This document shows, in pieces, positions 1-60,765 of a stretch of DNA of 60,765 nt; positions within the stretch are counted from its first letter, which is position 1; each line of letters begins with the position of its first letter. The stretch is taken from positions 1 to 60,765 of the IMG/VR virus record IMGVR_UViG_3300030108_005940; one strand, 5' to 3'. Made by a program: the position numbers and the translations under genes. Under the pieces are notes generated by a model. The model had not been told where the DNA came from, made no database searches, and saw only the letters and a list, made by a program, of their open reading frames with translations. Source of the DNA: a virus.

Positions 1-917
1 CCTCCTAAAATATCTTGAACAATATAACGCATAGGTCCTTTATATGGTAGAACCACTCTACGTCCTTCTGAAGTTCTGTAGTCTTTTAAACCCCCGTTAT
101 GTTTCTCGTTGGCCTTCTTGCTGCTCATTCCATAGAACTCAACATACTCTTTATCATCGATAATAATTTTTTCCCCACCACCTTCTGTTGAACCAGCTAA
201 CATTGATCCAAGCATTACAAAATCGGCACCAGCACCAAATGCTTTAGCTACATCACCAGGTGTCGTACATCCTCCATCAGCAATAATATGACCATCAAGT
301 CCATGAGCAGCATCAGCGCATTCAGCAATGCAACTAAACTGAGGATAACCAACTCCTGTCTTAAGTCGAGTAGTACAAACACTTCCAGATCCAATACCGA
401 CTTTAATAATATCTGCTCCAGCTAGAAGAAGCTCTTCAACCATTTCACCTGTTACAACATTACCTGCTATAATATTACATTTAGGGAACGTTCTTCTTAC
501 TACCTTTACAAAATCAACAAGAGCTTGTGTATAACCATTCGCTACATCAATACAAATATTACGTACTGAAGCTTTCTTATTAATACGAGCTAACCTCTCA
601 TAATCAAACTCGTTTCTACCTACTGTTACAGCTACATGTTTACCTTGATTATCTTTTAGCTCTTCAATAAGCTCCTTTTCATCGATGTCCTTCTTGTAAC
701 AAGTAAAGAGATCTAGATCACTTAAGGTTCTTCCTACCTCTAACGTACCAACACCATCCATGTTAGCAGCCATTACCGGTATACCGCAGTATGAACCACC
801 GTATTTGAATCTAAACGTTCTAGTTAAGTCTACCTCTTTTCTAGATGAAAGAGTAGATCGTTTAGGACGAATAAGTACATCATCAAAATCATACTTTAGT
901 TCAGTCTCTATGCGCAT
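1..917 (-). CDS. guaC: GMP reductase, C-terminus cut by window edge
   Basis: Reads 305 codons leftward from an ATG at 915-917 and runs off the window. The product matches bacterial GMP reductase GuaC along its whole visible length and would convert GMP to IMP with NADPH. It begins MRIETELKYDFDDVLIRPKR as in E. coli GuaC. It has the AANMD loop (residues 50-54), the catalytic Cys181 loop GSVCTTR followed by KTGVGYPQ, the phosphate-binding DGGCTTPGDVAKAFG (214-228) and the flap region with TSEG near residue 284. No CBS domain is present, which argues for GMP reductase over IMP dehydrogenase. A sigma70-like promoter ends 6 nt before the start. About 40 C-terminal residues are missing. Confidence 0.9.
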   Translation of the reverse strand, partial: MRIETELKYDFDDVLIRPKRSTLSSRKEVDLTRTFRFKYGGSYCGIPVMAANMDGVGTLEVGRTLSDLDLFTCYKKDIDEKELIEELKDNQGKHVAVTVGRNEFDYERLARINKKASVRNICIDVANGYTQALVDFVKVVRRTFPKCNIIAGNVVTGEMVEELLLAGADIIKVGIGSGSVCTTRLKTGVGYPQFSCIAECADAAHGLDGHIIADGGCTTPGDVAKAFGAGADFVMLGSMLAGSTEGGGEKIIIDDKEYVEFYGMSSKKANEKHNGGLKDYRTSEGRRVVLPYKGPMRYIVQDILG

Positions 918-923
918 ATAAAT

Positions 924-950
924 ATTATACGCATATAAAATTATAATCAA
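924..950 (-). promoter_or_regulatory. sigma70-like promoter of guaC
   Basis: On the minus strand TTGATT (945-950) and TATAAT (924-929) are separated by 15 bp, and the -10 box ends 6 nt before the guaC ATG. The same TTGATT-N15-TATAAT layout occurs before the gene starting at 2468. The 15-bp spacer is shorter than the usual 17, so this is a prediction. Confidence 0.5.
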
Positions 951-1150
951 CTAGATATTTGATCTCTTATATTTTGTGCTGTTATGTCGCCTTCTTCTAA
1001 ATTATCGGCAATTTGATCAACAAAATTATTACCAAGTTCAGCTAATTCATAATCATCTGTACTTTCAAGTAAGTCTTTTATACCATCTAATGCATCAAAT
1101 AAATTTTCTATCTCTTTGTCAAATTTTTTAAGAACCGAATTACGTTTCAT
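947..1150 (-). CDS. small acidic protein of unknown function
   Basis: A 67-residue protein rich in Asp, Glu and Leu, probably all-helical (core reads KEIENLFDALDGIKDLLEST). I do not recognise the family. It is probably a real gene because its ATG sits 5 nt downstream of a TAAATA late box (1156-1161), the same geometry as the structural genes. It is divergent from the superoxide dismutase gene, with only 28 bp between the two start codons. Its stop codon overlaps the -35 region of the guaC promoter. Confidence 0.6.
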   Translation of the reverse strand: MKRNSVLKKFDKEIENLFDALDGIKDLLESTDDYELAELGNNFVDQIADNLEEGDITAQNIRDQISS

Positions 1151-1155
1151 ATCGC

Positions 1156-1161
1156 TATTTA
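1156..1161 (-). promoter_or_regulatory. late promoter box TAAATA
   Basis: TAAATA on the minus strand, 5 nt before the ATG at 1150. It is back to back with the plus-strand box at 1167, with 5 bp between the boxes. Confidence 0.7.
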
Positions 1162-1166
1162 TGTAT

Positions 1167-1172
1167 TAAATA
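1167..1172 (+). promoter_or_regulatory. late promoter box TAAATA
   Basis: TAAATA 6 nt before the superoxide dismutase ATG at 1179. It is divergent with the box at 1156. Confidence 0.7.
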
Positions 1173-1178
1173 TAGTTA

Positions 1179-1805
1179 ATGTCATTTTCAAGGGAAGTAA
1201 ACTTAATTTTAGAAAAAGCAGGTTCCTATAAACCTATTAATCTACCATATTCGCTAAATGCTCTTGAACCTGTAGTTAATAGACAAACAACAGATTTTCA
1301 TTACAACGATCATTATAAGGGTTATGTTAAAAAGTTAAATGCTGCTATGGTTAATAAGAAAAAACCACCATTAGTAGAATTAGTTAAAGATATTAAAAAA
1401 TACAACGATCATATAAAAGACAATGCAGGGGGCGCATATAATCATCAGTTGTTTTTTAATATGATGAAACCTGGTGGTAGTAATTTTACAGGAGAAATAA
1501 AAGATAGAATCTTAAAACGTTTTGGTACATACGCAAAATTTAAAAAGGAGTTTATTGAAAACGGTAAAAGTCAATTTGGGTCTGGTTGGGGTTGGTTAGT
1601 AGAAAAAGACGGTAGATTAGATTTAGTCCGGACACCAAATCAGGATAACCCATTAATGTTTAATTTAGGTAAACCTATCTTAGGGGTAGATGTGTGGGAG
1701 CATAGCTATTATCTAATGTATGGACCGAAAAGAAAAGAGTGGTTACAAAACTTCTTTGAAATTATTAATTGGGATTTTTGTTCGGCTTTACTACATACTA
1801 GCTAA
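1179..1805 (+). CDS. sod: Fe/Mn superoxide dismutase
   Basis: A 208-residue protein of the iron/manganese superoxide dismutase family, which converts superoxide to oxygen and hydrogen peroxide. All four metal ligands are visible: His41 (DFHYNDHYKGYV), His89 (YNHQLFF), and Asp171 and His175 in DVWEHSYYLMY. FGSGWGWLV (133-141) and the C-terminal INWDF are also typical. Length is normal for the family. There is no signal peptide, so it is cytoplasmic. The cofactor metal cannot be told from the sequence. A late box precedes the start by 6 nt, so expression is probably late in infection. Its 3' end overlaps the convergent nuclease gene by 15 nt. Confidence 0.92.
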   Translation: MSFSREVNLILEKAGSYKPINLPYSLNALEPVVNRQTTDFHYNDHYKGYVKKLNAAMVNKKKPPLVELVKDIKKYNDHIKDNAGGAYNHQLFFNMMKPGGSNFTGEIKDRILKRFGTYAKFKKEFIENGKSQFGSGWGWLVEKDGRLDLVRTPNQDNPLMFNLGKPILGVDVWEHSYYLMYGPKRKEWLQNFFEIINWDFCSALLHTS

Positions 1806-2468
1806 AATAGCCTCTACTTCTGCTTTCATATAATTTACATGATAAGATAAAAATCTATCATCTTTCAAGTAAAATATCACACATTTCCTGCACCTCTTAC
1901 CTGACATCTTTTCATATAGATAAGCATATAACGATAGTTGTAGACCGTATAAATTAAACTCACAATTATGTAAATGACTTATAGGATCTTTTAAGCGTTC
2001 TGAATAAGCTGAGCTAAACCTAAATCTTTTATTAGTCTTAAAGTCACCAATTGTAAATTCATGCTTATGTTCATAGATTAAATCTGCTGTACCAGCAACA
2101 CTATGCTCTTCATTATACAGAAGATTTTCACATAAAACAGTATTAAAAGAATCTATTGAACGCTCTGCAGCTTTATCGTATGACTTACACAGCCACCCGT
2201 AATTATCTTCTACATCTCCATAACTAATATAGTCTTCTAATATTTTATGAATATTAGTACCTCGTGTACAGGCTCTATTTTTCTCTTCTTCCCACATCTC
2301 TAATACCAGTTCTTGTGATACTCCTTCTCTTTCTGCAACTCTCTTTGAATGACCATCTCTATCAAAGGGTTGTTTATACTTACCGAGTAAAGTTGTTACA
2401 GATATAAAAGGCTCTCCAGTCTCAGTATGCGTATAGGTATGCGCTGCTTCGTCAAACTTTATCTTCAC
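1791..2468 (-). CDS. PD-(D/E)XK superfamily nuclease (RecB/Cas4-like)
   Basis: A 225-residue protein starting at GTG (2466-2468). It has the order of motifs of single-domain RecB-like exonucleases: GTNIHKILEDYI (about 89-100), the acidic GTADLIYEH, the catalytic GDFKTNK strand (D-x-K), and YGLQLSLYAYLYE with the QxxxY motif. It probably degrades or processes DNA ends in recombination or host DNA breakdown. Cys residues near the C-terminus (KRCRKC) are too few for a clear iron-sulfur cluster. A sigma70-like promoter lies 8 nt upstream, suggesting early expression, opposite in timing to the late gene that faces it. Confidence 0.8.
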   Translation of the reverse strand: MKIKFDEAAHTYTHTETGEPFISVTTLLGKYKQPFDRDGHSKRVAEREGVSQELVLEMWEEEKNRACTRGTNIHKILEDYISYGDVEDNYGWLCKSYDKAAERSIDSFNTVLCENLLYNEEHSVAGTADLIYEHKHEFTIGDFKTNKRFRFSSAYSERLKDPISHLHNCEFNLYGLQLSLYAYLYEKMSGKRCRKCVIFYLKDDRFLSYHVNYMKAEVEAILASM

Positions 2469-2476
2469 TACCTACT

Positions 2477-2503
2477 ATTATACTTACATTATTATAAAAT
2501 CAA
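2477..2503 (-). promoter_or_regulatory. sigma70-like promoter of the nuclease gene
   Basis: TTGATT (2498-2503) and TATAAT (2477-2482) are separated by 15 bp on the minus strand, and the -10 box ends 8 nt before the GTG start. The boxes and spacer length are the same as upstream of guaC. Confidence 0.5.
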
Positions 2504-2544
2504 TATTAAATTAACATATCTCTAGAACTACGTAGTTTTTATTA

Positions 2545-2550
2545 TAAATA
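2545..2550 (+). promoter_or_regulatory. late promoter box TATAAATA
   Basis: The full T4-late octamer TATAAATA (2543-2550) ends 6 nt before the holin ATG at 2557. Confidence 0.75.
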
Positions 2551-2556
2551 TATAAT

Positions 2557-2874
2557 ATGGAGCCGGAAAAATCACTACTCAAAGAGTTTCTAAGCGGTGG
2601 TTGGGTCGTACCTTTGATCGGTGCCGGCGCAATGTTAGCGCGTTTACTTTCAGGTGAAAATAATTATACCTGGGGTCAACAACTTAAAAAAATATTAACT
2701 GCTGGTATATCTGCCGGCATAGCATGGTTTATACTAGAACAAACCGAGATTTCATCTCTTTACAAAGCAGTAACGTATGGAATTATTGGAGTTATATCAC
2801 CTGAAGTGATAGAGGGTATAGTAAAGTTGGGTAAAAAATTTGCAGATAATCCTGAAAAGGTTATTAAAAAATAA
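2557..2874 (+). CDS. putative holin (superfamily III/LydA-like)
   Basis: A 105-residue membrane protein with three hydrophobic stretches, at about residues 14-33 (GGWVVPLIGAGAMLARLL), 46-62 and 70-90, and a basic C-terminal tail. Size, Gly-rich first segment and layout resemble LydA-type phage holins, which open the inner membrane at lysis. No endolysin gene is visible nearby, so the call rests on topology and a general resemblance. A late box 6 nt upstream fits lysis timing. The stop overlaps the next ATG by one base, which suggests translational coupling. Confidence 0.55.
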   Translation: MEPEKSLLKEFLSGGWVVPLIGAGAMLARLLSGENNYTWGQQLKKILTAGISAGIAWFILEQTEISSLYKAVTYGIIGVISPEVIEGIVKLGKKFADNPEKVIKK

Positions 2875-3119
2875 TGAAACCGAAATATCTAGTTTATATT
2901 TTAACAGCTATGATATTGGCATTTGTTATTAGAGGATACTTTTGTGTAGATATGGTTAGTGTATATTTAGATGCTTTAAGTAAAGGAGCTATGCCATCTG
3001 ACGGTGATTTATATTGTAATGTTACTGAAAACATAGAGGGGTTTAAAAAGCATTTAATTTTTTCTGGAGTATTTGCTATAGTTATTGGTGTTTGTTGCAG
3101 GTTAAAAGCACCAAAGTAA
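2874..3119 (+). CDS. small two-helix membrane protein
   Basis: An 81-residue protein with an N-terminal hydrophobic segment (YLVYILTAMILAFVI, about 5-19), a short soluble part with Cys24 and Cys48, and a second hydrophobic segment near residues 62-75 (LIFSGVFAIVIGVCC). The start overlaps the stop of the putative holin, so the two are translated together. A lysis accessory role such as antiholin is possible but is inferred only from position. I do not recognise the family. Confidence 0.6.
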   Translation: MKPKYLVYILTAMILAFVIRGYFCVDMVSVYLDALSKGAMPSDGDLYCNVTENIEGFKKHLIFSGVFAIVIGVCCRLKAPK

Positions 3120-3120
3120 A

Positions 3121-3126
3121 TAAATA
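3121..3126 (+). promoter_or_regulatory. late promoter box TAAATA
   Basis: TAAATA 5 nt before the adhesin ATG at 3132. A second overlapping copy begins at 3117, on the stop codon of the previous gene. Confidence 0.7.
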
Positions 3127-3131
3127 TACAT

Positions 3132-5591
3132 ATGGGGAAAAAGATTACTCAGCTTAACTCTAATGAGTTACCATATGATGGAAAAGAACTAGTCGCAATC
3201 GTTGAAGCTGGTGAAACCCGTGGTGGTACTCTAAGTTCTATTACCAACTACTTAACCGGTGCAGTGTATAACTCTTTAGGAGGTACACCTGGAGTACAGC
3301 CAATAGCATCACCTCTTAAAAATAATTTATTTAGAACAGATCAAAGTATTACTGGAGTTTTAAGTGCATCTGAAGGACTTCATATTGGTATAGACGCTGA
3401 TACAGATAATGGTGATAATTCTAGTGTTGCTGGTGGTCGAGCTAACTGCGCGAGAGGTGATTGCTCTTTTATTGGAGGGGGTCGTAGCAATTACATTCGT
3501 GAGGGTGGTTTCGCTAACTACGGTGTTATCGCTGGTGGTTGTCAAAATCATGTGTGCGCTGATAATAGTTTTATAGGGTCTGGTGATACAAATACAATTA
3601 AGAATTCTTGCTCATTTATTGGAAGTGGTCTTAGTAATCAGATTGATATGTCTTTTGGATCCATTGGCGGTGGATGTAATAATTACATTTTAGAGGACGG
3701 TTCGTTGAAGTCATCTGTTATAGGTGGTGGTGAAGTAAACTATACAAAAGGAGGTTACAGCGCTGTAACCGGTGGTCACGCTGTATCAGCAGCTGCTCTT
3801 GGAGCGTATGCAGGCGGTGGAGCGCGCAATGGTGCATGTGGAAAACATTCAACTGTAGTAGGGGGATTAAGTAACATTGCTACAACAGATATGTCTTTTA
3901 TAGGTGGTGGTTCACATAACGCAGTTCATGGTTTAAGTGCTGCAGCCGTAGGAGGTAGGTTAAATATAGTTAAAGGAACAACATCATTTATAGGAGCTGG
4001 TTGCCTCAATACAACTAGTTCAGACTTTAGTACGGTAGTAGGTGGTCTTTCCAACCAAACAACATCCTTGAGCGCAACAGTGGGTGGTGGTTATGGTAAT
4101 ACTGCCGGGGGCCAAGGTGCTACAATAGCAGGCGGTTATGGTAATGAAACAACAGCGGATGGTGGTTTTATAGGTGGTGGTAAAGGTAACTTAATTGGTC
4201 CTTATTCAGGTTCAGACCCAAGTTACTCAACTATTGCTGGGGGATTAAATAATTTTGTAGGACAAAAATGTGGTACTGTAGGTGGTGGTCAAGCTAATTG
4301 TATCTGTGGGTCAGGTCACGCAAATACAATTGCTGGGGGATTTAGTAATGATACTGGCAATAGCTCAAATCAATCTACTATAGGTGGAGGGAGTTATAAC
4401 GGTGTTGATCAGTTTGGTTCCACTGTTGGCGGAGGCAGTCAAAATTGTGTTACCGGTGCTTGTAGTACAATAGGAGGAGGATACGTTAACACAGCTTCGG
4501 GCTATCGCTCAGTTATAGCTGGGGGATCGTGCAATACAGCAAGTGGTGGTAATTCGTCTGTAACAGGAGGCTGCAAAAACCGCGCTTTCGGAGGTCATAG
4601 TACAATTGGTGGTGGGTTAAGTGCAATGACAAACCAGCAGTACGACACTGTAGGTGGGGGATATATAAGCAAAATTTGTGCTTGCTTTGGAAATAACGTT
4701 ATTGTTGGTGGTGCTATAAATACATTAATTGAAAGCGCTAGTGGGTCTTTTATAGGTGGTGGTAAAGGTAATAGTGCTAATGGACCTGCAGCTATAATTG
4801 TAGGTGGTACACAAAATAAAATTTGTAATAATGAAGTCGGTTCTGCAATTGTAGGTGGTTCAGAAAATATAAGTTGTGAACCTTATGGCTTTATTGGTAA
4901 TGGAGTTAGAAATGAACTTAAAACTGAAGCTGCTTGTAGTTTTATTGGTAATGGTAACTGCAATGTAGCTTGTAGAGTATACAGTTTTATTGGTACCGGT
5001 ATAGGTCATGAAGTCAATGGTGATTACGGTGTTATAGTAGGGGGTTCGGGTAACAAAATTAAAACAGATAACTGCTTGCAAACAATAGTAGGTGGGGCAA
5101 ATAATTGCGCATGCGCGCAAGGGGTTTTTATTGGTGGTGGTTATAGTAATATTGCCCAAGCATGCTACGAGGTTGTTGGTGGTGGGTGGAATCATCACGC
5201 ATGCGGAGATTTTAGTGTTATTGCCGGGGGATGTAATAATAATACACGTGCTAGCCAGACGTTTATTGGAGGAGGATCCAGAAATACAACATGTGATATA
5301 TATGCAGTAGTGGTTGGAGGTGATCAAAACACTGCTAAATGTAAATATGCAGCTGTTGTATCTGGTAAAGTAAATAGAGCTATGGCAAATTACGGTTTTA
5401 TTGGATCAGGTCATAACAATACACTTTCAGCTGCTCATGCACATTCATCTATACTTGGAACAGGCTTGCAGTCTGTCTCAGCAAATATGCTGCATGCCGC
5501 ATTATTAGCCTTAAGTGGTATACCTACATCTGATCCTGGTGTCGATGGTGTAGTATGGAGAGATGGTACTGATTTAAAAATATCTGTCTAG
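3132..5591 (+). CDS. giant repeat adhesin, YadA-head-like
   Basis: An 819-residue protein built almost wholly of about 43 short repeats of 15-18 residues with the core [IV]-x-G-G-G-x-x-N (examples IGGGRSN, VVGGLSN, VGGGYGN, IAGGFSN). This resembles the head repeats of trimeric autotransporter adhesins, which form a left-handed beta-roll. The first 60 residues (MGKKITQLNSNELPYDGKEL) differ and look like a virion-attachment domain. The end (about 770-819) is again non-repetitive. It has unusually many Cys for a phage fibre, often in the variable part of a repeat. It is probably a tail fibre or capsid decoration that binds the host surface. A late box precedes it and a glycosyltransferase gene follows. 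Confidence 0.65.
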   Translation: MGKKITQLNSNELPYDGKELVAIVEAGETRGGTLSSITNYLTGAVYNSLGGTPGVQPIASPLKNNLFRTDQSITGVLSASEGLHIGIDADTDNGDNSSVAGGRANCARGDCSFIGGGRSNYIREGGFANYGVIAGGCQNHVCADNSFIGSGDTNTIKNSCSFIGSGLSNQIDMSFGSIGGGCNNYILEDGSLKSSVIGGGEVNYTKGGYSAVTGGHAVSAAALGAYAGGGARNGACGKHSTVVGGLSNIATTDMSFIGGGSHNAVHGLSAAAVGGRLNIVKGTTSFIGAGCLNTTSSDFSTVVGGLSNQTTSLSATVGGGYGNTAGGQGATIAGGYGNETTADGGFIGGGKGNLIGPYSGSDPSYSTIAGGLNNFVGQKCGTVGGGQANCICGSGHANTIAGGFSNDTGNSSNQSTIGGGSYNGVDQFGSTVGGGSQNCVTGACSTIGGGYVNTASGYRSVIAGGSCNTASGGNSSVTGGCKNRAFGGHSTIGGGLSAMTNQQYDTVGGGYISKICACFGNNVIVGGAINTLIESASGSFIGGGKGNSANGPAAIIVGGTQNKICNNEVGSAIVGGSENISCEPYGFIGNGVRNELKTEAACSFIGNGNCNVACRVYSFIGTGIGHEVNGDYGVIVGGSGNKIKTDNCLQTIVGGANNCACAQGVFIGGGYSNIAQACYEVVGGGWNHHACGDFSVIAGGCNNNTRASQTFIGGGSRNTTCDIYAVVVGGDQNTAKCKYAAVVSGKVNRAMANYGFIGSGHNNTLSAAHAHSSILGTGLQSVSANMLHAALLALSGIPTSDPGVDGVVWRDGTDLKISV

Positions 5592-5622
5592 ATTTTTCTG
5601 GAAGCTTGTATATATATAGTAT

Positions 5623-6519
5623 ATGGCAAGCACTATATTTCACATTGAAGGGGGCATAGGTAAAAACGTTGCAGCAACTGCAGTAACTTCTGCTTATAAG
5701 AAAGCGCATCCAAAGCGTAAGATTATTGTTGTATCAGCATGGCCTGAAGTGTGGATTAAAAATCCACATATTGCTAGGTTTTATGCAATTGGTAATACAC
5801 CATATTTTTATCAAGATATTATTAAAGATAAAGATGTTGAAGTGTATAGTCAAGACCCATATAGAACTACTCCACATATTACAAAAAAAACACATCTTAT
5901 TAAAACATGGTGTAAGATGGTAGGTATTAAACATAATGGTGAATCGCCTGTTTTAAATTTTAATTTAAGAGAGCTTGAAGAAGGAAGAGCGTATATTAAC
6001 CAGTTTAGCGACGGTCGACCTACTTTATTATTTCAACCATTTGGAGGACCAGGACCAGAGCACCAGAAGCATCCATACTCCTGGACAAGAGATTTACATC
6101 CAACAATAGCTCAAGAGGTAGTAAATAGGTTAAAAGAAAAATATAACATTATCCATGTTGGTTATGAGTTTCACCCTACACTTGAAGGTTGTCATCGATA
6201 TCATCAGCTAATAGGTAAAAAAGCATTATTTAGTATGGTTGCTCATAGTGATAAGAGGTTGTTTATTGACTCATCATTGCAGCATGCTGCAGCAGCTTTA
6301 GGACTTAAGTCTACTGTAACATGGGTAGCTACTGAACCGAAGATATTTGGTTATAAAATACATGATAATATTTCTCCGAAAGTAGAATACAAAGATGGAC
6401 ATATAGATTCATATCTATTTGATTATGACTTCACCGGTATAATACATCAATGCCCGTATAACAAGCTTGAAGAGCTTCATGATGTTGATGCAATTGTAAA
6501 GTCTGTAGATAATCAATAA
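5623..6519 (+). CDS. glycosyltransferase, family 9 (heptosyltransferase)-like
   Basis: A 298-residue protein with the two-domain layout of GT-B family 9 enzymes. It starts STIFHIEGGIGKNVAATAV (compare the GxGD/N loop of heptosyltransferases). The central strand TLLFQPFGGPG (about 134-144) is followed by NIIHVGYE and the donor-site segment FIDSSLQHAAAALGLKSTVTWVATEP. It probably transfers a sugar. The acceptor is unknown; the neighbouring repeat adhesin is a possible one. Upstream there is no TAAATA, only TATATATAGTAT directly before the ATG. The last 7 nt overlap the convergent gp14 gene. Confidence 0.65.
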   Translation: MASTIFHIEGGIGKNVAATAVTSAYKKAHPKRKIIVVSAWPEVWIKNPHIARFYAIGNTPYFYQDIIKDKDVEVYSQDPYRTTPHITKKTHLIKTWCKMVGIKHNGESPVLNFNLRELEEGRAYINQFSDGRPTLLFQPFGGPGPEHQKHPYSWTRDLHPTIAQEVVNRLKEKYNIIHVGYEFHPTLEGCHRYHQLIGKKALFSMVAHSDKRLFIDSSLQHAAAALGLKSTVTWVATEPKIFGYKIHDNISPKVEYKDGHIDSYLFDYDFTGIIHQCPYNKLEELHDVDAIVKSVDNQ

Positions 6520-7343
6520 TACGAACCGTATATATCAGTATCGTTAACATCCATATCCATTACATCTTCTTTTGATACATCGTCAATATCATATGGATCT
6601 TGAACAGTTGGATAAGTCTTACCATCTGATGTAAGTTGATCAACCAATGTAGTTGATAATACACCACTGAAAGAGTTATCATAAACTTGCTCGTTAACGT
6701 TCTCACTTGATAAGCCGCTTTCAAACGAGTACGCATAACGCTTACCTCTTAATCTATATATGTAATGGCCTAAGATTGGATTAAGAGCTGAAACGTCTTG
6801 ATCCATTCGTTCTGTAATTTCGTATTTAACTGACCCTCTACCATTAGGTCTATCACAGCCTAATACTTTTAAATCAATAACATCACCAGCTTTAGGTTCA
6901 ACTGATTGACCTACTGATGCATAGTCAAAATATTCACCCGCTGCAGCTGCAAAAGTACTAATGTGCACAAATGCAGTAAATTCATCACCAGGATCAAAAC
7001 CAAATTTACTTAAGTTAACTGCATCATCAGATAGTTCAATATACATCTGCACACTTGATAGAGGTCCTTTGAACTGCGCGTCACCTGAAGTAATAGCAGC
7101 TTCACCAAAGTCTTCACCATATAATAAATCAGCAGCTGATAAGTTGAAAGTGTTTATATAATAATCAACCGGTATACCAAAATTGTTTATTAGATCATTA
7201 AACGCTTGATCGTATACAAGTTGCTCTGCTTGCAGATTAGATGGATTAACAAACTCTCCACACGACGGTATCATAGTTGCCGCTAGTACTTTATCTGGCG
7301 TACAATTTAATCTATTTTCGTTACATGGAGGTGATGTTGGCAT
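6513..7343 (-). CDS. gp14: neck protein, T4 gp14-like
   Basis: A 276-residue protein resembling T4 neck protein gp14, which helps close the filled head and join it to the tail. Shared features in order are a helix with QLVYDQAFNDLINNFGIPVD, then LSAADLLYGEDFGEA, then a beta-rich part with FDPGDEFTAFVHIS, GDVIDLKVL and YEITERMDQDVSALNPILG, and an acidic tail rich in Asp and Tyr. The order matches gp14 closely (T4 has PDLIFGEDL and GDLIYF). It lies 2 nt after the nucleotidyltransferase gene on the same strand and is probably co-transcribed from the late box at 8386. Confidence 0.7.
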   Translation of the reverse strand: MPTSPPCNENRLNCTPDKVLAATMIPSCGEFVNPSNLQAEQLVYDQAFNDLINNFGIPVDYYINTFNLSAADLLYGEDFGEAAITSGDAQFKGPLSSVQMYIELSDDAVNLSKFGFDPGDEFTAFVHISTFAAAAGEYFDYASVGQSVEPKAGDVIDLKVLGCDRPNGRGSVKYEITERMDQDVSALNPILGHYIYRLRGKRYAYSFESGLSSENVNEQVYDNSFSGVLSTTLVDQLTSDGKTYPTVQDPYDIDDVSKEDVMDMDVNDTDIYGSYY

Positions 7344-7345
7344 TT

Positions 7346-8380
7346 TTACCTATTCTTTAATATACCGCAATGGTTACCCTCTTCATCTTCAAACATTACA
7401 ACTTCAACACCAGAGTTACCGAGGGTCTTAGTAACTCCGGGACTAAAATCTACTTGATACTTATCTAACGAATCATGTAAAGGCATACCCATTAATTTTA
7501 TTTGATGAGCACCACCATTTACTAAATTACGTACATGAGGGCATGCATGTTTATGCTGTTTTGGAACAGTGTTTAAATGTTTCTTAGATAAACCAACACG
7601 GTTAATATTTTTACCGACACGCATATGCGGATTTAATAATTCTTCTCCTTGATAATACTCAAAAAATGTTTTAAAGCTCTCGTTGTAAATTTTATCATAC
7701 GATGAAGAAATTAAATCAATTAGCTCTCCTATAGACTCTGTATTACGTAAAACTTTAAATGCTAAATTCTCAACACTAAATTCTCCTTCACGAGCTAAAC
7801 CACGCTTACGCATTTTAGATATCTTATCCTTTAAACGTTTAGCTTTATCATGAAGCTCTTTTGCTTCACTCCCTCTAGCAGTAGATATCTTTTCCTTTAA
7901 AATTGCAATATCTGTTTCAATTGCATTAGCCTTTTTAAATACATCCTTAACGTCTACTGATGGTGGGTCGTAGGATGGTTCTGTAATCCACTTATCATCT
8001 TTTAAAGAATAGAGACCTGAAGCAACATGAGGCTCGTCTTTATCTTGCATATACATTTCAACATCATGCCCTCTTAAATTTACATTATGTCTAAGGTTCC
8101 ATACAAACCTATCACCATCTAATGCTTTTTTAACTAAATCTTCATCTTCATTTATATCTTTAAAATCGATTAACACATGAACATCGAGATCAGAATATTC
8201 GTTGTAATTATAATTACTATTACTACCGGTAAGTGTAATATCATCTATTTCAACACCCTGTAGGTCTAAATTATCGACAAAATCATCAGTAATAGACAAT
8301 AGTTTTTTTCTTATATCTGGGTCAAATTTATTGTCCTCAGACCAAAACTTTTGATTTAGAGTTTCGTTGTAAAACCTCAC
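7346..8380 (-). CDS. predicted nucleotidyltransferase of the Pol beta superfamily
   Basis: A 344-residue protein starting at GTG (8378-8380). A longer frame opens at a TTG at 8419, but that lies in a terminator hairpin, and the GTG stands 5 nt after a late box, so 8380 is preferred. Residues 50-70 carry the superfamily signature: TGSN (G52, S53), then SDLDVHV (D64, D66), and a third carboxylate at D106 in GHDVEMY. The middle (about 125-200) is a Lys/Glu-rich coiled coil. The C-terminal part (about 255-344) has HKHACPHVRNLV and is unrecognised. It would transfer a nucleotide to an unknown acceptor. Its place beside gp14 is unusual. Confidence 0.7.
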   Translation of the reverse strand: MRFYNETLNQKFWSEDNKFDPDIRKKLLSITDDFVDNLDLQGVEIDDITLTGSNSNYNYNEYSDLDVHVLIDFKDINEDEDLVKKALDGDRFVWNLRHNVNLRGHDVEMYMQDKDEPHVASGLYSLKDDKWITEPSYDPPSVDVKDVFKKANAIETDIAILKEKISTARGSEAKELHDKAKRLKDKISKMRKRGLAREGEFSVENLAFKVLRNTESIGELIDLISSSYDKIYNESFKTFFEYYQGEELLNPHMRVGKNINRVGLSKKHLNTVPKQHKHACPHVRNLVNGGAHQIKLMGMPLHDSLDKYQVDFSPGVTKTLGNSGVEVVMFEDEEGNHCGILKNR

Positions 8381-8385
8381 ATTTA

Positions 8386-8391
8386 TATTTA
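8386..8391 (-). promoter_or_regulatory. late promoter box TAAATA
   Basis: TAAATA on the minus strand, 5 nt before the GTG at 8380. It follows directly after the terminator hairpin and decides the start of the nucleotidyltransferase gene. Confidence 0.75.
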
Positions 8392-8393
8392 TT

Positions 8394-8430
8394 AAAAAAG
8401 CCCGAAGAGGGTCACTCAACGGGCTTTTTT
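8394..8430 (-). terminator. rho-independent terminator
   Basis: A perfect 11-bp inverted repeat (AAAAAAGCCCG at 8394-8404, CGGGCTTTTTT at 8420-8430) around a 15-nt centre that can add a GAG/CTC pairing. It has a T-run on both strands. It ends transcription of the acidic-protein gene that stops at 8452, just before the next late promoter. Confidence 0.9.
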
Positions 8431-8451
8431 ATTATTTAATTTTTGAGCAGC

Positions 8452-9492
8452 TTATTCAAAAGCGTTTTTACCAACTGGTAAGTTACCAACTTTGTTTTTA
8501 CCACCTTTACCATCATTAACAGTATGATTAAGAGTTGATCCAGCGTCTACTCCGTAACCTCCACCGTCTTTCATTTTAGCAGCTCCAGTTGGTTTTAAGT
8601 TACCGACTTTGTTTTTACCACCGTGTCCGTAATCAACTGTGTGCTTAAGAGTTGATCCAGCGTCAATTCCATATCCACCTCCATCTTTCATAGCTGCCTC
8701 TTCATCCTCTTCTGGATGCTCTTGGTCTTCAAACTCTGTGTCGGTTACTTCTTCAACATCAACATCAATGTCAACTTCTGTTTCTTGTTGTGCGATAGCT
8801 GTTTGTAAAATATCACAAAGGCTTTGTGCTAGTTGTCCGGGAATGGATACTGTGATTTCCTCTGGAACCTCATCAACCACCTCATCGGTTTCAATTCCAA
8901 GGGCTTCAAGCTCTGTGACATCTTCAGCATCTTCGCCAAAGTTTTCACTAACCATTACCTTATTATAAAGTTTATCAAATACTGAAGTCTTGCTCATAAA
9001 ATTATTTAGGCCATCTCGTGCAATTTTCTCGTGTTCTTCTAAAAATTCTTCGTCTTCTTCGTTATTTTTTCCTTTCTTCTTGTCTTTTAGAGCTTTTTCC
9101 ATTGACTCATCAGTATCACCATCATCATCAACATCCGGGTAATCTGGTCTTTTACCTTTTTCTTCTTCATCTTCTTCCGGACCTACATTACCGGAGTAAG
9201 CTACCTGACCGTAAGTTGGGCCAGTTGGATCTGGACCGTCACAATCACCTGGATCATTACCATTACCATACGTATAGCCTTTTATATTATAGATATTGTC
9301 TTTCTTATCTTTATCTGACAATTTGGTTATATCAACTTCTGCTGGTCTAAAACCACCCTGTTCCTCTGGACCGCCTTTAGTTAGTGGGGCATCTCCAATT
9401 TGACCTACCGGTACATCCTCATTGATAACTACTTTATTAAACACATCTGCATATGCTTCTCCTAATGACATGAAGTCTTTACTTTTTGACAT
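8452..9492 (-). CDS. acidic repeat protein, possible head-core or internal protein
   Basis: A 346-residue, strongly acidic protein of unrecognised family. Two short similar segments, LGEAYADVFNKVVINED (about 11-27) and SVFDKLYNKVMVSENFG (about 171-187), suggest an internal duplication. Between them is a DDDGDTD stretch of the calcium-loop type. The C-terminus carries two near-identical copies of a 32-residue unit beginning MKDGGGYG and ending KNKVGNL (268-299 and 307-338). A late box lies 5 nt before the ATG and a strong terminator follows, so it forms a single-gene late transcript. Composition resembles phage scaffold or prohead-core proteins, but this is inference only. Confidence 0.65.
   Translation of the reverse strand: MSKSKDFMSLGEAYADVFNKVVINEDVPVGQIGDAPLTKGGPEEQGGFRPAEVDITKLSDKDKKDNIYNIKGYTYGNGNDPGDCDGPDPTGPTYGQVAYSGNVGPEEDEEEKGKRPDYPDVDDDGDTDESMEKALKDKKKGKNNEEDEEFLEEHEKIARDGLNNFMSKTSVFDKLYNKVMVSENFGEDAEDVTELEALGIETDEVVDEVPEEITVSIPGQLAQSLCDILQTAIAQQETEVDIDVDVEEVTDTEFEDQEHPEEDEEAAMKDGGGYGIDAGSTLKHTVDYGHGGKNKVGNLKPTGAAKMKDGGGYGVDAGSTLNHTVNDGKGGKNKVGNLPVGKNAFE
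8479..8691 (-). repeat. tandem C-terminal repeat in the acidic protein
   Basis: Two copies of a 96-bp unit (8596-8691 and 8479-8574, starts 117 bp apart). They encode 32-residue units that differ at only a few positions (GID/GVD, LKH/LNH, VDYGH/VNDGK). Confidence 0.85.
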
Positions 9493-9497
9493 GTAAT

Positions 9498-9503
9498 TAT
9501 TTA
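9498..9503 (-). promoter_or_regulatory. late promoter box TAAATA
   Basis: TAAATA on the minus strand, 5 nt before the ATG at 9492. The 19 nt from TAGCATAAATA to the ATG are identical to those before the gene at 53991. Confidence 0.75.
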
Positions 9504-9513
9504 TGCTACCTAT

Positions 9514-9519
9514 TAAATA
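9514..9519 (+). promoter_or_regulatory. late promoter box TAAATA for terminase
   Basis: TAAATA 5 nt before a GTG at 9525. It is back to back with the box at 9498, with 10 bp between the boxes. Confidence 0.75.
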
Positions 9520-9524
9520 TTTCT

Positions 9525-11276
9525 GTGACTAGACAAGATAATATGTTCTATATGGGTAATAAAAACTTACCCAACGTTAACTGGAAGGGTGAATATACTA
9601 AAGAACAAGTTAGAGACCTCAAGAAAGCTAGTAAAAATATCTTATATTTTGCTGAAAACTTCTTTCATATTATTAATCTAGATAGAGGTAAAGAAAAAAT
9701 AAATTTATATAAACCTCAAAAAAGAGCTCTTAGAAAGATGAGAGATAATCGATTCTTTTGTTTATTAGCATCTAGACAGATAGGTAAGTCAACAATGATG
9801 ACTATCTATATATTGTGGCAAGCATGCTTTAATAATGATCAACGTATACTTTTAGTAGCAAACAAAGAAGCAACCGCTATTGAAATCTTTCAAAGAGTTA
9901 GAATGGCATACGAAGAGCTTCCTAACTGGCTTAAACCACCGGTAAAAGAATATGCTAAAACATCAATGACGTTAGAAAACGGAAGTCGTATAGGCATTAC
10001 AACTACTACCGGTACTGCTGCTCGTGGTCAATCAGTTAACTGTTTAGTTATTGATGAGATGGCTTTTATTGAGTCTCACTTAGTTGAAGAGTTTTGGAAA
10101 TCGGTCTTTCCTATTATTACTTCTTCTAAGAATTCTAAAGTATTTGTTTGCTCTACTTCTAATGGCACAGATAATTTATTCTATAAATTATACCACGGAG
10201 CAATTGAAGGTGAAAATGGATGGGCACATGATAAAATAAAATGGGATGAAATACCAGGGAGAGATGAAGCTTGGGCTCAAGCTACTAAAACTGCTATTGG
10301 GTCTGCAGATGCATGGTTACAAGAATTCGAATGTGAGTTCATACACTCAGGTGAATCTACTCTCGATGACGAACTATTTGAAGAAATGATGTCTAAGGTA
10401 ACTGAACCTAAAATTGTTTTAGATGATGGTCATTATAAGATATGGGAAGAGCCTGATGATAGTAGATTGTATGCTGCAGGAGTAGATATATCTGAAGGAG
10501 TTGGAGTTGATTCATCTGTCATTCAGATTTTAGATATAACCGATATTAAAGACATCAAACAGGTAGCTGTATATAGAAACAACAAGATCCCGCCTTTAGA
10601 GTTTACTAATAGATTATACAAAATTTTACGTAACTGGGGGTCTCCCTTAGCTCTCATAGAGAGAAACAATTGTGGCGCGCAAGTAGTGGATAGGTTGTCA
10701 GAAGATTTAGGATATGAAAAATTAGTATCATACGGTAACAAAAATGCTCATCGTAGAAATGTAATGAGAGGTATGATAGCTCATACTAATACTAAGTACA
10801 AAGGTGTTCTTAATATGAGATACTTCATGAATGAAATAAGAGTAGTTCATATAAATGAAGAACAAACAGTAGCTGAGTTAAGAAACTTTGTTAGATATCC
10901 AAATGGTACTTGGAAAGCTCGTGCAGGTTTTCATGATGATAGAGTAATGGCGATGTTATATGCATTATTCATTTTGGAGAAAGAAATAACTGAGCGGTTC
11001 TTCGAAATAGTTGAGGTTGATGATATGGGTAAGCCTTCTGTTATTGAGCCTATGGACTTTGGAGTACAGTATTTCGAAGACCCGACATCAATATACTTAG
11101 ATGATGAAATAGTTGGAAGTACTAACCATCAAATGAATGCATTAGTATGGGGGATGGGTGAAAGTGAAGCTGATTCTGATATGGATGATTTAAGAGCTTT
11201 CGGGTATCAACTTATTAATGAAAAACCGCCAGATGATTGGCAAGCTGGTCTACCAAGAACAGATAATTTACTATAA
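9525..11276 (+). CDS. gp17: terminase large subunit (T4 gp17-like)
   Basis: The DNA-packaging motor and nuclease, 583 residues from GTG 9525. An ATG at 9486 would place the late box inside the gene and overlap the divergent gene's start, so the GTG is preferred. The N-terminal ATPase has Walker A SRQIGKST (83-90) and Walker B LVIDEMAF (about 174-181), then the coupling motif STSNG. The RNase H-like nuclease domain has the acidic strand GVDISEGVGVDSS, the IERNNCGAQVVD segment and the final HDDRVMAMLYAL. Length is close to T4 gp17 (610). It cuts concatemers and pumps DNA into the prohead. The probable small subunit lies 14 kb away, not adjacent as in T4. Confidence 0.93.
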   Translation: MTRQDNMFYMGNKNLPNVNWKGEYTKEQVRDLKKASKNILYFAENFFHIINLDRGKEKINLYKPQKRALRKMRDNRFFCLLASRQIGKSTMMTIYILWQACFNNDQRILLVANKEATAIEIFQRVRMAYEELPNWLKPPVKEYAKTSMTLENGSRIGITTTTGTAARGQSVNCLVIDEMAFIESHLVEEFWKSVFPIITSSKNSKVFVCSTSNGTDNLFYKLYHGAIEGENGWAHDKIKWDEIPGRDEAWAQATKTAIGSADAWLQEFECEFIHSGESTLDDELFEEMMSKVTEPKIVLDDGHYKIWEEPDDSRLYAAGVDISEGVGVDSSVIQILDITDIKDIKQVAVYRNNKIPPLEFTNRLYKILRNWGSPLALIERNNCGAQVVDRLSEDLGYEKLVSYGNKNAHRRNVMRGMIAHTNTKYKGVLNMRYFMNEIRVVHINEEQTVAELRNFVRYPNGTWKARAGFHDDRVMAMLYALFILEKEITERFFEIVEVDDMGKPSVIEPMDFGVQYFEDPTSIYLDDEIVGSTNHQMNALVWGMGESEADSDMDDLRAFGYQLINEKPPDDWQAGLPRTDNLL

Positions 11277-11279
11277 ATA
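11274..11279 (+). promoter_or_regulatory. late promoter box TATAAATA overlapping the terminase stop
   Basis: TATAAATA at 11272-11279. Its TAA (11274-11276) is the terminase stop codon. The next ATG follows after 6 nt. Confidence 0.75.
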
Positions 11280-11285
11280 TATTAT

Positions 11286-11876
11286 ATGGCTAGAAACACT
11301 ATGCAGCAGTCCATGCTGAATAAATCAAGAGCAGATAAGTTCTTGTTAATTTTTGATGTACCTCCAATTTTAAAAGATATTAATAAAAATTATACTCAAG
11401 AACAAAATAACACTACTATTATTAGTGACTCTGTACAGTTTTCTATTTTTGGTGCAGCAGTACCAGAAATAACAGTAGCTGCTCAAGAAACACGCTATGC
11501 TGGTAGTACACTATATGTATCTTCTCACTCTAAAGATCCTTTCCCACCTGTTACAGTTAATTTTAATGTTGATAACGAATATCGAAACTACTGGGTAATT
11601 TATCAATGGATAAACTTACTACATGATCAACATATAGGAAAATACAATCAACGTGAGTTAAATCAGAATGAATCACCTGACTTTAGAGATTATCAAACAG
11701 ATTTAACAATTTATGGTAAAGATGAATTTAATAACAATCGAATAAAATTCACGTATACTAAAGCATTTCCTACTACATTAGAAGCTGTAAATTATAATTA
11801 TCAAGATTCTAACGAAATAACATCAGGATTTACATTTGTTTATTCGCAATTACATACTGAAGTCATTAATTTTTGA
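11286..11876 (+). CDS. tail-tube-fold protein, tube or tube-terminator type
   Basis: A 196-residue protein with the beta pattern of gp19-type tube proteins. It opens RADKFLLIFDVPPIL, has SIFGAAVPEITVAAQETRYAG in the place where tube proteins have the conserved GR-type strand, then TVNFNVDNEYRNYWVIYQWIN and the closing strand TSGFTFVYSQLH. It lies between terminase and sheath. It may be a tail completion or tube-like protein, such as gp15- or gp54-type parts, or a second tube protein. The exact T4 counterpart is not clear from sequence alone. It is expressed from its own late box. Confidence 0.55.
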   Translation: MARNTMQQSMLNKSRADKFLLIFDVPPILKDINKNYTQEQNNTTIISDSVQFSIFGAAVPEITVAAQETRYAGSTLYVSSHSKDPFPPVTVNFNVDNEYRNYWVIYQWINLLHDQHIGKYNQRELNQNESPDFRDYQTDLTIYGKDEFNNNRIKFTYTKAFPTTLEAVNYNYQDSNEITSGFTFVYSQLHTEVINF

Positions 11877-11897
11877 ATTAATTTGGTTGAAAAAGGA

Positions 11898-11903
11898 TAA
11901 ATA
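11898..11903 (+). promoter_or_regulatory. late promoter box TAAATA for sheath gene
   Basis: TAAATA 5 nt before the sheath ATG at 11909. An AAAAGG stretch lies upstream of the box, too far away to act as a ribosome site. Confidence 0.75.
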
Positions 11904-11908
11904 ATTTT

Positions 11909-14296
11909 ATGGCACAGCGTACAATTACCTCCCCTGGAGTAGAAATTAGAGAATCAGATCTTTCACTTACGGCCCCAGCAAATGTAGGAACTAACATATA
12001 CGTTACTGGGTTTGCACAACAGGGACCCATTGATGAAGTTTTAAGAATTACAACAACACAAGAGTTAGTTCAAGTATTTGGAACTCCTACTAACTCTTCT
12101 GAAAGATATTTCCATTACACTTTACGAGAGCTTTTAAACTCTCCTTCAAACGTATATGCAGGAAGGTTGCCTTATGGTGTAGGAACAGGTGATGGTTTCG
12201 GCTCTAAATATTCAGCGTTAGCCTACCCAGTTACCGCCGTAGGAAGTTCCGGTATACTAGGAACTCTTAGCCAATCAGGTTCTGCTGTCTATGTACTTGG
12301 TGCACCAGTCCATGTAGATTTAACCGAGTCACAATATTTATCAGCAGTTGCAGGACAAGGTTATACATGGCAATCAGCTGATACTGATGCTAGAAAAATT
12401 GAAAGTTTGGTTGGAACAAATAATATTCAAGGATTAGGACACGCTGGTGTTATTGTTTTAAATAAAGCGCAAACTACAATTAACCAGTCATTTGAGGGAC
12501 TTTATGTTGGGATAACAGATAACGTAAATGTAAACCCAGCTTCTAATTTTAATAGTATTTCCGGTGTTAAAACTACTACTGCAGCGGCTACAGCAGGTGA
12601 AAGAGCTTCAGATCTTACTGATATACCAAACGGCACACTAACATTTAATCTTACTGCTAATTATGAAAACGGTACAAATAATAGTGTATCAGAGGTGATA
12701 GATAATTTAGTTGATTATGATCTAGATAGCAGAGAGTTTGATGATTATCTTAGCTTAGGAGTATTTAAATTACGCAAATCGATTTATGCGAATGAGGCAT
12801 TTAAGCTTGATTATACGTTAACAGACGGTGTAATTGGCTCGATTAATACATTTAGAAAGCAACTTAACCCGAATGGCGGGCCTGATGTTTCGTCGTATAT
12901 TAGCAACAGGACTAGTGGTTCGAACAATATAACAGTTTTAGTTAATGATAATCTTTCTAATCGCCTAGCAGGAGGTGAAAATTTAAATGATGATGGTACA
13001 CCGAAAAAGAGGATACGAGTTCTTTCAGATAACTTAGGAGGGGCTAGTTTTTCAACTATAGGTTTTTCAATATCAACAGTTGCGGACGCTGGAGCAGCGA
13101 GTTTAATTGGTTTAAGAAGAGCGTTAGGTGGTGGTGTCGCTGGAGGTATTGAGCCTGATGCATCCTTCCTTTACCCGGGAGCTGCTTATACAGATCAAAC
13201 AGTAACTAATAAACTACTTGGTAATATACCTAGTAAAATTGAAAGATCGTTAGATAATATTAAGAACGATGAAGTTTATAATATTGATGTTGTTGTTGAG
13301 GGTGGTCTAGGTACTATTTACTCGGTAATGTGTGCTGATTCAGATTACGGATACTATGATGAGTTTTCACAAACTAACAACGTTGTTCAAGCTGTGGATG
13401 CTTTAAGAACCTCTGGTACTCCAACAGCCAAAGGTATTCAACTTAGAAACGATTATGCCGCAGTGTTTAATAAGTTTGAAAAATTTGTTAAACCACCGTA
13501 TGAAGGTGGTGATAGAGGTGATTGCATATTCATTGCTGATCCAATTAGGCAAATATTTGTACAAGGTGAAAATACTAAGATTCTTGATGATAAGAATAAT
13601 AACTTTCAAACAGATGTATTTTGGCCAGTTAAGCATCAATTCGAAAATGAGAATACATCTTATGCAACAACATATGGTAACTGGTCACTAGTTAATGACA
13701 GTTATACAGGACAAAACGTCTGGGTACCATTTTCTGGTTTTGCCGGCGCTGCCATGGCAAGAACAGACGCAGTAGCCTTCCCATGGTTTGCACCAGCAGG
13801 ATTTACAAGAGGTTTAGTTGGAAATGCACTTGATATTTGTGTTAATCCAAACCAAAAACAACGTGATGAGTTTTATAAAGCAAACATTAACCCTGTAGCA
13901 CAATTTCCAAATCAAGGAATAGTGATATTTGGTCAGAAAACATTGCAGAAGAAACCAAGTGCGTTTGATAGAATTAACGTAAGAAGGTTGTTCTTAGCAC
14001 TTGAAAGACCTACTAAACAATTAACAAGGCAGTTTGTCTTTGAGCAAAACTCTGAATTTACTAGAACAAGATTAGTTAACGCTTTAACCCCAATATTCGA
14101 AAGAGCAAGAAATAACGAAGGATTATTTGATTACTTAATTGTATGTGATGAAAGAAATAACACACCATCAGTAATCGATGCTAATGAGTTGGTTGTAGAT
14201 ATATACTTAAAACCAACAAGAACAGCAGAATTTATCTTAGTTAACTTCTACGCAACTAGAACGGATGCAAATTTCCAAGAGTTAGTTGGTGGTTAA
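11909..14296 (+). CDS. gp18: contractile tail sheath protein (T4 gp18-like)
   Basis: A 795-residue tail sheath subunit, longer than T4 gp18 (659). The N-terminus QRTITSPGVEIRESDLS is the classic sheath start. It is followed by GTNIYVTGFAQQGPIDE and LVQVFGTP (about 27-65). The conserved C-terminal domain is also clear: PWFAPAGFTRG (about 625), IVIFGQKTLQ, DRINVRRLFLALE and the final strand with PTRTAEFILVNFYATRT. Extra length lies in the middle variable domains (about 110-450), which are rich in Asn and Gly and face outward in known sheaths. It drives contraction during DNA injection. Confidence 0.95.
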   Translation: MAQRTITSPGVEIRESDLSLTAPANVGTNIYVTGFAQQGPIDEVLRITTTQELVQVFGTPTNSSERYFHYTLRELLNSPSNVYAGRLPYGVGTGDGFGSKYSALAYPVTAVGSSGILGTLSQSGSAVYVLGAPVHVDLTESQYLSAVAGQGYTWQSADTDARKIESLVGTNNIQGLGHAGVIVLNKAQTTINQSFEGLYVGITDNVNVNPASNFNSISGVKTTTAAATAGERASDLTDIPNGTLTFNLTANYENGTNNSVSEVIDNLVDYDLDSREFDDYLSLGVFKLRKSIYANEAFKLDYTLTDGVIGSINTFRKQLNPNGGPDVSSYISNRTSGSNNITVLVNDNLSNRLAGGENLNDDGTPKKRIRVLSDNLGGASFSTIGFSISTVADAGAASLIGLRRALGGGVAGGIEPDASFLYPGAAYTDQTVTNKLLGNIPSKIERSLDNIKNDEVYNIDVVVEGGLGTIYSVMCADSDYGYYDEFSQTNNVVQAVDALRTSGTPTAKGIQLRNDYAAVFNKFEKFVKPPYEGGDRGDCIFIADPIRQIFVQGENTKILDDKNNNFQTDVFWPVKHQFENENTSYATTYGNWSLVNDSYTGQNVWVPFSGFAGAAMARTDAVAFPWFAPAGFTRGLVGNALDICVNPNQKQRDEFYKANINPVAQFPNQGIVIFGQKTLQKKPSAFDRINVRRLFLALERPTKQLTRQFVFEQNSEFTRTRLVNALTPIFERARNNEGLFDYLIVCDERNNTPSVIDANELVVDIYLKPTRTAEFILVNFYATRTDANFQELVGG

Positions 14297-14309
14297 TAAA
14301 ATTGAACAC

Positions 14310-14315
14310 TAAATA
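14310..14315 (+). promoter_or_regulatory. late promoter box TAAATA for tube gene
   Basis: TAAATA 5 nt before the ATG at 14321, in the 24-bp gap after the sheath gene. Confidence 0.75.
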
Positions 14316-14320
14316 ATAAT

Positions 14321-14884
14321 ATGGCCGATACAACAACAATTCAAAAATTCTTTTCTCAAGCTGGAGCGAATCAATTTTCGCGAGATTTTCTTTTTCGTGT
14401 GCAAGGGATTAGTTTACCTGGAGTTGAGTTTCTAGGAGATGGTAACGGAGATATTTCACCTGATTTAGTTTATGCTAAAACAGCAGAGTTACCTGGTAGA
14501 AATATTGAAGATAAAGTTGTAAACTATTTTGGACAAGAGTTTCACTTACCTGGTAAGTCTACTTACCCTGGAGCAGCTGGTTATTCAATTGATTTTTATC
14601 ATGATGAAAACTGTCAGTTAAGAACTAAATTTGAAGCAGCTTCTAGGATTGTTTTCAACAATGAAACTTCCTTAGGTCAATATGGTATGCCTGGTGAAGG
14701 ATCTTATATTGATTTAGTTCAATTGAATAAAGAATTAAATCCAGTTAGAAAGTTTAAACTAGTTGGTGCTTCTATAAGAGATATTGGACCAATTAGTTAT
14801 GACATAGCAGATGGTACTGGTGAAGTGTTAAGCTTTTCTGTAACGTTTGCATACCACTTCTACAGAGATTTTGCTGCAGCATAA
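14321..14884 (+). CDS. gp19: tail tube protein (T4 gp19-like)
   Basis: A 187-residue tail tube subunit, placed directly after the sheath as in T4 (gp19 is 163 residues). The pattern fits the tube fold: RDFLFRVQGI, then YAKTAELPGRNIEDKVVNYF with the conserved LPGR turn, GQEFHLPGKSTYPGAAGYSI, a helix with LRTKFEAASR, and the closing strand VLSFSVTFAYHFYR. Stacked hexamers would form the inner tube inside the sheath. It has its own late box. Of the three tube-fold genes in this block it is the best candidate for the major tube protein. Confidence 0.8.
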   Translation: MADTTTIQKFFSQAGANQFSRDFLFRVQGISLPGVEFLGDGNGDISPDLVYAKTAELPGRNIEDKVVNYFGQEFHLPGKSTYPGAAGYSIDFYHDENCQLRTKFEAASRIVFNNETSLGQYGMPGEGSYIDLVQLNKELNPVRKFKLVGASIRDIGPISYDIADGTGEVLSFSVTFAYHFYRDFAAA

Positions 14885-14909
14885 TTATTCTTTCTTATAG
14901 GTTGCCGAT

Positions 14910-14915
14910 TAAATA
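14910..14915 (+). promoter_or_regulatory. late promoter box TAAATA
   Basis: TAAATA 6 nt before the ATG at 14922. Confidence 0.7.
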
Positions 14916-14921
14916 CTATTA

Positions 14922-15590
14922 ATGGCATTTCATAAACCAACGTATGATTTTCTTGATGCGTATAGTACGTCAAATTATACATCTAAATTCTTTTTATCAC
15001 ATCCATTTCTATGGAAAGTGTCTTTCTTCTACCCACAGGATTTAGTATATTCAATTAACGCTGCGCTAGAGAAAAGCCCTGAAGAGCATTGGCGTGCAAT
15101 TAAGCAACCATACGACTACACAGATCATACAATCGGTAATATACTTGCTGCTCGCTCTATTACTGTTCCGAATGAAAATACACAATTTGATGTTGCGGGT
15201 AATATGAACCAAGGTGGCTTTTTACCTGGTTATGCAGTTCAAAAACGAACAGATTTTTTAAGTAAGAATCTAGTAATAAACTTTTTTGATACAGAAGATG
15301 ATATAGAGCATTTGTTTTTTAGACCATGGATGGTAGCAGTAGGTATCGACGGCTTAATGTTACGTAATTTACTTTGCCCTGCAGTAGAATTAGTACAATA
15401 TAATAATGTAGGTGCACGTCGTAAAGGTTATAGATTTCTTGATGTTTTTCCAACAAATGTTGAAGGTTATTCGTTAAACTATGATAATACAGACTATATT
15501 GAAAAATCAATTACGTTTGGATTTAAAAATTATCAACCAATTCCTATATTTGGTGATCCACGACCGGTACCAGCTCCGCCGGTGTTGTAG
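14922..15590 (+). CDS. tail-tube-fold protein, second paralogue
   Basis: A 222-residue protein that resembles the tube family in its second half: DFLSKNLVINFFDTEDDIEHLFFRPWM, then RKGYRFLDVFPTNVEGYSL and the closing strand DYIEKSITFGFKNYQP. The first 50 residues, with LWKVSFFYPQDLVYSINAAL, differ. It may form a tube initiator or tube-baseplate junction ring (as T4 gp48/gp54 do). The end is Pro-rich (PVPAPPVL). The T4 counterpart is uncertain. Confidence 0.55.
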   Translation: MAFHKPTYDFLDAYSTSNYTSKFFLSHPFLWKVSFFYPQDLVYSINAALEKSPEEHWRAIKQPYDYTDHTIGNILAARSITVPNENTQFDVAGNMNQGGFLPGYAVQKRTDFLSKNLVINFFDTEDDIEHLFFRPWMVAVGIDGLMLRNLLCPAVELVQYNNVGARRKGYRFLDVFPTNVEGYSLNYDNTDYIEKSITFGFKNYQPIPIFGDPRPVPAPPVL

Positions 15591-15601
15591 TTATAGAATT
15601 A

Positions 15602-15617
15602 GTGATTAATTAATCAC
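15602..15617. promoter_or_regulatory. 16-bp perfect palindrome abutting a start codon
   Basis: GTGATTAATTAATCAC is its own reverse complement and ends directly before the ATG at 15618. A 10-bp palindrome, GGTCATGACC (15620-15629), follows inside the gene. This gene lacks the late box found at most neighbouring late genes. It may be an operator or an mRNA fold over the start, but the function is unknown. Confidence 0.4.
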
Positions 15618-16382
15618 ATGGTCATGACCTTCACACTTCCAAATGGTAAGGAAGTAAAAGTAAAACAATTTTTGTATAAGCATATACGCGAACTACTACT
15701 TCATAATAATTCATTACATACAAAGTTAAATTATCTAGAAGATTTTATTGTTACCAAAAACTTAAATGTTATTGAAAAGTTTATCACTCTACTAATGTTG
15801 AGAGAAAAATGTATTAGACCTACTGCGCAAATAACTATTGGCGGTAATGATAAGGATGTTAATATCAAATACATTCTAGAATCATTTCAAGAGTGTTTAG
15901 ATATAAGGCGTGAAGTTATTAGAGATAACATTGAGATAACTTTAGATTACCCTTCACGTTTTTGTGTAAATACAGATAACGTGTTAAGTGTTATACGCGG
16001 CATAACAATTGAGGGCGAAGCATTAAACTTAGATATATTAACTGATGAAGAGTTTGTACAAATTATTAATAAACTACCTGCTGATGTTTTAAACAATGTA
16101 AATGAGTTTGTTAGTGAAAAACAAGATGCATTTAGATACCCTCTTCTTCAAGGAAAAAATAACCCCATTAATTTAAATTTTTTAAGTAGTTCACCGTTTT
16201 TGTTTATTGATAGTATGTTTTCCGGACTAGATGAAAACACATATAGAGAGTATTTGTTTATACTAAGTAGACGTATACCTGATGTAAACTTCCTCGTTAA
16301 TAGTACATTAGTAGACATATTAGATTATCTAGAGCTGTATAAAAGAGAATGTGATGAAGAGAACGAGAAGTTGCAAAAATAG
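15618..16382 (+). CDS. baseplate hub assembly protein, T4 gp26/gp51-type
   Basis: A 254-residue, mostly helical protein. The C-terminal part, with YREYLFILSRRIPDVNFLVNS and DYLELYKRE, resembles the small proteins of T4-like phages annotated as hub subunit gp26. These are thought to chaperone the tape measure. It is the first of two such genes before the tape measure gene. The start is either ATG 15618 or ATG 15624; both lie in nested palindromes. There is no late box or ribosome site, so it may be read through from the promoter at 14910. Confidence 0.5.
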   Translation: MVMTFTLPNGKEVKVKQFLYKHIRELLLHNNSLHTKLNYLEDFIVTKNLNVIEKFITLLMLREKCIRPTAQITIGGNDKDVNIKYILESFQECLDIRREVIRDNIEITLDYPSRFCVNTDNVLSVIRGITIEGEALNLDILTDEEFVQIINKLPADVLNNVNEFVSEKQDAFRYPLLQGKNNPINLNFLSSSPFLFIDSMFSGLDENTYREYLFILSRRIPDVNFLVNSTLVDILDYLELYKRECDEENEKLQK

Positions 16383-16391
16383 ATACTTCGT

Positions 16392-16397
16392 TAAATA
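16392..16397 (+). promoter_or_regulatory. late promoter box TAAATA
   Basis: TAAATA 5 nt before the ATG at 16403. Confidence 0.7.
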
Positions 16398-16402
16398 TTC
16401 GT

Positions 16403-17146
16403 ATGAGCAATTCAACCACTAGTGATTTTTTAGATAAGCTATCCTCTTTAAAAAATGACTTTAAAGTGTATGTACCTTCTATCAAAAAAGATGTAGTTGC
16501 AAAACCTATTACGTTAAAGCAACAAAAAGATATAATTTCAACAGCTGTTAATGGTGTACTTGGTGCATTGCAGTTTACCGAGGCTATTAACAATATAATT
16601 CTAGAAAATGTTGAAGGTGATCAGTTTTATGCATTTGATAGAGTGCCAATTATTCTAGGGTTAAGAAGTCATTCTCTCGGAGATAATGTTAATGTTGAGA
16701 GCGGGGAAACCATATCTATTAACTCATGTCTCAAAAAAGCAAAAGCACCTACTAAGTTTAAATTAAATGGTAAGGCTACTATTGATTCAATAAAAGTTAA
16801 TTTACGTATACCCACTCTTAAAGAAGAAAATCAAATTGTTAAAAAGTGTATTTCAGAGATTGATAAACTTAAGACAGAAGATTTATCAGAGGCTATGGGA
16901 TTAATATATATCTTTGAACTTATTAAACATATTGAATCTATAACAATTGATGATCAGGCGGTAGAGTTTAACGACTTAAAAGTAATTGATAGAGTTAAAA
17001 TTGTTGAAGAGTTGCCTCTAGAGTTATATGAAAGTATTACTACCTTTTTAAAGGATGTTAGTGAATATGACAAATCAATATTAACTGTTGATGATACAAC
17101 AATTGCTATTGACCCAACCTTCTTTGATGCTGCGTCTAATACATAA
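16403..17146 (+). CDS. gp26: baseplate hub/tape-measure chaperone, T4 gp26/gp51-like
   Basis: A 247-residue protein. The segment KVYVPSIKKDVVAKPITLKQ (about 21-40), then QKDIISTAVNG and FDRVPIILGLRSHSLG, matches the pattern of hub subunit gp26 homologues in T4-like phages. The rest is alpha-helical and acidic. It lies directly before the tape measure gene, where tail chaperones are normally encoded. No slippery frameshift site joining it to the previous gene was seen; the two are separated by a stop and a promoter. Confidence 0.55.
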   Translation: MSNSTTSDFLDKLSSLKNDFKVYVPSIKKDVVAKPITLKQQKDIISTAVNGVLGALQFTEAINNIILENVEGDQFYAFDRVPIILGLRSHSLGDNVNVESGETISINSCLKKAKAPTKFKLNGKATIDSIKVNLRIPTLKEENQIVKKCISEIDKLKTEDLSEAMGLIYIFELIKHIESITIDDQAVEFNDLKVIDRVKIVEELPLELYESITTFLKDVSEYDKSILTVDDTTIAIDPTFFDAASNT

Positions 17147-17149
17147 ATA
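17144..17149 (+). promoter_or_regulatory. late promoter box TAAATA overlapping a stop codon
   Basis: Its TAA (17144-17146) is the stop of the previous gene, and a GTG start follows after 5 nt. A second overlapping TAAATA lies at 17148-17153. Confidence 0.7.
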
Positions 17150-17154
17150 AATAT

Positions 17155-18615
17155 GTGGATGACGAAACTCTAGACTTAATACAGGCATTAAGCCAATCTA
17201 ACAGCAAAAATAATAGAAAGTCTGTTAAAGATCGGGATGTAAGAGGTTCTGATAAAGTTAATCCGGTTTTGAAGTCTAATGAAGCAAGACGAGCTTTTAA
17301 TATAGGTACAGCTCTTGCTAATGCTTTTTTTACAGTTAAGAAAAAGAACGAAAAAGATACTTTTGGTGCTACAGCTACTACCCCAGCTGAGAAAGCAACA
17401 GCAACAGCAACAAAGGGAGCTGCAATGAAGCCAGGTAAATTAAAATTACCTCTACTCCTAGCCTTAGGAGCTGGTATTACAGCTTTTGCTACTTGGTTAG
17501 CAGATTTCTTAGGACCGGTAGGAGAGTTTATAACTAAAACATTACCTAAAATACTTAAACCTATGGGAAATGTAGCAAAGGGGTTTTTTACAGCAATAAA
17601 AGGTGGAAAACTTTTAGCTACATTAACTGGCATAGCTGGAAAGATAGGTAAAAGATTATTAAAATTTGGTAGGTTTATACCTGTTATAGGTTCCCTTTTC
17701 AGTTTTGGTTTTGGTATAGCACGGTGGAAGAAAGGCGAATATATACCTGCTGTATTTGAATTTTTATCTGGTATATTAAATCTTCTACCTACCGGTGTGG
17801 GTAATATAGCTTCCATTCTCATTGATGGTGCATTATTACTATATGATTTGAATAAAGAAACTGGTGAAGATAAAACTGTAGCACCAGCAGGTGGTGTTGA
17901 TTTTTGGGGACAAATTAAAGATTTTGCTTTAAACTTACCTGGTGTACAAAATATAATAAATCTCGGAAAAGGTTTCGGTGCTATATTTAAAGGTGATTTC
18001 AAAGGTGCTGCAGAATATTTTAATAAAGCTCTTCCTTTTATTGGTGCTGTTATAGGTTGGTTAGCTAAAGCTGGTCAATCTGTTGGCAAAGTCATTGAAA
18101 ATATTAACTTACCGTCTCCAGGTGAGTTCTTTGGAAGTATTGCTAACAAGTTTATTTCTATATTCAAAGGAATGATGGATAAAATTTACGGATGGTTAAC
18201 TGGAGCTGCTGATTGGGTAGTTGGTAAAGTAAAAGATTTTGGCTCTGGTGCTTGGGAAGGAGTTAAAGCAGTTGGTTCATTTTTAAACCCCTTTGACGAT
18301 GTAGTAATTAAGGGAAATAAAATAATTCCTATTAATAAAAAAGATGATATTATTGCAGCTAAGAGCGGGGGAGTAATAGGCGACATAATGGGCTCGGATA
18401 ATGTTATAGGTGAAATTAAAACTTCGAACATACATTTAAGTCAATTAGTACAATTAACTGCGCAACTAGTTGCTGGTCAAGGACAAGGAGCATCTGCATC
18501 ACCTAATGTTGTAATGCAACCATCCAACACTGATATGAGCGGTGGAATGCAAGGACCAAGCTATAATGATGGAAGATTCGACTATACTAATTCCGCTTAT
18601 AGCCTTACACCGTAA
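17155..18615 (+). CDS. gp29: tail tape measure / hub protein, T4 gp29-like
   Basis: A 486-residue protein starting with GTG 5 nt after a late box. The N-terminal 90 residues are charged and Ala/Lys-rich. The centre (about 95-330) is a chain of hydrophobic Gly-rich helices such as LPLLLALGAGITAFATWLAD, FIPVIGSLFSFGFGIARW and GILNLLPTGVGNIASILID. This is the pattern of tape measure proteins that enter the host membrane. The end is Ser/Gly/Gln-rich. It is shorter than T4 gp29 (590 residues), which would suggest a shorter tail if it sets length alone. Position after the hub chaperones and before gp48 supports the call. Confidence 0.65.
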   Translation: MDDETLDLIQALSQSNSKNNRKSVKDRDVRGSDKVNPVLKSNEARRAFNIGTALANAFFTVKKKNEKDTFGATATTPAEKATATATKGAAMKPGKLKLPLLLALGAGITAFATWLADFLGPVGEFITKTLPKILKPMGNVAKGFFTAIKGGKLLATLTGIAGKIGKRLLKFGRFIPVIGSLFSFGFGIARWKKGEYIPAVFEFLSGILNLLPTGVGNIASILIDGALLLYDLNKETGEDKTVAPAGGVDFWGQIKDFALNLPGVQNIINLGKGFGAIFKGDFKGAAEYFNKALPFIGAVIGWLAKAGQSVGKVIENINLPSPGEFFGSIANKFISIFKGMMDKIYGWLTGAADWVVGKVKDFGSGAWEGVKAVGSFLNPFDDVVIKGNKIIPINKKDDIIAAKSGGVIGDIMGSDNVIGEIKTSNIHLSQLVQLTAQLVAGQGQGASASPNVVMQPSNTDMSGGMQGPSYNDGRFDYTNSAYSLTP

Positions 18616-18621
18616 TAAATA
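18616..18621 (+). promoter_or_regulatory. late promoter box TAAATA
   Basis: TAAATA directly after the tape measure stop codon and 6 nt before the GTG at 18628. Confidence 0.7.
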
Positions 18622-18627
18622 TTATTA

Positions 18628-20199
18628 GTGGCCGACCCTCATAAATACCAACAAAGCTATGATCTAGTTAATGACTATGATTGGACTTCTGTTGCTCGTA
18701 AATCGCAAATGCGTAATGAGGCTCCTTCTGCGTATGTGTCAGCGTACGCTTTAAAATTTTCCCAATTACGTTCGTTTATAGATGGTTATTTAAATATACT
18801 ATCACCTACACACTTTGGCACTATAAACAAAAAAGGAGGTACTAGAAGTGCAAATCCTGGATTAGATTTTTATAGAAGATTATATGGTACTAGTAGTGAC
18901 CCTCTAACTAGATTTAGTTTTCCTTTCTTTTCAGATAATATTCGTAGTTTTAGTACTGAGTATGCTGATACGTTTTCACCGGTCAGTCAGCGAGGTGCGC
19001 AAATGTTAGGTGGGGAGTTTTTAACAGGTTTAGGAGGAGCCGGTGAATCTGTAATTGGTGGAGCTGCAGCATTAGCAAGTGGTATTGCAAACCTCGGAGG
19101 TGCTGCCGGTAATTCCGGTGATAAGTCATTAGTAGATAAAGTTTCAAAAGCTTCAGTAAAAGGAGCTAGTAGTCTGTTTAATAAAGCATTCGGTACAAAT
19201 GTAGACTTTAATGCAGGAATGCAAACAATAGGTGCTCCAGGCACGTATATTGAAACACCAAAATTTTATCAATATAGTAATACGGATAACGGGTTGGAGT
19301 TATCTTTTGCTCTATCAAATACTTTAAATAATGACGCTATTGAGCAAAATCATAGATTTATTACTGATTTTACTAGAATGAATAGACCGTTTAGAACAGG
19401 TGCTATTGGAATGACATTTCCAGCTATATACAATATAGTTATACCTGGTCAGCGTTATATACAATGGGCGTATCTTGAAAGTTTTAACATTGGTTTATTA
19501 GGAATGAGAAGACGGTTACCTATATCTACTGGTGGTTCGAGAATAGTACCAGAAGCATATACATGTCAGTTTTCATTTAGATCATTAACTATAGAAGCAG
19601 CAAACTTTATGGATGAAATAGATAAATTTGGTGGTTTTGATTCTGGAGACGATAGCTATATAAAGCTTAAACGAGCAGAAGAAGCATCTATTGGGTCTAC
19701 AGCAGCTAATCTAGATAGAGCAGCTAGGATAAGAGAAGCACAAAACAATGTTTCACAAAGGAAGATAGATCCAAATCCCACCGGTGGGGATCCTAATTGG
19801 ACTGGGTTGGCAGTTGATGGTACAGATGTTCGTAGTTATGAATATTTTTCAACGAGTATTCAAGACAGACCTGGAGCTCCTGGAACATTTGAAGATTATC
19901 TTTTGTTAACTGATGAACAAATTTATAATCTAAACCCAGTACCTGGTATTGAGAATTTAAACACACCTGCACCTGGTTTTGAACCAGAGGATGCAACTAT
20001 ACAGCCTTTTGAACCTCCTGCACCTGGTTTTGAACCAGAGGATGCAACTATACAGCCTTTTAGGGAGTTGTCACCAGAGCAAAGTTTAATTGAGAAAAGT
20101 AAAAGGAGAGAAATTTCAATAGGTCCTATTCCTGCCCGGGCAGAAATAGAGCCTCTACCAGGAGGGACAAGGTCCGGATCTGGTATACCCGGAACATAA
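18628..20199 (+). CDS. gp48: baseplate tail-tube cap, T4 gp48-like
   Basis: A 523-residue protein starting with GTG. The N-terminus has RNEAPSAYVSAYALKFSQLR. A Gly/Ala-rich low-complexity stretch (about 130-190) leads into a conserved part, FDFTRM-like FITDFTRMNRPFR, then TFPAIYNIVIPGQRYIQWAY and IVPEAYTCQFSFRSLTIEA (about 250-330). This resembles the cap proteins gp48/gp54, on which the tail tube is built. The C-terminus is Pro/Glu-rich with two copies of a 15-residue repeat. Position between tape measure and gp53 fits. Assignment to gp48 rather than gp54 is uncertain. Confidence 0.55.
   Translation: MADPHKYQQSYDLVNDYDWTSVARKSQMRNEAPSAYVSAYALKFSQLRSFIDGYLNILSPTHFGTINKKGGTRSANPGLDFYRRLYGTSSDPLTRFSFPFFSDNIRSFSTEYADTFSPVSQRGAQMLGGEFLTGLGGAGESVIGGAAALASGIANLGGAAGNSGDKSLVDKVSKASVKGASSLFNKAFGTNVDFNAGMQTIGAPGTYIETPKFYQYSNTDNGLELSFALSNTLNNDAIEQNHRFITDFTRMNRPFRTGAIGMTFPAIYNIVIPGQRYIQWAYLESFNIGLLGMRRRLPISTGGSRIVPEAYTCQFSFRSLTIEAANFMDEIDKFGGFDSGDDSYIKLKRAEEASIGSTAANLDRAARIREAQNNVSQRKIDPNPTGGDPNWTGLAVDGTDVRSYEYFSTSIQDRPGAPGTFEDYLLLTDEQIYNLNPVPGIENLNTPAPGFEPEDATIQPFEPPAPGFEPEDATIQPFRELSPEQSLIEKSKRREISIGPIPARAEIEPLPGGTRSGSGIPGT
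19966..20061 (+). repeat. 45-bp exact tandem repeat in the gp48-like gene
   Basis: Two identical 45-bp copies (19966-20010 and 20017-20061) separated by 6 bp encode PAPGFEPEDATIQPF twice. The identity at DNA level points to a recent duplication. Confidence 0.9.
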
Positions 20200-20202
20200 G
20201 AT

Positions 20203-20610
20203 ATGAGCTTAACAGGAACAACAGGAAAATATCAAGATGAAGTATCAGCATTACCCAAGCTGCCGCTTAACAGATATGAACGTATTTTTAAAGTATACTC
20301 TGAAAACAAAGATGGTAAAGAGTTTTATTTTTATAACATTCTTAACAGAATGGAATTTCCAACTAATATAGATAGTAATCTATTAGACACACATGTTGTT
20401 ACTGCGCGTCAAGCATTAACTATGACTTCGTATGATGTATACGGTGATATTTTCAGTTGGTGGATTATATATCTACTAAACAAAGATGTTATTGGTAATA
20501 GTTTTTTTGCTGAAGGCGGTCAACAGCTAAAATATATTCTTCCTAGTAAACGTGGATTAATATATCAGCAGATGACCGATGCTACTATCTTTAACAACAA
20601 GCATTTCTAA
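20203..20610 (+). CDS. gp53: baseplate wedge protein, T4 gp53-like
   Basis: A 135-residue protein resembling the gp53 family. Its signature is visible near residues 74-100: SYDVYGDIFSWWIIYLLNK, followed by a Gly-rich turn and KYILPSKRG. In T4, gp53 joins wedges around the hub and has a LysM-like fold. It starts 3 nt after the previous stop, without its own late box, and its stop overlaps the next ATG by one base, so it is part of an operon with its neighbours. It is shorter than T4 gp53 (196). Confidence 0.7.
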   Translation: MSLTGTTGKYQDEVSALPKLPLNRYERIFKVYSENKDGKEFYFYNILNRMEFPTNIDSNLLDTHVVTARQALTMTSYDVYGDIFSWWIIYLLNKDVIGNSFFAEGGQQLKYILPSKRGLIYQQMTDATIFNNKHF

Positions 20611-22277
20611 TGGCTAAAGGTGATAATATACCTGTTTTAGATGAAACAGTGGTAACGGCTACTATTGAGGATGAATTAAATGATGCTAATAAATTCAAAA
20701 TTAATGGTGCAGATTATTATTGTTACTTTGAAATATCTACATCAGAGTTTCCACAAGATCAAGTTGATCCAGATAAGCAAGATCCAACTAACACAATAAG
20801 ATTAACTAAGTCTGCTATTGTTAATTTAGATCTTCAGGAAAACTTTTTCGAACCATTTTGTGCAGGTCATATAACAGTAAACAACCCATATGATTACATA
20901 GAAGATAATCATTACACAACAGGAGATGGAGATGATTATTTACATGTAGTTTTTTGTGAGTGGGAAACATTTAAACGTTTTCCTGAACATGCTTTAACAT
21001 ATACATTTGTTATAACAGATGAAGGTAACAGTGTATCTAAAAGCGATAGATCTAATAACTTTAAAACATATAAATTATTAGATAAGAACTATGCAAAGCT
21101 AAATGAAGCTATACCTTTTAATAAAGTATATCCAACTAATGCAATGCGAGAGGCTGGTGACACTACAGTAGGTTCATGTATAAGACAGTTATTAGTAGAT
21201 GTGTTAGGTGCAGATGTTATTGATAATGATTTTTGGGATGTTGGTTCACATAAGATTGGGGAACCAAACGGTGAGTTTGTTGCAGACCAAGAATATATTA
21301 CTTGTCCATTAAGTTGGAGATATTCAGATTTATTAAAGTATCTTCTTAGAATAAATTATTCAACCGGAGGCGATGGTGAAGCGTTACCTGTGCAGTGTGT
21401 ATTAAACTTTGACAGAACAAAACAAAAATATTCTTTAGAAGCGATAGATAAAATATTTAAGGATAACAAAGCATTAACTATAGAGGGATTCGGTCTAGGA
21501 GATTTAACTGGTAGTTCTGACAATAATGAAACTACACGTGTTCTCGGAACTAATAAAAATAATCCAAAAGATACTAATGTACCGGTGAATCAAAATGAAG
21601 GGCTATTAAAGAATGCAAATGTAACAACTCCTATGGTTAATTATGGGAATGAATTTTTTATTAATTACTCAGCAGGTTATAATGATGGGTTAGGAGGCCA
21701 GCAAAATCAACATCAAGTTTCTCTAGAAGAGATTAGAGCTGAATGGAAAAAATCTTTTGTAGATGTATTTAATTTAGTCGGTGGTAAGCCTCAGCCATTT
21801 GTACCTCTTAATAAAATAAGAGGGAGAACTATAAGACCGATGATATTTCCTTTCAATAAAGATCAAATCATTAACATAGCTAAAGCTCAAATGGTTTCAA
21901 ATCTTACGTTTTTAAATTTACAATTAACTCTCGACAACCAAGGAGATACATTTAGACAACCTGGTAAGTTTATAGATCTATTTAAATTAACAGGTGGCTT
22001 AGATGGCAATGATTCACCTTCTGATGCTAAAATTTTAGGTAGGTGGTTCGTAACTAAAGTGCATCATAGATTCTTTAAAGATAGTTATGAAAACGTAATT
22101 CAATGTGTCAAGACATATGTTGGACCTGATGTAGATAGTAGGGTTGATGATGCAAGTCTAACCCTACCTAATCAAATACCGACTGGTAAGCAAATTAGAA
22201 CACTCCCAGGTTCACAAACCCCTAATGATTTAAATCCAACTCAATTACCAGGTGGGAATCCAATTGTACTAACTTAA
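20610..22277 (+). CDS. baseplate hub protein, T4 gp27-like
   Basis: A 555-residue protein whose layout fits the hub family (gp27/gpD type). The first beta domain has LDLQENFFEPFCAGHITV and YLHVVF (about 75-125). A middle helical part has TVGSCIRQLLVDVLG. Then come the second domain and a closing segment ILGRWFVTKVHHRFFKDSY near residue 485, typical of hub proteins that carry the spike. It is longer than T4 gp27 (391). The C-terminal 50 residues are Pro/Asn/Gln-rich. It starts on the gp53 stop (one-base overlap). Confidence 0.55.
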   Translation: MAKGDNIPVLDETVVTATIEDELNDANKFKINGADYYCYFEISTSEFPQDQVDPDKQDPTNTIRLTKSAIVNLDLQENFFEPFCAGHITVNNPYDYIEDNHYTTGDGDDYLHVVFCEWETFKRFPEHALTYTFVITDEGNSVSKSDRSNNFKTYKLLDKNYAKLNEAIPFNKVYPTNAMREAGDTTVGSCIRQLLVDVLGADVIDNDFWDVGSHKIGEPNGEFVADQEYITCPLSWRYSDLLKYLLRINYSTGGDGEALPVQCVLNFDRTKQKYSLEAIDKIFKDNKALTIEGFGLGDLTGSSDNNETTRVLGTNKNNPKDTNVPVNQNEGLLKNANVTTPMVNYGNEFFINYSAGYNDGLGGQQNQHQVSLEEIRAEWKKSFVDVFNLVGGKPQPFVPLNKIRGRTIRPMIFPFNKDQIINIAKAQMVSNLTFLNLQLTLDNQGDTFRQPGKFIDLFKLTGGLDGNDSPSDAKILGRWFVTKVHHRFFKDSYENVIQCVKTYVGPDVDSRVDDASLTLPNQIPTGKQIRTLPGSQTPNDLNPTQLPGGNPIVLT

Positions 22278-22280
22278 ATA
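22275..22280 (+). promoter_or_regulatory. late promoter box TAAATA overlapping a stop codon
   Basis: Its TAA (22275-22277) is the stop of the hub gene. The next ATG follows after 6 nt. Confidence 0.75.
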
Positions 22281-22286
22281 TATTAT

Positions 22287-23579
22287 ATGTCAGCTTGTTT
22301 AAATCAGGTAGTTAGAGGGTTAGTAGGAGATATAAATGGCTTTTTTAATAATAAGTCAGAAATCCTAAGATCTCTCTTTGTTACAAGAAAGCAGTTTGAA
22401 AATTTAATAGAAAGAGACTGTGATGGTAATCTATCCGGACCTATATTAGGACATAACTTTGATGAACATGAGTTAGATTTTATGGAGTCTTTCTTAAAGA
22501 CCTTCGAATTAGGTTTGAGTCAGCTAGAAGACTTTATGAGAAAATTAAACTCGGTGCAAGGTCTTCTACAACTTGATGAGTGTTCAATATTATATTATTT
22601 AAGGCAAATTTTAAATGGACCGTTTGCGTGTGCAGCAGTTGATATAACTAATTTAATAGGTGGTAATTTAAATTTACTACAATCAACAAACAATGCAATT
22701 GGTACTCTGGGTAATGCAGTAAGAAGTAATATTTCAACAACTGTGTATGGTTTAGAGCCAGTAAATGCTGCTTTAGATTTATACAACCATCTACCTCCAA
22801 AGATGCAGGAGAATATAGACAACGGAATTAAAAGCGCAACAAACGTTTTTAATTATAATCAAGAAGGCGGAGTTTATCAATATAATACTCTTCCTTATAT
22901 TGATAAGCTACCCAAAGAGCGTGTAAACTCAGAGTGGCAACAAGGGTTTACAAACTTCGCTTCAGGTAATTTAATGCTTAAAGATATAACTTTCTTTAAC
23001 AACTTAAAAAATATATCAGATAATATTTTCGGTAGCATAGAAATGACATTAGGTGTAGCTGCGAATAAGATCTATAAATTTCAAAAACTTACTAATCAAT
23101 TTTATGCAAGAAGTAATAGAGCATACGGTACATTAGGAGCAGTTAACAGGTTGTTAATATCGTTAAATAGAACTGAATACACTACTACAAATAAGATTAT
23201 TCAAAAGGAATGTAAACAAATTCAAACTGATATTTTAGGTACGTCCATTACTAATGATAGTACATATTCCGATCAGACAATGCAAACAAATGACGGTATA
23301 TATAATTTATCCACATTGGATGGGCAAGGTGGTATACCTAATGCACCTACTCGTCCGCTTCCAGATACTCATACTCAAGGACAAGACATTTTTGATACAT
23401 GTGAAGAAGCTACTAACAGAGGAAGGGAGTTAGGTTGCGAAGGCTGCCACACGCATCGCGATGATAATGGCAATTTATATTATATGCCATGTAACTCAAT
23501 GGAAGATTACTTAGGTGTGTTAGGTGTTAGTGAGCCGGATTGCGATAACGATGAAGACTGTGATAATTTTGGATTTTAA
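22287..23579 (+). CDS. structural protein with Cys/His-rich C-terminal tip
   Basis: A 430-residue protein of unrecognised family. Residues 1-300 are mainly helical (HELDFMESFLKTFELGLSQL; long amphipathic helices near 230-290). The last 55 residues are different: Cys-rich and acidic with LGCEGCHTHRDDNGNLYYMP, then CNSMEDYL and DCDNDEDCDNFGF. The CHTH cluster recalls the H-x-H iron site at the tip of some membrane-piercing phage spikes, but no spike beta-helix is visible. It stands after the hub gene, so a central hub or tip role is plausible. It has its own late box. Confidence 0.5.
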   Translation: MSACLNQVVRGLVGDINGFFNNKSEILRSLFVTRKQFENLIERDCDGNLSGPILGHNFDEHELDFMESFLKTFELGLSQLEDFMRKLNSVQGLLQLDECSILYYLRQILNGPFACAAVDITNLIGGNLNLLQSTNNAIGTLGNAVRSNISTTVYGLEPVNAALDLYNHLPPKMQENIDNGIKSATNVFNYNQEGGVYQYNTLPYIDKLPKERVNSEWQQGFTNFASGNLMLKDITFFNNLKNISDNIFGSIEMTLGVAANKIYKFQKLTNQFYARSNRAYGTLGAVNRLLISLNRTEYTTTNKIIQKECKQIQTDILGTSITNDSTYSDQTMQTNDGIYNLSTLDGQGGIPNAPTRPLPDTHTQGQDIFDTCEEATNRGRELGCEGCHTHRDDNGNLYYMPCNSMEDYLGVLGVSEPDCDNDEDCDNFGF

Positions 23580-23836
23580 ACGTCCCCGTTTTCATCAATC
23601 TTCATATCTTCATAAGGGCCTACTACTGTTCTATAGTATTCCATTTTACAGCACTCTAATGCTCCTATCATTTCATTACAGTTAGCATAATTTTTTCCAA
23701 ATGCTCTAAGGTAATTATCAATAAAAACTGTAACCACGTAGTTGAGCTCACCGGCGTTTTTAGGTACATAGTTTATTCCAACAGAGTTAAGTGACTCTGT
23801 TACGTCTTTTCTTTGCTCGGGTCTAATGTAAGGCAT
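23576..23836 (-). CDS. small conserved phage protein (DUF6899-like)
   Basis: An 86-residue protein with MPYIRPEQR at the start, AGELNYVVTVFIDNYLRAFG in the middle and CKMEYYRTVVGPYEDMKIDE at the end. This is the pattern of a small protein often seen in phages (recalled as DUF6899, not checked), with unknown function. It overlaps the 3' end of the clamp loader gene by 14 nt, which is how T4 couples gp44 to gp62. It is too short to be gp62 (187 residues). Its stop overlaps the convergent late gene by 4 nt. Confidence 0.65.
   Translation of the reverse strand: MPYIRPEQRKDVTESLNSVGINYVPKNAGELNYVVTVFIDNYLRAFGKNYANCNEMIGALECCKMEYYRTVVGPYEDMKIDENGDV
23578..23592. terminator. weak bidirectional hairpin between convergent genes
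   Basis: AAACG (23578-23582) and CGTTT (23587-23591) enclose a 4-nt loop and are followed by one more T. On the minus strand the loop is GGGA, a stable tetraloop type. The stem is short, so termination is only a possibility. Confidence 0.35.
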
Positions 23837-24749
23837 TTTCTAAATTTACTAAGCATGCAAATGCATTAATCTCTTTATCAACAACAAAAGCGCTCTTATA
23901 AAGATGGTCTGCAATAATTGCAATCGTCTCTTTCTTTTTTACATCTGCAAGATTGGAATTATATATAAAATCTAAATAATTAGCTAGTAATGTATCGTAG
24001 TCACCTTGAAATCTATCTTCATTTTCGATTAGATACTTTCTAGCTTCTAAACATTGCTTTGATGCTATTTTTTTATAAAGCGCTTCGAGCAGCTCGTTAT
24101 CGCTATTAACGCTACTAATACACAACTCTGAATCAATAATGTTCTTTTGTAGTTCGTTAATTGTTTTCCGTAAATCGGGGAAGTGACGTTTAACGAGTTG
24201 GATAAATTTTTTCTTCTGTTCTTCAGCAATCTTAATATTTTCATTTTTTAGAATATTATAACATCTCTTAACTGCTAGCTCTACTACCGGCTTAATATCT
24301 AATGACTGACATCTAGATTGCAATGCAGGAATAATTTTATGCTTGTAATTTGCAGTAAGAATAAATCTGCAGTACTTAGCATAGGTTTCCATAGTATTAC
24401 GTAAAGCGCCTTGCGCGTTAGTAGTTAATCCATCAGCCTCATCTAAGATAACTACCTTAACCCCACCATCAAATGATTTAGTTTGAGCAAAATTAGTAAT
24501 ATTATGTCTGATTGTATCGATACCAGACTCATCAGAAGCATTAATATAAAGATAATTACATCCGAGTATATCGTTAACAATAACTCTTGCAAGCGTGGTC
24601 TTACCAGTACCGGGATTACCAACAAACAGAAGATTAGGTATTTCATTTTTAAACTCTTTTATAACACTTAGCGTTCTCTTATCTAGAATAATATCATTAA
24701 GCGTTACAGGACGATATTTTTCAACCCAAATTTTATCAAAATCAACCAT
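23823..24749 (-). CDS. gp44: sliding clamp loader large subunit (T4 gp44-like)
   Basis: A 308-residue AAA+ ATPase that loads the sliding clamp at primer ends. The order is WVEKYRP (8-14), Walker A GNPGTGKT (44-51), Walker B VVILDEAD (99-106), sensor 1 FILTANY (129-135) and the arginine-finger SRC motif (145-147). A helical collar domain follows. Length is close to T4 gp44 (319). In T4 the same complex is also needed for late transcription, because the clamp acts as a mobile activator. That fits the many late boxes here. It starts 2 nt after the dUTPase stop. Confidence 0.92.
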   Translation of the reverse strand: MVDFDKIWVEKYRPVTLNDIILDKRTLSVIKEFKNEIPNLLFVGNPGTGKTTLARVIVNDILGCNYLYINASDESGIDTIRHNITNFAQTKSFDGGVKVVILDEADGLTTNAQGALRNTMETYAKYCRFILTANYKHKIIPALQSRCQSLDIKPVVELAVKRCYNILKNENIKIAEEQKKKFIQLVKRHFPDLRKTINELQKNIIDSELCISSVNSDNELLEALYKKIASKQCLEARKYLIENEDRFQGDYDTLLANYLDFIYNSNLADVKKKETIAIIADHLYKSAFVVDKEINAFACLVNLENALH

Positions 24750-24751
24750 AA

Positions 24752-25174
24752 TTAATTACCAGATGAACCAAAGCCTTTTTCACCTCTCTTAGATTGTACG
24801 ATAGTTCCTTCTGATACTTCTACAGTATAATTTCTATAAATTACAAACTGTGCAATTCTATCACCAGCTTTAACTTCGTAGTCTTTATCAGTATTATTAT
24901 ACAATTTAATACCAGCATCGCCACGATACTCCTGATCGATAATACCCGGGTGAGGTATAATACCATGCTTGAATCCTAGACCTGAACGACCTTCTACCTT
25001 TACCCAGAAACCAACATCAATATACGCAAATTTTAAACCAACATCTACTACAGCGGAGCCACGTGCAGGTATTAATTTATCTTCAACTGATGTTACGTCT
25101 AGTCCAGTATCACTATCATTGTTCTTATAAGGGATAACAGCCTTGTCATTAGTTTTCTTAAACTTGATAACCAT
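24752..25174 (-). CDS. dut: dUTP diphosphatase
   Basis: A 140-residue trimeric dUTPase that cleaves dUTP to dUMP and pyrophosphate. This prevents uracil in DNA and supplies dUMP for dTMP synthesis. All five motifs are visible: SDTGLDV (21-27), the second around VDVGLKF, GRSGLGFKHGI (62-72) with GIIDQEYRG (77-85), AGDRIAQFVI (103-112), and the C-terminal P-loop-like RGEKGFGSSG (130-139). Length is typical. It is first in a minus-strand operon with the clamp loader. The upstream AT-rich region has TATAGTTAT near the ATG but no clear promoter. Confidence 0.93.
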   Translation of the reverse strand: MVIKFKKTNDKAVIPYKNNDSDTGLDVTSVEDKLIPARGSAVVDVGLKFAYIDVGFWVKVEGRSGLGFKHGIIPHPGIIDQEYRGDAGIKLYNNTDKDYEVKAGDRIAQFVIYRNYTVEVSEGTIVQSKRGEKGFGSSGN

Positions 25175-25216
25175 ATAACTATAATAAGGTATATTGTAAA
25201 AAATTCAAGTATAGAT

Positions 25217-25222
25217 TAAATA
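25217..25222 (+). promoter_or_regulatory. late promoter box TAAATA
   Basis: TAAATA 5 nt before the ATG at 25228, in the divergent gap after the dUTPase start. Confidence 0.7.
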
Positions 25223-25227
25223 TACGT

Positions 25228-25665
25228 ATGGCTGAGGAATTAGACGAGGCAGTTAACGATATTATATCACAATTGAAGCAAAATAATAAAGTCGCTAGAA
25301 CACCTGTTGATGAAAGTGTTCTTAATAAAGAGGACTTAGAAGATTTTCTTATTCAAAATTCTGGTAAACTTATTAAAAAATCATTAAGCATCGTAGATAA
25401 CGTTAATGATTATATTTCATCAGCTCCAGAAAATCGTGATGTTGCAGCTTTAGCTGAATTAATTAAAGCATCATCATCTGCTATAGAAACGTTAAATAAG
25501 CTTCATACTGCAAAAGAAAGAAATGAAACGCAGTTAGAAGTAAAGAAACTTGATGTAGAGAGCAGAGAGCGTATTAATATTGCTGACAATCAAACACAGA
25601 TATTATTATCACGAGATGATATAATGAAAGCTCTTGTAGATGAGAGTGAAGTTATTGACGTTTAA
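25228..25665 (+). CDS. gp16: probable terminase small subunit, T4 gp16-like
   Basis: A 145-residue acidic helical protein. The part after residue 75 (ALAELIKASSSAIETLNKLH, then KERNETQLEVKKLD) is a predicted coiled coil, as in the oligomerising core of gp16 homologues. The C-terminus is acidic (DESEVIDV). T4 gp16 is 164 residues. It would bind phage DNA and stimulate the large subunit. It lies 14 kb from gp17, flanked by a dUTPase-clamp loader operon and a convergent gene, so context does not help. It is expressed late from its own box. Confidence 0.5.
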   Translation: MAEELDEAVNDIISQLKQNNKVARTPVDESVLNKEDLEDFLIQNSGKLIKKSLSIVDNVNDYISSAPENRDVAALAELIKASSSAIETLNKLHTAKERNETQLEVKKLDVESRERINIADNQTQILLSRDDIMKALVDESEVIDV

Positions 25666-25668
25666 CTT

Positions 25669-26223
25669 CTATCTTAAGTCACTTAAATACTGATTAGTAT
25701 ATGATGCAACAGCTGGTGATGGTGTAGCTGGATCGCAGGGAATTTCTGTATTCTGTTTTGGTAACTCCCTAACAGGGTTTTCTACTGCTCCGGGAGCTGT
25801 TGTTTCTTCTGCTTCTTCCGGCTTTATGTTAACATCGCTCTTTCTACGCATAGCATCTGGTATGGGAAGAAGGTTTGGATAGAATTCTACTGCTTGACCT
25901 AGACAACCTGGTACTGATACGTGATCTGAATAACGACCACCTCCTTGATCAAGCGCTAAATTTAAAACAACATCTAGAGAAGAAGTTTGTGGATTTGCTG
26001 GGTAACGAGCCGGCTCTGTATCTTTAATATCAGTTATTCGAATATGTAATCCTGAATCGATTAATTTTGTAATTAACCCCTGCGTTGCGTTGCCAAGCTC
26101 TTTATAGCTATCTGTACTCTTATAATCATCATTAAACTTGAAAACATCCCCAACAAGGAAACCCCCACGTTCATATCTTCTCATATAAGATTCATGTAAA
26201 TTAACAAATTTTTTACCTGCCAT
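25669..26223 (-). CDS. unknown late protein with Pro-rich tail
   Basis: A 184-residue protein from ATG 26221-26223. A start 24 nt upstream would put the TATAAATA box inside the gene, so the inner ATG, 5 nt after the box, is chosen. The N-terminal 120 residues look globular: GGFLVGDVFKFND, a segment with ITDIKDTEPARYP, SLDVVLNLALDQGGGRYSD and PGCLGQAVEFYPNLLPIPDA. The rest is Glu/Pro-rich and probably disordered, ending SYTNQYLSDLR. I do not recognise the family. Late timing suggests a virion or assembly role. Confidence 0.6.
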   Translation of the reverse strand: MAGKKFVNLHESYMRRYERGGFLVGDVFKFNDDYKSTDSYKELGNATQGLITKLIDSGLHIRITDIKDTEPARYPANPQTSSLDVVLNLALDQGGGRYSDHVSVPGCLGQAVEFYPNLLPIPDAMRRKSDVNIKPEEAEETTAPGAVENPVRELPKQNTEIPCDPATPSPAVASYTNQYLSDLR

Positions 26224-26228
26224 ATTAT

Positions 26229-26234
26229 TATTTA
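26229..26234 (-). promoter_or_regulatory. late promoter box TATAAATA
   Basis: TATAAATA on the minus strand with its TAAATA at 26229-26234, 5 nt before ATG 26223. It decides the start of this gene. Confidence 0.75.
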
Positions 26235-26270
26235 TACAGACTTGCAAATAATCACACGGTATCGCATAAC

Positions 26271-26552
26271 TTAATCTTTAAGAAACTCTGCTATAGTGTG
26301 AAACGCCTCAAATACTTGTACATCTTCATCTTTGGCTGGTCCGAGATCATTTTCAATTTCAAACGAATGAGTTGTATGCGCAATGGTCTTAAGTTCCCAT
26401 CTCTTAGGTTTCCACTTATCCCCCTTTACATATACCTCGCCTTCAATAGGCTTAGGTAGCTTGAGCTTTGAGTATACTTCACTCTTAAGAGCTGAAATAA
26501 ATTCAGTTGGGGTAATTTCTACATTAATATCAGTTTTACCTTTAACACGCAT
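26271..26552 (-). CDS. small protein of unknown function
   Basis: A 93-residue protein with mixed alpha/beta pattern (VEITPTEFISALKSEVYSKL; GEVYVKGDKWKPKRWELKT; a final acidic helix VQVFEAFHTIAEFLKD). I do not recognise the family. It lacks a late box. Instead it has the element AAGGAACTATAATATA upstream, shared exactly with the small gene starting at 53201, so the two may be expressed together at an early or middle stage. Confidence 0.6.
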   Translation of the reverse strand: MRVKGKTDINVEITPTEFISALKSEVYSKLKLPKPIEGEVYVKGDKWKPKRWELKTIAHTTHSFEIENDLGPAKDEDVQVFEAFHTIAEFLKD

Positions 26553-26560
26553 ACTATAAT

Positions 26561-26576
26561 TATATTATAGTTCCTT
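26561..26576 (-). promoter_or_regulatory. shared promoter-like element, copy 1
   Basis: AAGGAACTATAATATA on the minus strand, 8 nt before the ATG at 26552. The same 16 nt occur at 53215-53230. It contains TATAAT but has no clear -35 box, so it may be an activated early or middle promoter. Confidence 0.45.
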
Positions 26577-26600
26577 GATCTCGATTTACCACTGTGGTAT

Positions 26601-26606
26601 TAAATA
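26601..26606 (+). promoter_or_regulatory. late promoter box TAAATA for gp25
   Basis: TAAATA 6 nt before the gp25 ATG at 26613. Confidence 0.75.
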
Positions 26607-26612
26607 TTATAA

Positions 26613-27101
26613 ATGGCTCTTATTAAGTTAACTGATACCTCTGTAGATAATCTAGATAACGCTTCTCTAGAGCAAGGATACCTGTATAAAGATCTATTTT
26701 TAGACATAACACCTTCTGTCTATTATAATGGACAACTTAATAAAAAGGTAATACTTAGAGATGTGCAAGCATCATTTGACGAGCAAGCTATTAAGAATAG
26801 TATAACAAATATTTTTCTAACAGCACCTGGGCAAAAAATATTAAGTCCGGAATTTGGTTTAGATTTGAGACGTTATCTTTTTGAACAAGTAAATGATTTT
26901 AACGCGTTTCAAATTCAAGATGATATTCAAAACAAACTACCAGATCAAGAGCCAAGAGTTCAACTTGAAGGGGTAAGTGTTAGACCTATTCCTGATCAAC
27001 ATGAATATTATATTACTTTACAAATAAATGTACCTTCTTTAAACATCTATGGACTCTCACTTCAATCACTATTAAATAATAACGGATATTTTGTACTTTA
27101 A
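26613..27101 (+). CDS. gp25: baseplate wedge protein, T4 gp25-like
   Basis: A 162-residue protein of the gp25/lysozyme-like baseplate family, which helps start sheath assembly on the wedge. The conserved core is clear: the helix EQAIKNSITNIFLTAPGQKI followed by LSPEFGLDLRRYLFEQ (about 58-92). Then come EPRVQLEGVSVRP and the closing strand YYITLQINV. T4 gp25 is 132 residues; here the N-terminus is longer. It begins the wedge operon gp25-gp6-(28932), with a 2-nt gap to gp6. Confidence 0.88.
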   Translation: MALIKLTDTSVDNLDNASLEQGYLYKDLFLDITPSVYYNGQLNKKVILRDVQASFDEQAIKNSITNIFLTAPGQKILSPEFGLDLRRYLFEQVNDFNAFQIQDDIQNKLPDQEPRVQLEGVSVRPIPDQHEYYITLQINVPSLNIYGLSLQSLLNNNGYFVL

Positions 27102-27103
27102 TT

Positions 27104-28939
27104 ATGCCAACGAACGATACAACAAACAAATTTTTAGATTTTAATCTCCCGCAAGATGCATATGTAGCGTTTGATGCGGTTACTCTTAAGGAGTACATTA
27201 TCAATAGGTTAAATGAAAATGAAAAGTTTACTGACCAAAATTTTGATGGTAGTAATCTTGCTGCTATTATAGATATAATAGCTTATTCATACCATGTATT
27301 ACTATTTTACTTAAACACAACTGCTTCTGAGGTAAATTTTGATCAAGCTACTCTATACGAGAACATGAATAAGATTGTAAAACTAATAGGTTATAAGCCT
27401 GTTGGTAAGCAGACTTCAATAGTCCCGATAAACGCTGTTGGTTCATCAACAATGCCAACAGGTAATTACACTATACGTAAGTATTCATATTTTTTAGCAA
27501 ATGGAATACAATACACCTTTAACAAGGACTTTTCTTTTAATAAAAATATTTCCAATAATGAAACTATTCAAACATTAAATGATACAGTTGTGTTATATCA
27601 AGGTAGTATTAAGGAATATCCAGATTATAAAGCACAGGGGGAAGATTTCGAAACATTACCTGTAGTTGTAAAAAACATTGTTGATACAAATACTGAAAAA
27701 TTTATTGCAGAAGATACGATTAGTGTTTATGTAAAAGAGATAGATACAAATACGTATTATGAATACAGCGAAGTCGATAGCTTATATTTAACTAAATCTG
27801 TTGATAGGGTTTACGAGCTTAGATTGAATGAAGATGGTTTTTATGAAGTTAAATTTGGTAATGGGGTATTTGGAAAAACGTTAAAAGAGGGGGATACAGT
27901 CTCTGTTAATTACTTACAGTCTGATAATGTTGGTGGTATCATTAGTAAAAACACAATTAATGGGGATAAGTTATTTGTGTACGATTCTCCACGTCAACGT
28001 GCTATCTTTAATGATACATACCCTAATAAAGATGAGACTACTTTTATTGATATAACTAACAGCTCGTATCTTAATATTAATAACCCTCAAGCTTCAACGT
28101 CGTTGTCTGATGCCGAGACTGTAGATCAAATAAGACAAAATGCACCAAAGGTATTTTCATCTCAGTTAAGACTCGTAACAGAAGAAGATTATGAAAGCTT
28201 TATTAATAAAAATTTAGCTAATGTCGTTAATAGTGTTGATGTTGTAGATAATAATTCTTATTTAAATGGCTATATAAAATACTTTTATGATATGTGTGTT
28301 GATCCAAATAAAGTCAACCGAGTCATTGTAAACCAGATAAATTTTGCTGATGCTTGTGATTTTAATAATATAAACGTCTTTGTTGTACCAAAATTTACAC
28401 CAATACAGGATGAATCGTATCCTCCATTTTTGAGCAATTCTTTCAAAAATTTGCTTATAGAGCAGACAAATGAAAGAAAAATATTGTCAAATACTGTTGT
28501 CCCAAGAGACCCTATTTACATGGCATTTGGTCTTGGAATGAGTAATTCCTCAACATTAAATTTAGATATACTTAACAACACATGTCTTTATGCTGTACGG
28601 GAAGCTAATAATAAAATAAATAAAGAGACTATTAAGTCGAGAATTGCTAGTAAAATTAAAGCTTTCTTTGCTCCTGAAAACAATAAATTAGGACAAAATT
28701 TATCTCTTAATGAATTAATGAGAGATCTTCTCGCTATAGAAGGGGTAAGGAACATATATACAAAAAATGAAAAAGATGGTAGTAGTATAGAAACTATTTC
28801 TTTTCTTTCATTTAACCCGTTATACGAGCAAAGCGATATTAGTTTAGTTAATCAAAACTTAACACTTCCATATTTTAAGTTTCCATACTTATATTCACCA
28901 CTTTCGGTAGCTAAGCGTATAAAGGTAATAGATGAGTAA
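27104..28939 (+). CDS. gp6: baseplate wedge protein, T4 gp6-like
   Basis: A 611-residue baseplate wedge protein (T4 gp6 is 660). The N-terminal half has NFDGSNLAAIIDIIAYSYHVLLFYLN (a helix found in all gp6/J-type proteins, about 47-72) and the segment MNKIVKLIGYKP. A beta domain has YEVKFGNGVFGKTLKEGDTV. The C-terminal half has TEEDYESFINK and a final helical domain. Six dimers form the iris-like ring that opens on contraction. It follows gp25 as in T4 and overlaps the next gene by 8 nt. Confidence 0.88.
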   Translation: MPTNDTTNKFLDFNLPQDAYVAFDAVTLKEYIINRLNENEKFTDQNFDGSNLAAIIDIIAYSYHVLLFYLNTTASEVNFDQATLYENMNKIVKLIGYKPVGKQTSIVPINAVGSSTMPTGNYTIRKYSYFLANGIQYTFNKDFSFNKNISNNETIQTLNDTVVLYQGSIKEYPDYKAQGEDFETLPVVVKNIVDTNTEKFIAEDTISVYVKEIDTNTYYEYSEVDSLYLTKSVDRVYELRLNEDGFYEVKFGNGVFGKTLKEGDTVSVNYLQSDNVGGIISKNTINGDKLFVYDSPRQRAIFNDTYPNKDETTFIDITNSSYLNINNPQASTSLSDAETVDQIRQNAPKVFSSQLRLVTEEDYESFINKNLANVVNSVDVVDNNSYLNGYIKYFYDMCVDPNKVNRVIVNQINFADACDFNNINVFVVPKFTPIQDESYPPFLSNSFKNLLIEQTNERKILSNTVVPRDPIYMAFGLGMSNSSTLNLDILNNTCLYAVREANNKINKETIKSRIASKIKAFFAPENNKLGQNLSLNELMRDLLAIEGVRNIYTKNEKDGSSIETISFLSFNPLYEQSDISLVNQNLTLPYFKFPYLYSPLSVAKRIKVIDE

Positions 28940-31097
28940 TATTAAAACAGATTATGCAACATTTGATGTAGTAGATTATAGAGGCGATACAGTCTTATCT
29001 TCTTATAATCTTGCTATAACACCCTTAACGTTCAAAGCCCGTATACCTAATACAGATCAAATAGGTACTCCATTAAACGAGCTTAAAGCTACTTTTGATT
29101 TTGGAGATGGTAATTTTGCTCATAATTTATCAAGTACACATGCATACGAGTACCCAGGTCAATATACTGTTCGTATGGTAGTAAGAGATTGTAATAATAA
29201 CGCAATCTTAGGTTCTTATAGTACTGATGTAAATATATATGATTACTTTACTAATACATTCACAGCAACGTGGGGTGATGGTGAATCAAACTTAAATTTA
29301 TCTGCTGGTGAATTTAGTCAAGCTATTACTATAAATTCACAAACACCGTTTTATCAGGACTTTCAAAACATATTCTTTAGTGCTTCAGCGGATTGGAATA
29401 ACTATTTTAATTTAACTAAAGACAAGTTTAACCATTTAAAGTCTTATTGGAGCGTCTATGAAAAGAATTATCTTACATATCTATCAGCATTTGAATATGT
29501 TCCTATTGAAAAAATTTCTTTATCGTCTGAAAATATTTACGTACAACTATCTAGTGGTTCAATAGTTAACTGCCTTAGCTCTAGCTTATCAAGTGTATTA
29601 GTAGGTAGCTCAGGTCTCGATGTAGTATACTTTAAAACCCAAGATCAATTAACACCAATAACAATATCGTTTTTTAAAGATAGAAACAATATATTTTCTA
29701 ATAGTATAACAGGCTATAAAAATAATAATTATACAAATAATTTTACTGTTACTCTATCTTCTTTAGTAGGTGGTACTTCAGGTCAGACATTGAATGAATT
29801 AGTCTTTTCTTCTAATGGTATTACCGCAGAAAGTGATGAAATAAGCTCATTTAATGTAAGTCCAGTTCAATTTAAAAAGGTAGATATACCGTTTATCTTT
29901 ACTCCAAAAAATTCTGATAACTATACTATGAAAGCTCTTTCTGCAGGAAGAGATACTGTTCAATTTGCATTATTATCCAGTGACGGAGAAGCAGTGGATG
30001 AAAGCTATTATACAATATCTAGTTTAAATAATTCACTATCTGATATTGATACAGATTTTTGGTATAGAGGTATATTAAGTTTCAATGATAGTCTATCCAC
30101 TCATCCTGCAGCATTAATACTAAGCGCGCAGTGTCTATATGAAAATATATACACAAATTTAACTGGGTCAAATACCGGGTCAATAACATTAACATGTTAC
30201 CCGGAAGATTATTATGATTATTATAAACATAATGAAAATTTTGACTTCGAGCAAACAATTAAAGATTTACGTTTTCAGGAAATATTAATTGATAAGGATA
30301 TTTTCTTTACTGATTTTATAGGTACAATATTTGGTAACGTTAGTAGTAGTTACGATGTACTAGGTAAAAAGTTATATGAAAAGGTATTTAATTTTACTCA
30401 AAACAATGCAGATATAGATTTATGCGGTGTAAATGAATTAATTAACTTATCAGATCTTGTAGGTGAGGATGGTATTGTGTATGATGAGAGCGCTGGTCAA
30501 GGACCAGCAGCTGTTGCTAGATTTTTTGATATTTTAAGTATTAATTATAATAAATTTAGAGGTACAAAAAATAAATTTGATGAAAATTTCAACCCTAAAG
30601 GTCATACTACAAAACAAACTTACGGAAAAAACCTAGGACCAAAGATTGAAAATACACTAGCATATGAAGTTACAGCAGGTAACGATCTTGTAGCATATGA
30701 AAGATTTAGTGATACCTATGTGAGGTTAAACACATATCAACCACTTTGCGCATTAAGTGGGCAAGCTGGACCTGGTTATTCAAAATCTAATAATGCTAAT
30801 ACTTACTTATTAAGTTGTTTTACTACAGAAACTACTGGTACAAGCAGCGCGGCGTATTGGGGATGGGACTTGGTGCTTCCTACTACATACAGTTTAAGTA
30901 CAGTTACAGATAAATTTTACGATTTTTATACCCTTTCTGCTGTATATGATGATACTATTCTTAATGGTTTAATTGACTACACTACAGGTCAAACAACAGT
31001 ACCGTATACTACGCCACTAAGTTCTTTAGAGGGTGATGAAAATATCTTCGATATTTTAATTCGTAACTCACTATTTAGTAGTCTATCCTTGTTCTAA
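28932..31097 (+). CDS. PKD-domain structural protein in the wedge operon
   Basis: A 721-residue protein with an N-terminal PKD-type immunoglobulin-like domain: DFGDG (56-60), then HAYEYPGQYTVRMVVRD (about 70-86). A second, weaker one is suggested by WGDGES near residue 115. The rest is a Ser/Thr/Asn-rich beta region and a C-terminal part with DIDLCGVNELINLSDLVGEDG and FDILSINYNKFRGTKN. It occupies the place of T4 gp7 in the operon, but I see no similarity to gp7. It overlaps gp6 by 8 nt, so translation is coupled. It is probably a peripheral wedge or fibre-anchoring protein. Confidence 0.6.
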   Translation: MSNIKTDYATFDVVDYRGDTVLSSYNLAITPLTFKARIPNTDQIGTPLNELKATFDFGDGNFAHNLSSTHAYEYPGQYTVRMVVRDCNNNAILGSYSTDVNIYDYFTNTFTATWGDGESNLNLSAGEFSQAITINSQTPFYQDFQNIFFSASADWNNYFNLTKDKFNHLKSYWSVYEKNYLTYLSAFEYVPIEKISLSSENIYVQLSSGSIVNCLSSSLSSVLVGSSGLDVVYFKTQDQLTPITISFFKDRNNIFSNSITGYKNNNYTNNFTVTLSSLVGGTSGQTLNELVFSSNGITAESDEISSFNVSPVQFKKVDIPFIFTPKNSDNYTMKALSAGRDTVQFALLSSDGEAVDESYYTISSLNNSLSDIDTDFWYRGILSFNDSLSTHPAALILSAQCLYENIYTNLTGSNTGSITLTCYPEDYYDYYKHNENFDFEQTIKDLRFQEILIDKDIFFTDFIGTIFGNVSSSYDVLGKKLYEKVFNFTQNNADIDLCGVNELINLSDLVGEDGIVYDESAGQGPAAVARFFDILSINYNKFRGTKNKFDENFNPKGHTTKQTYGKNLGPKIENTLAYEVTAGNDLVAYERFSDTYVRLNTYQPLCALSGQAGPGYSKSNNANTYLLSCFTTETTGTSSAAYWGWDLVLPTTYSLSTVTDKFYDFYTLSAVYDDTILNGLIDYTTGQTTVPYTTPLSSLEGDENIFDILIRNSLFSSLSLF

Positions 31098-31100
31098 GGA

Positions 31101-31106
31101 TAAATA
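31101..31106 (+). promoter_or_regulatory. late promoter box TAAATA
   Basis: TAAATA 6 nt before the ATG at 31113. Confidence 0.7.
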
Positions 31107-31112
31107 TGTTTA

Positions 31113-34022
31113 ATGGATAACATAGTAACAGGGTTTCCAAACGTCCCGCTTTCTATAACTAACCCGGCTGTTAGTGAGAGAGATGCTTTAGATAGATTTG
31201 CTCCGTATAATTTTGTTGATTTTATAAAATCTGTTTCGGAAAACTATGATCCGGATACTCTTGCAACATTTTATAATAAGTACCTTAATCGATGGAATAC
31301 AAAATCTACATCAAAGAATGAAGATCAAACAAATAGTATTATAGACTTATATAGAGATTTCCTTCAAGATATAACTATAAATTTCTCTACCTATGCTGAA
31401 AAAACATTTCTTACTCAATTAGATTTTAATAATTCTTATGATTTAGAAATTGCAATGTCTTTCTTTAGTAAGAAGATAAGAGATATTGTTACCTATTACA
31501 AAAAGAAACGTCAGTTGCTACATTACTCAGTAACAAAATCTAAAGTTAGAGGTAGTAGTTTAGGTGTAGAGCAAGCAGTTAAGGATTTTGTTTTAGAATA
31601 TCTAGAAAATCGATCAACAGCAAATATTGATTATAATATTGACATAATTAAAGAAAATATATCAGTTGGTTTAACAGAATATTTTGATAACTACGCGCAG
31701 TATTTTAATGCAGAACCAAATGCTGAAGAATATGGTAAAAACTTTATTGAGTATAATCCGGATGGTCCTCCAACATTAAACATTTTTTTAAACAACGATA
31801 CATCGTTAATTAGTGAAACTTTTTCTCGTGTAGCTACTGTCTTACAGGAATTAAAAGAGACAGATGAATTATTTGCAAATAAACGAGCTCAAACTAAAAA
31901 GTATATTGGAACAGATTTTTATTATTTAGCTACAGATGCAGAAGGTAAGCCTGAAATTGGTGTATTATTTGAAGCAGATAGACCTTATGCAAACTTCTTA
32001 AATCAAAACTACCCATCTACAGCGTCAGAGTTTTCTAATGACATTATAAGTGAACGAGATCTTGGATTCTTTAAACCTACTAATGCTGGTATAGTTGTTA
32101 TACAGGGAAAACGAATTGATTTTTTCGAGAAAGATTATTACCCAGCAAACCAACTGTATGTGTTTCCTGATCCTAATCTATATACCAATAACCAAGAAGT
32201 ATTAACTTTTACAGTTGATACATCGCGAGCTGTTAACAATAGAAGTAAAGGTATAGCAATAAATCAACCTAACGTTGATAGAGATAGTACATCTTTCTTA
32301 GGTTATAATTCTGAGATTGCTGAAGAGAGAAATTTAGATACAGACTTATCTTATTTGTACAACGATGGTTATATAGATGATAGTAAGAAAGATTTATTTG
32401 GAAATATATTTGGATTAGTAAAAGACAATAATTATTATAGAAGTAATATAATATCTGAAGATCCAGATACAATTAAAAATTTAATACTTAACGGTTATCA
32501 ATTTTATGATGATCTATTCGGTGAAGGCTATAATTTTAATTATAATACTACTGATACCGCTACATATGATGAAACAAAGAGATCCGGGCTTTCGTCTTTT
32601 ACTAATGGCTTAGTAACTCTACCAACTTCTGCCTATCATATTTTTAATAGGTATTTTAACCCATATCAAGAACTAATAGCTCCTAATAACTGGTTAGAAG
32701 TAGATTTTAAAAGACCTGAATCCTTTAAAATTGATGCTGATGTAAAAGAAGCAGCATATTTTATGTTTTCAGATACAGAAACATTAGCAGATCCAACTAG
32801 CGCTACTTCAGCTGGTGATCTATTAATATCTGGATTGAGTGCATATAAAGATAGCGCGTTACAGTTTTATTATTCTGATTTAGTGGACGCAGGAGGTGCT
32901 TTTTTAGATACATCAAAAACTAGTACTATCTTTAGAGGGTTATGTGATCCAACAAACATATGGACAACTACATTATCTGGTAGTTTTTCAGTTAATGCTC
33001 GTCTATCTGGTGACAACGGAGTTAAAAATTATGATTGCGGGTTATTTACGGATGATATAGTTTTTAACTACACGCAAGCTGAAGAAGGTTTTGATTATAG
33101 AGATGATGTATTTGATGTAACTGAATTTACTACAGTTGATACAGATACGGAAAAATTATTTAACAGAAGAGATCATACTGGTAAAATATATGTTAAAAAT
33201 ATTAACCAGGCGCCAGGTAAACCTGCAGTAAAAGAGTTAACTGATGCAATAACTTATTTTCCTAGCAAATATAATACAACAGTATGTAATCAATTATCTA
33301 CAACAGTTAAAGAGTTTGATTTATTATATACTACTCTGTTTATTGAAACGAGTACCTTCTTGGTAACTGAAAAAACTAACTATCAAGATAATGTCTTTAT
33401 TTCACCAATTACTTTTACCAACTCTTTAACTATAAATACAAGCTTCTTTGATAAAGTAAGTAACCGAGTAAAAGTTGGAAGTAATGTATTTTTCTGTAGA
33501 TTTGTACGTGATCAATTAACACTAAAAGATAATAGACTATATCCAAAAATTTATAAGTATAATTTTTCAGAGGATACAACAGAAGTTATATTTCCAACAA
33601 CCGGTAATACAGCAGCTAATTCATCTTGTTATTTTGATTTGTCTGACCCGAGTCCGTTATCAGTGTATGTAGAAAGTGGTAAACCATTTTTGACATATAG
33701 TAGTGATAATGAACTTTTTAATCTTGGTGTTATAATAAAAGATTTAAATAAAGGTCCTTTGCTTTTAAATTATCTCTTTGAGTATAAGAATGAAATTAAG
33801 TTTGTTGATACAGTTTCACATACTAGTAACAATAGTCGTTTTACTTATACATTTGCTAACAACGAGCTTAAAAATGGAAACGTTAATTTAGATAACTTAA
33901 AACTGCCACTTTCATCCCAGGTACCGACAATAACTGCAACCCATCAAATTCCAGAGTTTGCTGCAACACCAATTTTATCTTCTCTAGCACCTAAAGTTTC
34001 AGCAACCGCCTTAGTATTATGA
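31113..34022 (+). CDS. large structural protein, probably baseplate
   Basis: A 969-residue protein of unrecognised family. The first 200 residues are helical (YNFVDFIKSVSENY; RDIVTYYKKKRQLLHYSV; EQAVKDFVLEYLENRS) and similar in style to wedge proteins. The remainder is Asn/Tyr/Asp-rich beta structure typical of fibre-like virion proteins. It has its own late box. Position after gp6 and the PKD protein suggests a role similar to T4 gp7, gp8 or gp10, but there is no sequence proof. The end overlaps the next start by 4 nt (ATGA). Confidence 0.55.
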   Translation: MDNIVTGFPNVPLSITNPAVSERDALDRFAPYNFVDFIKSVSENYDPDTLATFYNKYLNRWNTKSTSKNEDQTNSIIDLYRDFLQDITINFSTYAEKTFLTQLDFNNSYDLEIAMSFFSKKIRDIVTYYKKKRQLLHYSVTKSKVRGSSLGVEQAVKDFVLEYLENRSTANIDYNIDIIKENISVGLTEYFDNYAQYFNAEPNAEEYGKNFIEYNPDGPPTLNIFLNNDTSLISETFSRVATVLQELKETDELFANKRAQTKKYIGTDFYYLATDAEGKPEIGVLFEADRPYANFLNQNYPSTASEFSNDIISERDLGFFKPTNAGIVVIQGKRIDFFEKDYYPANQLYVFPDPNLYTNNQEVLTFTVDTSRAVNNRSKGIAINQPNVDRDSTSFLGYNSEIAEERNLDTDLSYLYNDGYIDDSKKDLFGNIFGLVKDNNYYRSNIISEDPDTIKNLILNGYQFYDDLFGEGYNFNYNTTDTATYDETKRSGLSSFTNGLVTLPTSAYHIFNRYFNPYQELIAPNNWLEVDFKRPESFKIDADVKEAAYFMFSDTETLADPTSATSAGDLLISGLSAYKDSALQFYYSDLVDAGGAFLDTSKTSTIFRGLCDPTNIWTTTLSGSFSVNARLSGDNGVKNYDCGLFTDDIVFNYTQAEEGFDYRDDVFDVTEFTTVDTDTEKLFNRRDHTGKIYVKNINQAPGKPAVKELTDAITYFPSKYNTTVCNQLSTTVKEFDLLYTTLFIETSTFLVTEKTNYQDNVFISPITFTNSLTINTSFFDKVSNRVKVGSNVFFCRFVRDQLTLKDNRLYPKIYKYNFSEDTTEVIFPTTGNTAANSSCYFDLSDPSPLSVYVESGKPFLTYSSDNELFNLGVIIKDLNKGPLLLNYLFEYKNEIKFVDTVSHTSNNSRFTYTFANNELKNGNVNLDNLKLPLSSQVPTITATHQIPEFAATPILSSLAPKVSATALVL

Positions 34023-34555
34023 ACACTCTTAATTTTAACATATCTACCTCTAAACCGCAAATGAATGAAGAAGTGATTCTTGCGGAAACTAATATGTACA
34101 ACGCTACTGAGGTTACTTTAAACATATCAAATGTGTTTTCTGAAATATTTCCGAATTACTTAAGTATTGACTGGGGTGATGGAACGCCAGTGTTAGAGCC
34201 AGATATTATTATTTTTAGAGATTATAGAACTCAATCTATATATCCAGAAATAGAAAATGGTGCGGCTCCGGTAACGTTTACAAATACGTATAAACATATA
34301 TATTTTCCATCAACCTATGCATTAAAGAAAAATGTTACGTTTAAGATGAATGTTGGGTATGTAACTGGTGAAACAACACGTTTAAGTGCTACTATGGTTA
34401 TAAATTCTGAAAGCTATTATCAGAGCGTTGAAGACATGGAAATAGTAGGATTAGATTTATTAAATGATGAAACAAATACATCTAGGGTATCGCTTTTAAC
34501 ACAAAACGGCAACTATGTCGTTCAACTCGATAACAAATCTTATAGGGAGAAATAG
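34019..34555 (+). CDS. small PKD-like structural protein
   Basis: A 178-residue protein whose middle has YLSIDWGDGTPVLEPD (about 49-64) and later FTNTYKHIYFPSTYALKKNV. This is the DWGDG...H.Y pattern of PKD domains, so it probably forms one Ig-like beta sandwich. It overlaps the previous gene by 4 nt (ATGA) and is translated with it. It may be a small decoration or linker for the neighbouring baseplate proteins. Confidence 0.6.
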   Translation: MNTLNFNISTSKPQMNEEVILAETNMYNATEVTLNISNVFSEIFPNYLSIDWGDGTPVLEPDIIIFRDYRTQSIYPEIENGAAPVTFTNTYKHIYFPSTYALKKNVTFKMNVGYVTGETTRLSATMVINSESYYQSVEDMEIVGLDLLNDETNTSRVSLLTQNGNYVVQLDNKSYREK

Positions 34556-34558
34556 ATA

Positions 34559-34564
34559 TAAATA
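34559..34564 (+). promoter_or_regulatory. late promoter box TATAAATA
   Basis: TATAAATA (34557-34564) ends 6 nt before the ATG at 34571. Confidence 0.75.
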
Positions 34565-34570
34565 TACACA

Positions 34571-36961
34571 ATGGGTTGTTTAGTAAAATCAAGTTTAAGT
34601 GCTCTAAGTTCTGTTGAAGCAAGTATATGCCCAACAGATCTTACCCTTGATCAATATTCACAAACTTATAATGGTGAGTTTGTTATTAATTTTGTAAATG
34701 CACTATCTGGCATTCAAGACTTTAAAAATCTTAATTTTACAAATTTCTATCTTACAGATAATGTATTATTAGATGATATAACATCACATAAAGAAATTAA
34801 AGTAAAGCCAGAATCATATTTTACAACTCTTAATTTTACAACTTCAGCTAATAACTACCTACTATACAGGCCAGCGAGTTTATCGAGTTTTAAAAATACG
34901 AATAGAATTTATGATGCTGATTATTATGGTGTAACAACATTTACTCCTGTGTTGTCAGATGCTAGTAATTTCGAAATAACCTTTATTGATGACTTTACAT
35001 GTAGAGTTAGTACTATAAGCTCTTCAAATAATATAAGATATTATCTTGTTGTATCTGATGATGAAGAAGTAGATGGAAAACGAAATACGTTATTTGTTGG
35101 TGAAAACCAGCTACCTGAAAATGGATTTAATTTAGAATATAATCTTTTAAAATATAAAACCGATAGTTTTATTAATTTATACTCTACAAAAGAAGATATA
35201 AAATACATTCTTTTAAATAACGATGGAGTTGTAAAGGCTAATAAGATTACTACTAGCGATGGTGTTAATCAGTTTTTTATAGCAGATTCAAGTATAAAAA
35301 TAAATCAAGAGTTAAATTTATCTGTACCATCACCGTATAATGCATCATTTGTAACTTATAGTAATGATGGTAAAGTTGATAACGATAAGAGCGATTTCAA
35401 CTTACCTTCTAACTACTTGTTTTATAGCTCTAGTAATAAAGCTGGTTTAGATTTTAATTTTTATAACCTTAAAAACATTGTTAATACTCAGGAACAATTT
35501 AATTCTTCAAATAATCTTCTTTCTACTTCTAATACCACAATATATAGTCAAGATTTAAGAACATATACATCAATATTTTCTGATATAGATAGCGAGCGAA
35601 ACGAAACGCTTTCGCTTAACTTTGTATACAATAATTATGATATTTTAATCAAGCCAGGTACAACTTTCTTTACAACGCCGTCATCCATGGCCCCATTTGA
35701 CAGACTCAATATAAATGATACAAAGTTTACTAAATGTGGCTCGTTTTCATTTAAGCGACCTGATCTCTCAGATAGAGTCTACCGTTTGGATGATGATTCT
35801 GTAAAAGAAGAAAATGTTACTTACCTCTGTACCTGGTTATCAGGTGGTATAGGGCAAGAAGGTATTTGGGTAGATAGATATTATTACCCAGATTTAGTAG
35901 ATAAGGAAACTGCTTTAGCTGCATCACCAGCATATAATACAACATATAAATTAGCTGTTGAAAATCTCATTGCTTCAAATTCCACTTTAAAATCATCTAT
36001 TGAAAAGAAATTATATCTAGATAAAAAGAGTGATTTGGTTTTTGAACCTAATAAACGATATAAATATGTGAGAATTTCCGAAGATGATTTTATTAAAAAA
36101 TCACCTACAAATTTTTGTGATACAGCTCAAATAAATGGTAAGGTAAATAATTACTTTAACACTATAAATGATAATGGGGGCTTTGGCTTAGGATTTACTC
36201 TTCAAAATGATGCTGGTGATTTTTCAATTAAGTCAGGTAGTAATGATATTAACGGGGGTATTAGTTTTGAAAAATTTGACGATGAAATAACATTTAAGTT
36301 TGCATTATTTGATAATAGTACCTCAGGTGCTTCAATAGAAGAAAGATTATTACTTAATACCTTTATTCATAAATTTAAAATTGATAAGTTTGAAAAAACA
36401 AATATCTTTTTATCATTTAATGCCATTCAAGGAGTTTGTAATTTATATTTAAATTCAAATGTTATATTTACTTTTGAAGTTGGTGCATATCAATTATATA
36501 CAAAACGTATTCTTTTTGGTGATATTTTCTTACACTGGGATAGAGAAGTTGAAGAGGGAGTTATCGATAAATCAGATACAGATACTATAAACAAGAGAGA
36601 AATTTTATATAATGAGGCAACGTCACAAGATTATATATATGATGTTTATTTAGCTTTAGATCCATTAGAAAAATATCAAGAGTTAGCTGTTATATTTAGC
36701 ACGAATATTGATAGTATTCAAGATCTTACTATATCCCTACCCTGTGGAATGAGAAACTTAACAGATACTATTAATACTGTTAATTCTATTAATACAAACC
36801 TTAAGAGTAAGAGTGCAGTAGTTGATATTAACATTAAAAATTTAAATATTAATGATGATAATATTAATAATGAAGTGAGAGATATTATTAAGAGTAATAT
36901 AGTTAATTCCCTTCCAAAGTCAACCGTAATTAATAACATAAACATTGTAAACTATAAATGA
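34571..36961 (+). CDS. large virion protein, possible lectin-like domain
   Basis: A 796-residue Asn/Ser/Asp/Tyr-rich protein, family not recognised. Residues about 540-650 (GGFGLGFTLQNDAGDFSIKS, then a strand series ending GVCNLYLNSN) look like a concanavalin/LamG-type beta sandwich. The last 70 residues contain DLTISLPCGMRNLTDTIN and long Asn/Ile-rich helices. Such composition is usual for tail-fibre or baseplate-periphery proteins of AT-rich phages. It overlaps the next gene by 4 nt (ATGA). Confidence 0.5.
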   Translation: MGCLVKSSLSALSSVEASICPTDLTLDQYSQTYNGEFVINFVNALSGIQDFKNLNFTNFYLTDNVLLDDITSHKEIKVKPESYFTTLNFTTSANNYLLYRPASLSSFKNTNRIYDADYYGVTTFTPVLSDASNFEITFIDDFTCRVSTISSSNNIRYYLVVSDDEEVDGKRNTLFVGENQLPENGFNLEYNLLKYKTDSFINLYSTKEDIKYILLNNDGVVKANKITTSDGVNQFFIADSSIKINQELNLSVPSPYNASFVTYSNDGKVDNDKSDFNLPSNYLFYSSSNKAGLDFNFYNLKNIVNTQEQFNSSNNLLSTSNTTIYSQDLRTYTSIFSDIDSERNETLSLNFVYNNYDILIKPGTTFFTTPSSMAPFDRLNINDTKFTKCGSFSFKRPDLSDRVYRLDDDSVKEENVTYLCTWLSGGIGQEGIWVDRYYYPDLVDKETALAASPAYNTTYKLAVENLIASNSTLKSSIEKKLYLDKKSDLVFEPNKRYKYVRISEDDFIKKSPTNFCDTAQINGKVNNYFNTINDNGGFGLGFTLQNDAGDFSIKSGSNDINGGISFEKFDDEITFKFALFDNSTSGASIEERLLLNTFIHKFKIDKFEKTNIFLSFNAIQGVCNLYLNSNVIFTFEVGAYQLYTKRILFGDIFLHWDREVEEGVIDKSDTDTINKREILYNEATSQDYIYDVYLALDPLEKYQELAVIFSTNIDSIQDLTISLPCGMRNLTDTINTVNSINTNLKSKSAVVDINIKNLNINDDNINNEVRDIIKSNIVNSLPKSTVINNINIVNYK

Positions 36962-38841
36962 TAGATTATTTTAAATATACTACTGGAAATGCCTTTACAT
37001 TAAGCGGTGATAATTACACCGGTTTATTTAATATTACAGATGGTATAGCATACACTGGTAAGACCTTTACATCTTCCTCAAAAGTACTTAGCTCGAGTGA
37101 TACCTTTCTTTCAAATTGCTTCTTAAGAAAATTTGAATTTGATAGAACTACAACACGTGTAGACAAATCTATAATAAAACGACCTTCAGTTTCACCGAGA
37201 AATATTATTGATCAAAATTTTATCGATGCAAACTTGCAATGTTTAAATTTAAATAATTTATATTTATATTCTTTAAATATTGTTTCAAACCCTGATATAC
37301 TTGATTTTGCTAATTCAACAGCTGATGGAACTAGTTACTTTTTAGGGATGTCAAGTAGTAGTACAGATTTAAGAAATAACGATTTTTCACTCGCAAAAGA
37401 TAATACATTCCCTATTCAAATAGATCCATTTAGCACAGTTGATAATATTCCAGGATTAGAAGTATTAGATGATACGGTCGATAGTACATTATTTGTATAT
37501 GATGATGAATCATATTTTTATTTTACTACAACGCCAACAAACTCATATACTTTTTCTGGTAGCTTTGTGCACAATGGAGGTCTTACTAGATTAGTAGATG
37601 ACCCGTTTCAAGGTAACAGTAAGTTTACATATGATAATAATACAGATGTATTATATAGCTTAGCGGGTGAAGTTTTAAGTTTATACGATAACAGCTTTAT
37701 TAACCCTTGTCGAGTTTTTAAGCTTGTAGATCAAATTACATTACCTGAAATACCCATCGATGACGTAGTAGAAATAGGAAATAATTTGCTAGGTTATCGA
37801 TTTATTAGTGATTCCGGAATTAGTATCAATATACGTGATAAGTATTCTTTAACTCATATATCAAATATAAGTGTTATGATACCTCAAGAGGAAATTTTAG
37901 CTTTTGATATAAGAGATAGTGATGATAGTATTTTAATAATAACGCAACCACCTATTGACCCTGATACGGAAGATTTTTTCACGTATAATATGTATCACGT
38001 TGATTCTGAACTTTTAGGCGGTAGTGATGATGATCTAGTTTTATCTAATCCAAAAACTATAAACAGATATAAACCTTTTTATGATTTTAACGTTAAAGAA
38101 GAAATACGTGTTTATTTTTCCGGGAGTGATTCTAATATTTTTACATTAAACGACGAAGGTTCAATTACAACGAGATTTATTTCTAATCCAGCTGAAGTTG
38201 CGGGTGTACCGTCTATTGATAATTTATTATATCTTAAAGATATGTATTTTGATGACACACAAGAGCGATTTAATTTAATAGAAAAGAAATTTAACTCTAA
38301 CTTATTAAAATCAAACTACTTTAATAATATTAATTTAATTCTTACAAAAAATAGTTCTAATTTATTTTACCTATTACATAATATAGGTAGAATATATCTA
38401 TTTAAAGATTCAAGTTTAGAATATAAAAATTATATTCCTTTAGATTTACCTAATTTATACGAAAAAATAATTAGTTGTGAGTCTAGTTTAGGTATTTCAA
38501 TAAACAGCGAACTTCAAAATATTATTAAAGATACAGTCAGTATATATTTAAATGCGAGTATAATACCTATTAAAGAATTAATAAGTGGTATACCGCTGTT
38601 AAGTAAATTCGTATCATACGAGGGCATGGATGTTAATTTTAGAGATTTTGAATTTCACGAAAATGAAGAAGTAACATATGACGCTGTTTCAAGAGTTTTT
38701 AATGCAATTTATGATCTTCAAGTGGCAATAATTAACACAATTACAGCTGGAGAAAATATTGATAATATTGCTGTTGGTGATAATGATGTAGCTATTAGTA
38801 GTAATAATGTAAATAATATAACCCCTTCAAATACATACTAA
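36958..38841 (+). CDS. large virion protein of unknown function
   Basis: A 627-residue protein, mostly beta in character up to about residue 440, with repeated short strands ending in Phe/Tyr (for example ESYFYFTTTPTNSYTFSGSF). A helical C-terminal domain contains YEKIISCESSLGISINSELQ and VFNAIYDLQVAIINTITAGE. The family is not recognised. It is translated together with the previous gene (ATGA overlap) and lies before the four collar fibres, so an adaptor between baseplate and fibres is possible. Confidence 0.5.
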   Translation: MIDYFKYTTGNAFTLSGDNYTGLFNITDGIAYTGKTFTSSSKVLSSSDTFLSNCFLRKFEFDRTTTRVDKSIIKRPSVSPRNIIDQNFIDANLQCLNLNNLYLYSLNIVSNPDILDFANSTADGTSYFLGMSSSSTDLRNNDFSLAKDNTFPIQIDPFSTVDNIPGLEVLDDTVDSTLFVYDDESYFYFTTTPTNSYTFSGSFVHNGGLTRLVDDPFQGNSKFTYDNNTDVLYSLAGEVLSLYDNSFINPCRVFKLVDQITLPEIPIDDVVEIGNNLLGYRFISDSGISINIRDKYSLTHISNISVMIPQEEILAFDIRDSDDSILIITQPPIDPDTEDFFTYNMYHVDSELLGGSDDDLVLSNPKTINRYKPFYDFNVKEEIRVYFSGSDSNIFTLNDEGSITTRFISNPAEVAGVPSIDNLLYLKDMYFDDTQERFNLIEKKFNSNLLKSNYFNNINLILTKNSSNLFYLLHNIGRIYLFKDSSLEYKNYIPLDLPNLYEKIISCESSLGISINSELQNIIKDTVSIYLNASIIPIKELISGIPLLSKFVSYEGMDVNFRDFEFHENEEVTYDAVSRVFNAIYDLQVAIINTITAGENIDNIAVGDNDVAISSNNVNNITPSNTY

Positions 38842-38848
38842 TAAAATT

Positions 38849-41236
38849 ATGAATTCACCTGTAACACCTGAAAATGTTGGAGAAAGTCTCGAAAGACTGC
38901 GTATAGCAGATTATTATACATCCTTATTACATGTAAGTGGAGCTGATCTTTCTGTTTTACCTAAAAATGATGTATATACTGGTGGTGGTAAAATTACAGG
39001 ATTAGCATTAAGCGCTGTTGGTGATAGTGTTATAATAAATCGATATATTGAACCTAAGGGATTTAATTATGTTACAGAATGGTTAGATGCTTTTTATCCT
39101 ATAAACAGTATATTATTAACTGTTACAAACGATAATCCGGGTAATCGGATTGCTGGTACAAAATGGGCTTTAGAGAGTAATGGTGATTTTTTAGCTGGTG
39201 TAGGTACGGGGTTAGATAATAATGACCCATCATTTGTTTATACTTTCTCTCCAGGCTCAAGTGGTACAGAATCTGGGGATATTGCTGGTGAATATTGTGT
39301 TAAATTAAATACAGATACTTTACCTATACATACACATGATGTAAACCCACAAACATTAACTATAGGTAGATTTAATACTGAAAAAACATTCTGCTTTTAT
39401 TTTGGTGACACAGTAAATCCTCAAGGATTAGTAGAACAAAAAATTTGGGACCCTGGTATAAATTTAGTAACAGTAGGACCTAATAGAGGGAGAGCTTTTA
39501 CTGCTTCCGGACGATCATATTCTTATTTCTTAGAACAAGATAGAATACAAGCTTTTCAAAATAATACTACATACAATGGTCAAGTTAATTACAGAACTCA
39601 TTTAATACGTGAAAGACATGCTAATGGTTATAGGTATACTGATTCGGATTTTAATCCGAAATTAGCTAATTTTTCATTATCAGGGTGGGGTGGTAGCGTT
39701 ACTGGTGGGCCCGGGTGGGGTGGATTAATGGTATCTCAAGGTCAAGGTGATTCACGATTTGGAACAAATATTTGGATATCTAATGGTTTTAAACCAGTAG
39801 GAGTTCCTTGGGGAAGTGGCAATGAAGTACCTATACTCTACCCTCCAGGTTATTCTGATTTAGATGATGAAAACACATTAGCTGGATATACGGGCATTGC
39901 TGCAGTTGGATATGATCCAAGAGATCAAGATAGAGTGCACCCGGGTATATTTACACCACAAGATCTCGTAAGAGCAAGAAATATTATTGTTGAAGCGTTA
40001 GGTGAAGAAGAAGCTGCAATTGCTTTACAGGGTGTAAATCGATTAAGAGAGATTAACGCAGTAGTAGATGAAGGTACATATAATAATTTAACTACTGAAG
40101 AACAGATACCCGGGACAGGGATTAGACAGACAAGAACAGCTGGTGACTCGTTGTGTCATAATAATATATTACCTAATTATGGTGTATATGTATGGCGTAG
40201 AGTACCGTTAGATTATACAATTGTAGAACCTCCTACTGATACAACTGTTGTTGTACCACCGCCTATAGATACAAGGATGTGGCGTGCTACAATAACTACT
40301 AATAAAAAAGAACTTAATTTAAATCAATGGGCATTAGATCGTGGTTGGGATGGTCAACAACCTGCTACAATAACTATTAATAACAACGTCTATATATATT
40401 CTGATAATATACAAACCCCTGCTTTAGAAATTAATAATTGGTCTAACGGGTTAACACTAATTAATAATGGCTACATAATGGGTAGAGGAGGAGACGGAGG
40501 TTCATACGGTGCTACAAAACAAAAAGAACAGCCTTCACCTCCTGGAGGTAATTACTGGGATGGTTGGAACGGTGGTGATGCGATCAATATTACATCAACA
40601 TCGAGGATAGTTATACAAAATAATAACGGTGCTATTGCTGGTGGAGGCGGTGGTGGTGCTGGAAGCGGTACCGGTAACTTTGGAGGCGGTGGAGGCGGCG
40701 CAGGTGGTGGTAACGGCGGTATGGGTGCTAAAGAACGTGAAGGTATATTTGAAAGAGGAGGAGCAGGTGGAGATATAGGTGAAAGTGGTAGTGATGGAGG
40801 AAATTGGTTAAATAGATCTGGAAATATTAGCTTAGGTCGCTTACGTCGTAATTTTAATTTACAAGGTAGAGGAGGACAAGCTGGTGGTGGTGGTTCTGGA
40901 GGATTTCAAGCTGCAGGTAATGATCCACACGGTGGCGGTGGAGGCGGTGGTAGAATATTAACAAATACTGCGGCAGGGGGTGATGGAGGTGAAGCAGGAG
41001 GCGCTAATGGTGGTTCTGTAAATAACGAAGGTCAATCAGCCTCTTCTAGTGAAGGTAGTAGGTGGGGTAATGCTGCTGGTGGAGGTGGATGGGGTGCTGA
41101 TGGTGGTGATTGCTCTAGAGCACGGGTTAGTCCCAGAACAACACCAAAAGGCGGTAAAGGAGGAAATGCTATTAATTCCGCGGAAGGGTCTAACTATTTA
41201 ATAACTGGGGGAATTGTTTACGGAAAGAGAGACTAG
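38849..41236 (+). CDS. tail-collar fibre fused to a gp38-type Gly-rich adhesin
   Basis: A 795-residue protein. Residues 1-450 form a tail-collar fibre: EWLDAFYPINSILLTVTNDNPG (77-98), NRIAGTKWAL, then LPIHTHDVNP (159-168), ending with HNNILPNYGVYVWRR (437-451). After a Pro/Thr linker, residues about 477-795 differ: MWRATITTNKKELNLNQWA, then NGYIMGRGGDGG and many runs such as GGGGGGAG. This order of a strand-forming head and Gly-rich motifs is that of gp38 adhesins of T2/S16-like phages, whose Gly-rich segments pack as polyglycine II helices and bind the host receptor. The next gene is the same fibre without the adhesin. Confidence 0.7.
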   Translation: MNSPVTPENVGESLERLRIADYYTSLLHVSGADLSVLPKNDVYTGGGKITGLALSAVGDSVIINRYIEPKGFNYVTEWLDAFYPINSILLTVTNDNPGNRIAGTKWALESNGDFLAGVGTGLDNNDPSFVYTFSPGSSGTESGDIAGEYCVKLNTDTLPIHTHDVNPQTLTIGRFNTEKTFCFYFGDTVNPQGLVEQKIWDPGINLVTVGPNRGRAFTASGRSYSYFLEQDRIQAFQNNTTYNGQVNYRTHLIRERHANGYRYTDSDFNPKLANFSLSGWGGSVTGGPGWGGLMVSQGQGDSRFGTNIWISNGFKPVGVPWGSGNEVPILYPPGYSDLDDENTLAGYTGIAAVGYDPRDQDRVHPGIFTPQDLVRARNIIVEALGEEEAAIALQGVNRLREINAVVDEGTYNNLTTEEQIPGTGIRQTRTAGDSLCHNNILPNYGVYVWRRVPLDYTIVEPPTDTTVVVPPPIDTRMWRATITTNKKELNLNQWALDRGWDGQQPATITINNNVYIYSDNIQTPALEINNWSNGLTLINNGYIMGRGGDGGSYGATKQKEQPSPPGGNYWDGWNGGDAINITSTSRIVIQNNNGAIAGGGGGGAGSGTGNFGGGGGGAGGGNGGMGAKEREGIFERGGAGGDIGESGSDGGNWLNRSGNISLGRLRRNFNLQGRGGQAGGGGSGGFQAAGNDPHGGGGGGGRILTNTAAGGDGGEAGGANGGSVNNEGQSASSSEGSRWGNAAGGGGWGADGGDCSRARVSPRTTPKGGKGGNAINSAEGSNYLITGGIVYGKRD

Positions 41237-41262
41237 TTAGATAGTATTTCTAGATTATGACA

Positions 41263-41268
41263 TAAATA
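41263..41268 (+). promoter_or_regulatory. late promoter box TAAATA
   Basis: TAAATA 5 nt before the ATG at 41274. Confidence 0.7.
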
Positions 41269-41273
41269 ATAGT

Positions 41274-42422
41274 ATGCCCGAGAGCTTAGAAAATCAATTT
41301 ATTTCTGATTTATATACTTCTCTACTACATTTAAGTGGAGCAGATTTAGGTTCTAATGGTCCTATTAATAAGGTATTTGATGGTGCTGGTAATACTACAG
41401 GTTTAGCATTAAGCGGAAGAAGAGTTTTAATTAATAATTATATATACCCTGAAGGATTTCAAACACGGTCACCACTCGAGTGGTTAGATTCATTTTTTCC
41501 AATTGGAAGCTTACAATTAACCTTTGATGATAACAACCCAACAGATAGAATCGCGGGTACTGTTTGGACACAAGTATCACAAGGAAGGTTTTTAGTAGGT
41601 ACGGGCTTAAATACAGATAAAAATGGTGTAGAGCGTGAATTTTGTCCGGGAGGTGCTGAGGAAGAAGAAGCTGGGAGTAGAGGTGGGTCGGGTGATACAG
41701 CTGGTGAATATCGAGTCACGCTTACAGAGGATCAATTACCAGCTCATACACATGATGTTAATATCGGTGCAGCTGACGTTCAAATATCTAACCCTGCAGG
41801 TACTGGATCTACTTCACAGGTAAATCCTGTAGGTACAATAAACTCGTCATTAACTTTTAGAGAGCAAGAGAATGCAAGATATAGATTATTAAGAGATGTA
41901 TCACCACCGGGTGATGAAGATTATTTCAGATTAGCAAATTGGGAAGATTCACAAGAAAATTGGCCGGAGAGAGCGTGGTTATATGCGTTAGATTTTGGAT
42001 TTGATAGGGGATCAGCAGCTAATTATTCACAAGCAGATAGAGAGTTGTACATGATCGGTGCATTAGCAGATACATACCAATTTAAAGAGTTAATAGGTAT
42101 TTGGAACGGTGAATCTAGATTTGTTTCTGATATAAATGTACGTGTTGATGTTGGTGTAGGACGTGGTGGTAGAATTCTTCGTACTGTAAAAACTCCATAC
42201 GAATATGCAAAAGAATTAGGAGCTGTTGATATAGGTTCAGCAACAGCTGGTAATTATCTAACAAATAACAATGAAACACCTATTATATCTGGTAACACTG
42301 AAGTACTAGAGAGACAAGAACAATCAAATAATACAAGAATTTCAACATCTACAGGAGAAGATGGTTCACATAATAACATATTACCATCATATGGCGTATA
42401 CGTATGGAAGAGAATAGCATAA
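41274..42422 (+). CDS. tail-collar fibre protein, short paralogue
   Basis: A 382-residue paralogue of the first 450 residues of the preceding gene. Shared landmarks are YTSLLHLSGADL (14-25), LEWLDSFFPIGSLQLTFDDN, DRIAGTVWTQVSQGRFLVGT, LPAHTHDVN and the end HNNILPSYGVYVWKR. It stops at the point where the longer copy continues into the Gly-rich adhesin. The pair probably arose by tandem duplication. The collar domain trimerises and its His-x-His segment (HTH) may bind metal. It is expressed from its own late box. Confidence 0.75.
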   Translation: MPESLENQFISDLYTSLLHLSGADLGSNGPINKVFDGAGNTTGLALSGRRVLINNYIYPEGFQTRSPLEWLDSFFPIGSLQLTFDDNNPTDRIAGTVWTQVSQGRFLVGTGLNTDKNGVEREFCPGGAEEEEAGSRGGSGDTAGEYRVTLTEDQLPAHTHDVNIGAADVQISNPAGTGSTSQVNPVGTINSSLTFREQENARYRLLRDVSPPGDEDYFRLANWEDSQENWPERAWLYALDFGFDRGSAANYSQADRELYMIGALADTYQFKELIGIWNGESRFVSDINVRVDVGVGRGGRILRTVKTPYEYAKELGAVDIGSATAGNYLTNNNETPIISGNTEVLERQEQSNNTRISTSTGEDGSHNNILPSYGVYVWKRIA

Positions 42423-42432
42423 TAAATTAATC

Positions 42433-43956
42433 ATGGCAAATATAACTATAGTAAAATTAAAGGTAAGGAGGGGATCAGATGCTCAACGAAAATCTATTGT
42501 TTTAGATCAAGGTGAAGTTGGTTATACGCTCGATACTAAGCGATTATTTGTTGGTGATGGTGCTACTTTAGGTGGTAACTCAGTAGGTAATAAAAATATT
42601 GGACCGTTTGCAGCAGATTCAAGTTTAGGCCCTGATTCAGCGCCAGGTATGGAAGTAGGTGACATTGGTTATGCTAATAGCCTTCTATATATATTAACAT
42701 CAACCAATTATAATGATACACTCTCGGGTTACGGTTATATCGGACCAGTTGCAGACGATACATTAATAGAGTTTGATACTGATAATAAGTTAACAGTTAA
42801 AAAAGAAGGATTTGATGCGCAGTATTTAAAGCCAGAATTTTTTGGAAGTGGTTTATTATCAAGTGCCGGGGGAATTGCTTCTGTTAATATTAACTCTACA
42901 TATTTTGAATTATCTAATTCTAAAATTTCACCAGTAGTTAATTCGATTACTGAAAGAGAAATTGCTACATCAACACTTTCTTCTGGGTTAGTAGGGGGAA
43001 ATGATGCTAAAATACGTCTTAGTGTTAATCCAACACAATTTGAATTCGATGACGAAAATCGATTGCAGTTAAAGTCATTGGGTACTAGTACTATTCCAGT
43101 CTCTAGTTGGGCGGGGCAAAACGGTGCTAATCTACTTAATAGTGGTTTATCAATTAATGGTACAACTGGTAAAATACAAGCAAACTTACGTACAGTTAAT
43201 CCAACAACATTTTCTTTAGATTCGAACGGGCAAGTATCGTTATTTGGCGCTACTTCATCACAGCAAGAACTGCCTTATATTACAACTACAGATGGATTAG
43301 TTAAAACTATTCAATCTTCTATATATGATGTAATAACTGCAACCAGTTTATCCGGCGGTGCACAAGATAGTATACCAATTGGTAGTATTTTACCACATGC
43401 TCGAGCTTTTAATACTATTCCAGCTGGTTATCTATTATGTGATGGTAATGCTTATGACTCTACAAATACGGAATATGCTGAATTATATGGTGTTATAGGA
43501 GATAATTGGAATACAGCAGGTGATATGACAGATCCTGGTGGTGATTTATTTAGAGTACCAAACTTATCTGGTGGTGATGTATTATTATACGGAAATAATG
43601 AGGCAGCTCCAGGTTCAAATGTATTATATTTATCCGGTGCTAATACTCCACTCGGTAATAAGGATTTTCCTGGCGCTTCAACAAGTGGTAGCTTGAGCGC
43701 AGTTGGTGTAAACTTTATTATTAAATATAAAAAGGATTCTATAAAGAGTATATTTAACGGGGCACCTAATCAAAAAACAGTTGGTTATGGGCGAAGTGTA
43801 TATGATCAACAAATTTATGAAGGTATAGATTCAACTGGACAAAATATCCAACTAAGTTCAGCAGGATTTATTGCTTTTGCACTATCTGGCGATGTAAGAA
43901 ATACAACTAGTGATGAAGTATTTGACAGATTTGCAATTCCAGTATATGGTTGGTAA
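42433..43956 (+). CDS. tail-collar fibre protein, second family, copy 1
   Basis: A 507-residue fibre. Its N-terminus IVKLKVRRGSDAQRKSIVLD, followed by GEVGYTLDTKRLFVGDGAT (about 5-44), is the short head-fibre/tail-fibre motif found at the start of many phage fibres. A repeated beta shaft follows. The collar domain IPIGSILPHARAFNTIPAGY LLCDGN lies near residues 315-340, with LFRVPNLSGG after it. The distal 90 residues are unique. No late box stands at 5-6 nt (TAAATT only), so it is perhaps read from the promoter at 41263. Confidence 0.75.
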   Translation: MANITIVKLKVRRGSDAQRKSIVLDQGEVGYTLDTKRLFVGDGATLGGNSVGNKNIGPFAADSSLGPDSAPGMEVGDIGYANSLLYILTSTNYNDTLSGYGYIGPVADDTLIEFDTDNKLTVKKEGFDAQYLKPEFFGSGLLSSAGGIASVNINSTYFELSNSKISPVVNSITEREIATSTLSSGLVGGNDAKIRLSVNPTQFEFDDENRLQLKSLGTSTIPVSSWAGQNGANLLNSGLSINGTTGKIQANLRTVNPTTFSLDSNGQVSLFGATSSQQELPYITTTDGLVKTIQSSIYDVITATSLSGGAQDSIPIGSILPHARAFNTIPAGYLLCDGNAYDSTNTEYAELYGVIGDNWNTAGDMTDPGGDLFRVPNLSGGDVLLYGNNEAAPGSNVLYLSGANTPLGNKDFPGASTSGSLSAVGVNFIIKYKKDSIKSIFNGAPNQKTVGYGRSVYDQQIYEGIDSTGQNIQLSSAGFIAFALSGDVRNTTSDEVFDRFAIPVYGW

Positions 43957-43957
43957 T

Positions 43958-43963
43958 TAAATA
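43958..43963 (+). promoter_or_regulatory. late-type box TAAATA at longer distance
   Basis: TAAATA 9 nt before the ATG at 43973, outside the 5-6 nt rule. It may give a short leader or be non-functional. Confidence 0.4.
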
Positions 43964-43972
43964 TTAAAAACA

Positions 43973-45646
43973 ATGGCTATAGAAATTCTAGAAAACACTC
44001 TTTTAAAGCTCCTAGTAAGGAGAGGTACTGATTCTGATAGAAAACTGATTACATTAGAGAGTGGAGAACTTGGTTTTACTACTGATACTGAAAGACTATA
44101 TATTGGTAATAGTACAACCCCTGGAGGAATACTTGCTGGTAACAAATATAAAGGTAGAGCTAATGTAGTAACTTCATTAAGCCCAGTAGTAACGGGAGAT
44201 TATGCGTATGAAACAGATACTAATAGCTTAAAAATTTGTATAGCTGGTACAGGTTCAGCTGCTAGTGACTGGTTAACTGTTGCTAACCAGATTAGTGCAG
44301 GTGATACTACTATAGTAATTGATAGTCAAAATAGAATAACTGTTGGTACGTTATCTGCAGGTGATTTTTCAGCTGATACATTAGGGAGTTCTATTGAATT
44401 AGACGGTAGTAGTAGAATAGCTCTTAGTAGTACAATTAATATTGATAATATTACTCAAAGAACAACTAGTGCTACAAATTATCTTTCGTTACCTTCAAAA
44501 TTAAAAATAAGTGAAGTTGATTATGATTTTCCAGCAACTGGACCTACTAACAATACCTTTTTAGGATCTAATGGACAGGGTGAATTAAGATGGTCAGTAC
44601 CAAGTATAATAGAATCAACTGTAGCCCCAACAACAGCTTCACTACTTCCGGTTGCAACTATTGTACCTTTTGCTTCTGCTGCAGCAGAAGTACCTTATGG
44701 TTGGTTAAGTTGTGATGGTGCAGAGTATATAAGTAGTTCTTATCCGGAATTATGCGCAGCAATAGGGACAGGTTATAATACGGCTGGTACAACAGCAGAT
44801 CATTTTAGGGTACCTAATTTAAACAATGTAATTACATATGGAGCAGCTAACCCTGCAGCTACCACTTTAGTTGGTGTAACAACTGGAGCAGCTACTACTT
44901 TAGGCTCAGGATTATCAGCAACAGGAATGCATTTCATGATTAAAGCAATAGGTGGTGTAACTAATCCTACTCTTACTGTTCAGAAAAATCTTTCTGCTTT
45001 TATAAACTCTGTTGATTATACCGGTACTAATTTTAACCCTTTAAGTGGTAATATCGTTATTGAGAGTCCTCCACCGGGGCAAATAGTTTTTGATAATGGC
45101 AGAGATACCAATACATTTACTATGCCGCCCGGAATACATTACGTAAAGTTTTACGTTACAGGTGCCGGTTCAAAAGGAGGTACAACGCCCGGCGGTGCAG
45201 CTGCTACTTGTGTTGGTCATCTATCTGCTAAACCAGGATATGTGTTTAAAATAAAATCTGCAGCTGGAGCTACTATAGCTGATGCCCCAGCAGATGGTGA
45301 TTTTTCTGCTATATATACTGATGACGGTGGTACTACTTTAGTCCGCGCAGATGGTGGACTATATGAAGGTACAGAACCTGGCAAAGTTAGTGACCGTGGT
45401 CAAGTAGCTAAAGGAACTGCAGGTGGCGTGGTTTTAACAACTAACCAATTTGTTTTAAATGGTTATGTCATAAAAGGTGGTTCTGGTTTAGTAGATACAG
45501 ATGGAGGTAAAGGTAAGGAAGAATCATTAGGTGCTTCTTCATACTTTGGTAATGCACCAGCTCCCGGGGGTGGTCAAGCTTCGCATTCTGGCGCAGCACT
45601 CGGACCTCCTCCAAGTAATGGAATAGTAATGATTGAATGGTCATAG
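43973..45646 (+). CDS. tail-collar fibre protein, second family, copy 2 with Gly-rich tip
   Basis: A 557-residue paralogue of the previous gene: LLKLLVRRGTDSDRKLITLE and GELGFTTDTERLYIGNS at the N-terminus, collar IVPFASAAAEVPYGWLSCDG near residues 228-247, and FRVPNLNNV. The C-terminal 190 residues form a new domain, with IVFDNGRDTNTFTMPPGIHY, a strand VKFYVTGAGSKGG and a long Gly/Ala/Asp-rich end. It is a likely receptor-binding tip. As with the pair at 38849/41274, one of two tandem paralogues carries an extra Gly-rich tip. Confidence 0.72.
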   Translation: MAIEILENTLLKLLVRRGTDSDRKLITLESGELGFTTDTERLYIGNSTTPGGILAGNKYKGRANVVTSLSPVVTGDYAYETDTNSLKICIAGTGSAASDWLTVANQISAGDTTIVIDSQNRITVGTLSAGDFSADTLGSSIELDGSSRIALSSTINIDNITQRTTSATNYLSLPSKLKISEVDYDFPATGPTNNTFLGSNGQGELRWSVPSIIESTVAPTTASLLPVATIVPFASAAAEVPYGWLSCDGAEYISSSYPELCAAIGTGYNTAGTTADHFRVPNLNNVITYGAANPAATTLVGVTTGAATTLGSGLSATGMHFMIKAIGGVTNPTLTVQKNLSAFINSVDYTGTNFNPLSGNIVIESPPPGQIVFDNGRDTNTFTMPPGIHYVKFYVTGAGSKGGTTPGGAAATCVGHLSAKPGYVFKIKSAAGATIADAPADGDFSAIYTDDGGTTLVRADGGLYEGTEPGKVSDRGQVAKGTAGGVVLTTNQFVLNGYVIKGGSGLVDTDGGKGKEESLGASSYFGNAPAPGGGQASHSGAALGPPPSNGIVMIEWS

Positions 45647-45678
45647 TTGCTTTTATATCCTTTATATATAACTAAAAT

Positions 45679-45843
45679 ATGGATGAAGTTATTGTTGAAG
45701 GTTTAGATTATGAAGATTTTGTATCCTTAAAGTCAATTTTGACTGAATGTACGTTATTTAATGCAGAGCAAGGTAAACAATTATCCGAAAATACTGTACT
45801 TATACAGAAGATAGAAAAGATTTTACAGGTATTTGAAGAATAA
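45679..45843 (+). CDS. very small acidic helical protein
   Basis: A 54-residue frame from ATG 45679 to TAA 45843. It opens MDEVIVEGLDYEDFVSLKSI and closes with VLIQKIEKILQVFEE, suggesting one or two amphipathic helices, possibly a coiled coil. It fills the gap between the fibre gene and the next small gene, and its stop codon is part of that gene's late box. No ribosome site is seen. The function is unknown. Confidence 0.5.
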   Translation: MDEVIVEGLDYEDFVSLKSILTECTLFNAEQGKQLSENTVLIQKIEKILQVFEE

Positions 45844-45846
45844 ATA
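45841..45846 (+). promoter_or_regulatory. late promoter box TAAATA overlapping a stop codon
   Basis: Its TAA is the stop of the 54-residue frame. The ATG at 45852 follows after 5 nt. Confidence 0.7.
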
Positions 45847-45851
45847 CTTGT

Positions 45852-46064
45852 ATGAATGCAAGTTGCTGCAGGGCTAGTGCGCTGTGTGAAGAGTTTTCGG
45901 ATTATGTAATATATGACGATAGCTGCGATAGTGTTCTCGTTAACGTCCATGAAGATTATTTCTCTATAGTTTATAGGGAATTACAAAAAATGAGTTACAT
46001 ACTTGTATTTAAAACATATCTTAAAGCAACAAATTCTTTGACCTGTACTTTTATAAAGGAATGA
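45852..46064 (+). CDS. small Cys-rich protein of unknown function
   Basis: A 70-residue protein starting NASCCRASALCEEFSDYVIY and containing six Cys in all. The rest is mixed, with HEDYFSIVYRELQKMSYILV in the middle. The CC-x6-C start might bind a metal or form disulfides. The late box 5 nt upstream supports that this is a true gene. I do not recognise it. Confidence 0.55.
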   Translation: MNASCCRASALCEEFSDYVIYDDSCDSVLVNVHEDYFSIVYRELQKMSYILVFKTYLKATNSLTCTFIKE

Positions 46065-46069
46065 GTAAT

Positions 46070-46075
46070 TAAATA
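46070..46075 (+). promoter_or_regulatory. late-type box TAAATA at longer distance
   Basis: TAAATA 8 nt before the ATG at 46084, slightly outside the common 5-6 nt spacing. Confidence 0.45.
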
Positions 46076-46083
46076 TATAATAG

Positions 46084-46947
46084 ATGGCCTTTCCTACAGA
46101 TATAAGATTACCCACCGGTTCAAGATACTATACATTAATTGCGACAAAAAAAACATTTAATTCGAATTATGATATAGTTTGGTCGTTTGAATATAAGTTA
46201 CCTGGATCAGCAATTTCAGCTCCATTTAATACTTACCAAGTTGGGTTTACAACTTTTTTAACTAATTTAATTTCACCGATATCAAGCCTGCCTGGGCAGT
46301 ATCTTGGGGACCAAGATCCGGAGTTTATTTTATCAGCCCATGCTCTAGAGACTGAAGATTCATTAATATTAAAAACCCAAGAAGATTCAACACTTCTTCT
46401 AGAAGGTGGTATTTTAAGTGGTACGTTAGTCAAAGTTGCTTTTGATTCTACGGGGTTATATGCATTAACTGGTAGAGATGATAGACCTGGTGTTAATGAT
46501 AAACAAACTCATAGAAATGCCTTGGTAGTTAGAGATTATGTGCATAATCTTAAAGGTAATGCACCACTATCTACGTTTTCAAGTTCATTTACTAATTTGT
46601 CTACAGATACATACAGAACTTTAAGATTTAGATATGTAAATCTAGGTGAAAAATTACATATAGATTATAGAGAAGCTGATACAACGACATACACGTTATT
46701 AACTACTATAGAATTAGGCTATAGATCAATAAGATTACAAAATTTAGAAAATATATATTGTGGATTTGCTTTTAGTACCCCGATTTCTTCAGCTACTGAT
46801 ACTGTGAGTGCAAATGCATTTTATTTACGTAATTTTAACATAGAAGGTTATGAAGGAGCTGATGTAACAACAGAAACAGTAATTACTCCAAGTTTATCAG
46901 TAAATCCAAATGCTTCGTATACAACCGTTACAAATATAACAGCATAA
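46084..46947 (+). CDS. beta-sandwich, lectin-like structural protein
   Basis: A 287-residue protein, nearly all beta strands. Segments such as NYDIVWSFEYKLPGS, LSGTLVKVAFDSTGLYAL, and YRTLRFRYVNLGEKLHIDY followed by YCGFAFST suggest a concanavalin A-like jelly roll, as in lectins and sugar-binding fibre domains. The end (SVNPNASYTTVTNITA) is a Thr/Asn-rich tail similar in style to the linkers of the next protein. It lies 1 nt before the giant Thr-rich fibre gene, with coupled translation, so the two products may work together. This is inference from fold-like pattern. Confidence 0.5.
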   Translation: MAFPTDIRLPTGSRYYTLIATKKTFNSNYDIVWSFEYKLPGSAISAPFNTYQVGFTTFLTNLISPISSLPGQYLGDQDPEFILSAHALETEDSLILKTQEDSTLLLEGGILSGTLVKVAFDSTGLYALTGRDDRPGVNDKQTHRNALVVRDYVHNLKGNAPLSTFSSSFTNLSTDTYRTLRFRYVNLGEKLHIDYREADTTTYTLLTTIELGYRSIRLQNLENIYCGFAFSTPISSATDTVSANAFYLRNFNIEGYEGADVTTETVITPSLSVNPNASYTTVTNITA

Positions 46948-46948
46948 A

Positions 46949-49900
46949 ATGGCAACGACACCCACACCAACCACGCTTAGACCATCACCGGTTTTTAGGT
47001 TTCAGACGGATGAGCGATTTCAAAATCAATACGGTAATCCGTTTGCTAGTTGGTTTGATTCTTCTAGAAACGAGCCGCCGGGTGTAATACCTACCACTAT
47101 CCCACCAACAACTACACAATCACCGGCTATTAGCTTTAGTGATGTAAGGGTATCTAATATTAATACGTCTGCAATAAACCCTGTTCCAGGAGACGGTGGG
47201 GTAGAAAATTCATATGAAAATGCAACAGGAACTATAACAGTTGAAAGTATAGAGCTTGATCGACCTTTTTCAGAGAAAGTTGAATATGTAATTTATGATG
47301 TAAATGGTAGTAAAGATCAATATGGTGACCCAGAAAATTTTATTTCTGGGGAAGCTGGTGTTGTTGTTAATGATGAAAATAAATCTATAGTACAAATAAA
47401 TGATGAAATAACAGCTATTGCAGATCCGACCAATGAAACTGGGAGCATGAGTGTTGTTGTACAGTTAAGAGATGAAAATTATACAACTTTAACCACAATA
47501 CAAACAGAATCTAACCCAGTATTAATAACTACAACTACTACAACTACTACAACAACCCGTGCACCTGTAATTACTACTACAACAACGACACCGAGTCCAA
47601 CTACATTACCACCCGTTCCTAGAGTAGGTGATGATGATGCAGGTGAAGTTGGAGATACAAATTATATACCGATAACAACTACTACTACAACTACGCGTAT
47701 ACCTGTTTTAAGACCGACAACAACTACAACAACACGTCCACTAATATCTGTAGATGTTGATTCAATAGTAGGAATTGCCACACCAGAACCAACAACAACA
47801 CCTATACCACCACCTTTTGTTGATATAGGAGCTCGACAGCCTGATCCTGTAACATCTACAACTACACGTTCACCAATATATGTAGATGTTGATTCAGTAG
47901 TAAAGATACCACGTTTTACTACAACAACACGTCCATTAATATCTGTAGACGTTGATTCAGTAGTAGGGATTGCTTCTACACGTCCCCCAGTATATGTAGA
48001 TGTTGATTCAGTAGTAGGAATTGCTACTACACGTCCATTAATATCTGTAGACGTTGATTCAGTAGTAGGGATTGCTACTACACGTCCATTAATATCTGTA
48101 GATGTTGATTCAGTAGTAGGGATTGCTACTACAACTACACAACGACCTACTACAACACGAGCTCCTGTTTTACTTACTACTACCACTACCACTACCACAA
48201 CTACACAACGGCCTACTACAACACGAGCACCAGAAGTTACAACTACCACACCAGAACCAACAACAACACCTATACCAAGTTTACGACCACCTTTTGTTGA
48301 TATAGGAGCTCGACAGCCTGATCCTGTAACAATTGCACCAGAAGATAATATTACTGCTACTACAGAAGAGGAATATTTAGGTATAATAGAGGACGAGCCT
48401 TCATTTATTGAAGAAGAAATAGATCCTGGTGAATCACCGTCAATAATTGAAGAAATTCGGGAGGCTGGTGATTTAACAGCTGCACAAGTTACTAACCAAG
48501 AAGATTTAATACGCGCGTTAGAATTTTATTCACAAATAGAAATTGTTGATAGCTTTCAATTAACGCAAACAGTTATTGTACCAGATAATACTGTAATTAC
48601 AGGTTATCTTAATCCCATAATAAGTACAAATACAACTGCATTTTGGGTACAAGGAAGTAATGTCACACTTCAAGGATTTACTATTCAAAAGCTTTTTGGT
48701 CAGGAGACAGGTAGAGGTGTTCTTGTAAATCATCCTTCTTTTAGTACCGGTGAACCTCCTTCAAATATTACAATAAATGCAATAACGTTTCTTGGTGTGG
48801 GTACATCCGGAAGAGATAAATTTGGCGCTATTGCTGTACTTGGTTACAACCGTCTTGGTCTAGCAACTATAAAAAATGTTAAGATAACTAATAATGTTAT
48901 TGATGCAACACCTAATACCGCAATTGACGTTTGGGAGGTAGAAGATCTAGAAATTACTAATAACGTAGTTACAAATACCCAATCAGGAGGAAAAGATAAT
49001 TTTGGAAACGGTATTAGAGGTGATAATATACGTAATACGACAATCTCAGATAATACTTTTACAAATACCGGTCGTATGGGAATAGAGGTGTTAGGAGGTG
49101 GTGCAGGTGGTGTCCCTGATGGCGCGAGGGTATCAAGTTTATATATTCTTAATAATGTAATAGAGCAGTTTGCAGTAAGTAATACCCGGGGATTTAGAGC
49201 AGGTATATCAGTATCTCAGGGAGTCAACGGTGCTTTTGTTGATGGTAATTTTGTTAATGGTGCAAACAATACATGGAATGCAGGTTTGGAGATTGCTCAA
49301 AACTCAAAAAATATTCGATTTTCAAATAATACAGTAAGAGATGTTAAAGATGGTTTATTATGTACAGCGCATTGTGATACGCTCTTTATAACAGATAATG
49401 AGTTTGTTGAAATAAAAAGATATGGTATGCAGCTCTTTCAAAACTGGAATGCAACTATAACAAACAACAATATACTACAATCAGAAGCTTGGAGGGATAC
49501 TTTTTATTCAAATGCCCGGAGTGAAAGCTTTAGAAGAACAAATGGTATTGGATGTGGTATTTTTATACAACAATGTAACGGAATTAAGGTACTAAGCAAT
49601 ATTATAGAAGGTGTATATGAACAAAAGTATGATGATGCAGCCATCATGTTTCAAAGTAACTACCCGACATTAGAGCAAGCTAATAAACTATATTACCCAT
49701 CATCATCCAGTGGAATCGAGCTTCAGCGAGAAATGGTTAAATACGGTTTAGGGGTGGAAAGTTATTGGAATACATTCTACGGTGAACCAAACGTATTAGC
49801 AAATACAAAACCTATACAAAACATTGCAGGTGGTAATACTCTTATTTCCCAAGTTAGCCCCGATCGTTCTAATCCTTTAATTCCTTATGGTGAAAGTCTA

Positions 49901-51421
49901 TTATTTAACCAAAATGCAGCTGCAGTTATATTAATAAACGGTACTGCTGGTACTAAGACTACAACATCTACAGGTGATGTTTCTACAGAAACTGATTCAA
50001 ATGAAAATTTAAATTTACCTGGTGTGGTAACTATCGATAGTTTAGGTGAGTCGGAAGACGGGGGGAGTATATCAATTATAAATGACACCGGGGATGATAT
50101 TAATGTTGAAGATTGGACAAGAGAAAATCAAGAGATTGTAGTAGATGTTGATAAGGTTGTTGTTATAACAACTAATGATGGTGAAACTAAAGACGGTACC
50201 ATAGAATCGATAGATGAAACAATACCATTTACAGGGGTAGATGAGGTAGAAATTGATTTAGATCCTTCTATAAGTATAACTCCCACAACCACATTAGCAC
50301 CTACAACAACTACAACTACAACTACAACTACAACACCAGAACCGACTACGACTCGGGCTCCTGTAATTACACCAGCGCTTACAACTACATTAGCGCCGAC
50401 AGTTACAACTACAACTACAACAACCACACCTACACCGACTACAACAACTACAACTACAACACCAGCACCGACTACAACACCTAAGGTAGGTTCACCGGTA
50501 GTTCAAACTACACAAAGACCTGATGGTGTAATTGAAACGGTAATTACCGGTTATACAACTCCAGTCCCTACAACTACTACAACTACAACAACTACTACAA
50601 CTACACCAGTTTCGCCAACATCTACAACTACAACAACACCTATACCAACTACAACACCTAAGGTAGGTGGACCTAATCCAGGATATACAACGCTTCCTCC
50701 TATCGTAACAACACCGGAACCACTTCGTGTTGGTTGTATGGATCCTGCCGCTATAAATTTCGATCCAACAGCAGAAATTGATGATGGTAGTTGTTTGTTT
50801 ATTAGTCAAACTACACCGGTCGCAACTACACCTTTTGTTGGTGAACCAAAACCTGGTTGTACTAATCCAAATGCTTTAAATTTTGATCCAACAGCTACTT
50901 TTGATGATGGGAGTTGCGTGTTTCCTATACCTCTTATACGTGGTTGTACAAATCCAGATGCATTAAACTTTAATCCACTTGCTATAGTTGATGATGGAAG
51001 TTGTAGGTTTCCTATAGTATTTGAGCCACCAGAAACACCAATACCGTATATACCTGCGAGGTGTAGAAAGCCGCCTAGAATACCACCTGGTGTAACTGAT
51101 ATCGGTGATCCACAGGATACGGATTATATACCACCTGCAGATGCCTTTGATAATATTGAAAATAGATTCGAATTAGAGGAACAAGCTAACGAGCCTATTA
51201 GAAGAATATTCCCTGCACCTATATTATCGCTGCAGCAGCCATTTAATTCAGATGTTAATTTTAATACGAATATAACTAAAAAGGTACCAACTCCATATGG
51301 GTTTACTACTGCACCTCCAACTGCAGATTCACCACTCTTTCAATCTTCTTCGCAAGCCGCGGCTTTAGGTACTACTATATGCCCACCGGAAGAAGAAAAT
51401 TGCAATACACTAGACTATTAA
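46949..51421 (+). CDS. giant Thr/Pro-rich fibre with beta-helix and Cys repeats
   Basis: A 1490-residue protein with mosaic structure. There are Thr/Pro-rich mucin-like stretches (about 190-470 and 1110-1255) with runs such as TTTTTTTPEPTTT. Four 17-residue units of TTRPLISVDVDSVVGIA type lie near residues 326-393. A right-handed parallel beta-helix (about 510-960) has typical ladders such as NITINAITFLG, ITNNVIDATPNTAIDV and GLEIAQNSKNIRFSNN; this fold often binds or cuts polysaccharide. Three Cys repeats near 1262-1352 follow the pattern C-x-[DN]-P-x-A-[IL]-NF-[DN]-P-x-A-x-x-DDGSC, known from surface proteins of Bacteroidetes. It is probably the main side fibre. Two glycosyltransferase genes follow. 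Confidence 0.75.
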   Translation: MATTPTPTTLRPSPVFRFQTDERFQNQYGNPFASWFDSSRNEPPGVIPTTIPPTTTQSPAISFSDVRVSNINTSAINPVPGDGGVENSYENATGTITVESIELDRPFSEKVEYVIYDVNGSKDQYGDPENFISGEAGVVVNDENKSIVQINDEITAIADPTNETGSMSVVVQLRDENYTTLTTIQTESNPVLITTTTTTTTTTRAPVITTTTTTPSPTTLPPVPRVGDDDAGEVGDTNYIPITTTTTTTRIPVLRPTTTTTTRPLISVDVDSIVGIATPEPTTTPIPPPFVDIGARQPDPVTSTTTRSPIYVDVDSVVKIPRFTTTTRPLISVDVDSVVGIASTRPPVYVDVDSVVGIATTRPLISVDVDSVVGIATTRPLISVDVDSVVGIATTTTQRPTTTRAPVLLTTTTTTTTTTQRPTTTRAPEVTTTTPEPTTTPIPSLRPPFVDIGARQPDPVTIAPEDNITATTEEEYLGIIEDEPSFIEEEIDPGESPSIIEEIREAGDLTAAQVTNQEDLIRALEFYSQIEIVDSFQLTQTVIVPDNTVITGYLNPIISTNTTAFWVQGSNVTLQGFTIQKLFGQETGRGVLVNHPSFSTGEPPSNITINAITFLGVGTSGRDKFGAIAVLGYNRLGLATIKNVKITNNVIDATPNTAIDVWEVEDLEITNNVVTNTQSGGKDNFGNGIRGDNIRNTTISDNTFTNTGRMGIEVLGGGAGGVPDGARVSSLYILNNVIEQFAVSNTRGFRAGISVSQGVNGAFVDGNFVNGANNTWNAGLEIAQNSKNIRFSNNTVRDVKDGLLCTAHCDTLFITDNEFVEIKRYGMQLFQNWNATITNNNILQSEAWRDTFYSNARSESFRRTNGIGCGIFIQQCNGIKVLSNIIEGVYEQKYDDAAIMFQSNYPTLEQANKLYYPSSSSGIELQREMVKYGLGVESYWNTFYGEPNVLANTKPIQNIAGGNTLISQVSPDRSNPLIPYGESLLFNQNAAAVILINGTAGTKTTTSTGDVSTETDSNENLNLPGVVTIDSLGESEDGGSISIINDTGDDINVEDWTRENQEIVVDVDKVVVITTNDGETKDGTIESIDETIPFTGVDEVEIDLDPSISITPTTTLAPTTTTTTTTTTTPEPTTTRAPVITPALTTTLAPTVTTTTTTTTPTPTTTTTTTTPAPTTTPKVGSPVVQTTQRPDGVIETVITGYTTPVPTTTTTTTTTTTTPVSPTSTTTTTPIPTTTPKVGGPNPGYTTLPPIVTTPEPLRVGCMDPAAINFDPTAEIDDGSCLFISQTTPVATTPFVGEPKPGCTNPNALNFDPTATFDDGSCVFPIPLIRGCTNPDALNFNPLAIVDDGSCRFPIVFEPPETPIPYIPARCRKPPRIPPGVTDIGDPQDTDYIPPADAFDNIENRFELEEQANEPIRRIFPAPILSLQQPFNSDVNFNTNITKKVPTPYGFTTAPPTADSPLFQSSSQAAALGTTICPPEEENCNTLDY
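47527..48265 (+). repeat. Thr-codon low-complexity tract 1 with nested repeats
   Basis: Long runs of ACA/ACT/ACC triplets coding for Thr, interrupted by tandem 51-bp units (about 47924-48128, four copies) whose last two copies differ by a single base in most of their length. Such tracts can change length by slippage or recombination. Confidence 0.85.
47810..48330 (+). repeat. 44-bp exact direct repeat pair
   Basis: Identical 44-bp copies at 47810-47853 and 48287-48330, coding for PPFVDIGARQPDPVT. Each follows a similar segment coding for PEPTTTPIP. Recombination between them would delete 477 bp in frame (159 codons). Confidence 0.9.
50280..50665 (+). repeat. Thr-codon low-complexity tract 2
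   Basis: A second run of ACA/ACT/ACC triplets with CCA/CCG, coding for TTTTTT and TPEPTTT-type segments in the distal part of the giant fibre gene, between the beta-helix and the Cys repeats. Confidence 0.85.
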
Positions 51422-51434
51422 TAATTATTTGTAA

Positions 51435-52265
51435 GTGAAAAAACTTACTATTGGAACATGTGTATATGATGATTTTGATGGCTTGTATTTTACAATACAA
51501 TCTATTAGACTTCAAAATCCGGAAATTTTAAATAGATTAGAATTTGTTGTTATTAACAATAACCCCTCATCTGACGAGGGTAAAGAGATACGTAGTTTTT
51601 TAGAATTAATAGATGAACCTGTTACATATTTAGAATTTTCAAAATATAATTCTCCATTTTTAAAAGGTAAAATATTTGACCTAGCTGAAACAGAATATGT
51701 TCTAGTATTAGATTCTCATGTACTCTTAGAGCCAGGTACTTTGAAAAAATTATTAGATTTTTACGATGAAAATAAAGATGACGGTAACTTACTACAGGGT
51801 CCTTTATTATATGATAACTTAGAAAATATAAGTACACATTTCGATTTATCTAAATGGGGTAGTGATATGTGGGGTGAATGGTCTGTAGACAAGAGGGGGT
51901 ATATTAAAAATGGTGAGCCATTTGAAATACCTGCTCAAGGAATGGGATTATTTTCATGCAGACGGGATAGTTGGTTAGGGTTTAATGAAAAATTTAGAGG
52001 TTTTGGTGGTGAAGAAGGATATATACACTGTAAGTATAGAAATGCAGGCAAAAAAGTATTATGTTTACCGTTTTTAAGATGGTTACATCGATTTAATAGA
52101 CCCGGTGGGCCGAAATTTAATCCAAGTTTACATGATAGATTTCGAAATTACATGATAGGTTTTCAAGAAATAGGAAGAGATACTAATGAAATTGTTAGTC
52201 GGTTTCAAGGAAGAATACCAGAAGAGTTTATAGACAGTGTTAAAAAAGAGTTAAATCTTTCATGA
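51435..52265 (+). CDS. GT-A glycosyltransferase with polypeptide-GalNAc-transferase-like motifs
   Basis: A 276-residue protein starting at GTG. It has the GT-A start LTIGTCVYDDFDGLYFTIQS, then the metal motif EYVLVLDSHVLLEPG with D93-x-H95. This D-x-H form, LDSH, is characteristic of polypeptide GalNAc-transferases (family GT27) instead of the usual DxD. The second half has GMGLFSCRRDSWLGFNEKFR followed by GFGGEEGY (189-196), as in the galactosyltransferase-type motif of GT27/GT7 enzymes, and then WLHRFNR. No membrane segment is present. It follows the Thr-rich fibre gene by 14 nt and overlaps the next glycosyltransferase (ATGA). The likely acceptor is a virion protein; this is inference. Confidence 0.72.
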   Translation: MKKLTIGTCVYDDFDGLYFTIQSIRLQNPEILNRLEFVVINNNPSSDEGKEIRSFLELIDEPVTYLEFSKYNSPFLKGKIFDLAETEYVLVLDSHVLLEPGTLKKLLDFYDENKDDGNLLQGPLLYDNLENISTHFDLSKWGSDMWGEWSVDKRGYIKNGEPFEIPAQGMGLFSCRRDSWLGFNEKFRGFGGEEGYIHCKYRNAGKKVLCLPFLRWLHRFNRPGGPKFNPSLHDRFRNYMIGFQEIGRDTNEIVSRFQGRIPEEFIDSVKKELNLS

Positions 52266-52999
52266 AGCTACTATGTATAACCCCTACATATGGTAGACCT
52301 ATAGAGTTATTACAAAATAGTTTAGCTTGTTTTTACTCTCAAACATATACTAATGCTGTGCAGATATATGTTGATGATACGTTTAACGGTAAAACAATTA
52401 GAGGTGATGGATTTGTGTTTATGCAAACAAGTATACGCTCATCTAGTCTATCTATAAAGCATGATATAGCTGTAGAATATGGTGAAAAGGAGTTTGGTAA
52501 TGTTGACGGTATTGTTATATGGGATGATGATGATATATATTTACCTAACCATCTAGAACATGTAGCTAATACACTACAGGAAGAAAATTCTTATTCATAT
52601 AATTCTAAAATATATGTAGCTTCAGATAATATTAATAAACCACATATCGAAAAAACTGGAAACAGTCGATTTCATGGAAGTTATGGTATATCTAAAGGTC
52701 TTTATAATAAAACTAGATGGGGACATACTCTTCGAATGGATTTTGATCTGCAGATGATTAATCGTTTAAAAACTACTGGTGTAGGTAAAGATCGATCTAA
52801 TCTCGGTGCTCCTACATATGTATATAGATGGCACGGGTCACAAGCGCATCATTGCTCAGGCGTTGCAAAAGGACCGGATGATAAAGATTGGTACTTTAAA
52901 ACACCTATAAAGCGAAACGGCTCCATTAATAATTTAAAAGCTATATATGATGATAATACTTTAAATATTAAAGATTACCTAACGAAGCTTCAACCTTAA
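52262..52999 (+). CDS. GT-A glycosyltransferase, family 2-like
   Basis: A 245-residue protein with the GT2 start MKLLCITPTYGRPIELLQNS and the metal-binding acidic cluster GIVIWDDDDIYLPNHLEH (DDDD at 88-91). The GT2 catalytic C-terminal part is short, with TYVYRWHGSQAHHCSGVAK. It is probably cytoplasmic and soluble. It overlaps the previous glycosyltransferase by 4 nt, so the two are made together and may act in sequence on one acceptor. The 3' end overlaps the convergent small gene by 32 nt. Confidence 0.75.
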   Translation: MKLLCITPTYGRPIELLQNSLACFYSQTYTNAVQIYVDDTFNGKTIRGDGFVFMQTSIRSSSLSIKHDIAVEYGEKEFGNVDGIVIWDDDDIYLPNHLEHVANTLQEENSYSYNSKIYVASDNINKPHIEKTGNSRFHGSYGISKGLYNKTRWGHTLRMDFDLQMINRLKTTGVGKDRSNLGAPTYVYRWHGSQAHHCSGVAKGPDDKDWYFKTPIKRNGSINNLKAIYDDNTLNIKDYLTKLQP

Positions 53000-53201
53000 G
53001 ATCATGCTTCATTGAGTGAAACCTTTCATCAATATATTTTTGAAACGCTAAGGGCTTAATCCATTTATCACTTTGTATATTTACATCCTCTTTACTGCCT
53101 ACAACTTCGAGAGCTTCAATTAAACATGCCCATCGAACTAGCTCATCAAATTCCATTGTCTTTGTAGTACCGTCTTTTAAATTAAAATCGTATGTTGTCA
53201 T
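52968..53201 (-). CDS. small protein of unknown function
   Basis: A 77-residue protein, starting TTYDFNLKDGTTKTMEFDEL and then mainly helical (VRWACLIEALEVVGS; FQKYIDERFHSMKHDLK). The family is not recognised. It shares the upstream element AAGGAACTATAATATA with the small gene at 26271-26552 and lacks a late box, which suggests early or middle expression. Its 3' end overlaps the convergent glycosyltransferase gene by 32 nt. Confidence 0.6.
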   Translation of the reverse strand: MTTYDFNLKDGTTKTMEFDELVRWACLIEALEVVGSKEDVNIQSDKWIKPLAFQKYIDERFHSMKHDLKVEASLGNL

Positions 53202-53214
53202 TATTATAATAAAG

Positions 53215-53230
53215 TATATTATAGTTCCTT
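53215..53230 (-). promoter_or_regulatory. shared promoter-like element, copy 2
   Basis: AAGGAACTATAATATA on the minus strand, 13 nt before the ATG at 53201, identical to 26561-26576. It overlaps the last codons and stop of the upstream gene. A further TATAATA lies just before the ATG. Confidence 0.45.
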
Positions 53231-53668
53231 TCCTTCTGTATATTCAGATATTATTTTAATACCTTCATCTGATATATTAGTAAATGCTTCACTAGTTTTA
53301 ACTGTGTCTATAGGTTGTGTAAGTAGAGTTGGTGTAATAGATATATCAATTTTAAATTCATTATTACATTTTTCACAAACATACGTATTATCTACATTTA
53401 AAAATATGTTTTCAGTAAAACTATAATTACCACACGGACAATCTATAGTTACTTCACTTAAATCAAAGAGTTGTTGCAATTCTCCTTCAAATTCAGCAGT
53501 TAAATTTTGAACTCTATTAATTTTTAAAGAAGAAAAAATAAAAGAAATAATAAACTGAACAACAAATGCTAGTGAAGTAGCTTCAAGAAAGCCTAAAAAG
53601 TTTCGAAAAGCAAATCCGAATAATATGGATATAATACCGGTAATTATTACCGATCGGAGAATAGTCAT
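53219..53668 (-). CDS. membrane-anchored zinc-ribbon protein
   Basis: A 149-residue protein with two N-terminal membrane helices (about 5-22, SVIITGIISILFGFAF; 31-48, TSLAFVVQFIISFIF). A cytoplasmic domain has a CxC...CxxC zinc ribbon (C77, C79, C98, C101; CPCGNYSF and YVCEKCNNEF). The end is acidic. The function is unknown; it could act at the host membrane. It starts within the last codons of the upstream late gene (4-nt overlap), so it is translated from the same late transcript. Confidence 0.65.
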   Translation of the reverse strand: MTILRSVIITGIISILFGFAFRNFLGFLEATSLAFVVQFIISFIFSSLKINRVQNLTAEFEGELQQLFDLSEVTIDCPCGNYSFTENIFLNVDNTYVCEKCNNEFKIDISITPTLLTQPIDTVKTSEAFTNISDEGIKIISEYTEGKEL

Positions 53669-53991
53669 ATAGCTATTTTAGCCATGTCTTCCGGAATATC
53701 AAGTATAAGTTCATTAATCTTATCAATTTTATTATTAATTTGATCTACTGCACCATCAGAAATACCTTTATTTCCCTTAGCATTAGCTAACATATTTCTT
53801 AATTCCGCTAAAGATACAAAGGTATTACCAAGAAGTTCATTCATATGTTGTAATTCATATGGTAAAATTGGAGGTGCCTTTTGATGCCTTTCATTATCTT
53901 TGTACATGTTTATTTGATCCTGTACATTCATATGAAAAGAAATAGGTTTATCTTCTGGTCCAACACTATAAGGAAATTCTGCTCCATCCAT
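53665..53991 (-). CDS. late protein of unknown function
   Basis: A 108-residue protein. The first 50 residues are polar (PYSVGPEDKPISFHMNVQDQ). Two helices follow (LPYELQHMNELLGNTFVSLAELRNML and DQINNKIDKINELILD), probably a coiled coil. The family is not recognised. The late box and 5-nt spacer are identical in sequence to those of the acidic repeat gene at 8452. It is divergent from the gene at 54024, with 32 bp between the start codons. Confidence 0.6.
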   Translation of the reverse strand: MDGAEFPYSVGPEDKPISFHMNVQDQINMYKDNERHQKAPPILPYELQHMNELLGNTFVSLAELRNMLANAKGNKGISDGAVDQINNKIDKINELILDIPEDMAKIAI

Positions 53992-53996
53992 GTAAT

Positions 53997-54002
53997 TATT
54001 TA
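53997..54002 (-). promoter_or_regulatory. late promoter box TAAATA
   Basis: TAAATA on the minus strand, 5 nt before the ATG at 53991, back to back with the box at 54013 (10 bp between the boxes). Confidence 0.75.
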
Positions 54003-54012
54003 TGCTAGAGAC

Positions 54013-54018
54013 TAAATA
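54013..54018 (+). promoter_or_regulatory. late promoter box TAAATA
   Basis: TAAATA 5 nt before the ATG at 54024. The geometry matches the divergent pair at 9498/9514. Confidence 0.75.
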
Positions 54019-54023
54019 ATTTT

Positions 54024-54458
54024 ATGACCAAATTCGAAAGACGTTTTTTTAAATCCTTAACTGAACAAAAAGAAGAGAGAGTAGCTTTTGAAGCTGAGCT
54101 TGATAAAGATACCGATGCTGGGGATTTTGATGTAGATGTAGATGTAGATGAAACAGTTGTAGATACAGATCCTGGGGTTAAGGCAGCTATTGCAGTTAAT
54201 GAAAGAAATGAAGCTATGAAAGAAGAGCTTAGAGGGTGGATAGGTAAGATGGAGACCTTTTTAGATTATTTAAATGGTGAAGAGCCTAATTCTATTCAAC
54301 AACAATTAGCTAATGCTGAGCCAGATACTATTTTCGATAGAATGAAAGCGTCAGAGCAAAGAAAATTAGCAAGAGTAGCGACAGAGTTAGCTGGTGTAAC
54401 TGAATCATTTAAAGGTTATTTAGCTCAAACCGGTAACTCTCAATTTAAATACGTCTGA
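54024..54458 (+). CDS. acidic late protein of unknown function
   Basis: A 144-residue protein. The N-terminus is basic (TKFERRFFKSLTEQKEER), then an Asp-rich run DFDVDVDVDETVVDTD (residues 34-49), then a helical part with ELRGWIGKMETFLDYLNGEE. The end AGVTESFKGYLAQTGNSQFK is also helical. A scaffold or internal head role would fit the composition, but the family is not recognised. It is a single-gene late transcript that ends at a terminator inside the convergent primase gene. Confidence 0.6.
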   Translation: MTKFERRFFKSLTEQKEERVAFEAELDKDTDAGDFDVDVDVDETVVDTDPGVKAAIAVNERNEAMKEELRGWIGKMETFLDYLNGEEPNSIQQQLANAEPDTIFDRMKASEQRKLARVATELAGVTESFKGYLAQTGNSQFKYV

Positions 54459-55501
54459 TTACGGTATTTTTTAATTTCAGATATTTTCACAATACCTTTG
54501 ATTCCGTCAAAGGTATTTTTTTGTATAAACTCCCATTTAATTTCATCTATACTACAAGCTATTGCAATATCATTAAAGTCTTTAAATCTTTTACCAAATT
54601 TTTCCGGCCAAATGAATACTCTTTCTCCCTGCTTTAAAAGTACTTCTGATTTAACTAATGATGCTTGATCAACCCATTGCGAATCAAGTATCCAAACCTT
54701 ATCATACCATTTTAAAGTATTATTAAGTTGTTCTTCTTGTCTCTGCGTAAATGACTTACCCCTCTCTGTAATACCGGCGACAGCTACAGAGTTTTTAGTA
54801 AAGAAGGCATTAATAGGTCCTTCAAAAATATAAACTTGATCATGGTCACTATTTACTTTATTAATATTAAATAAAGTTTTTTCTGCATTAACCTTACCAA
54901 GATATTTTGGTTTAGTTTTATTATCACGATCTAATACAGTTCTAGTTTGATAAAACTCAATATCATTAGATTCATTTATAAACGGTATTACAAGTCTATT
55001 TTTATGAACTTTATCTACTAACGATACAAATAAATTATCCGGTCGGTTAACAGCTGTATCTAATCTTCGTTCAGTAATAAGATGTCGAACAGCTGTAATA
55101 ACGTTGCTGTTAGTATAAAAGTCAAGCTGAAGCTTATCAGACAAATTAATACTATCCTTAGGTAAGGTACTGACTTCAAAGCTAGGTTTAACATCTTTAT
55201 CTCTTTCAATAATATCTTCAACACTCGGAACATATTCTTTTAACTCTTTAATTATATCCTCATTAGTACTACCAGAGACCTCTTTTATCCACCTTAACGG
55301 CTTTCCAGACCAACCGCAGTTATGACAGAATATATTATCATTTTTAGGTATATAGTAACATCTTCTCTTTTTACCTAACGACTGACCTTCCCTACATATC
55401 GGACAACTACATTGATAGACATTATTAAATTTATTATACTTAGGATAGAACCCTATTTCAAAAAATTTAAGTATAACAAAATCTTCAGGAAGCGATATCA
55501 T
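54440..55501 (-). CDS. gp61: DNA primase (T4 gp61-like)
   Basis: A 353-residue primase that makes RNA primers for lagging-strand synthesis. The N-terminal zinc site has C-x-C-P-x-C (31-36), C48 and FCHNCGW (C59, C62). The TOPRIM core is visible as VYIFEGPINAFF (E227) and KVWILDSQWVD (D273, where DxD is more usual). Length matches T4 gp61 (342). It starts within the last codons of the RNase H gene (17-nt overlap). The last codons lie under a terminator used by the convergent gene. Confidence 0.82.
   Translation of the reverse strand: MISLPEDFVILKFFEIGFYPKYNKFNNVYQCSCPICREGQSLGKKRRCYYIPKNDNIFCHNCGWSGKPLRWIKEVSGSTNEDIIKELKEYVPSVEDIIERDKDVKPSFEVSTLPKDSINLSDKLQLDFYTNSNVITAVRHLITERRLDTAVNRPDNLFVSLVDKVHKNRLVIPFINESNDIEFYQTRTVLDRDNKTKPKYLGKVNAEKTLFNINKVNSDHDQVYIFEGPINAFFTKNSVAVAGITERGKSFTQRQEEQLNNTLKWYDKVWILDSQWVDQASLVKSEVLLKQGERVFIWPEKFGKRFKDFNDIAIACSIDEIKWEFIQKNTFDGIKGIVKISEIKKYRNQTYLN
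54491..54522 (+). terminator. rho-independent terminator inside the primase coding region
   Basis: A perfect 10-bp inverted repeat (AATACCTTTG at 54491-54500, CAAAGGTATT at 54508-54517) with a 7-nt loop and a run of T after it on the plus strand. It ends the transcript of the gene at 54024 and lies antisense within the C-terminal codons of primase. Confidence 0.85.
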
Positions 55502-56369
55502 TTAGTTTATTATAAAGACTTTTCATGAAAAACAAATTATGCCAGTCTTCTTTTTTATCTAAAATTCTTTTAAAGGAGTACTCCTTACAATAATTTAGAA
55601 ATGTCTTATAGCATGCGTCTACTTTAACCTTTAATTGTGTCTTATAATATTCAGATTCTTCTGGTAGTTGCTCATACTTATCTAAGCAAAATATATCCGC
55701 ATTACGTTTAAATATTTCTTGTTGAGATTTATCAAGAATATAACCCGGGTCATCTAAGTACTTTTTAACTGACGCTTTACCGAAACGAGGGATACCAGGC
55801 ACATTATCAGATTTATCACCTGTTAAGCATTTTGCTGTATACCACTCTTCAACATTTTTATAGCCTGTTTCTTTTTCAAAAGATTGTAAATCAAAATATT
55901 TTTTTCGTATTGGGTCGTATAGCATACAATCCTCACATACTAGTTGTAAGAAATCTCTATCAACTGATATAATGACCTTATCACCCTCATGCTCTCTACA
56001 AATGTAAGCAACAATATCATCAGCTTCAAGCTGTGATGGAAAGATTGAATTGATACCCATTGACAATAAAATCGATTTTATTACTTCATTATTTTGATGT
56101 GGAGAAAGGTCTTTAGATCTATTACCCTTATAACCTTCAAATACTTCTTTACGTATATTAGGCTTATAGTCTTTTTTCTCATCCCATACAAATACTGTAC
56201 TATCGGGAACAAACTGCTTCACGTAGGAGCTCACCGCATTAAGCGTAAAGTATATATGAAAGTTACGAACTTGATCGTCTGAATGAGTATTAGTCTTTTT
56301 CGACTGTGTTTTCGCTGTATGAAACGTTCGGTGTATTAAGTTGTTGCCGTCTATTATTAGAGTTTTCAT
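55485..56369 (-). CDS. rnh: RNase H / 5'-3' exonuclease (T4 rnh-like, FEN family)
   Basis: A 294-residue flap endonuclease family protein, which removes RNA primers from lagging strands. Acidic metal sites are visible: IIDGNNLIHR (D7), then FVWDEKKDYK, EGYKGNR, QLEADDIVAY, SVDRDFLQLV and the helix-hairpin-helix segment TGDKSDNVPGIPRFGKASV. Length is close to T4 RNase H (305). It lies between a small gene with which it overlaps by 80 nt and the primase gene. Confidence 0.88.
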   Translation of the reverse strand: MKTLIIDGNNLIHRTFHTAKTQSKKTNTHSDDQVRNFHIYFTLNAVSSYVKQFVPDSTVFVWDEKKDYKPNIRKEVFEGYKGNRSKDLSPHQNNEVIKSILLSMGINSIFPSQLEADDIVAYICREHEGDKVIISVDRDFLQLVCEDCMLYDPIRKKYFDLQSFEKETGYKNVEEWYTAKCLTGDKSDNVPGIPRFGKASVKKYLDDPGYILDKSQQEIFKRNADIFCLDKYEQLPEESEYYKTQLKVKVDACYKTFLNYCKEYSFKRILDKKEDWHNLFFMKSLYNKLNDIAS

Positions 56370-56604
56370 TTTTTTTATATTGAGCCTCTACAACAGAGTA
56401 CACGTTTCTAGGTAGCTTCTCTATAAATTTAATTATATTAGAGTTCCTTCCGTTTTCAAATGACTCTTTTGGAACCTTAATATTTTCCATCGACGGTAAG
56501 GCTAAGCAGCCTACATAATCTTCTTTTGGCTCTACAATTGTAAACATTTGACCAACATAGTCTCCTGTTTCAACTGCATATACCTGTCTTTTACAATATT
56601 TCAT
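56290..56604 (-). CDS. small protein overlapping RNase H
   Basis: A 104-residue protein. Residues 1-50 look like a small beta barrel (MKYCKRQVYAVETGDYVGQM, then FTIVEPKEDYVGCLALPSME). A basic, Asn-rich C-terminal tail follows. The last 26 codons overlap the start of the RNase H gene in another frame (80 nt), which is unusually long for this genome. Its start overlaps the upstream gene by 14 nt. The family is not recognised; given its place, a replication accessory role is possible. Confidence 0.6.
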   Translation of the reverse strand: MKYCKRQVYAVETGDYVGQMFTIVEPKEDYVGCLALPSMENIKVPKESFENGRNSNIIKFIEKLPRNVYSVVEAQYKKNENSNNRRQQLNTPNVSYSENTVEKD

Positions 56605-56920
56605 CCGGACCTTGATTTAATCCTTTAATTGATTGAACTTCACTAGCAAAATATTTAAGAAGAAAGGAATTAAGCGCTTCAGATTGTTGTGGTGTAGCAG
56701 CAGTTTTTATGTCTATATGTCTGCCTTGAAAATCAAAACCTAATAAAATGTAAGAATCAAGATATTCAGCAATAATATTACCAATTCTTTGTGCTAAGTC
56801 TTTTCTCCGCTTAAAAACTTTTTTATCTTTCACAGTCTGTTTAAGCGCTTTTTCCACCATTTCTCTTAACTCTTCATCATCTTCTTGAAAAGGTAGTTCT
56901 TTCTCTTGATCATCTGACAT
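56591..56920 (-). CDS. small acidic protein in the replication cluster
   Basis: A 109-residue protein: an acidic start (SDDQEKELPFQEDDEELREM), a basic helix LKQTVKDKKVFKRRKDLAQR, then YILLGFDFQGRHIDIKTAAT and a final helix with LNSFLLKYF. It is the only gene inside the replication cluster with a late box 5 nt before its ATG. The family is not recognised. Confidence 0.6.
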   Translation of the reverse strand: MSDDQEKELPFQEDDEELREMVEKALKQTVKDKKVFKRRKDLAQRIGNIIAEYLDSYILLGFDFQGRHIDIKTAATPQQSEALNSFLLKYFASEVQSIKGLNQGPDEIL

Positions 56921-56924
56921 AATG

Positions 56925-57269
56925 TTATTTATTCAAAAAAGTATCATTGTCCTTTTGTCTAACACCAGCAGATAAAAGCCTCTGTACAACAACTTCAATA
57001 GAATCAGTTTTTAAACTAAAATTACCTTTGAAGTTTTGACCACCATCATCAAAACTAAACAGATATTCACCTTTCCATGGTACATTTTCAAAACATGTTA
57101 TATAAACAGAAGCACCTGATGGATCAACTAATACAGTCCATCTTCGTGGATCAGATTCTTTATATTTATCAAATATACGTAATGTAACAAAATCATTATC
57201 TTTTAATCTTTTAATAAAGTACCCGGGTGTTTTTAGTTTATTTTTTTTATGTTCGCTCACAGTTATCAT
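56925..57269 (-). CDS. small protein after the sliding clamp gene
   Basis: A 114-residue protein with a beta-rich pattern (GYFIKRLKDNDFVTLRIFDK; RRWTVLVDPSGASVYITCFE; GEYLFSFDDGGQNFKGNFSL) and a C-terminal helix. It is not similar to T4 RegA. The start overlaps the clamp stop by 4 nt, so it is translated with the clamp. The function is unknown. Confidence 0.6.
   Translation of the reverse strand: MITVSEHKKNKLKTPGYFIKRLKDNDFVTLRIFDKYKESDPRRWTVLVDPSGASVYITCFENVPWKGEYLFSFDDGGQNFKGNFSLKTDSIEVVVQRLLSAGVRQKDNDTFLNK
56926..56931 (-). promoter_or_regulatory. late promoter box TAAATA inside the replication cluster
   Basis: TAAATA on the minus strand, 5 nt before the ATG at 56920. It overlaps the last codon and stop of the upstream gene. 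Confidence 0.6.
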
Positions 57270-57988
57270 TGCGTTAGTGCTGAAATTATATACTTTAATT
57301 TAATATCTTTATCTTCAATATCAAATACAATCACACCATACTCGGTATTTATCTTAACTTCAAACTCATTGTTTATACCAGAAAGTAATCTAATATTATC
57401 TAAATTTACTGGAATTGGATCTAAATTAAAATCTGCTGTACCAAGCCCTATTGTAAAATTATCTGTATTATGCCGCGATCTATCAGTAAGTTCAGCCATT
57501 AAGTTACCCTTTTCAGTATAAAAATATATCTTATTAGTTTCTGAAGCAAAAGTACTACCTTTAAATAAACGCGAGAGCGTTGGTTTATCTAAATTAAATT
57601 TAATATCAAATTTAAATTTACTAATTTTATCTAAATTAACATTAGGTTTAGTTATAAAGCCTTCTTCATATAAATGATATTTAAATTTTACACCGGACCC
57701 GGAGTATTGTATATTATTCGAATTAATAGTTAAATTAATAGTATCTTCATCAACTGTATCTAGTACATTTCTTAATTTTTTAACATCAGGTATATTTAAC
57801 ACATCTTCAAAAGATGATTTAGATAAATACTCTGAATAAAGTATGAGGGTACTATCGATACTTGAAACTAAGCTAGAAATTTTATTATTTTTAATATCGA
57901 AAATAACGCCAGTATCATTTATTTTTGAAATAGCGTCTAAAAATCTTAAAAATTCACTTTTGTTTTCTACCTTTAACTGTCTTTCCAT
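57266..57988 (-). CDS. gp45: DNA polymerase sliding clamp (T4 gp45-like)
   Basis: A 240-residue clamp protein that forms the ring tethering the polymerase. In T4 it also activates late transcription by sliding to the promoter. Two-fold clamp architecture is visible: the start KVENKSEFLRFLDAISKIND and the second domain start FDIKFNLDKPTLSRLFKGST (about 127-146), each followed by strands such as KISSLVSSIDSTLILYSEY and GVIVFDIEDKDIKLKYIIS. Length matches T4 gp45 (228). It overlaps the upstream Pro-rich gene by 35 nt. Confidence 0.85.
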   Translation of the reverse strand: MERQLKVENKSEFLRFLDAISKINDTGVIFDIKNNKISSLVSSIDSTLILYSEYLSKSSFEDVLNIPDVKKLRNVLDTVDEDTINLTINSNNIQYSGSGVKFKYHLYEEGFITKPNVNLDKISKFKFDIKFNLDKPTLSRLFKGSTFASETNKIYFYTEKGNLMAELTDRSRHNTDNFTIGLGTADFNLDPIPVNLDNIRLLSGINNEFEVKINTEYGVIVFDIEDKDIKLKYIISALTQ

Positions 57989-58439
57989 TATCTAATTTTA
58001 AACTAATTTCTTCTAAAAGCAAATTCTGCTTTTCTAGTAAACCAAATAGCTTATCTACTTTAGATGGTTCAGTTAAATCAAACTCCATTTGATCATTATC
58101 CTGAACAGCTGTTAATTCTCGAGGAGGTTCTTGTTGCGCTACAGCTATCTCACGAGCGGCCTGCTCCGGAGATACTTGTTGAACTTCCACCGGTGCAGGT
58201 GGTGGAGCTGGTTGCTCCGGAGGCGGTTGCTGCGGTGGAGGGCCTGGTTGGTGCTGCGGTGCAATTGTAGGGGTTCGAGCAACTTGTTCGAACTGTTGCT
58301 TTAGTTGACCTGATTGTGGTTGAAGATTACCAGACTGGCCGATAATCATTTGATCCTGTTTATGAGCTTCACCATAAGTTTGACCCATCAACTGCATTAG
58401 CCCAGCTTTCTGTTCTGGTGTCATTCCTTCTTGGTTCAT
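57954..58439 (-). CDS. Pro/Gln-rich protein between gp32 and clamp
   Basis: A 161-residue protein. The N-terminal part is Gln/Met-rich. A run of Pro and Gln (about 67-90, with PPPQQPPPEQPAPPPAP) is followed by a C-terminal segment NDQMEFDLTEPSKVDKLFGL and LEKQNLLLEEISLKL, a likely coiled coil. The QMEFDL stretch loosely resembles clamp-binding peptides; this is speculative. It starts 2 nt after gp32 and overlaps the clamp gene by 35 nt. The family is not recognised. Confidence 0.6.
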   Translation of the reverse strand: MNQEGMTPEQKAGLMQLMGQTYGEAHKQDQMIIGQSGNLQPQSGQLKQQFEQVARTPTIAPQHQPGPPPQQPPPEQPAPPPAPVEVQQVSPEQAAREIAVAQQEPPRELTAVQDNDQMEFDLTEPSKVDKLFGLLEKQNLLLEEISLKLDNGKTVKGRKQK

Positions 58440-58441
58440 TA

Positions 58442-59278
58442 TTAAAGATCTTTAAGCAAGTCGTCGATATCTTCTTCTACTGTATCATTAGTAACAGCAG
58501 CAGGAACTGGCTCAGATTCTGCTGGCGTCTCATTAGGTTCCGGAGCTGATGTAGTTGGAACAGTTTCTTCTGCATTACAGTGATAATGCTCGTTAAACAT
58601 TTCCTTAAGATCGTCATACGACTTGAGAGTAAATACTTCAGTTAAATCAAACGCACCATCGTAAATATCTTTTTGATCGTCTTCAGATAAATCAAGCTTA
58701 CCGGCTGAGGTAAATCTCGAAGAAACATAAGTCGGAAAGTCACCTTGCTGTTCTACTTTAATTTTAAAGCTTACACCTTCAGCACCAAGATCAAAGATAC
58801 GAGGACCAAACTCTTCAGCATCTTCACCTTCAATAGCTTCAGTAATAATTTTTTGAAGTTGCTTACCGTAACGGAGGATCTTAACCTTACCGTTATTATC
58901 AGGGTTACTAGGATCATCAACAACGTAAACGTTAACAAGCCACTTTTCTAAACGACGAACAGCTTTTACCTTTTCTTTTTCTTCATCACTACCAGTACGT
59001 AAGATCTTAAAGCGCTCTTCAGCAATAGGATCTCTTTCACCAAACGTCTGAGGGCTCAACGTTTGCACATATTGACCAGTAGCAAACGAATTCCACCCAT
59101 GGTTATAATAATGGAAAAAGGTATTACTAGGATTCTTAGCATAAGGTAGTAATCTTACCGTATACGTGTTACCTACTTTAGTAGGCATAATTTCATTAAA
59201 TGTAGCTGACCCTTTATTATCTGAGCTAGCTAACGCGTCTTTGATTGATTGGAACATTGAAGTATTAAAAGTACTCAT
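58442..59278 (-). CDS. gp32: single-stranded DNA-binding protein (T4 gp32-like)
   Basis: A 278-residue protein that coats single-stranded DNA in replication and recombination. The core has TVRLLPYAKNPSNTFFHYYN (about 39-58), EERFKILRTGSDEEK, KVKILRYGKQLQKII and the OB-fold segment FKIKVEQQGDFPTYVSSRFT. The C-terminus is acidic and ends DIDDLLKDL, the tail that contacts partner proteins. The zinc-binding Cys residues of T4 gp32 are absent, as in many marine relatives. T4 gp32 is 301 residues. A sigma70-like promoter lies directly upstream. Confidence 0.88.
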   Translation of the reverse strand: MSTFNTSMFQSIKDALASSDNKGSATFNEIMPTKVGNTYTVRLLPYAKNPSNTFFHYYNHGWNSFATGQYVQTLSPQTFGERDPIAEERFKILRTGSDEEKEKVKAVRRLEKWLVNVYVVDDPSNPDNNGKVKILRYGKQLQKIITEAIEGEDAEEFGPRIFDLGAEGVSFKIKVEQQGDFPTYVSSRFTSAGKLDLSEDDQKDIYDGAFDLTEVFTLKSYDDLKEMFNEHYHCNAEETVPTTSAPEPNETPAESEPVPAAVTNDTVEEDIDDLLKDL

Positions 59279-59284
59279 GCCATA

Positions 59285-59312
59285 ATTATAATATCTATGA
59301 ATTAAACTTCAA
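59285..59312 (-). promoter_or_regulatory. sigma70-like promoter of gp32
   Basis: TTGAAG (59307-59312) and TATAAT (59285-59290) with a 16-bp spacer on the minus strand. The -10 box ends 6 nt before the gp32 ATG and the -35 box lies in the end of the upstream gene. Confidence 0.55.
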
Positions 59313-59954
59313 GAGGTTTTGTTCTATTATTTTTAAACCTTTCTTAGCCTTAGCTTTAAGAAATTTAGAACTAAGGAACTTTGACCTTGTTTGTGAATAA
59401 AGATCATAGAAATCAGAAATAATCCAAGTTAAAGTTCCTTGTTGTTTTTGTATTATAGAATCCATATTTAAAGCGTGGAGAATATAAAAATTTATTTTAT
59501 GGTTCTTTAAATGTATAAAGGGTTCTGGAGTTGCTCCGGAGACATCATTACTAGTATATATCTTATACTCCGCTAAGGTAATTTTATTTTCGTTACAAAA
59601 GTTAAAAATAAATTTTAAACAGTCTTTTAGTATATCGATACTATCTTCGCTATCTGGGTTTTGTATTTCCTTTTCTTTACAATACATTGAATAGCATTTA
59701 ATAGCTCGACGTGTGTTAAAGAACGATAAATTAAAATAATTATCTTCTTTATATACCTTATACGGTGCAATAAAAAAATCATTATAATTAATATGATTAT
59801 ATTTTGACAAAAGTAAACTAAGTTTTTTTAAAGCAACTTCATCTTCACTTTGTAGGTTATCAAAATTTTGCCTGAGGCGAACTGGTTTGTTTTTCGCCTT
59901 ACGAGAAGCATATAAAAAACTATTATATATATGCTTCTCTTTTTCTGTAATCAT
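59295..59954 (-). CDS. possible helicase loader, T4 gp59 positional equivalent
   Basis: A 219-residue basic, helical protein (SFLYASRKAKNKPVRLRQNF; FLSSKFLKAKAKKGLKIIEQ at the end). In T4 the gene just before gp32 is gene 59, the helicase assembly factor, 217 residues, also helical and basic with a WNN...K-rich end. Length and position agree, but I cannot see convincing residue identity, so the assignment is by context. It overlaps the upstream gene by 4 nt. Confidence 0.45.
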   Translation of the reverse strand: MITEKEKHIYNSFLYASRKAKNKPVRLRQNFDNLQSEDEVALKKLSLLLSKYNHINYNDFFIAPYKVYKEDNYFNLSFFNTRRAIKCYSMYCKEKEIQNPDSEDSIDILKDCLKFIFNFCNENKITLAEYKIYTSNDVSGATPEPFIHLKNHKINFYILHALNMDSIIQKQQGTLTWIISDFYDLYSQTRSKFLSSKFLKAKAKKGLKIIEQNLLKFNS

Positions 59955-60247
59955 AATTTAATATCAGAATTCGAATTAAGAAATTTAGTAATATATTTCG
60001 ATTTAGTTATCGAAGGTTCGAAGTCTATAAATAGTTTAACTACATCGAAGTTAGTTTCAATGGTTAAAAGCTCTTTTAATATATTTCTTAATTTTTCTTC
60101 TTGCAATACCAATATAAAGATATTTTGAAGCGATAATTTTTTACCTTTTAACGAAGAGCAAAATGTACAAAAGCATAATAGAAGGTGTTCAGTCTCTTCT
60201 TTGATCAGAGTAGTATGTGGAGCTTTTTGAGGAATTGGATTTAGCAT
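59951..60247 (-). CDS. small protein in the T4 gene 33 position
   Basis: A 98-residue protein: a Cys-containing helix (LLLCFCTFCSSLKGKKLSL), then a helical part LQEEKLRNILKELLTIETNF and a basic end. In T4 gene 33 (late transcription co-activator, 112 residues) precedes gene 59. The length and place fit, but the acidic, hydrophobic clamp-binding end of T4 gp33 is not seen, so this is only a candidate. It overlaps both neighbours by 4-7 nt. Confidence 0.45.
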   Translation of the reverse strand: MLNPIPQKAPHTTLIKEETEHLLLCFCTFCSSLKGKKLSLQNIFILVLQEEKLRNILKELLTIETNFDVVKLFIDFEPSITKSKYITKFLNSNSDIKL

Positions 60248-60765
60248 AAGGTAAATTGTTTGGTTAAATTTGCAAATTGTTCTGTTAATCTACCTCCTGC
60301 CGCGGCACTGTGACCTCCTCCGTCACATAATTTTTTAGCTAATACTGAAACATCTGCATTACATTTTTTTGATCTTCTAAATGATACGGTTTTAGCTTTT
60401 GTATTAACTATTATACTAATATCTGCATCATACTTGCTTAATAAAAAATGAGCTAGCTCACCTACAGCATAATCACCAAATGATGCTATAACATTGTATT
60501 CTTTTATATTACCTCTATATACTTCGTTACTAGTAAGCTGGTCTTTAAATTTTTTAAAAAACAATTTTATAGAGTTTTTTTCTTGAATAGAAAATTCCGT
60601 GAAGCCGGTTAAAAAAGTATTAATAAAATTTTCTGTCTTAGGTGAATTTAAAGTATAATAAACAGCATTTAGTTTTAACGATTCATTATTATTTGTTTTA
60701 TACCAATCATACTCATTTATAATATCAAGGAGTTTTGTTTGCTCCGGTGTTAAATTTAAATGATT
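60241..60765 (-). CDS. DHH-family phosphoesterase, N-terminus cut by window edge
   Basis: An open frame of 174 residues that enters from the right edge without a stop. A TTG at 60562-60564 could be mistaken for a start, but the frame continues upstream (PEQTKLLDIINEYDWYKTNN). The end is a DHHA1 domain: AVGELAHFLLSKYDADISII, SFRRSKKCNADVSVLAKKL and the signature CDGGGHSAAAGGRL. DHH phosphoesterases cut short oligoribonucleotides, cyclic dinucleotides or single-stranded DNA. The catalytic DHH motif would lie outside the window. It is first in the visible replication operon. Confidence 0.8.
   Translation of the reverse strand, partial: NHLNLTPEQTKLLDIINEYDWYKTNNNESLKLNAVYYTLNSPKTENFINTFLTGFTEFSIQEKNSIKLFFKKFKDQLTSNEVYRGNIKEYNVIASFGDYAVGELAHFLLSKYDADISIIVNTKAKTVSFRRSKKCNADVSVLAKKLCDGGGHSAAAGGRLTEQFANLTKQFTLC

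Follow-up and report, generated by a model that had tools for sequence, protein, structure and literature searches.

A probable baseplate fibre with a gp38-type adhesin domain in one chain, and its unfused paralogue, in an uncultured T4-related virus

Two adjacent gp10-type genes

The window (the whole stretch of DNA analysed, 60,765 bases) corresponds to bases 1-60765 of a 154,604-base IMG/VR virus record. To judge by its sheath, tube, terminase, gp25-type and gp6-type wedge genes, the source is an uncultured, contractile-tailed, T4-related virus. The nearest terminases of deposited phages listed share less than 40% identity with its terminase (38.7% for phiM9) and all 2611 phage-collection records with a terminase match are less than 60% identical, therefore no close isolate was found in the phage collection. 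Whole-protein searches of this collection with the two proteins described below gave no match, and a search of genome contigs found no relative, hence no hint of the host.

The two ORFs lie on the same strand, 37 bases apart, after the gp25- and gp6-type wedge genes. Several further fibre-like genes follow directly (42433-51421), and the next two (42433-43956 and 43973-45646) carry a Collar domain (PF07484). Mtd_N/Collar fibres and a 1490-aa beta-helix fibre are encoded downstream. The record, possibly a fragment, has no hit to gp37_C or S74. The features of the locus are as follows.

38849-41236, plus strand: fused fibre-adhesin gene (ORF, 795 aa), with Gp10_C at residues 79-169 and GP38 at residues 498-640
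38849-39349, plus strand: N-terminal segment and Gp10_C module (residues 1-167), paralogous to residues 3-163 of the neighbour
39350-40156, plus strand: middle part (residues 168-436), bounded by the HTH motif and the closing strand
40157-40207, plus strand: closing HNNILPNYGVYVWRRVP segment (residues 437-453), from BLASTP
40208-40282, plus strand: proline/threonine-rich linker (residues 454-478), with no invariant column
40283-40483, plus strand: predicted beta-helix part of the gp38-type domain (residues 479-545), from the model
40484-41173, plus strand: predicted glycine-rich lattice with variable loops (residues 546-775), from the invariance of glycine columns and a Z of 19.4 to 6f45_D
41174-41233, plus strand: predicted last beta-helix strands (residues 776-795), model strands E302-304, E309-313 and E316-318
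41274-42422, plus strand: unfused gp10-type paralogue (382 aa), Gp10_C E 1.8e-17, profile match to 2fkk

Gp10_C of the fused protein scores 44.8 bits against a cut-off of 27 (Pfam, E 3e-11) and that of the unfused protein likewise exceeds the cut-off; profile searches match both the N-terminal part of the fused protein (E 0.002) and the unfused protein (E 2e-4) to the T4 gp10 structure (PDB code: 2fkk). The closing segment (HNN-P-YG-Y-W) pairs with the very end of T4 gp10 as a weak second stretch of the profile match. The initial annotation called the fibre part a collar fibre; this Collar-family identity was ruled out, since Gp10_C is present in 21/21 fused (E≤0.01) and 21/21 unfused members and the Collar domain is absent from both proteins (Pfam), occurring in the two genes that follow. 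The pair thus resembles the C-terminal domain of T4 gp10 (2FKK, PF21939) in having Gp10_C in both proteins, encoded after gp25- and gp6-type genes. It differs in what surrounds this domain: Gp10_C is preceded by 78 residues in the fused and 70 in the unfused protein, whereas about 400 residues precede it in T4 gp10, of which the solved fragment is described as residues 397-602 (PMC3004832). The long N-terminal part of T4 gp10 with its gp9-like and further domains is missing, while a large middle part is found in both copies and an adhesin in one.

The similarity between the two proteins is, on BLASTP and profile evidence, far beyond chance. Residues 12-166 of the fused protein align with residues 3-163 of the unfused one (53% identity, 2e-40), residues 412-452 align with residues 341-381 (44% identity, 5e-08), and the module ends in both with HNNILP-[NS]-YGVYVW (residues 437-449 and 366-378), a shared ending that had already been noticed. 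Comparison of profile A3 with A2 aligned the first 158 columns only (E 1.2e-64). Between these stretches the middle parts (about 245 fused and 177 unfused residues) could not be aligned by BLASTP or profile-profile comparison, so the proposed paralogy of residues 1-450 with the whole of the second protein stands for the two ends and fails for the middle. The unfused protein is accordingly paralogous to the fibre frame of the fused one, and this holds only for the first 163 and the last 41 of its residues. No family was found by Pfam in the middle part of the fused protein (residues 168-436), the model of which is of low confidence.

The fold of the C-terminal domain

The fused chain extends 342 residues beyond residue 453, and the GRGGDGG and GGGGGG blocks noticed earlier are present in this extension. 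GP38 (PF05268) was detected in the fused protein with 28.7 bits against the curated cut-off of 25 (Pfam), and a six-frame search of the whole record left it below the cut-off, with 15.5 bits. When pieces of the domain were searched separately as a control for composition, (i) a stretch of 78 residues up to and including the first glycine motif, which takes in the beta-helix part, matched GP38 alone (E 0.0089); (ii) a 71-residue piece without the glycine motif did not match GP38; and (iii) neither did the 251-residue glycine part alone. The GP38 signal therefore needs the boundary of the beta-helix and the first glycine motif.

Residues 474-795, modelled together with 20 relatives, gave a mean pLDDT of 84.4 and a pTM of 0.85. 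Foldseek against the PDB returned at E≤0.001 only gp38 of PP01 (two chains of 9v85, E 9.8e-9) and gp38 of S16 (6f45_D, E 7.4e-6), with modest TM scores (0.42-0.47 by query) and large rmsd. VIA-align superposed the model on S16 gp38 (6f45_D) with a Z of 19.4 over 201/248 residues at 2.5 A and 31% identity, and on PP01 gp38 (9v85_A) with a Z of 18.2, the next best hits being unrelated beta-helix enzymes (Z≤7.7). Gp38 docks on gp37 by an N-terminal three-helix bundle with tryptophans. The first 26 residues of S16 gp38 remained unmatched; in the model only one helix precedes the first glycine motif, and the region before it is poorly modelled. The fold was seen for the C-terminal domain only, because the full-length model of the fused protein (pLDDT 50) is unreliable in its N-half.

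A sequence profile reached S16 gp38 in the PDB at E 0.36 only, behind unrelated glycine linkers. Glycine composition as the whole explanation was nevertheless ruled out by the piece controls and the model match. The comparison with the S16 structure that the initial annotation called for thus returned a like fold, and its central proposal, a single chain that combines a fibre module with a gp38-type adhesin, is borne out by Pfam GP38, by the model and by the superposition. On this model, the C-terminal 320 or so residues are a predicted gp38-type adhesin domain, a beta-helix with a glycine lattice.

Inheritance of the pair and variation of the adhesin

Scans of viral contigs with the profile of the unfused protein gave 38 loci (L051 through its fused gene), and L030 was added via the fused protein. 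L029 was dropped (28% identity, other neighbourhood), and L031-L035 duplicate the contigs L003, L012, L009, L005 and L002. Both genes are complete and adjacent, fused first, in 34/39 contigs, a number that includes identical or near-identical contigs and does not stand for 34 independent events. In L016, L023 and L046 only the end of the fused gene precedes the unfused gene, while the DNA of L030 and L051 ends inside the fused gene. Wherever the sequence covers both places, none of the 39 contigs has a lone fused or unfused gene. The alignments (A1-A4) comprise 21 sequences, the window and 20 of the 39 contigs: L019, L021 and L026, identical to kept rows, and the near-identical L022 were omitted, as were L016, L023-L025, L030 and L042-L051. 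GP38 was found in 20/21 fused members (E≤0.01) and in 0/21 unfused ones.

The tree of N-modules, with identical rows merged, has 39 rows, of which 21 are fused and 18 unfused; it does not include the unfused copies of L015, L020, L021, L022, L026 and L028. Fused N-modules group apart from unfused ones (branch support 100/99), and the sampled viruses have diverged to about 45% identity; the two copies therefore split once, before the divergence of these viruses. The arrangement is thus old and fixed and not a fresh accident. That duplication left a tipless copy as a relic, as was first suggested, is contradicted by the data: the unfused gene is present in every contig covering its place, the unfused protein is better conserved than the N-half of the fused one (mean column identity 71% vs 52%) and it has a middle part of its own, unrelated to that of the fused protein. 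A recent duplication leaving a relic was ruled out by the tree and by this higher conservation; most likely the unfused paralogue serves as a structural fibre or a baseplate part in its own right. The tree, which has no outgroup, is compatible with tip gain and with tip loss alike.

The glycine-rich loops had been expected to vary among relatives, and this they do within a fixed frame: between residues 546 and 775, 56/82 glycine columns are invariant over the 21 sequences vs 12/148 of the others, and the spacing of the glycine motifs is invariant. Variability is not confined to the loops, since most of the fused protein is variable and its middle part is 41-53% identical to that of relatives. 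Recombination adds to this variation. L010 follows L006 up to residue 645 (406 informative sites vs 42) and L011 thereafter (131 vs 22), while L006 switches from L010 to L014 at residue 478, so that the end of the linker is the mapped breakpoint of a relative. Six triplets, chosen post hoc, were tested, and the breaks at residues 478 and 645 were matched in strength by 0/2000 shuffles. Relatives have therefore exchanged the entire adhesin, with a break at the fusion junction, and also pieces of it within the lattice. Over 14 genomes the unfused protein correlates with the adhesin parts (Spearman 0.84-0.93) as well as with the fused N-module (0.87); since all parts follow the unfused protein, exchange is local among relatives. 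This correlation lends no support to the idea that the adhesin as a whole is inherited more loosely, and the breakpoints are specific cases. Because the glycine motifs are fixed, the loops variable and the adhesin swapped by recombination, the adhesin is very probably a host-range module.

Proposed function and relation to known adhesins

We propose that 38849-41236 encodes a short baseplate fibre, the C-terminal 320 residues of which are a predicted gp38-type receptor-binding domain, a reading that we consider likely. The N-terminal part would serve baseplate docking and trimerisation, by analogy with T4 gp10, a trimer of the baseplate wedge to which gp11 and gp12 are attached, the linker would keep the adhesin at the free end of the fibre and the loops of the glycine lattice would bind a host surface receptor. 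In S16, gp38 is described as docking on the gp37 trimer by an N-terminal helical bundle, followed by a five-ringed beta-helix and a lattice of ten glycine motifs, whose distal loops are related to host range (PMC6851490); loops D and E of PP01 gp38 are reported to be crosslinked to OmpC (PMC12892980). Covalent fusion may stand in for this helical, non-covalent gp38-gp37 attachment and, in a homotrimer, we propose that it would therefore give three tips per trimer instead of one. The small number of residues before Gp10_C, far fewer (78) than in T4 gp10, counts against the fibre reading.

A rather unlikely alternative is that the two proteins co-assemble into a mixed trimer with one or two adhesin chains plus tipless chains, which would bring back the gp37-gp38 geometry of one tip per trimer. 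The N-terminal 160 residues and the closing strand common to both proteins, their invariable adjacency in the 34 complete pairs and the congruent inheritance of the fused N-module and the unfused protein (Spearman 0.87, 14 genomes) agree with such an assembly. However, the unalignable middle parts make it harder, the N-modules fall in separate clades with no sign of exchange, and since the adhesin parts correlate equally well the congruence amounts to plain co-inheritance. If the mixed trimer existed, the number of tips per baseplate fibre would be set by the ratio of two adjacent genes, and an asymmetric fibre would keep the one-tip geometry via fusion and duplication, not via a docked cap.

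It is also improbable that the glycine domain, though of gp38 fold, acts as a structural cap or assists folding, with recognition left to the downstream Mtd_N/Collar or 1490-aa fibres. Several fibre-like genes do follow immediately, and variability is spread over most of the fused protein, its middle part included; variation of the lattice in non-glycine columns and recombinational swaps are, however, the known signature of gp38 specificity. That the region is low-complexity sequence, gp38-like by composition only, is very improbable: glycine linkers do rank ahead of gp38 in the PDB profile search, but the GP38 signal lies in the pre-glycine part, the glycine part alone has no match, the model is confident (Z 19.4) and the spacing is invariant over 21 sequences.

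The proposed receptor-binding domain is like T-even gp38 (S16, 6F45; PP01, 9V85; PF05268) in its beta-helix and glycine lattice, its variable loops and fixed cores and its mosaic exchange. Unlike gp38, described as a separate monomer on the gp37 trimer (PMC6851490), it is the C-terminal part of a gp10-type chain, it is longer, and it occurs in a record, possibly a fragment, in which no gp37_C or S74 was found. One-chain fibres with a glycine-rich adhesin are already known. Gp24 of Pseudoalteromonas phage BS5 (NC_031917; phrog_11439) holds a gp38-type domain within a single 869-aa tail fibre chain, without Gp10_C, in a small phage with another fibre type. Gp24 of the freshwater cyanophage Pam3 is described as having a glycine lattice and a variable tip on each chain of a trimeric, baseplate-docked short fibre and, unlike the fused protein, a TNF-like scaffold, a helical shaft and a separate chaperone (PMC9608196).

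By profile A1 or Pfam GP38 the domain also occurs in the Pootjesviridae phiM9 and RL38J1 (381 aa each) and in Sphaerotilus phage R1 (258 aa, its gene directly after a T7-type fibre), in each case as a separate protein, unlike here; Gp10_C was not found in phiM9 or RL38J1. Separate proteins of a Manatee Spring podovirus (277 aa, with the annotation gp38) and of Rhizobium phage RHEph16 (352 aa) matched weakly (E 0.9 and 0.3, respectively), with no Pfam GP38. The glycine-rich adhesin of haloarchaeal hafunaviruses is reported to determine host range and to have its glycine motifs separated by variable segments; unlike here, it is encoded by a separate gene (PMC8651126). A Gp10_C search of 10 records matched only the record of the window and that of L003 (G001), of the same clade. 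Profile A1 recovered at least three loci in viral contigs, among many glycine-pattern matches listed. Long proteins in BFVD (756, 1147, 719 and 866 aa) have a fold match somewhere along their length; the P-SSM2 record, the source of the 1147-aa protein, had no match to profile A1.

Beyond these precedents, the present case brings the gp10-type partner, a gp38-type beta-helix within such a chain and a fixed tipless sister; a gp10-gp38 fusion was not found in titles and abstract openings of the open-access papers searched. The T-even gp38 fold would thus extend to an uncultured T4-like group, on a gp10-type baseplate fibre and not on a long tail fibre. The arrangement raises a question of stoichiometry, three tips per fibre vs a mixed trimer with the tipless copy. 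Though covalently fused, the adhesin is still exchanged as a module, one of the breakpoints lying at the fusion junction; residues 474-795 are therefore a probable host-range marker readable from metagenomes. The function is an ordinary one in an unusual but stable arrangement, a variation on a known way in which phages choose their hosts.

Duplicated fibres and adhesins

The fused/unfused pattern of the gp10-type pair (38849-41236 and 41274-42422) is repeated by the neighbouring pair of tandem related fibres, each of which carries Mtd_N and Collar domains (Pfam):
42433-43956, fibre, Mtd_N + Collar
43973-45646, fibre, Mtd_N + Collar

The product of 43973-45646 has a glycine-rich C-terminal extension, which is absent from that of 42433-43956.

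Adhesin duplication is also found in a different phage type, represented by a small viral contig (L039:309-2756) encoding two tandem, unfused gp38-like adhesins of 387 and 362 aa. The two share a common N-terminus.

Genes upstream of the fibres

Other products of the window are listed by position:
3132-5591, 819 aa, short repeats containing GGG-N over nearly the whole length
28932-31097, 721 aa, following the gp6-type gene, PKD domain near the N-terminal start (2.9e-8)
31113-38841, four proteins (969, 178, 796 and 627 aa) separating the gp6-type region from the fibres

The 819-aa protein has no match in Pfam or PHROG; its GGG-N repeats resemble the head repeats of trimeric adhesins. None of the four products of 31113-38841 has a PHROG match, and their gene order is conserved in several relatives.

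Thr-rich fibre and putative glycosyltransferases

46949-51421, fibre-like protein, 1490 aa, right-handed beta-helix (Pfam Beta_helix, 2.2e-10)
51435-52265, glycosyltransferase family 2 signal (1.3e-9)
52262-52999, adjoining gene, glycosyltransferase family 2 signal slightly below cut-off

Long Thr/Pro-rich linkers flank the beta-helix on both sides, and about three repeats of the type G-x-x-x-P-x-A-x-NF-x-P ... DDGSC are present at the C-terminus. The products of the two glycosyltransferase-like genes, located directly after the fibre gene, might glycosylate its Thr-rich linkers.

Follow-up and report, generated by a model that had tools for sequence, protein, structure and literature searches.

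A GT27-like glycosyltransferase encoded beside mucin-like fibres: a probable means of fibre glycosylation in uncultured water-borne phages

Mucin-type glycosylation has been described in eukaryotes, and only a few cases of glycosylated phage virion proteins are known. The viral locus analysed here, in which the gene of a Thr/Pro-rich fibre is followed by two glycosyltransferase genes, raises the question of whether a phage might glycosylate its own fibre on Thr, as was suggested in an initial annotation. The window is the whole stretch of DNA that was analysed (60,765 nucleotides, positions 1 to 60,765 of the IMG/VR record IMGVR_UViG_3300030108_005940), and it forms one part of a source virus record of 154,604 bases. 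The features are as follows; the first glycosyltransferase is referred to as GT1.

46084..46947, + strand: lectin-like gene (legume/L-type lectin fold, by fold match), 287 aa, directly 5' of the fibre
46949..51421, + strand: mucin-like fibre, 1490 aa, likely acceptor protein (ORF; up to 33 Thr per 50 residues; beta-helix)
47516..48358, + strand: fibre Thr/Pro tract 1, residues 190-470 (28% Thr; Thr runs of up to 10, mixed codons)
48866..49621, + strand: fibre right-handed beta-helix, residues 640-891 (PF13229, 2.2e-10; PF05048, 7e-7)
50276..50728, + strand: fibre Thr/Pro tract 2, residues 1110-1260 (49% Thr; Thr runs of up to 12, mixed codons)
51380..51421, + strand: fibre C-terminal tag CPPEEENCNTLDY-stop, of the class C-x(1-7)-C-[NKRT]-x-L-x-[FY]-end
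51435..52265, + strand: GT1, GT27-like DxH glycosyltransferase, 276 aa, proposed polypeptide-Thr O-glycosyltransferase (PF00535; AF2 model; Foldseek)
51711..51719, + strand: GT1 D93-S94-H95, the DxH metal motif (D and H invariant in relatives)
52005..52016, + strand: GT1 G191-G192-E193-E194 motif (GGEN in GT27), invariant, aligned by hhalign with the GGEN of GalNAc-T2
52086..52088, + strand: GT1 H218, corresponding to the third metal ligand of GT27 (C-terminal His), invariant, in near-register with the His of GalNAc-T2 VGHVF
52262..52999, + strand: second glycosyltransferase, GT2-type, 245 aa, proposed chain extender in a variable slot (PF00535, 7.6e-5)

The 1490-residue fibre and its two Thr/Pro tracts were found where the initial annotation had placed them. 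The LDSH and GGEEG motifs that it reported are also present, at GT1 residues 92-95 (with D93 and H95) and 191-195, and the second glycosyltransferase does overlap GT1, by 4 nt. The lectin-like gene, the fibre beta-helix, the C-terminal tag and the metal ligand H218 were absent from that annotation. GT1 starts with a GTG codon 13 nt past the fibre stop, and is located within the structural gene region, downstream of tail, collar and fibre genes. The maximum Thr content of the fibre (33 per 50 residues) compares with 13 or fewer in every other ORF found in the 154.6-kb genome. The terminase is a distant match to those of T4-like phages, with 39% identity to Sinorhizobium phage phiM9. In a tblastn search, GT1, the second glycosyltransferase and the lectin-like protein had no match in any of 50,697 phage records (INPHARED), and thus neither a cultured host nor an annotated relative is known. 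The PHROGs database contained no family for the fibre or for any of these three proteins.

GT1 matches PF00535 of the GT2 superfamily with 38.7 bits (curated cut-off 23.3; E 1.3e-9), and its AlphaFold (AF2) model has a pLDDT of 93.6. When this model was compared with solved structures, GT27 came first: all 50 of the PDB matches listed by Foldseek are GT27 polypeptide GalNAc-transferases (best 6nqt_E, E 1.7e-14; TMq up to 0.74), the best non-GT27 match ranking below those listed. These include the human T2, T4, T7, T10 and T12, mouse T1, fly PGANT9 and Toxoplasma T3 enzymes. Several phage proteins named 'Glycosyltransferase, GlcNAc' are among the better viral fold matches. The residues D93, H95, G191-G192-E193-E194, W216 and H218 are invariant, both in an alignment of 48 viral relatives and in one of 44 viral and bacterial sequences; in both alignments the motif is GGEE and never GGEN. 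The Mn ligands of Toxoplasma GalNAc-T3 are Asp276, His278 and His414 (PMC11074326), and D93, H95 and H218 of GT1 match these three residues. A survey of GT-A enzymes described DxH in place of DxD in GT27 and GT60, both of which O-glycosylate Ser/Thr of polypeptides (PMC7185993).

At the sequence level the relationship is much weaker. The hhalign comparison of GT1 with GalNAc-T2 (the PDB sequence) put DSH and GGE in register over 199 columns, and the RWLHRF of GT1 faced SRVGHVF of GalNAc-T2; however, the alignment is not significant (Prob 3.8%, E 0.011). An hmmsearch with the GT1 profile against PDB sequences recovered GT2 enzymes, such as chondroitin synthase, and no GT27 at E<10; single-sequence searches of the same sequences did not reach GT27 either. 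The Pfam scan of GT1 found no ricin-type lectin domain, the 276 aa being a catalytic domain only, and no match at E<1 to the GlcNAc family, which we take to be PF11397. The GT27 likeness put forward initially is therefore upheld by the fold, the DxH motif, the C-terminal His and the GGE, whereas the GGEE in place of GGEN and the missing profile-level membership count against it. GT1 resembles GT27 in its predicted fold and metal site, but it is not a demonstrated member of that family.

GT1 relatives were found on at least 321 viral contigs, and 80 of these loci were read. Of the 77 viral loci with upstream sequence, 65 have a Thr-rich ORF whose end is no more than 60 nt from the start of GT1, compared with 18 Thr-rich ORFs among the 1282 other ORFs (≥100 aa) in the viral loci; the loci are related to one another, and the significance of this difference is overstated accordingly. 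Five of the 12 exceptions can be explained: the locus is cut (L004), the ORF is split and probably frameshifted (L027), the Thr protein adjoins GT1 on the other strand (L073) or lies downstream (L075), or the upstream protein is slightly below the Thr-rich threshold (L080). In the other seven (L032-L037 and L040), the fragment contains no Thr tract. The proteins upstream of GT1 vary in length between 104 aa, for mini-proteins rich in T, S and P, and 2431 aa, for fibres; their heads are unrelated, including beta-helix, trypsin-like, coiled-coil and several unknown modules. The parts in common are a Thr/Pro/Ser stalk and the short C-terminal tag. The co-occurrence of tract and enzyme expected in relatives is thus found in most viral loci and also in the bacterial neighbourhoods described below, but not in two or three virus lineages (L032-L037; L040/L176/L183-186; L193/L201). 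Relatives with the enzymes but without Thr tracts had been named as a refutation of the idea, and these lineages supply them in part, as far as the available fragments extend.

One scan of GTDB genomes for GT1 gave 57 bacterial homologues with 37-55% identity, most of them full length. In the phylogenetic tree, the viral and bacterial sequences are separated with a support of 100/99. Several of the bacterial homologues are fused to an HprK-related kinase A domain, and some to GT25. Their neighbours include short proteins with a twin-arginine (TAT)-type leader, a KWTKPVVxxVxxPAHA-like motif and a Thr/Pro tract. Within 2.5 kb of the bacterial homologues there are 29 Thr-rich ORFs in 250 kb, versus one in 396 kb farther away, a 46-fold enrichment. 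Moreover, a Thr-rich ORF is found within about 1.5 kb of 21 of the 57 homologues and of none of 30 GT2-family genes in the same genomes; the control is slightly biased, since two of these 30 genes are GT1 fusions. The bacterial partners and the phage fibres have nothing obvious in common except the Thr tract, which is therefore the best candidate for the substrate.

In a large group of water-borne phages, all uncultured, a mucin-like fibre gene adjoins the gene of an enzyme with the predicted fold of mucin-initiating transferases, and these viruses therefore probably coat their own fibres with sugar by a mucin-like system. It is considered likely, with some confidence, that GT1 is a phage protein O-glycosyltransferase acting on Thr stalks. 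This reading builds on observed genes, gene order, conservation, a GT27-like predicted fold, metal-site motifs and the linkage to Thr-tract proteins; the catalysis on Thr, the identity of the sugar and the location in the virion are inferred. The proposal that the phage glycosylates its own fibre on Thr is in this way supported by the fold and by the co-occurrence with Thr tracts, whereas its assignment to GT27 is not supported by sequence. In the infected cell, GT1 would bind a nucleotide-sugar, probably a UDP-HexNAc, through a metal ion coordinated by D93, H95 and H218, and would attach the sugar to the hydroxyl groups of many Thr (and Ser) residues in the stalks of the tagged protein that is encoded upstream and expressed together with it. 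Optional second enzymes of the GT2, GT6 or galactosyltransferase type might then extend or cap the first sugar. The outcome would be a stiff, protease-resistant and densely glycosylated mucin-like virion fibre beside a lectin-like tail protein. Such a coated stalk could keep the receptor-binding head distant from the virion, and the coat might also mask the fibre or serve as a ligand for the lectin-like protein. The missing lectin domain, the weak hhalign result, the profiles that reach GT2 only and the lineages without a Thr tract all speak against this explanation. Also against it are the GGEE in place of GGEN, the Thr-rich, though acidic, tracts in some GT1-less relatives and the lack of a correlation between the presence of GT1 and the length of Thr runs.

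The sugar itself is less certain. That GT1 adds alpha-GalNAc is a tentative suggestion, somewhat short of an even chance; no sugar, donor or linkage has been shown. A related possibility, which is a sub-case of Thr-stalk glycosylation and does not exclude it, is that the enzyme transfers GlcNAc, glucose or an amino or deoxy sugar made by the phage, perhaps with inversion, and this is very nearly an even matter. The enzyme would in that case operate as GT27/GT60 enzymes do and yield a different product. It is favoured by the GGEE in place of GGEN and by the nearest sequence profiles being those of GT2-type enzymes, although every fold match listed is a retaining GalNAc enzyme. With E194 where GT27 has Asn, the linkage could be an inverting one, and retention versus inversion is left open. 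The phage also encodes its own sugar-nucleotide genes at 91.8-97.1 kb (a dTDP-sugar isomerase, an NAD-dependent epimerase and a DegT aminotransferase), which would suit such a sugar; however, no evidence connects these genes to GT1.

Viruses without GT1 were found by a scan anchored on the lectin-like gene instead of GT1. Seven such viruses were obtained, including a 171-kb record, in which the orthologous fibre and its tag are kept and the Thr tracts are acidic and Pro-poor. The Thr-rich parts have medians of 18% D/E and 0% Pro in the GT1-less viruses, versus 4% D/E and 16% Pro beside GT1 (Mann-Whitney, p 2e-5 for D/E and p 2e-4 for Pro). Polypeptide GalNAc-transferases prefer neutral, Pro-rich stretches. 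Six of the seven viruses form one clade nested among GT1 carriers, which suggests only one or two independent events; therefore the contrast in composition is supporting and not decisive. The length of the Thr runs did not correlate with the presence of GT1 in this lectin-anchored sample (p 0.26), and some of the GT1-less relatives retain tracts that are Thr-rich but acidic.

The tag (C-x(1-7)-C-[NKRT]-x-L-x-[FY] at the extreme C-terminus) occurs in 80 of the 3045 ORFs of the viral loci, and all 80 are upstream of GT1 on the same strand. Nearly all of them are Thr-rich, the few with low Thr being cut or split pieces, and the tag is sometimes carried by two or three tandem proteins in one locus. 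The pattern was derived from GT1-upstream proteins, and thus its presence there is by construction, whereas its absence elsewhere is not. A docking signal for GT1 is disfavoured, since the tag stays in the relatives that lack the enzyme. Its persistence makes a role in virion assembly or anchoring the more likely inference.

The survival of the tag and the fibre without GT1 might also suggest that the enzyme acts on another virion protein, such as the lectin-like protein or a tail fibre, and that the Thr tracts are only flexible linkers. Several lineages in which a lectin-like gene lies beside GT1 without a Thr tract are consistent with this. It is nevertheless considered unlikely, because the bacterial homologues adjoin Thr-tract proteins of a very different kind and the stalk composition changes where GT1 is missing. 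A target on the host surface polysaccharide or the phage DNA, with the adjacency to the fibre being only synteny, is more doubtful still. Phage glycosyltransferases have been reported as modifiers of DNA or host serotype (PMC12619734), and the profile matches of GT1 are GT2-type enzymes such as chondroitin synthase; however, the GT27-like fold and DxH site, the position of the gene inside the fibre cassette and the 46-fold enrichment of Thr-tract proteins beside the bacterial homologues leave this explanation with little support.

The fibre Thr runs of 5-12 residues use ACA, ACT, ACC and ACG in proportions close to those of other structural genes, which indicates that the tract is maintained at the protein level instead of being the product of a single slipping DNA triplet. 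Long structural proteins often contain low-complexity repeats, but an origin of the Thr tracts as functionless microsatellite expansions is scarcely tenable given these codons, mixed at the genome's own ratio, and the recurrence of the stalks, with a conserved C-terminal tag, in non-homologous proteins beside GT1.

GT1 acting on Thr stalks, the preferred reading, can be compared with several known systems. It shares with GT27 of animals and apicomplexans the GT-A fold, the DxH with a C-terminal His, the GGE and a Thr/Pro-rich acceptor; whereas it differs in its GGEE, in the lack of a ricin-type lectin domain, of a secretory pathway and of sequence-level membership, and in the location of its gene, in phages and bacteria, beside that of the acceptor. 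The GT60 polypeptide GlcNAc-transferases (Skp1/T. cruzi-type) also have a DxH motif and a protein acceptor (PMC7185993), whereas GT1 has no match to the Pfam GlcNAc family at E<1. Mycobacteriophage virions carry glycans at the C-termini of capsid and tail-tube subunits (Freeman et al. 2023, as cited in PMC12619734). Phage virion proteins would be the glycan carriers in both cases, although here the glycan is not yet shown, and the present system differs in its Thr/Pro-tract fibre and DxH GT27-like enzyme from an unrelated group of uncultured phages. In the open-access literature, no phage mucin-like proteins, no phage GT27-like enzyme paired with such proteins and no bacterial HprK/PqqD/Thr cassette were found to be described.

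Whether these genes represent a prokaryotic and viral counterpart of mucin-type O-glycosylation is evenly balanced. Such a counterpart would be a new family of GT-A enzymes that has the metal site of GT27/GT60 and glycosylates Thr/Pro stalks in the cytoplasm: in phages as a module of lectin-like protein, tagged mucin, transferase and extension enzyme, and in bacteria with TAT-exported Thr-tract mini-proteins and HprK-kinase fusions. If true, a prokaryotic mucin-type system would bear on the origin of eukaryotic mucin glycosylation. The compact module of acceptor and enzyme in hundreds of viruses is a directly testable cytoplasmic system for which the secretory pathway is unnecessary. Confirmation would also explain the recurring and so far unexplained Thr/Pro tracts of environmental phage fibres. 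It would make available a small, soluble enzyme with which mucin-like glycoproteins could be produced in E. coli, and it would add an outgroup to studies of how GT27 and GT60 arose.

Of the 54 GT1 loci in which the upstream sequence extends beyond 3.5 kb, 48 contain a homologue of the lectin-like gene. All 50 of the PDB matches listed for the AF2 model of the lectin-like protein (pLDDT 73.9) are legume/L-type lectins, with E about 1e-5 and TM of only 0.3-0.4, and the Pfam scan of the protein gave no match. The product of 46084-46947 is thus predicted to have a lectin-like fold; there are no binding data, and its role is inferred. The PF00535 match of the second glycosyltransferase is slightly below the cut-off, and among the viral loci read its close homologues occur only in L017 and L028. 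The slot after GT1 is empty in most loci. Elsewhere it contains a GT6 enzyme (PF03414, about 1e-22; L007 and L011), which is ABO-like, whereas the second enzyme of the window is GT2-type. It may also contain a galactosyltransferase (Galactosyl_T, 4e-10; L027), a polysialyltransferase-like protein (2.7e-4, below its cut-off; L031) or a fusion of glycosyltransferase and methyltransferase (L038). Such a variable slot might suit the extension or capping of a sugar under changing selection.

Four phage proteins in BFVD (A0A6J5MV95, A0A6J5NK11, A0A6J7X0M8 and A0A6J5R1Z4), named 'Glycosyltransferase, GlcNAc' and perhaps GT60-like, rank with the better viral hits when the fold of GT1, the 276-residue GT27-like enzyme, is compared. 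The variable middle of the fibres at two viral GT1 loci (L002:2904-8987 and L009:5453-8983) contains trypsin-like segments with GDSGSP or GDSSSP; these segments suggest protease-like heads. No Pfam match was obtained for them. Repeats of the GCxxPxAxNFDPxAxxDDGSCxF type lie between the Thr tracts, with three copies in the C-terminal third of the window fibre and more than three in the fibre of the viral locus L027.

Five viral loci (L180, L190, L191, L193 and L201) represent one virus lineage with a C-terminal ending of the CxCGK/CNCRS type, borne by a small protein or by GT1 itself, and this is possibly an alternative to the C-terminal tag of the Thr-rich proteins upstream of GT1.

Ten GTDB bacterial loci (L090, L093, L098, L110, L112, L117, L121, L127, L129 and L140) have a cassette near the GT1 homologue, including: a mini-protein with a TAT leader, a KWTKPVVxxVxxPAHA-like motif and a Thr tract; GT1 fused to an HprK-related kinase; and a PqqD-like protein. 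No earlier description of this cassette was found in the open-access literature searched. In the GTDB contig L122, labelled Marinimicrobia, a terminase-like ORF lies immediately 5' of the GT1 homologue, so this contig probably belongs to a phage and was placed in a bacterial bin.

The 154,604-base record itself contains a sugar-nucleotide cluster at 90296-97134 (L147), including a GT2, a dTDP-sugar isomerase, an NAD epimerase and a DegT aminotransferase, which may provide a donor sugar. Curli secretion genes were also located in this phage record at 140790-145924 (L150:4790-9921), encoding CsgF (PF10614, 7e-18) and CsgG (PF03783, 5e-50), together with an ORF of curlin-like repeats and a protein of the CHASE2-cyclase type (PF05226, PF00211); this combination is unusual for a phage.
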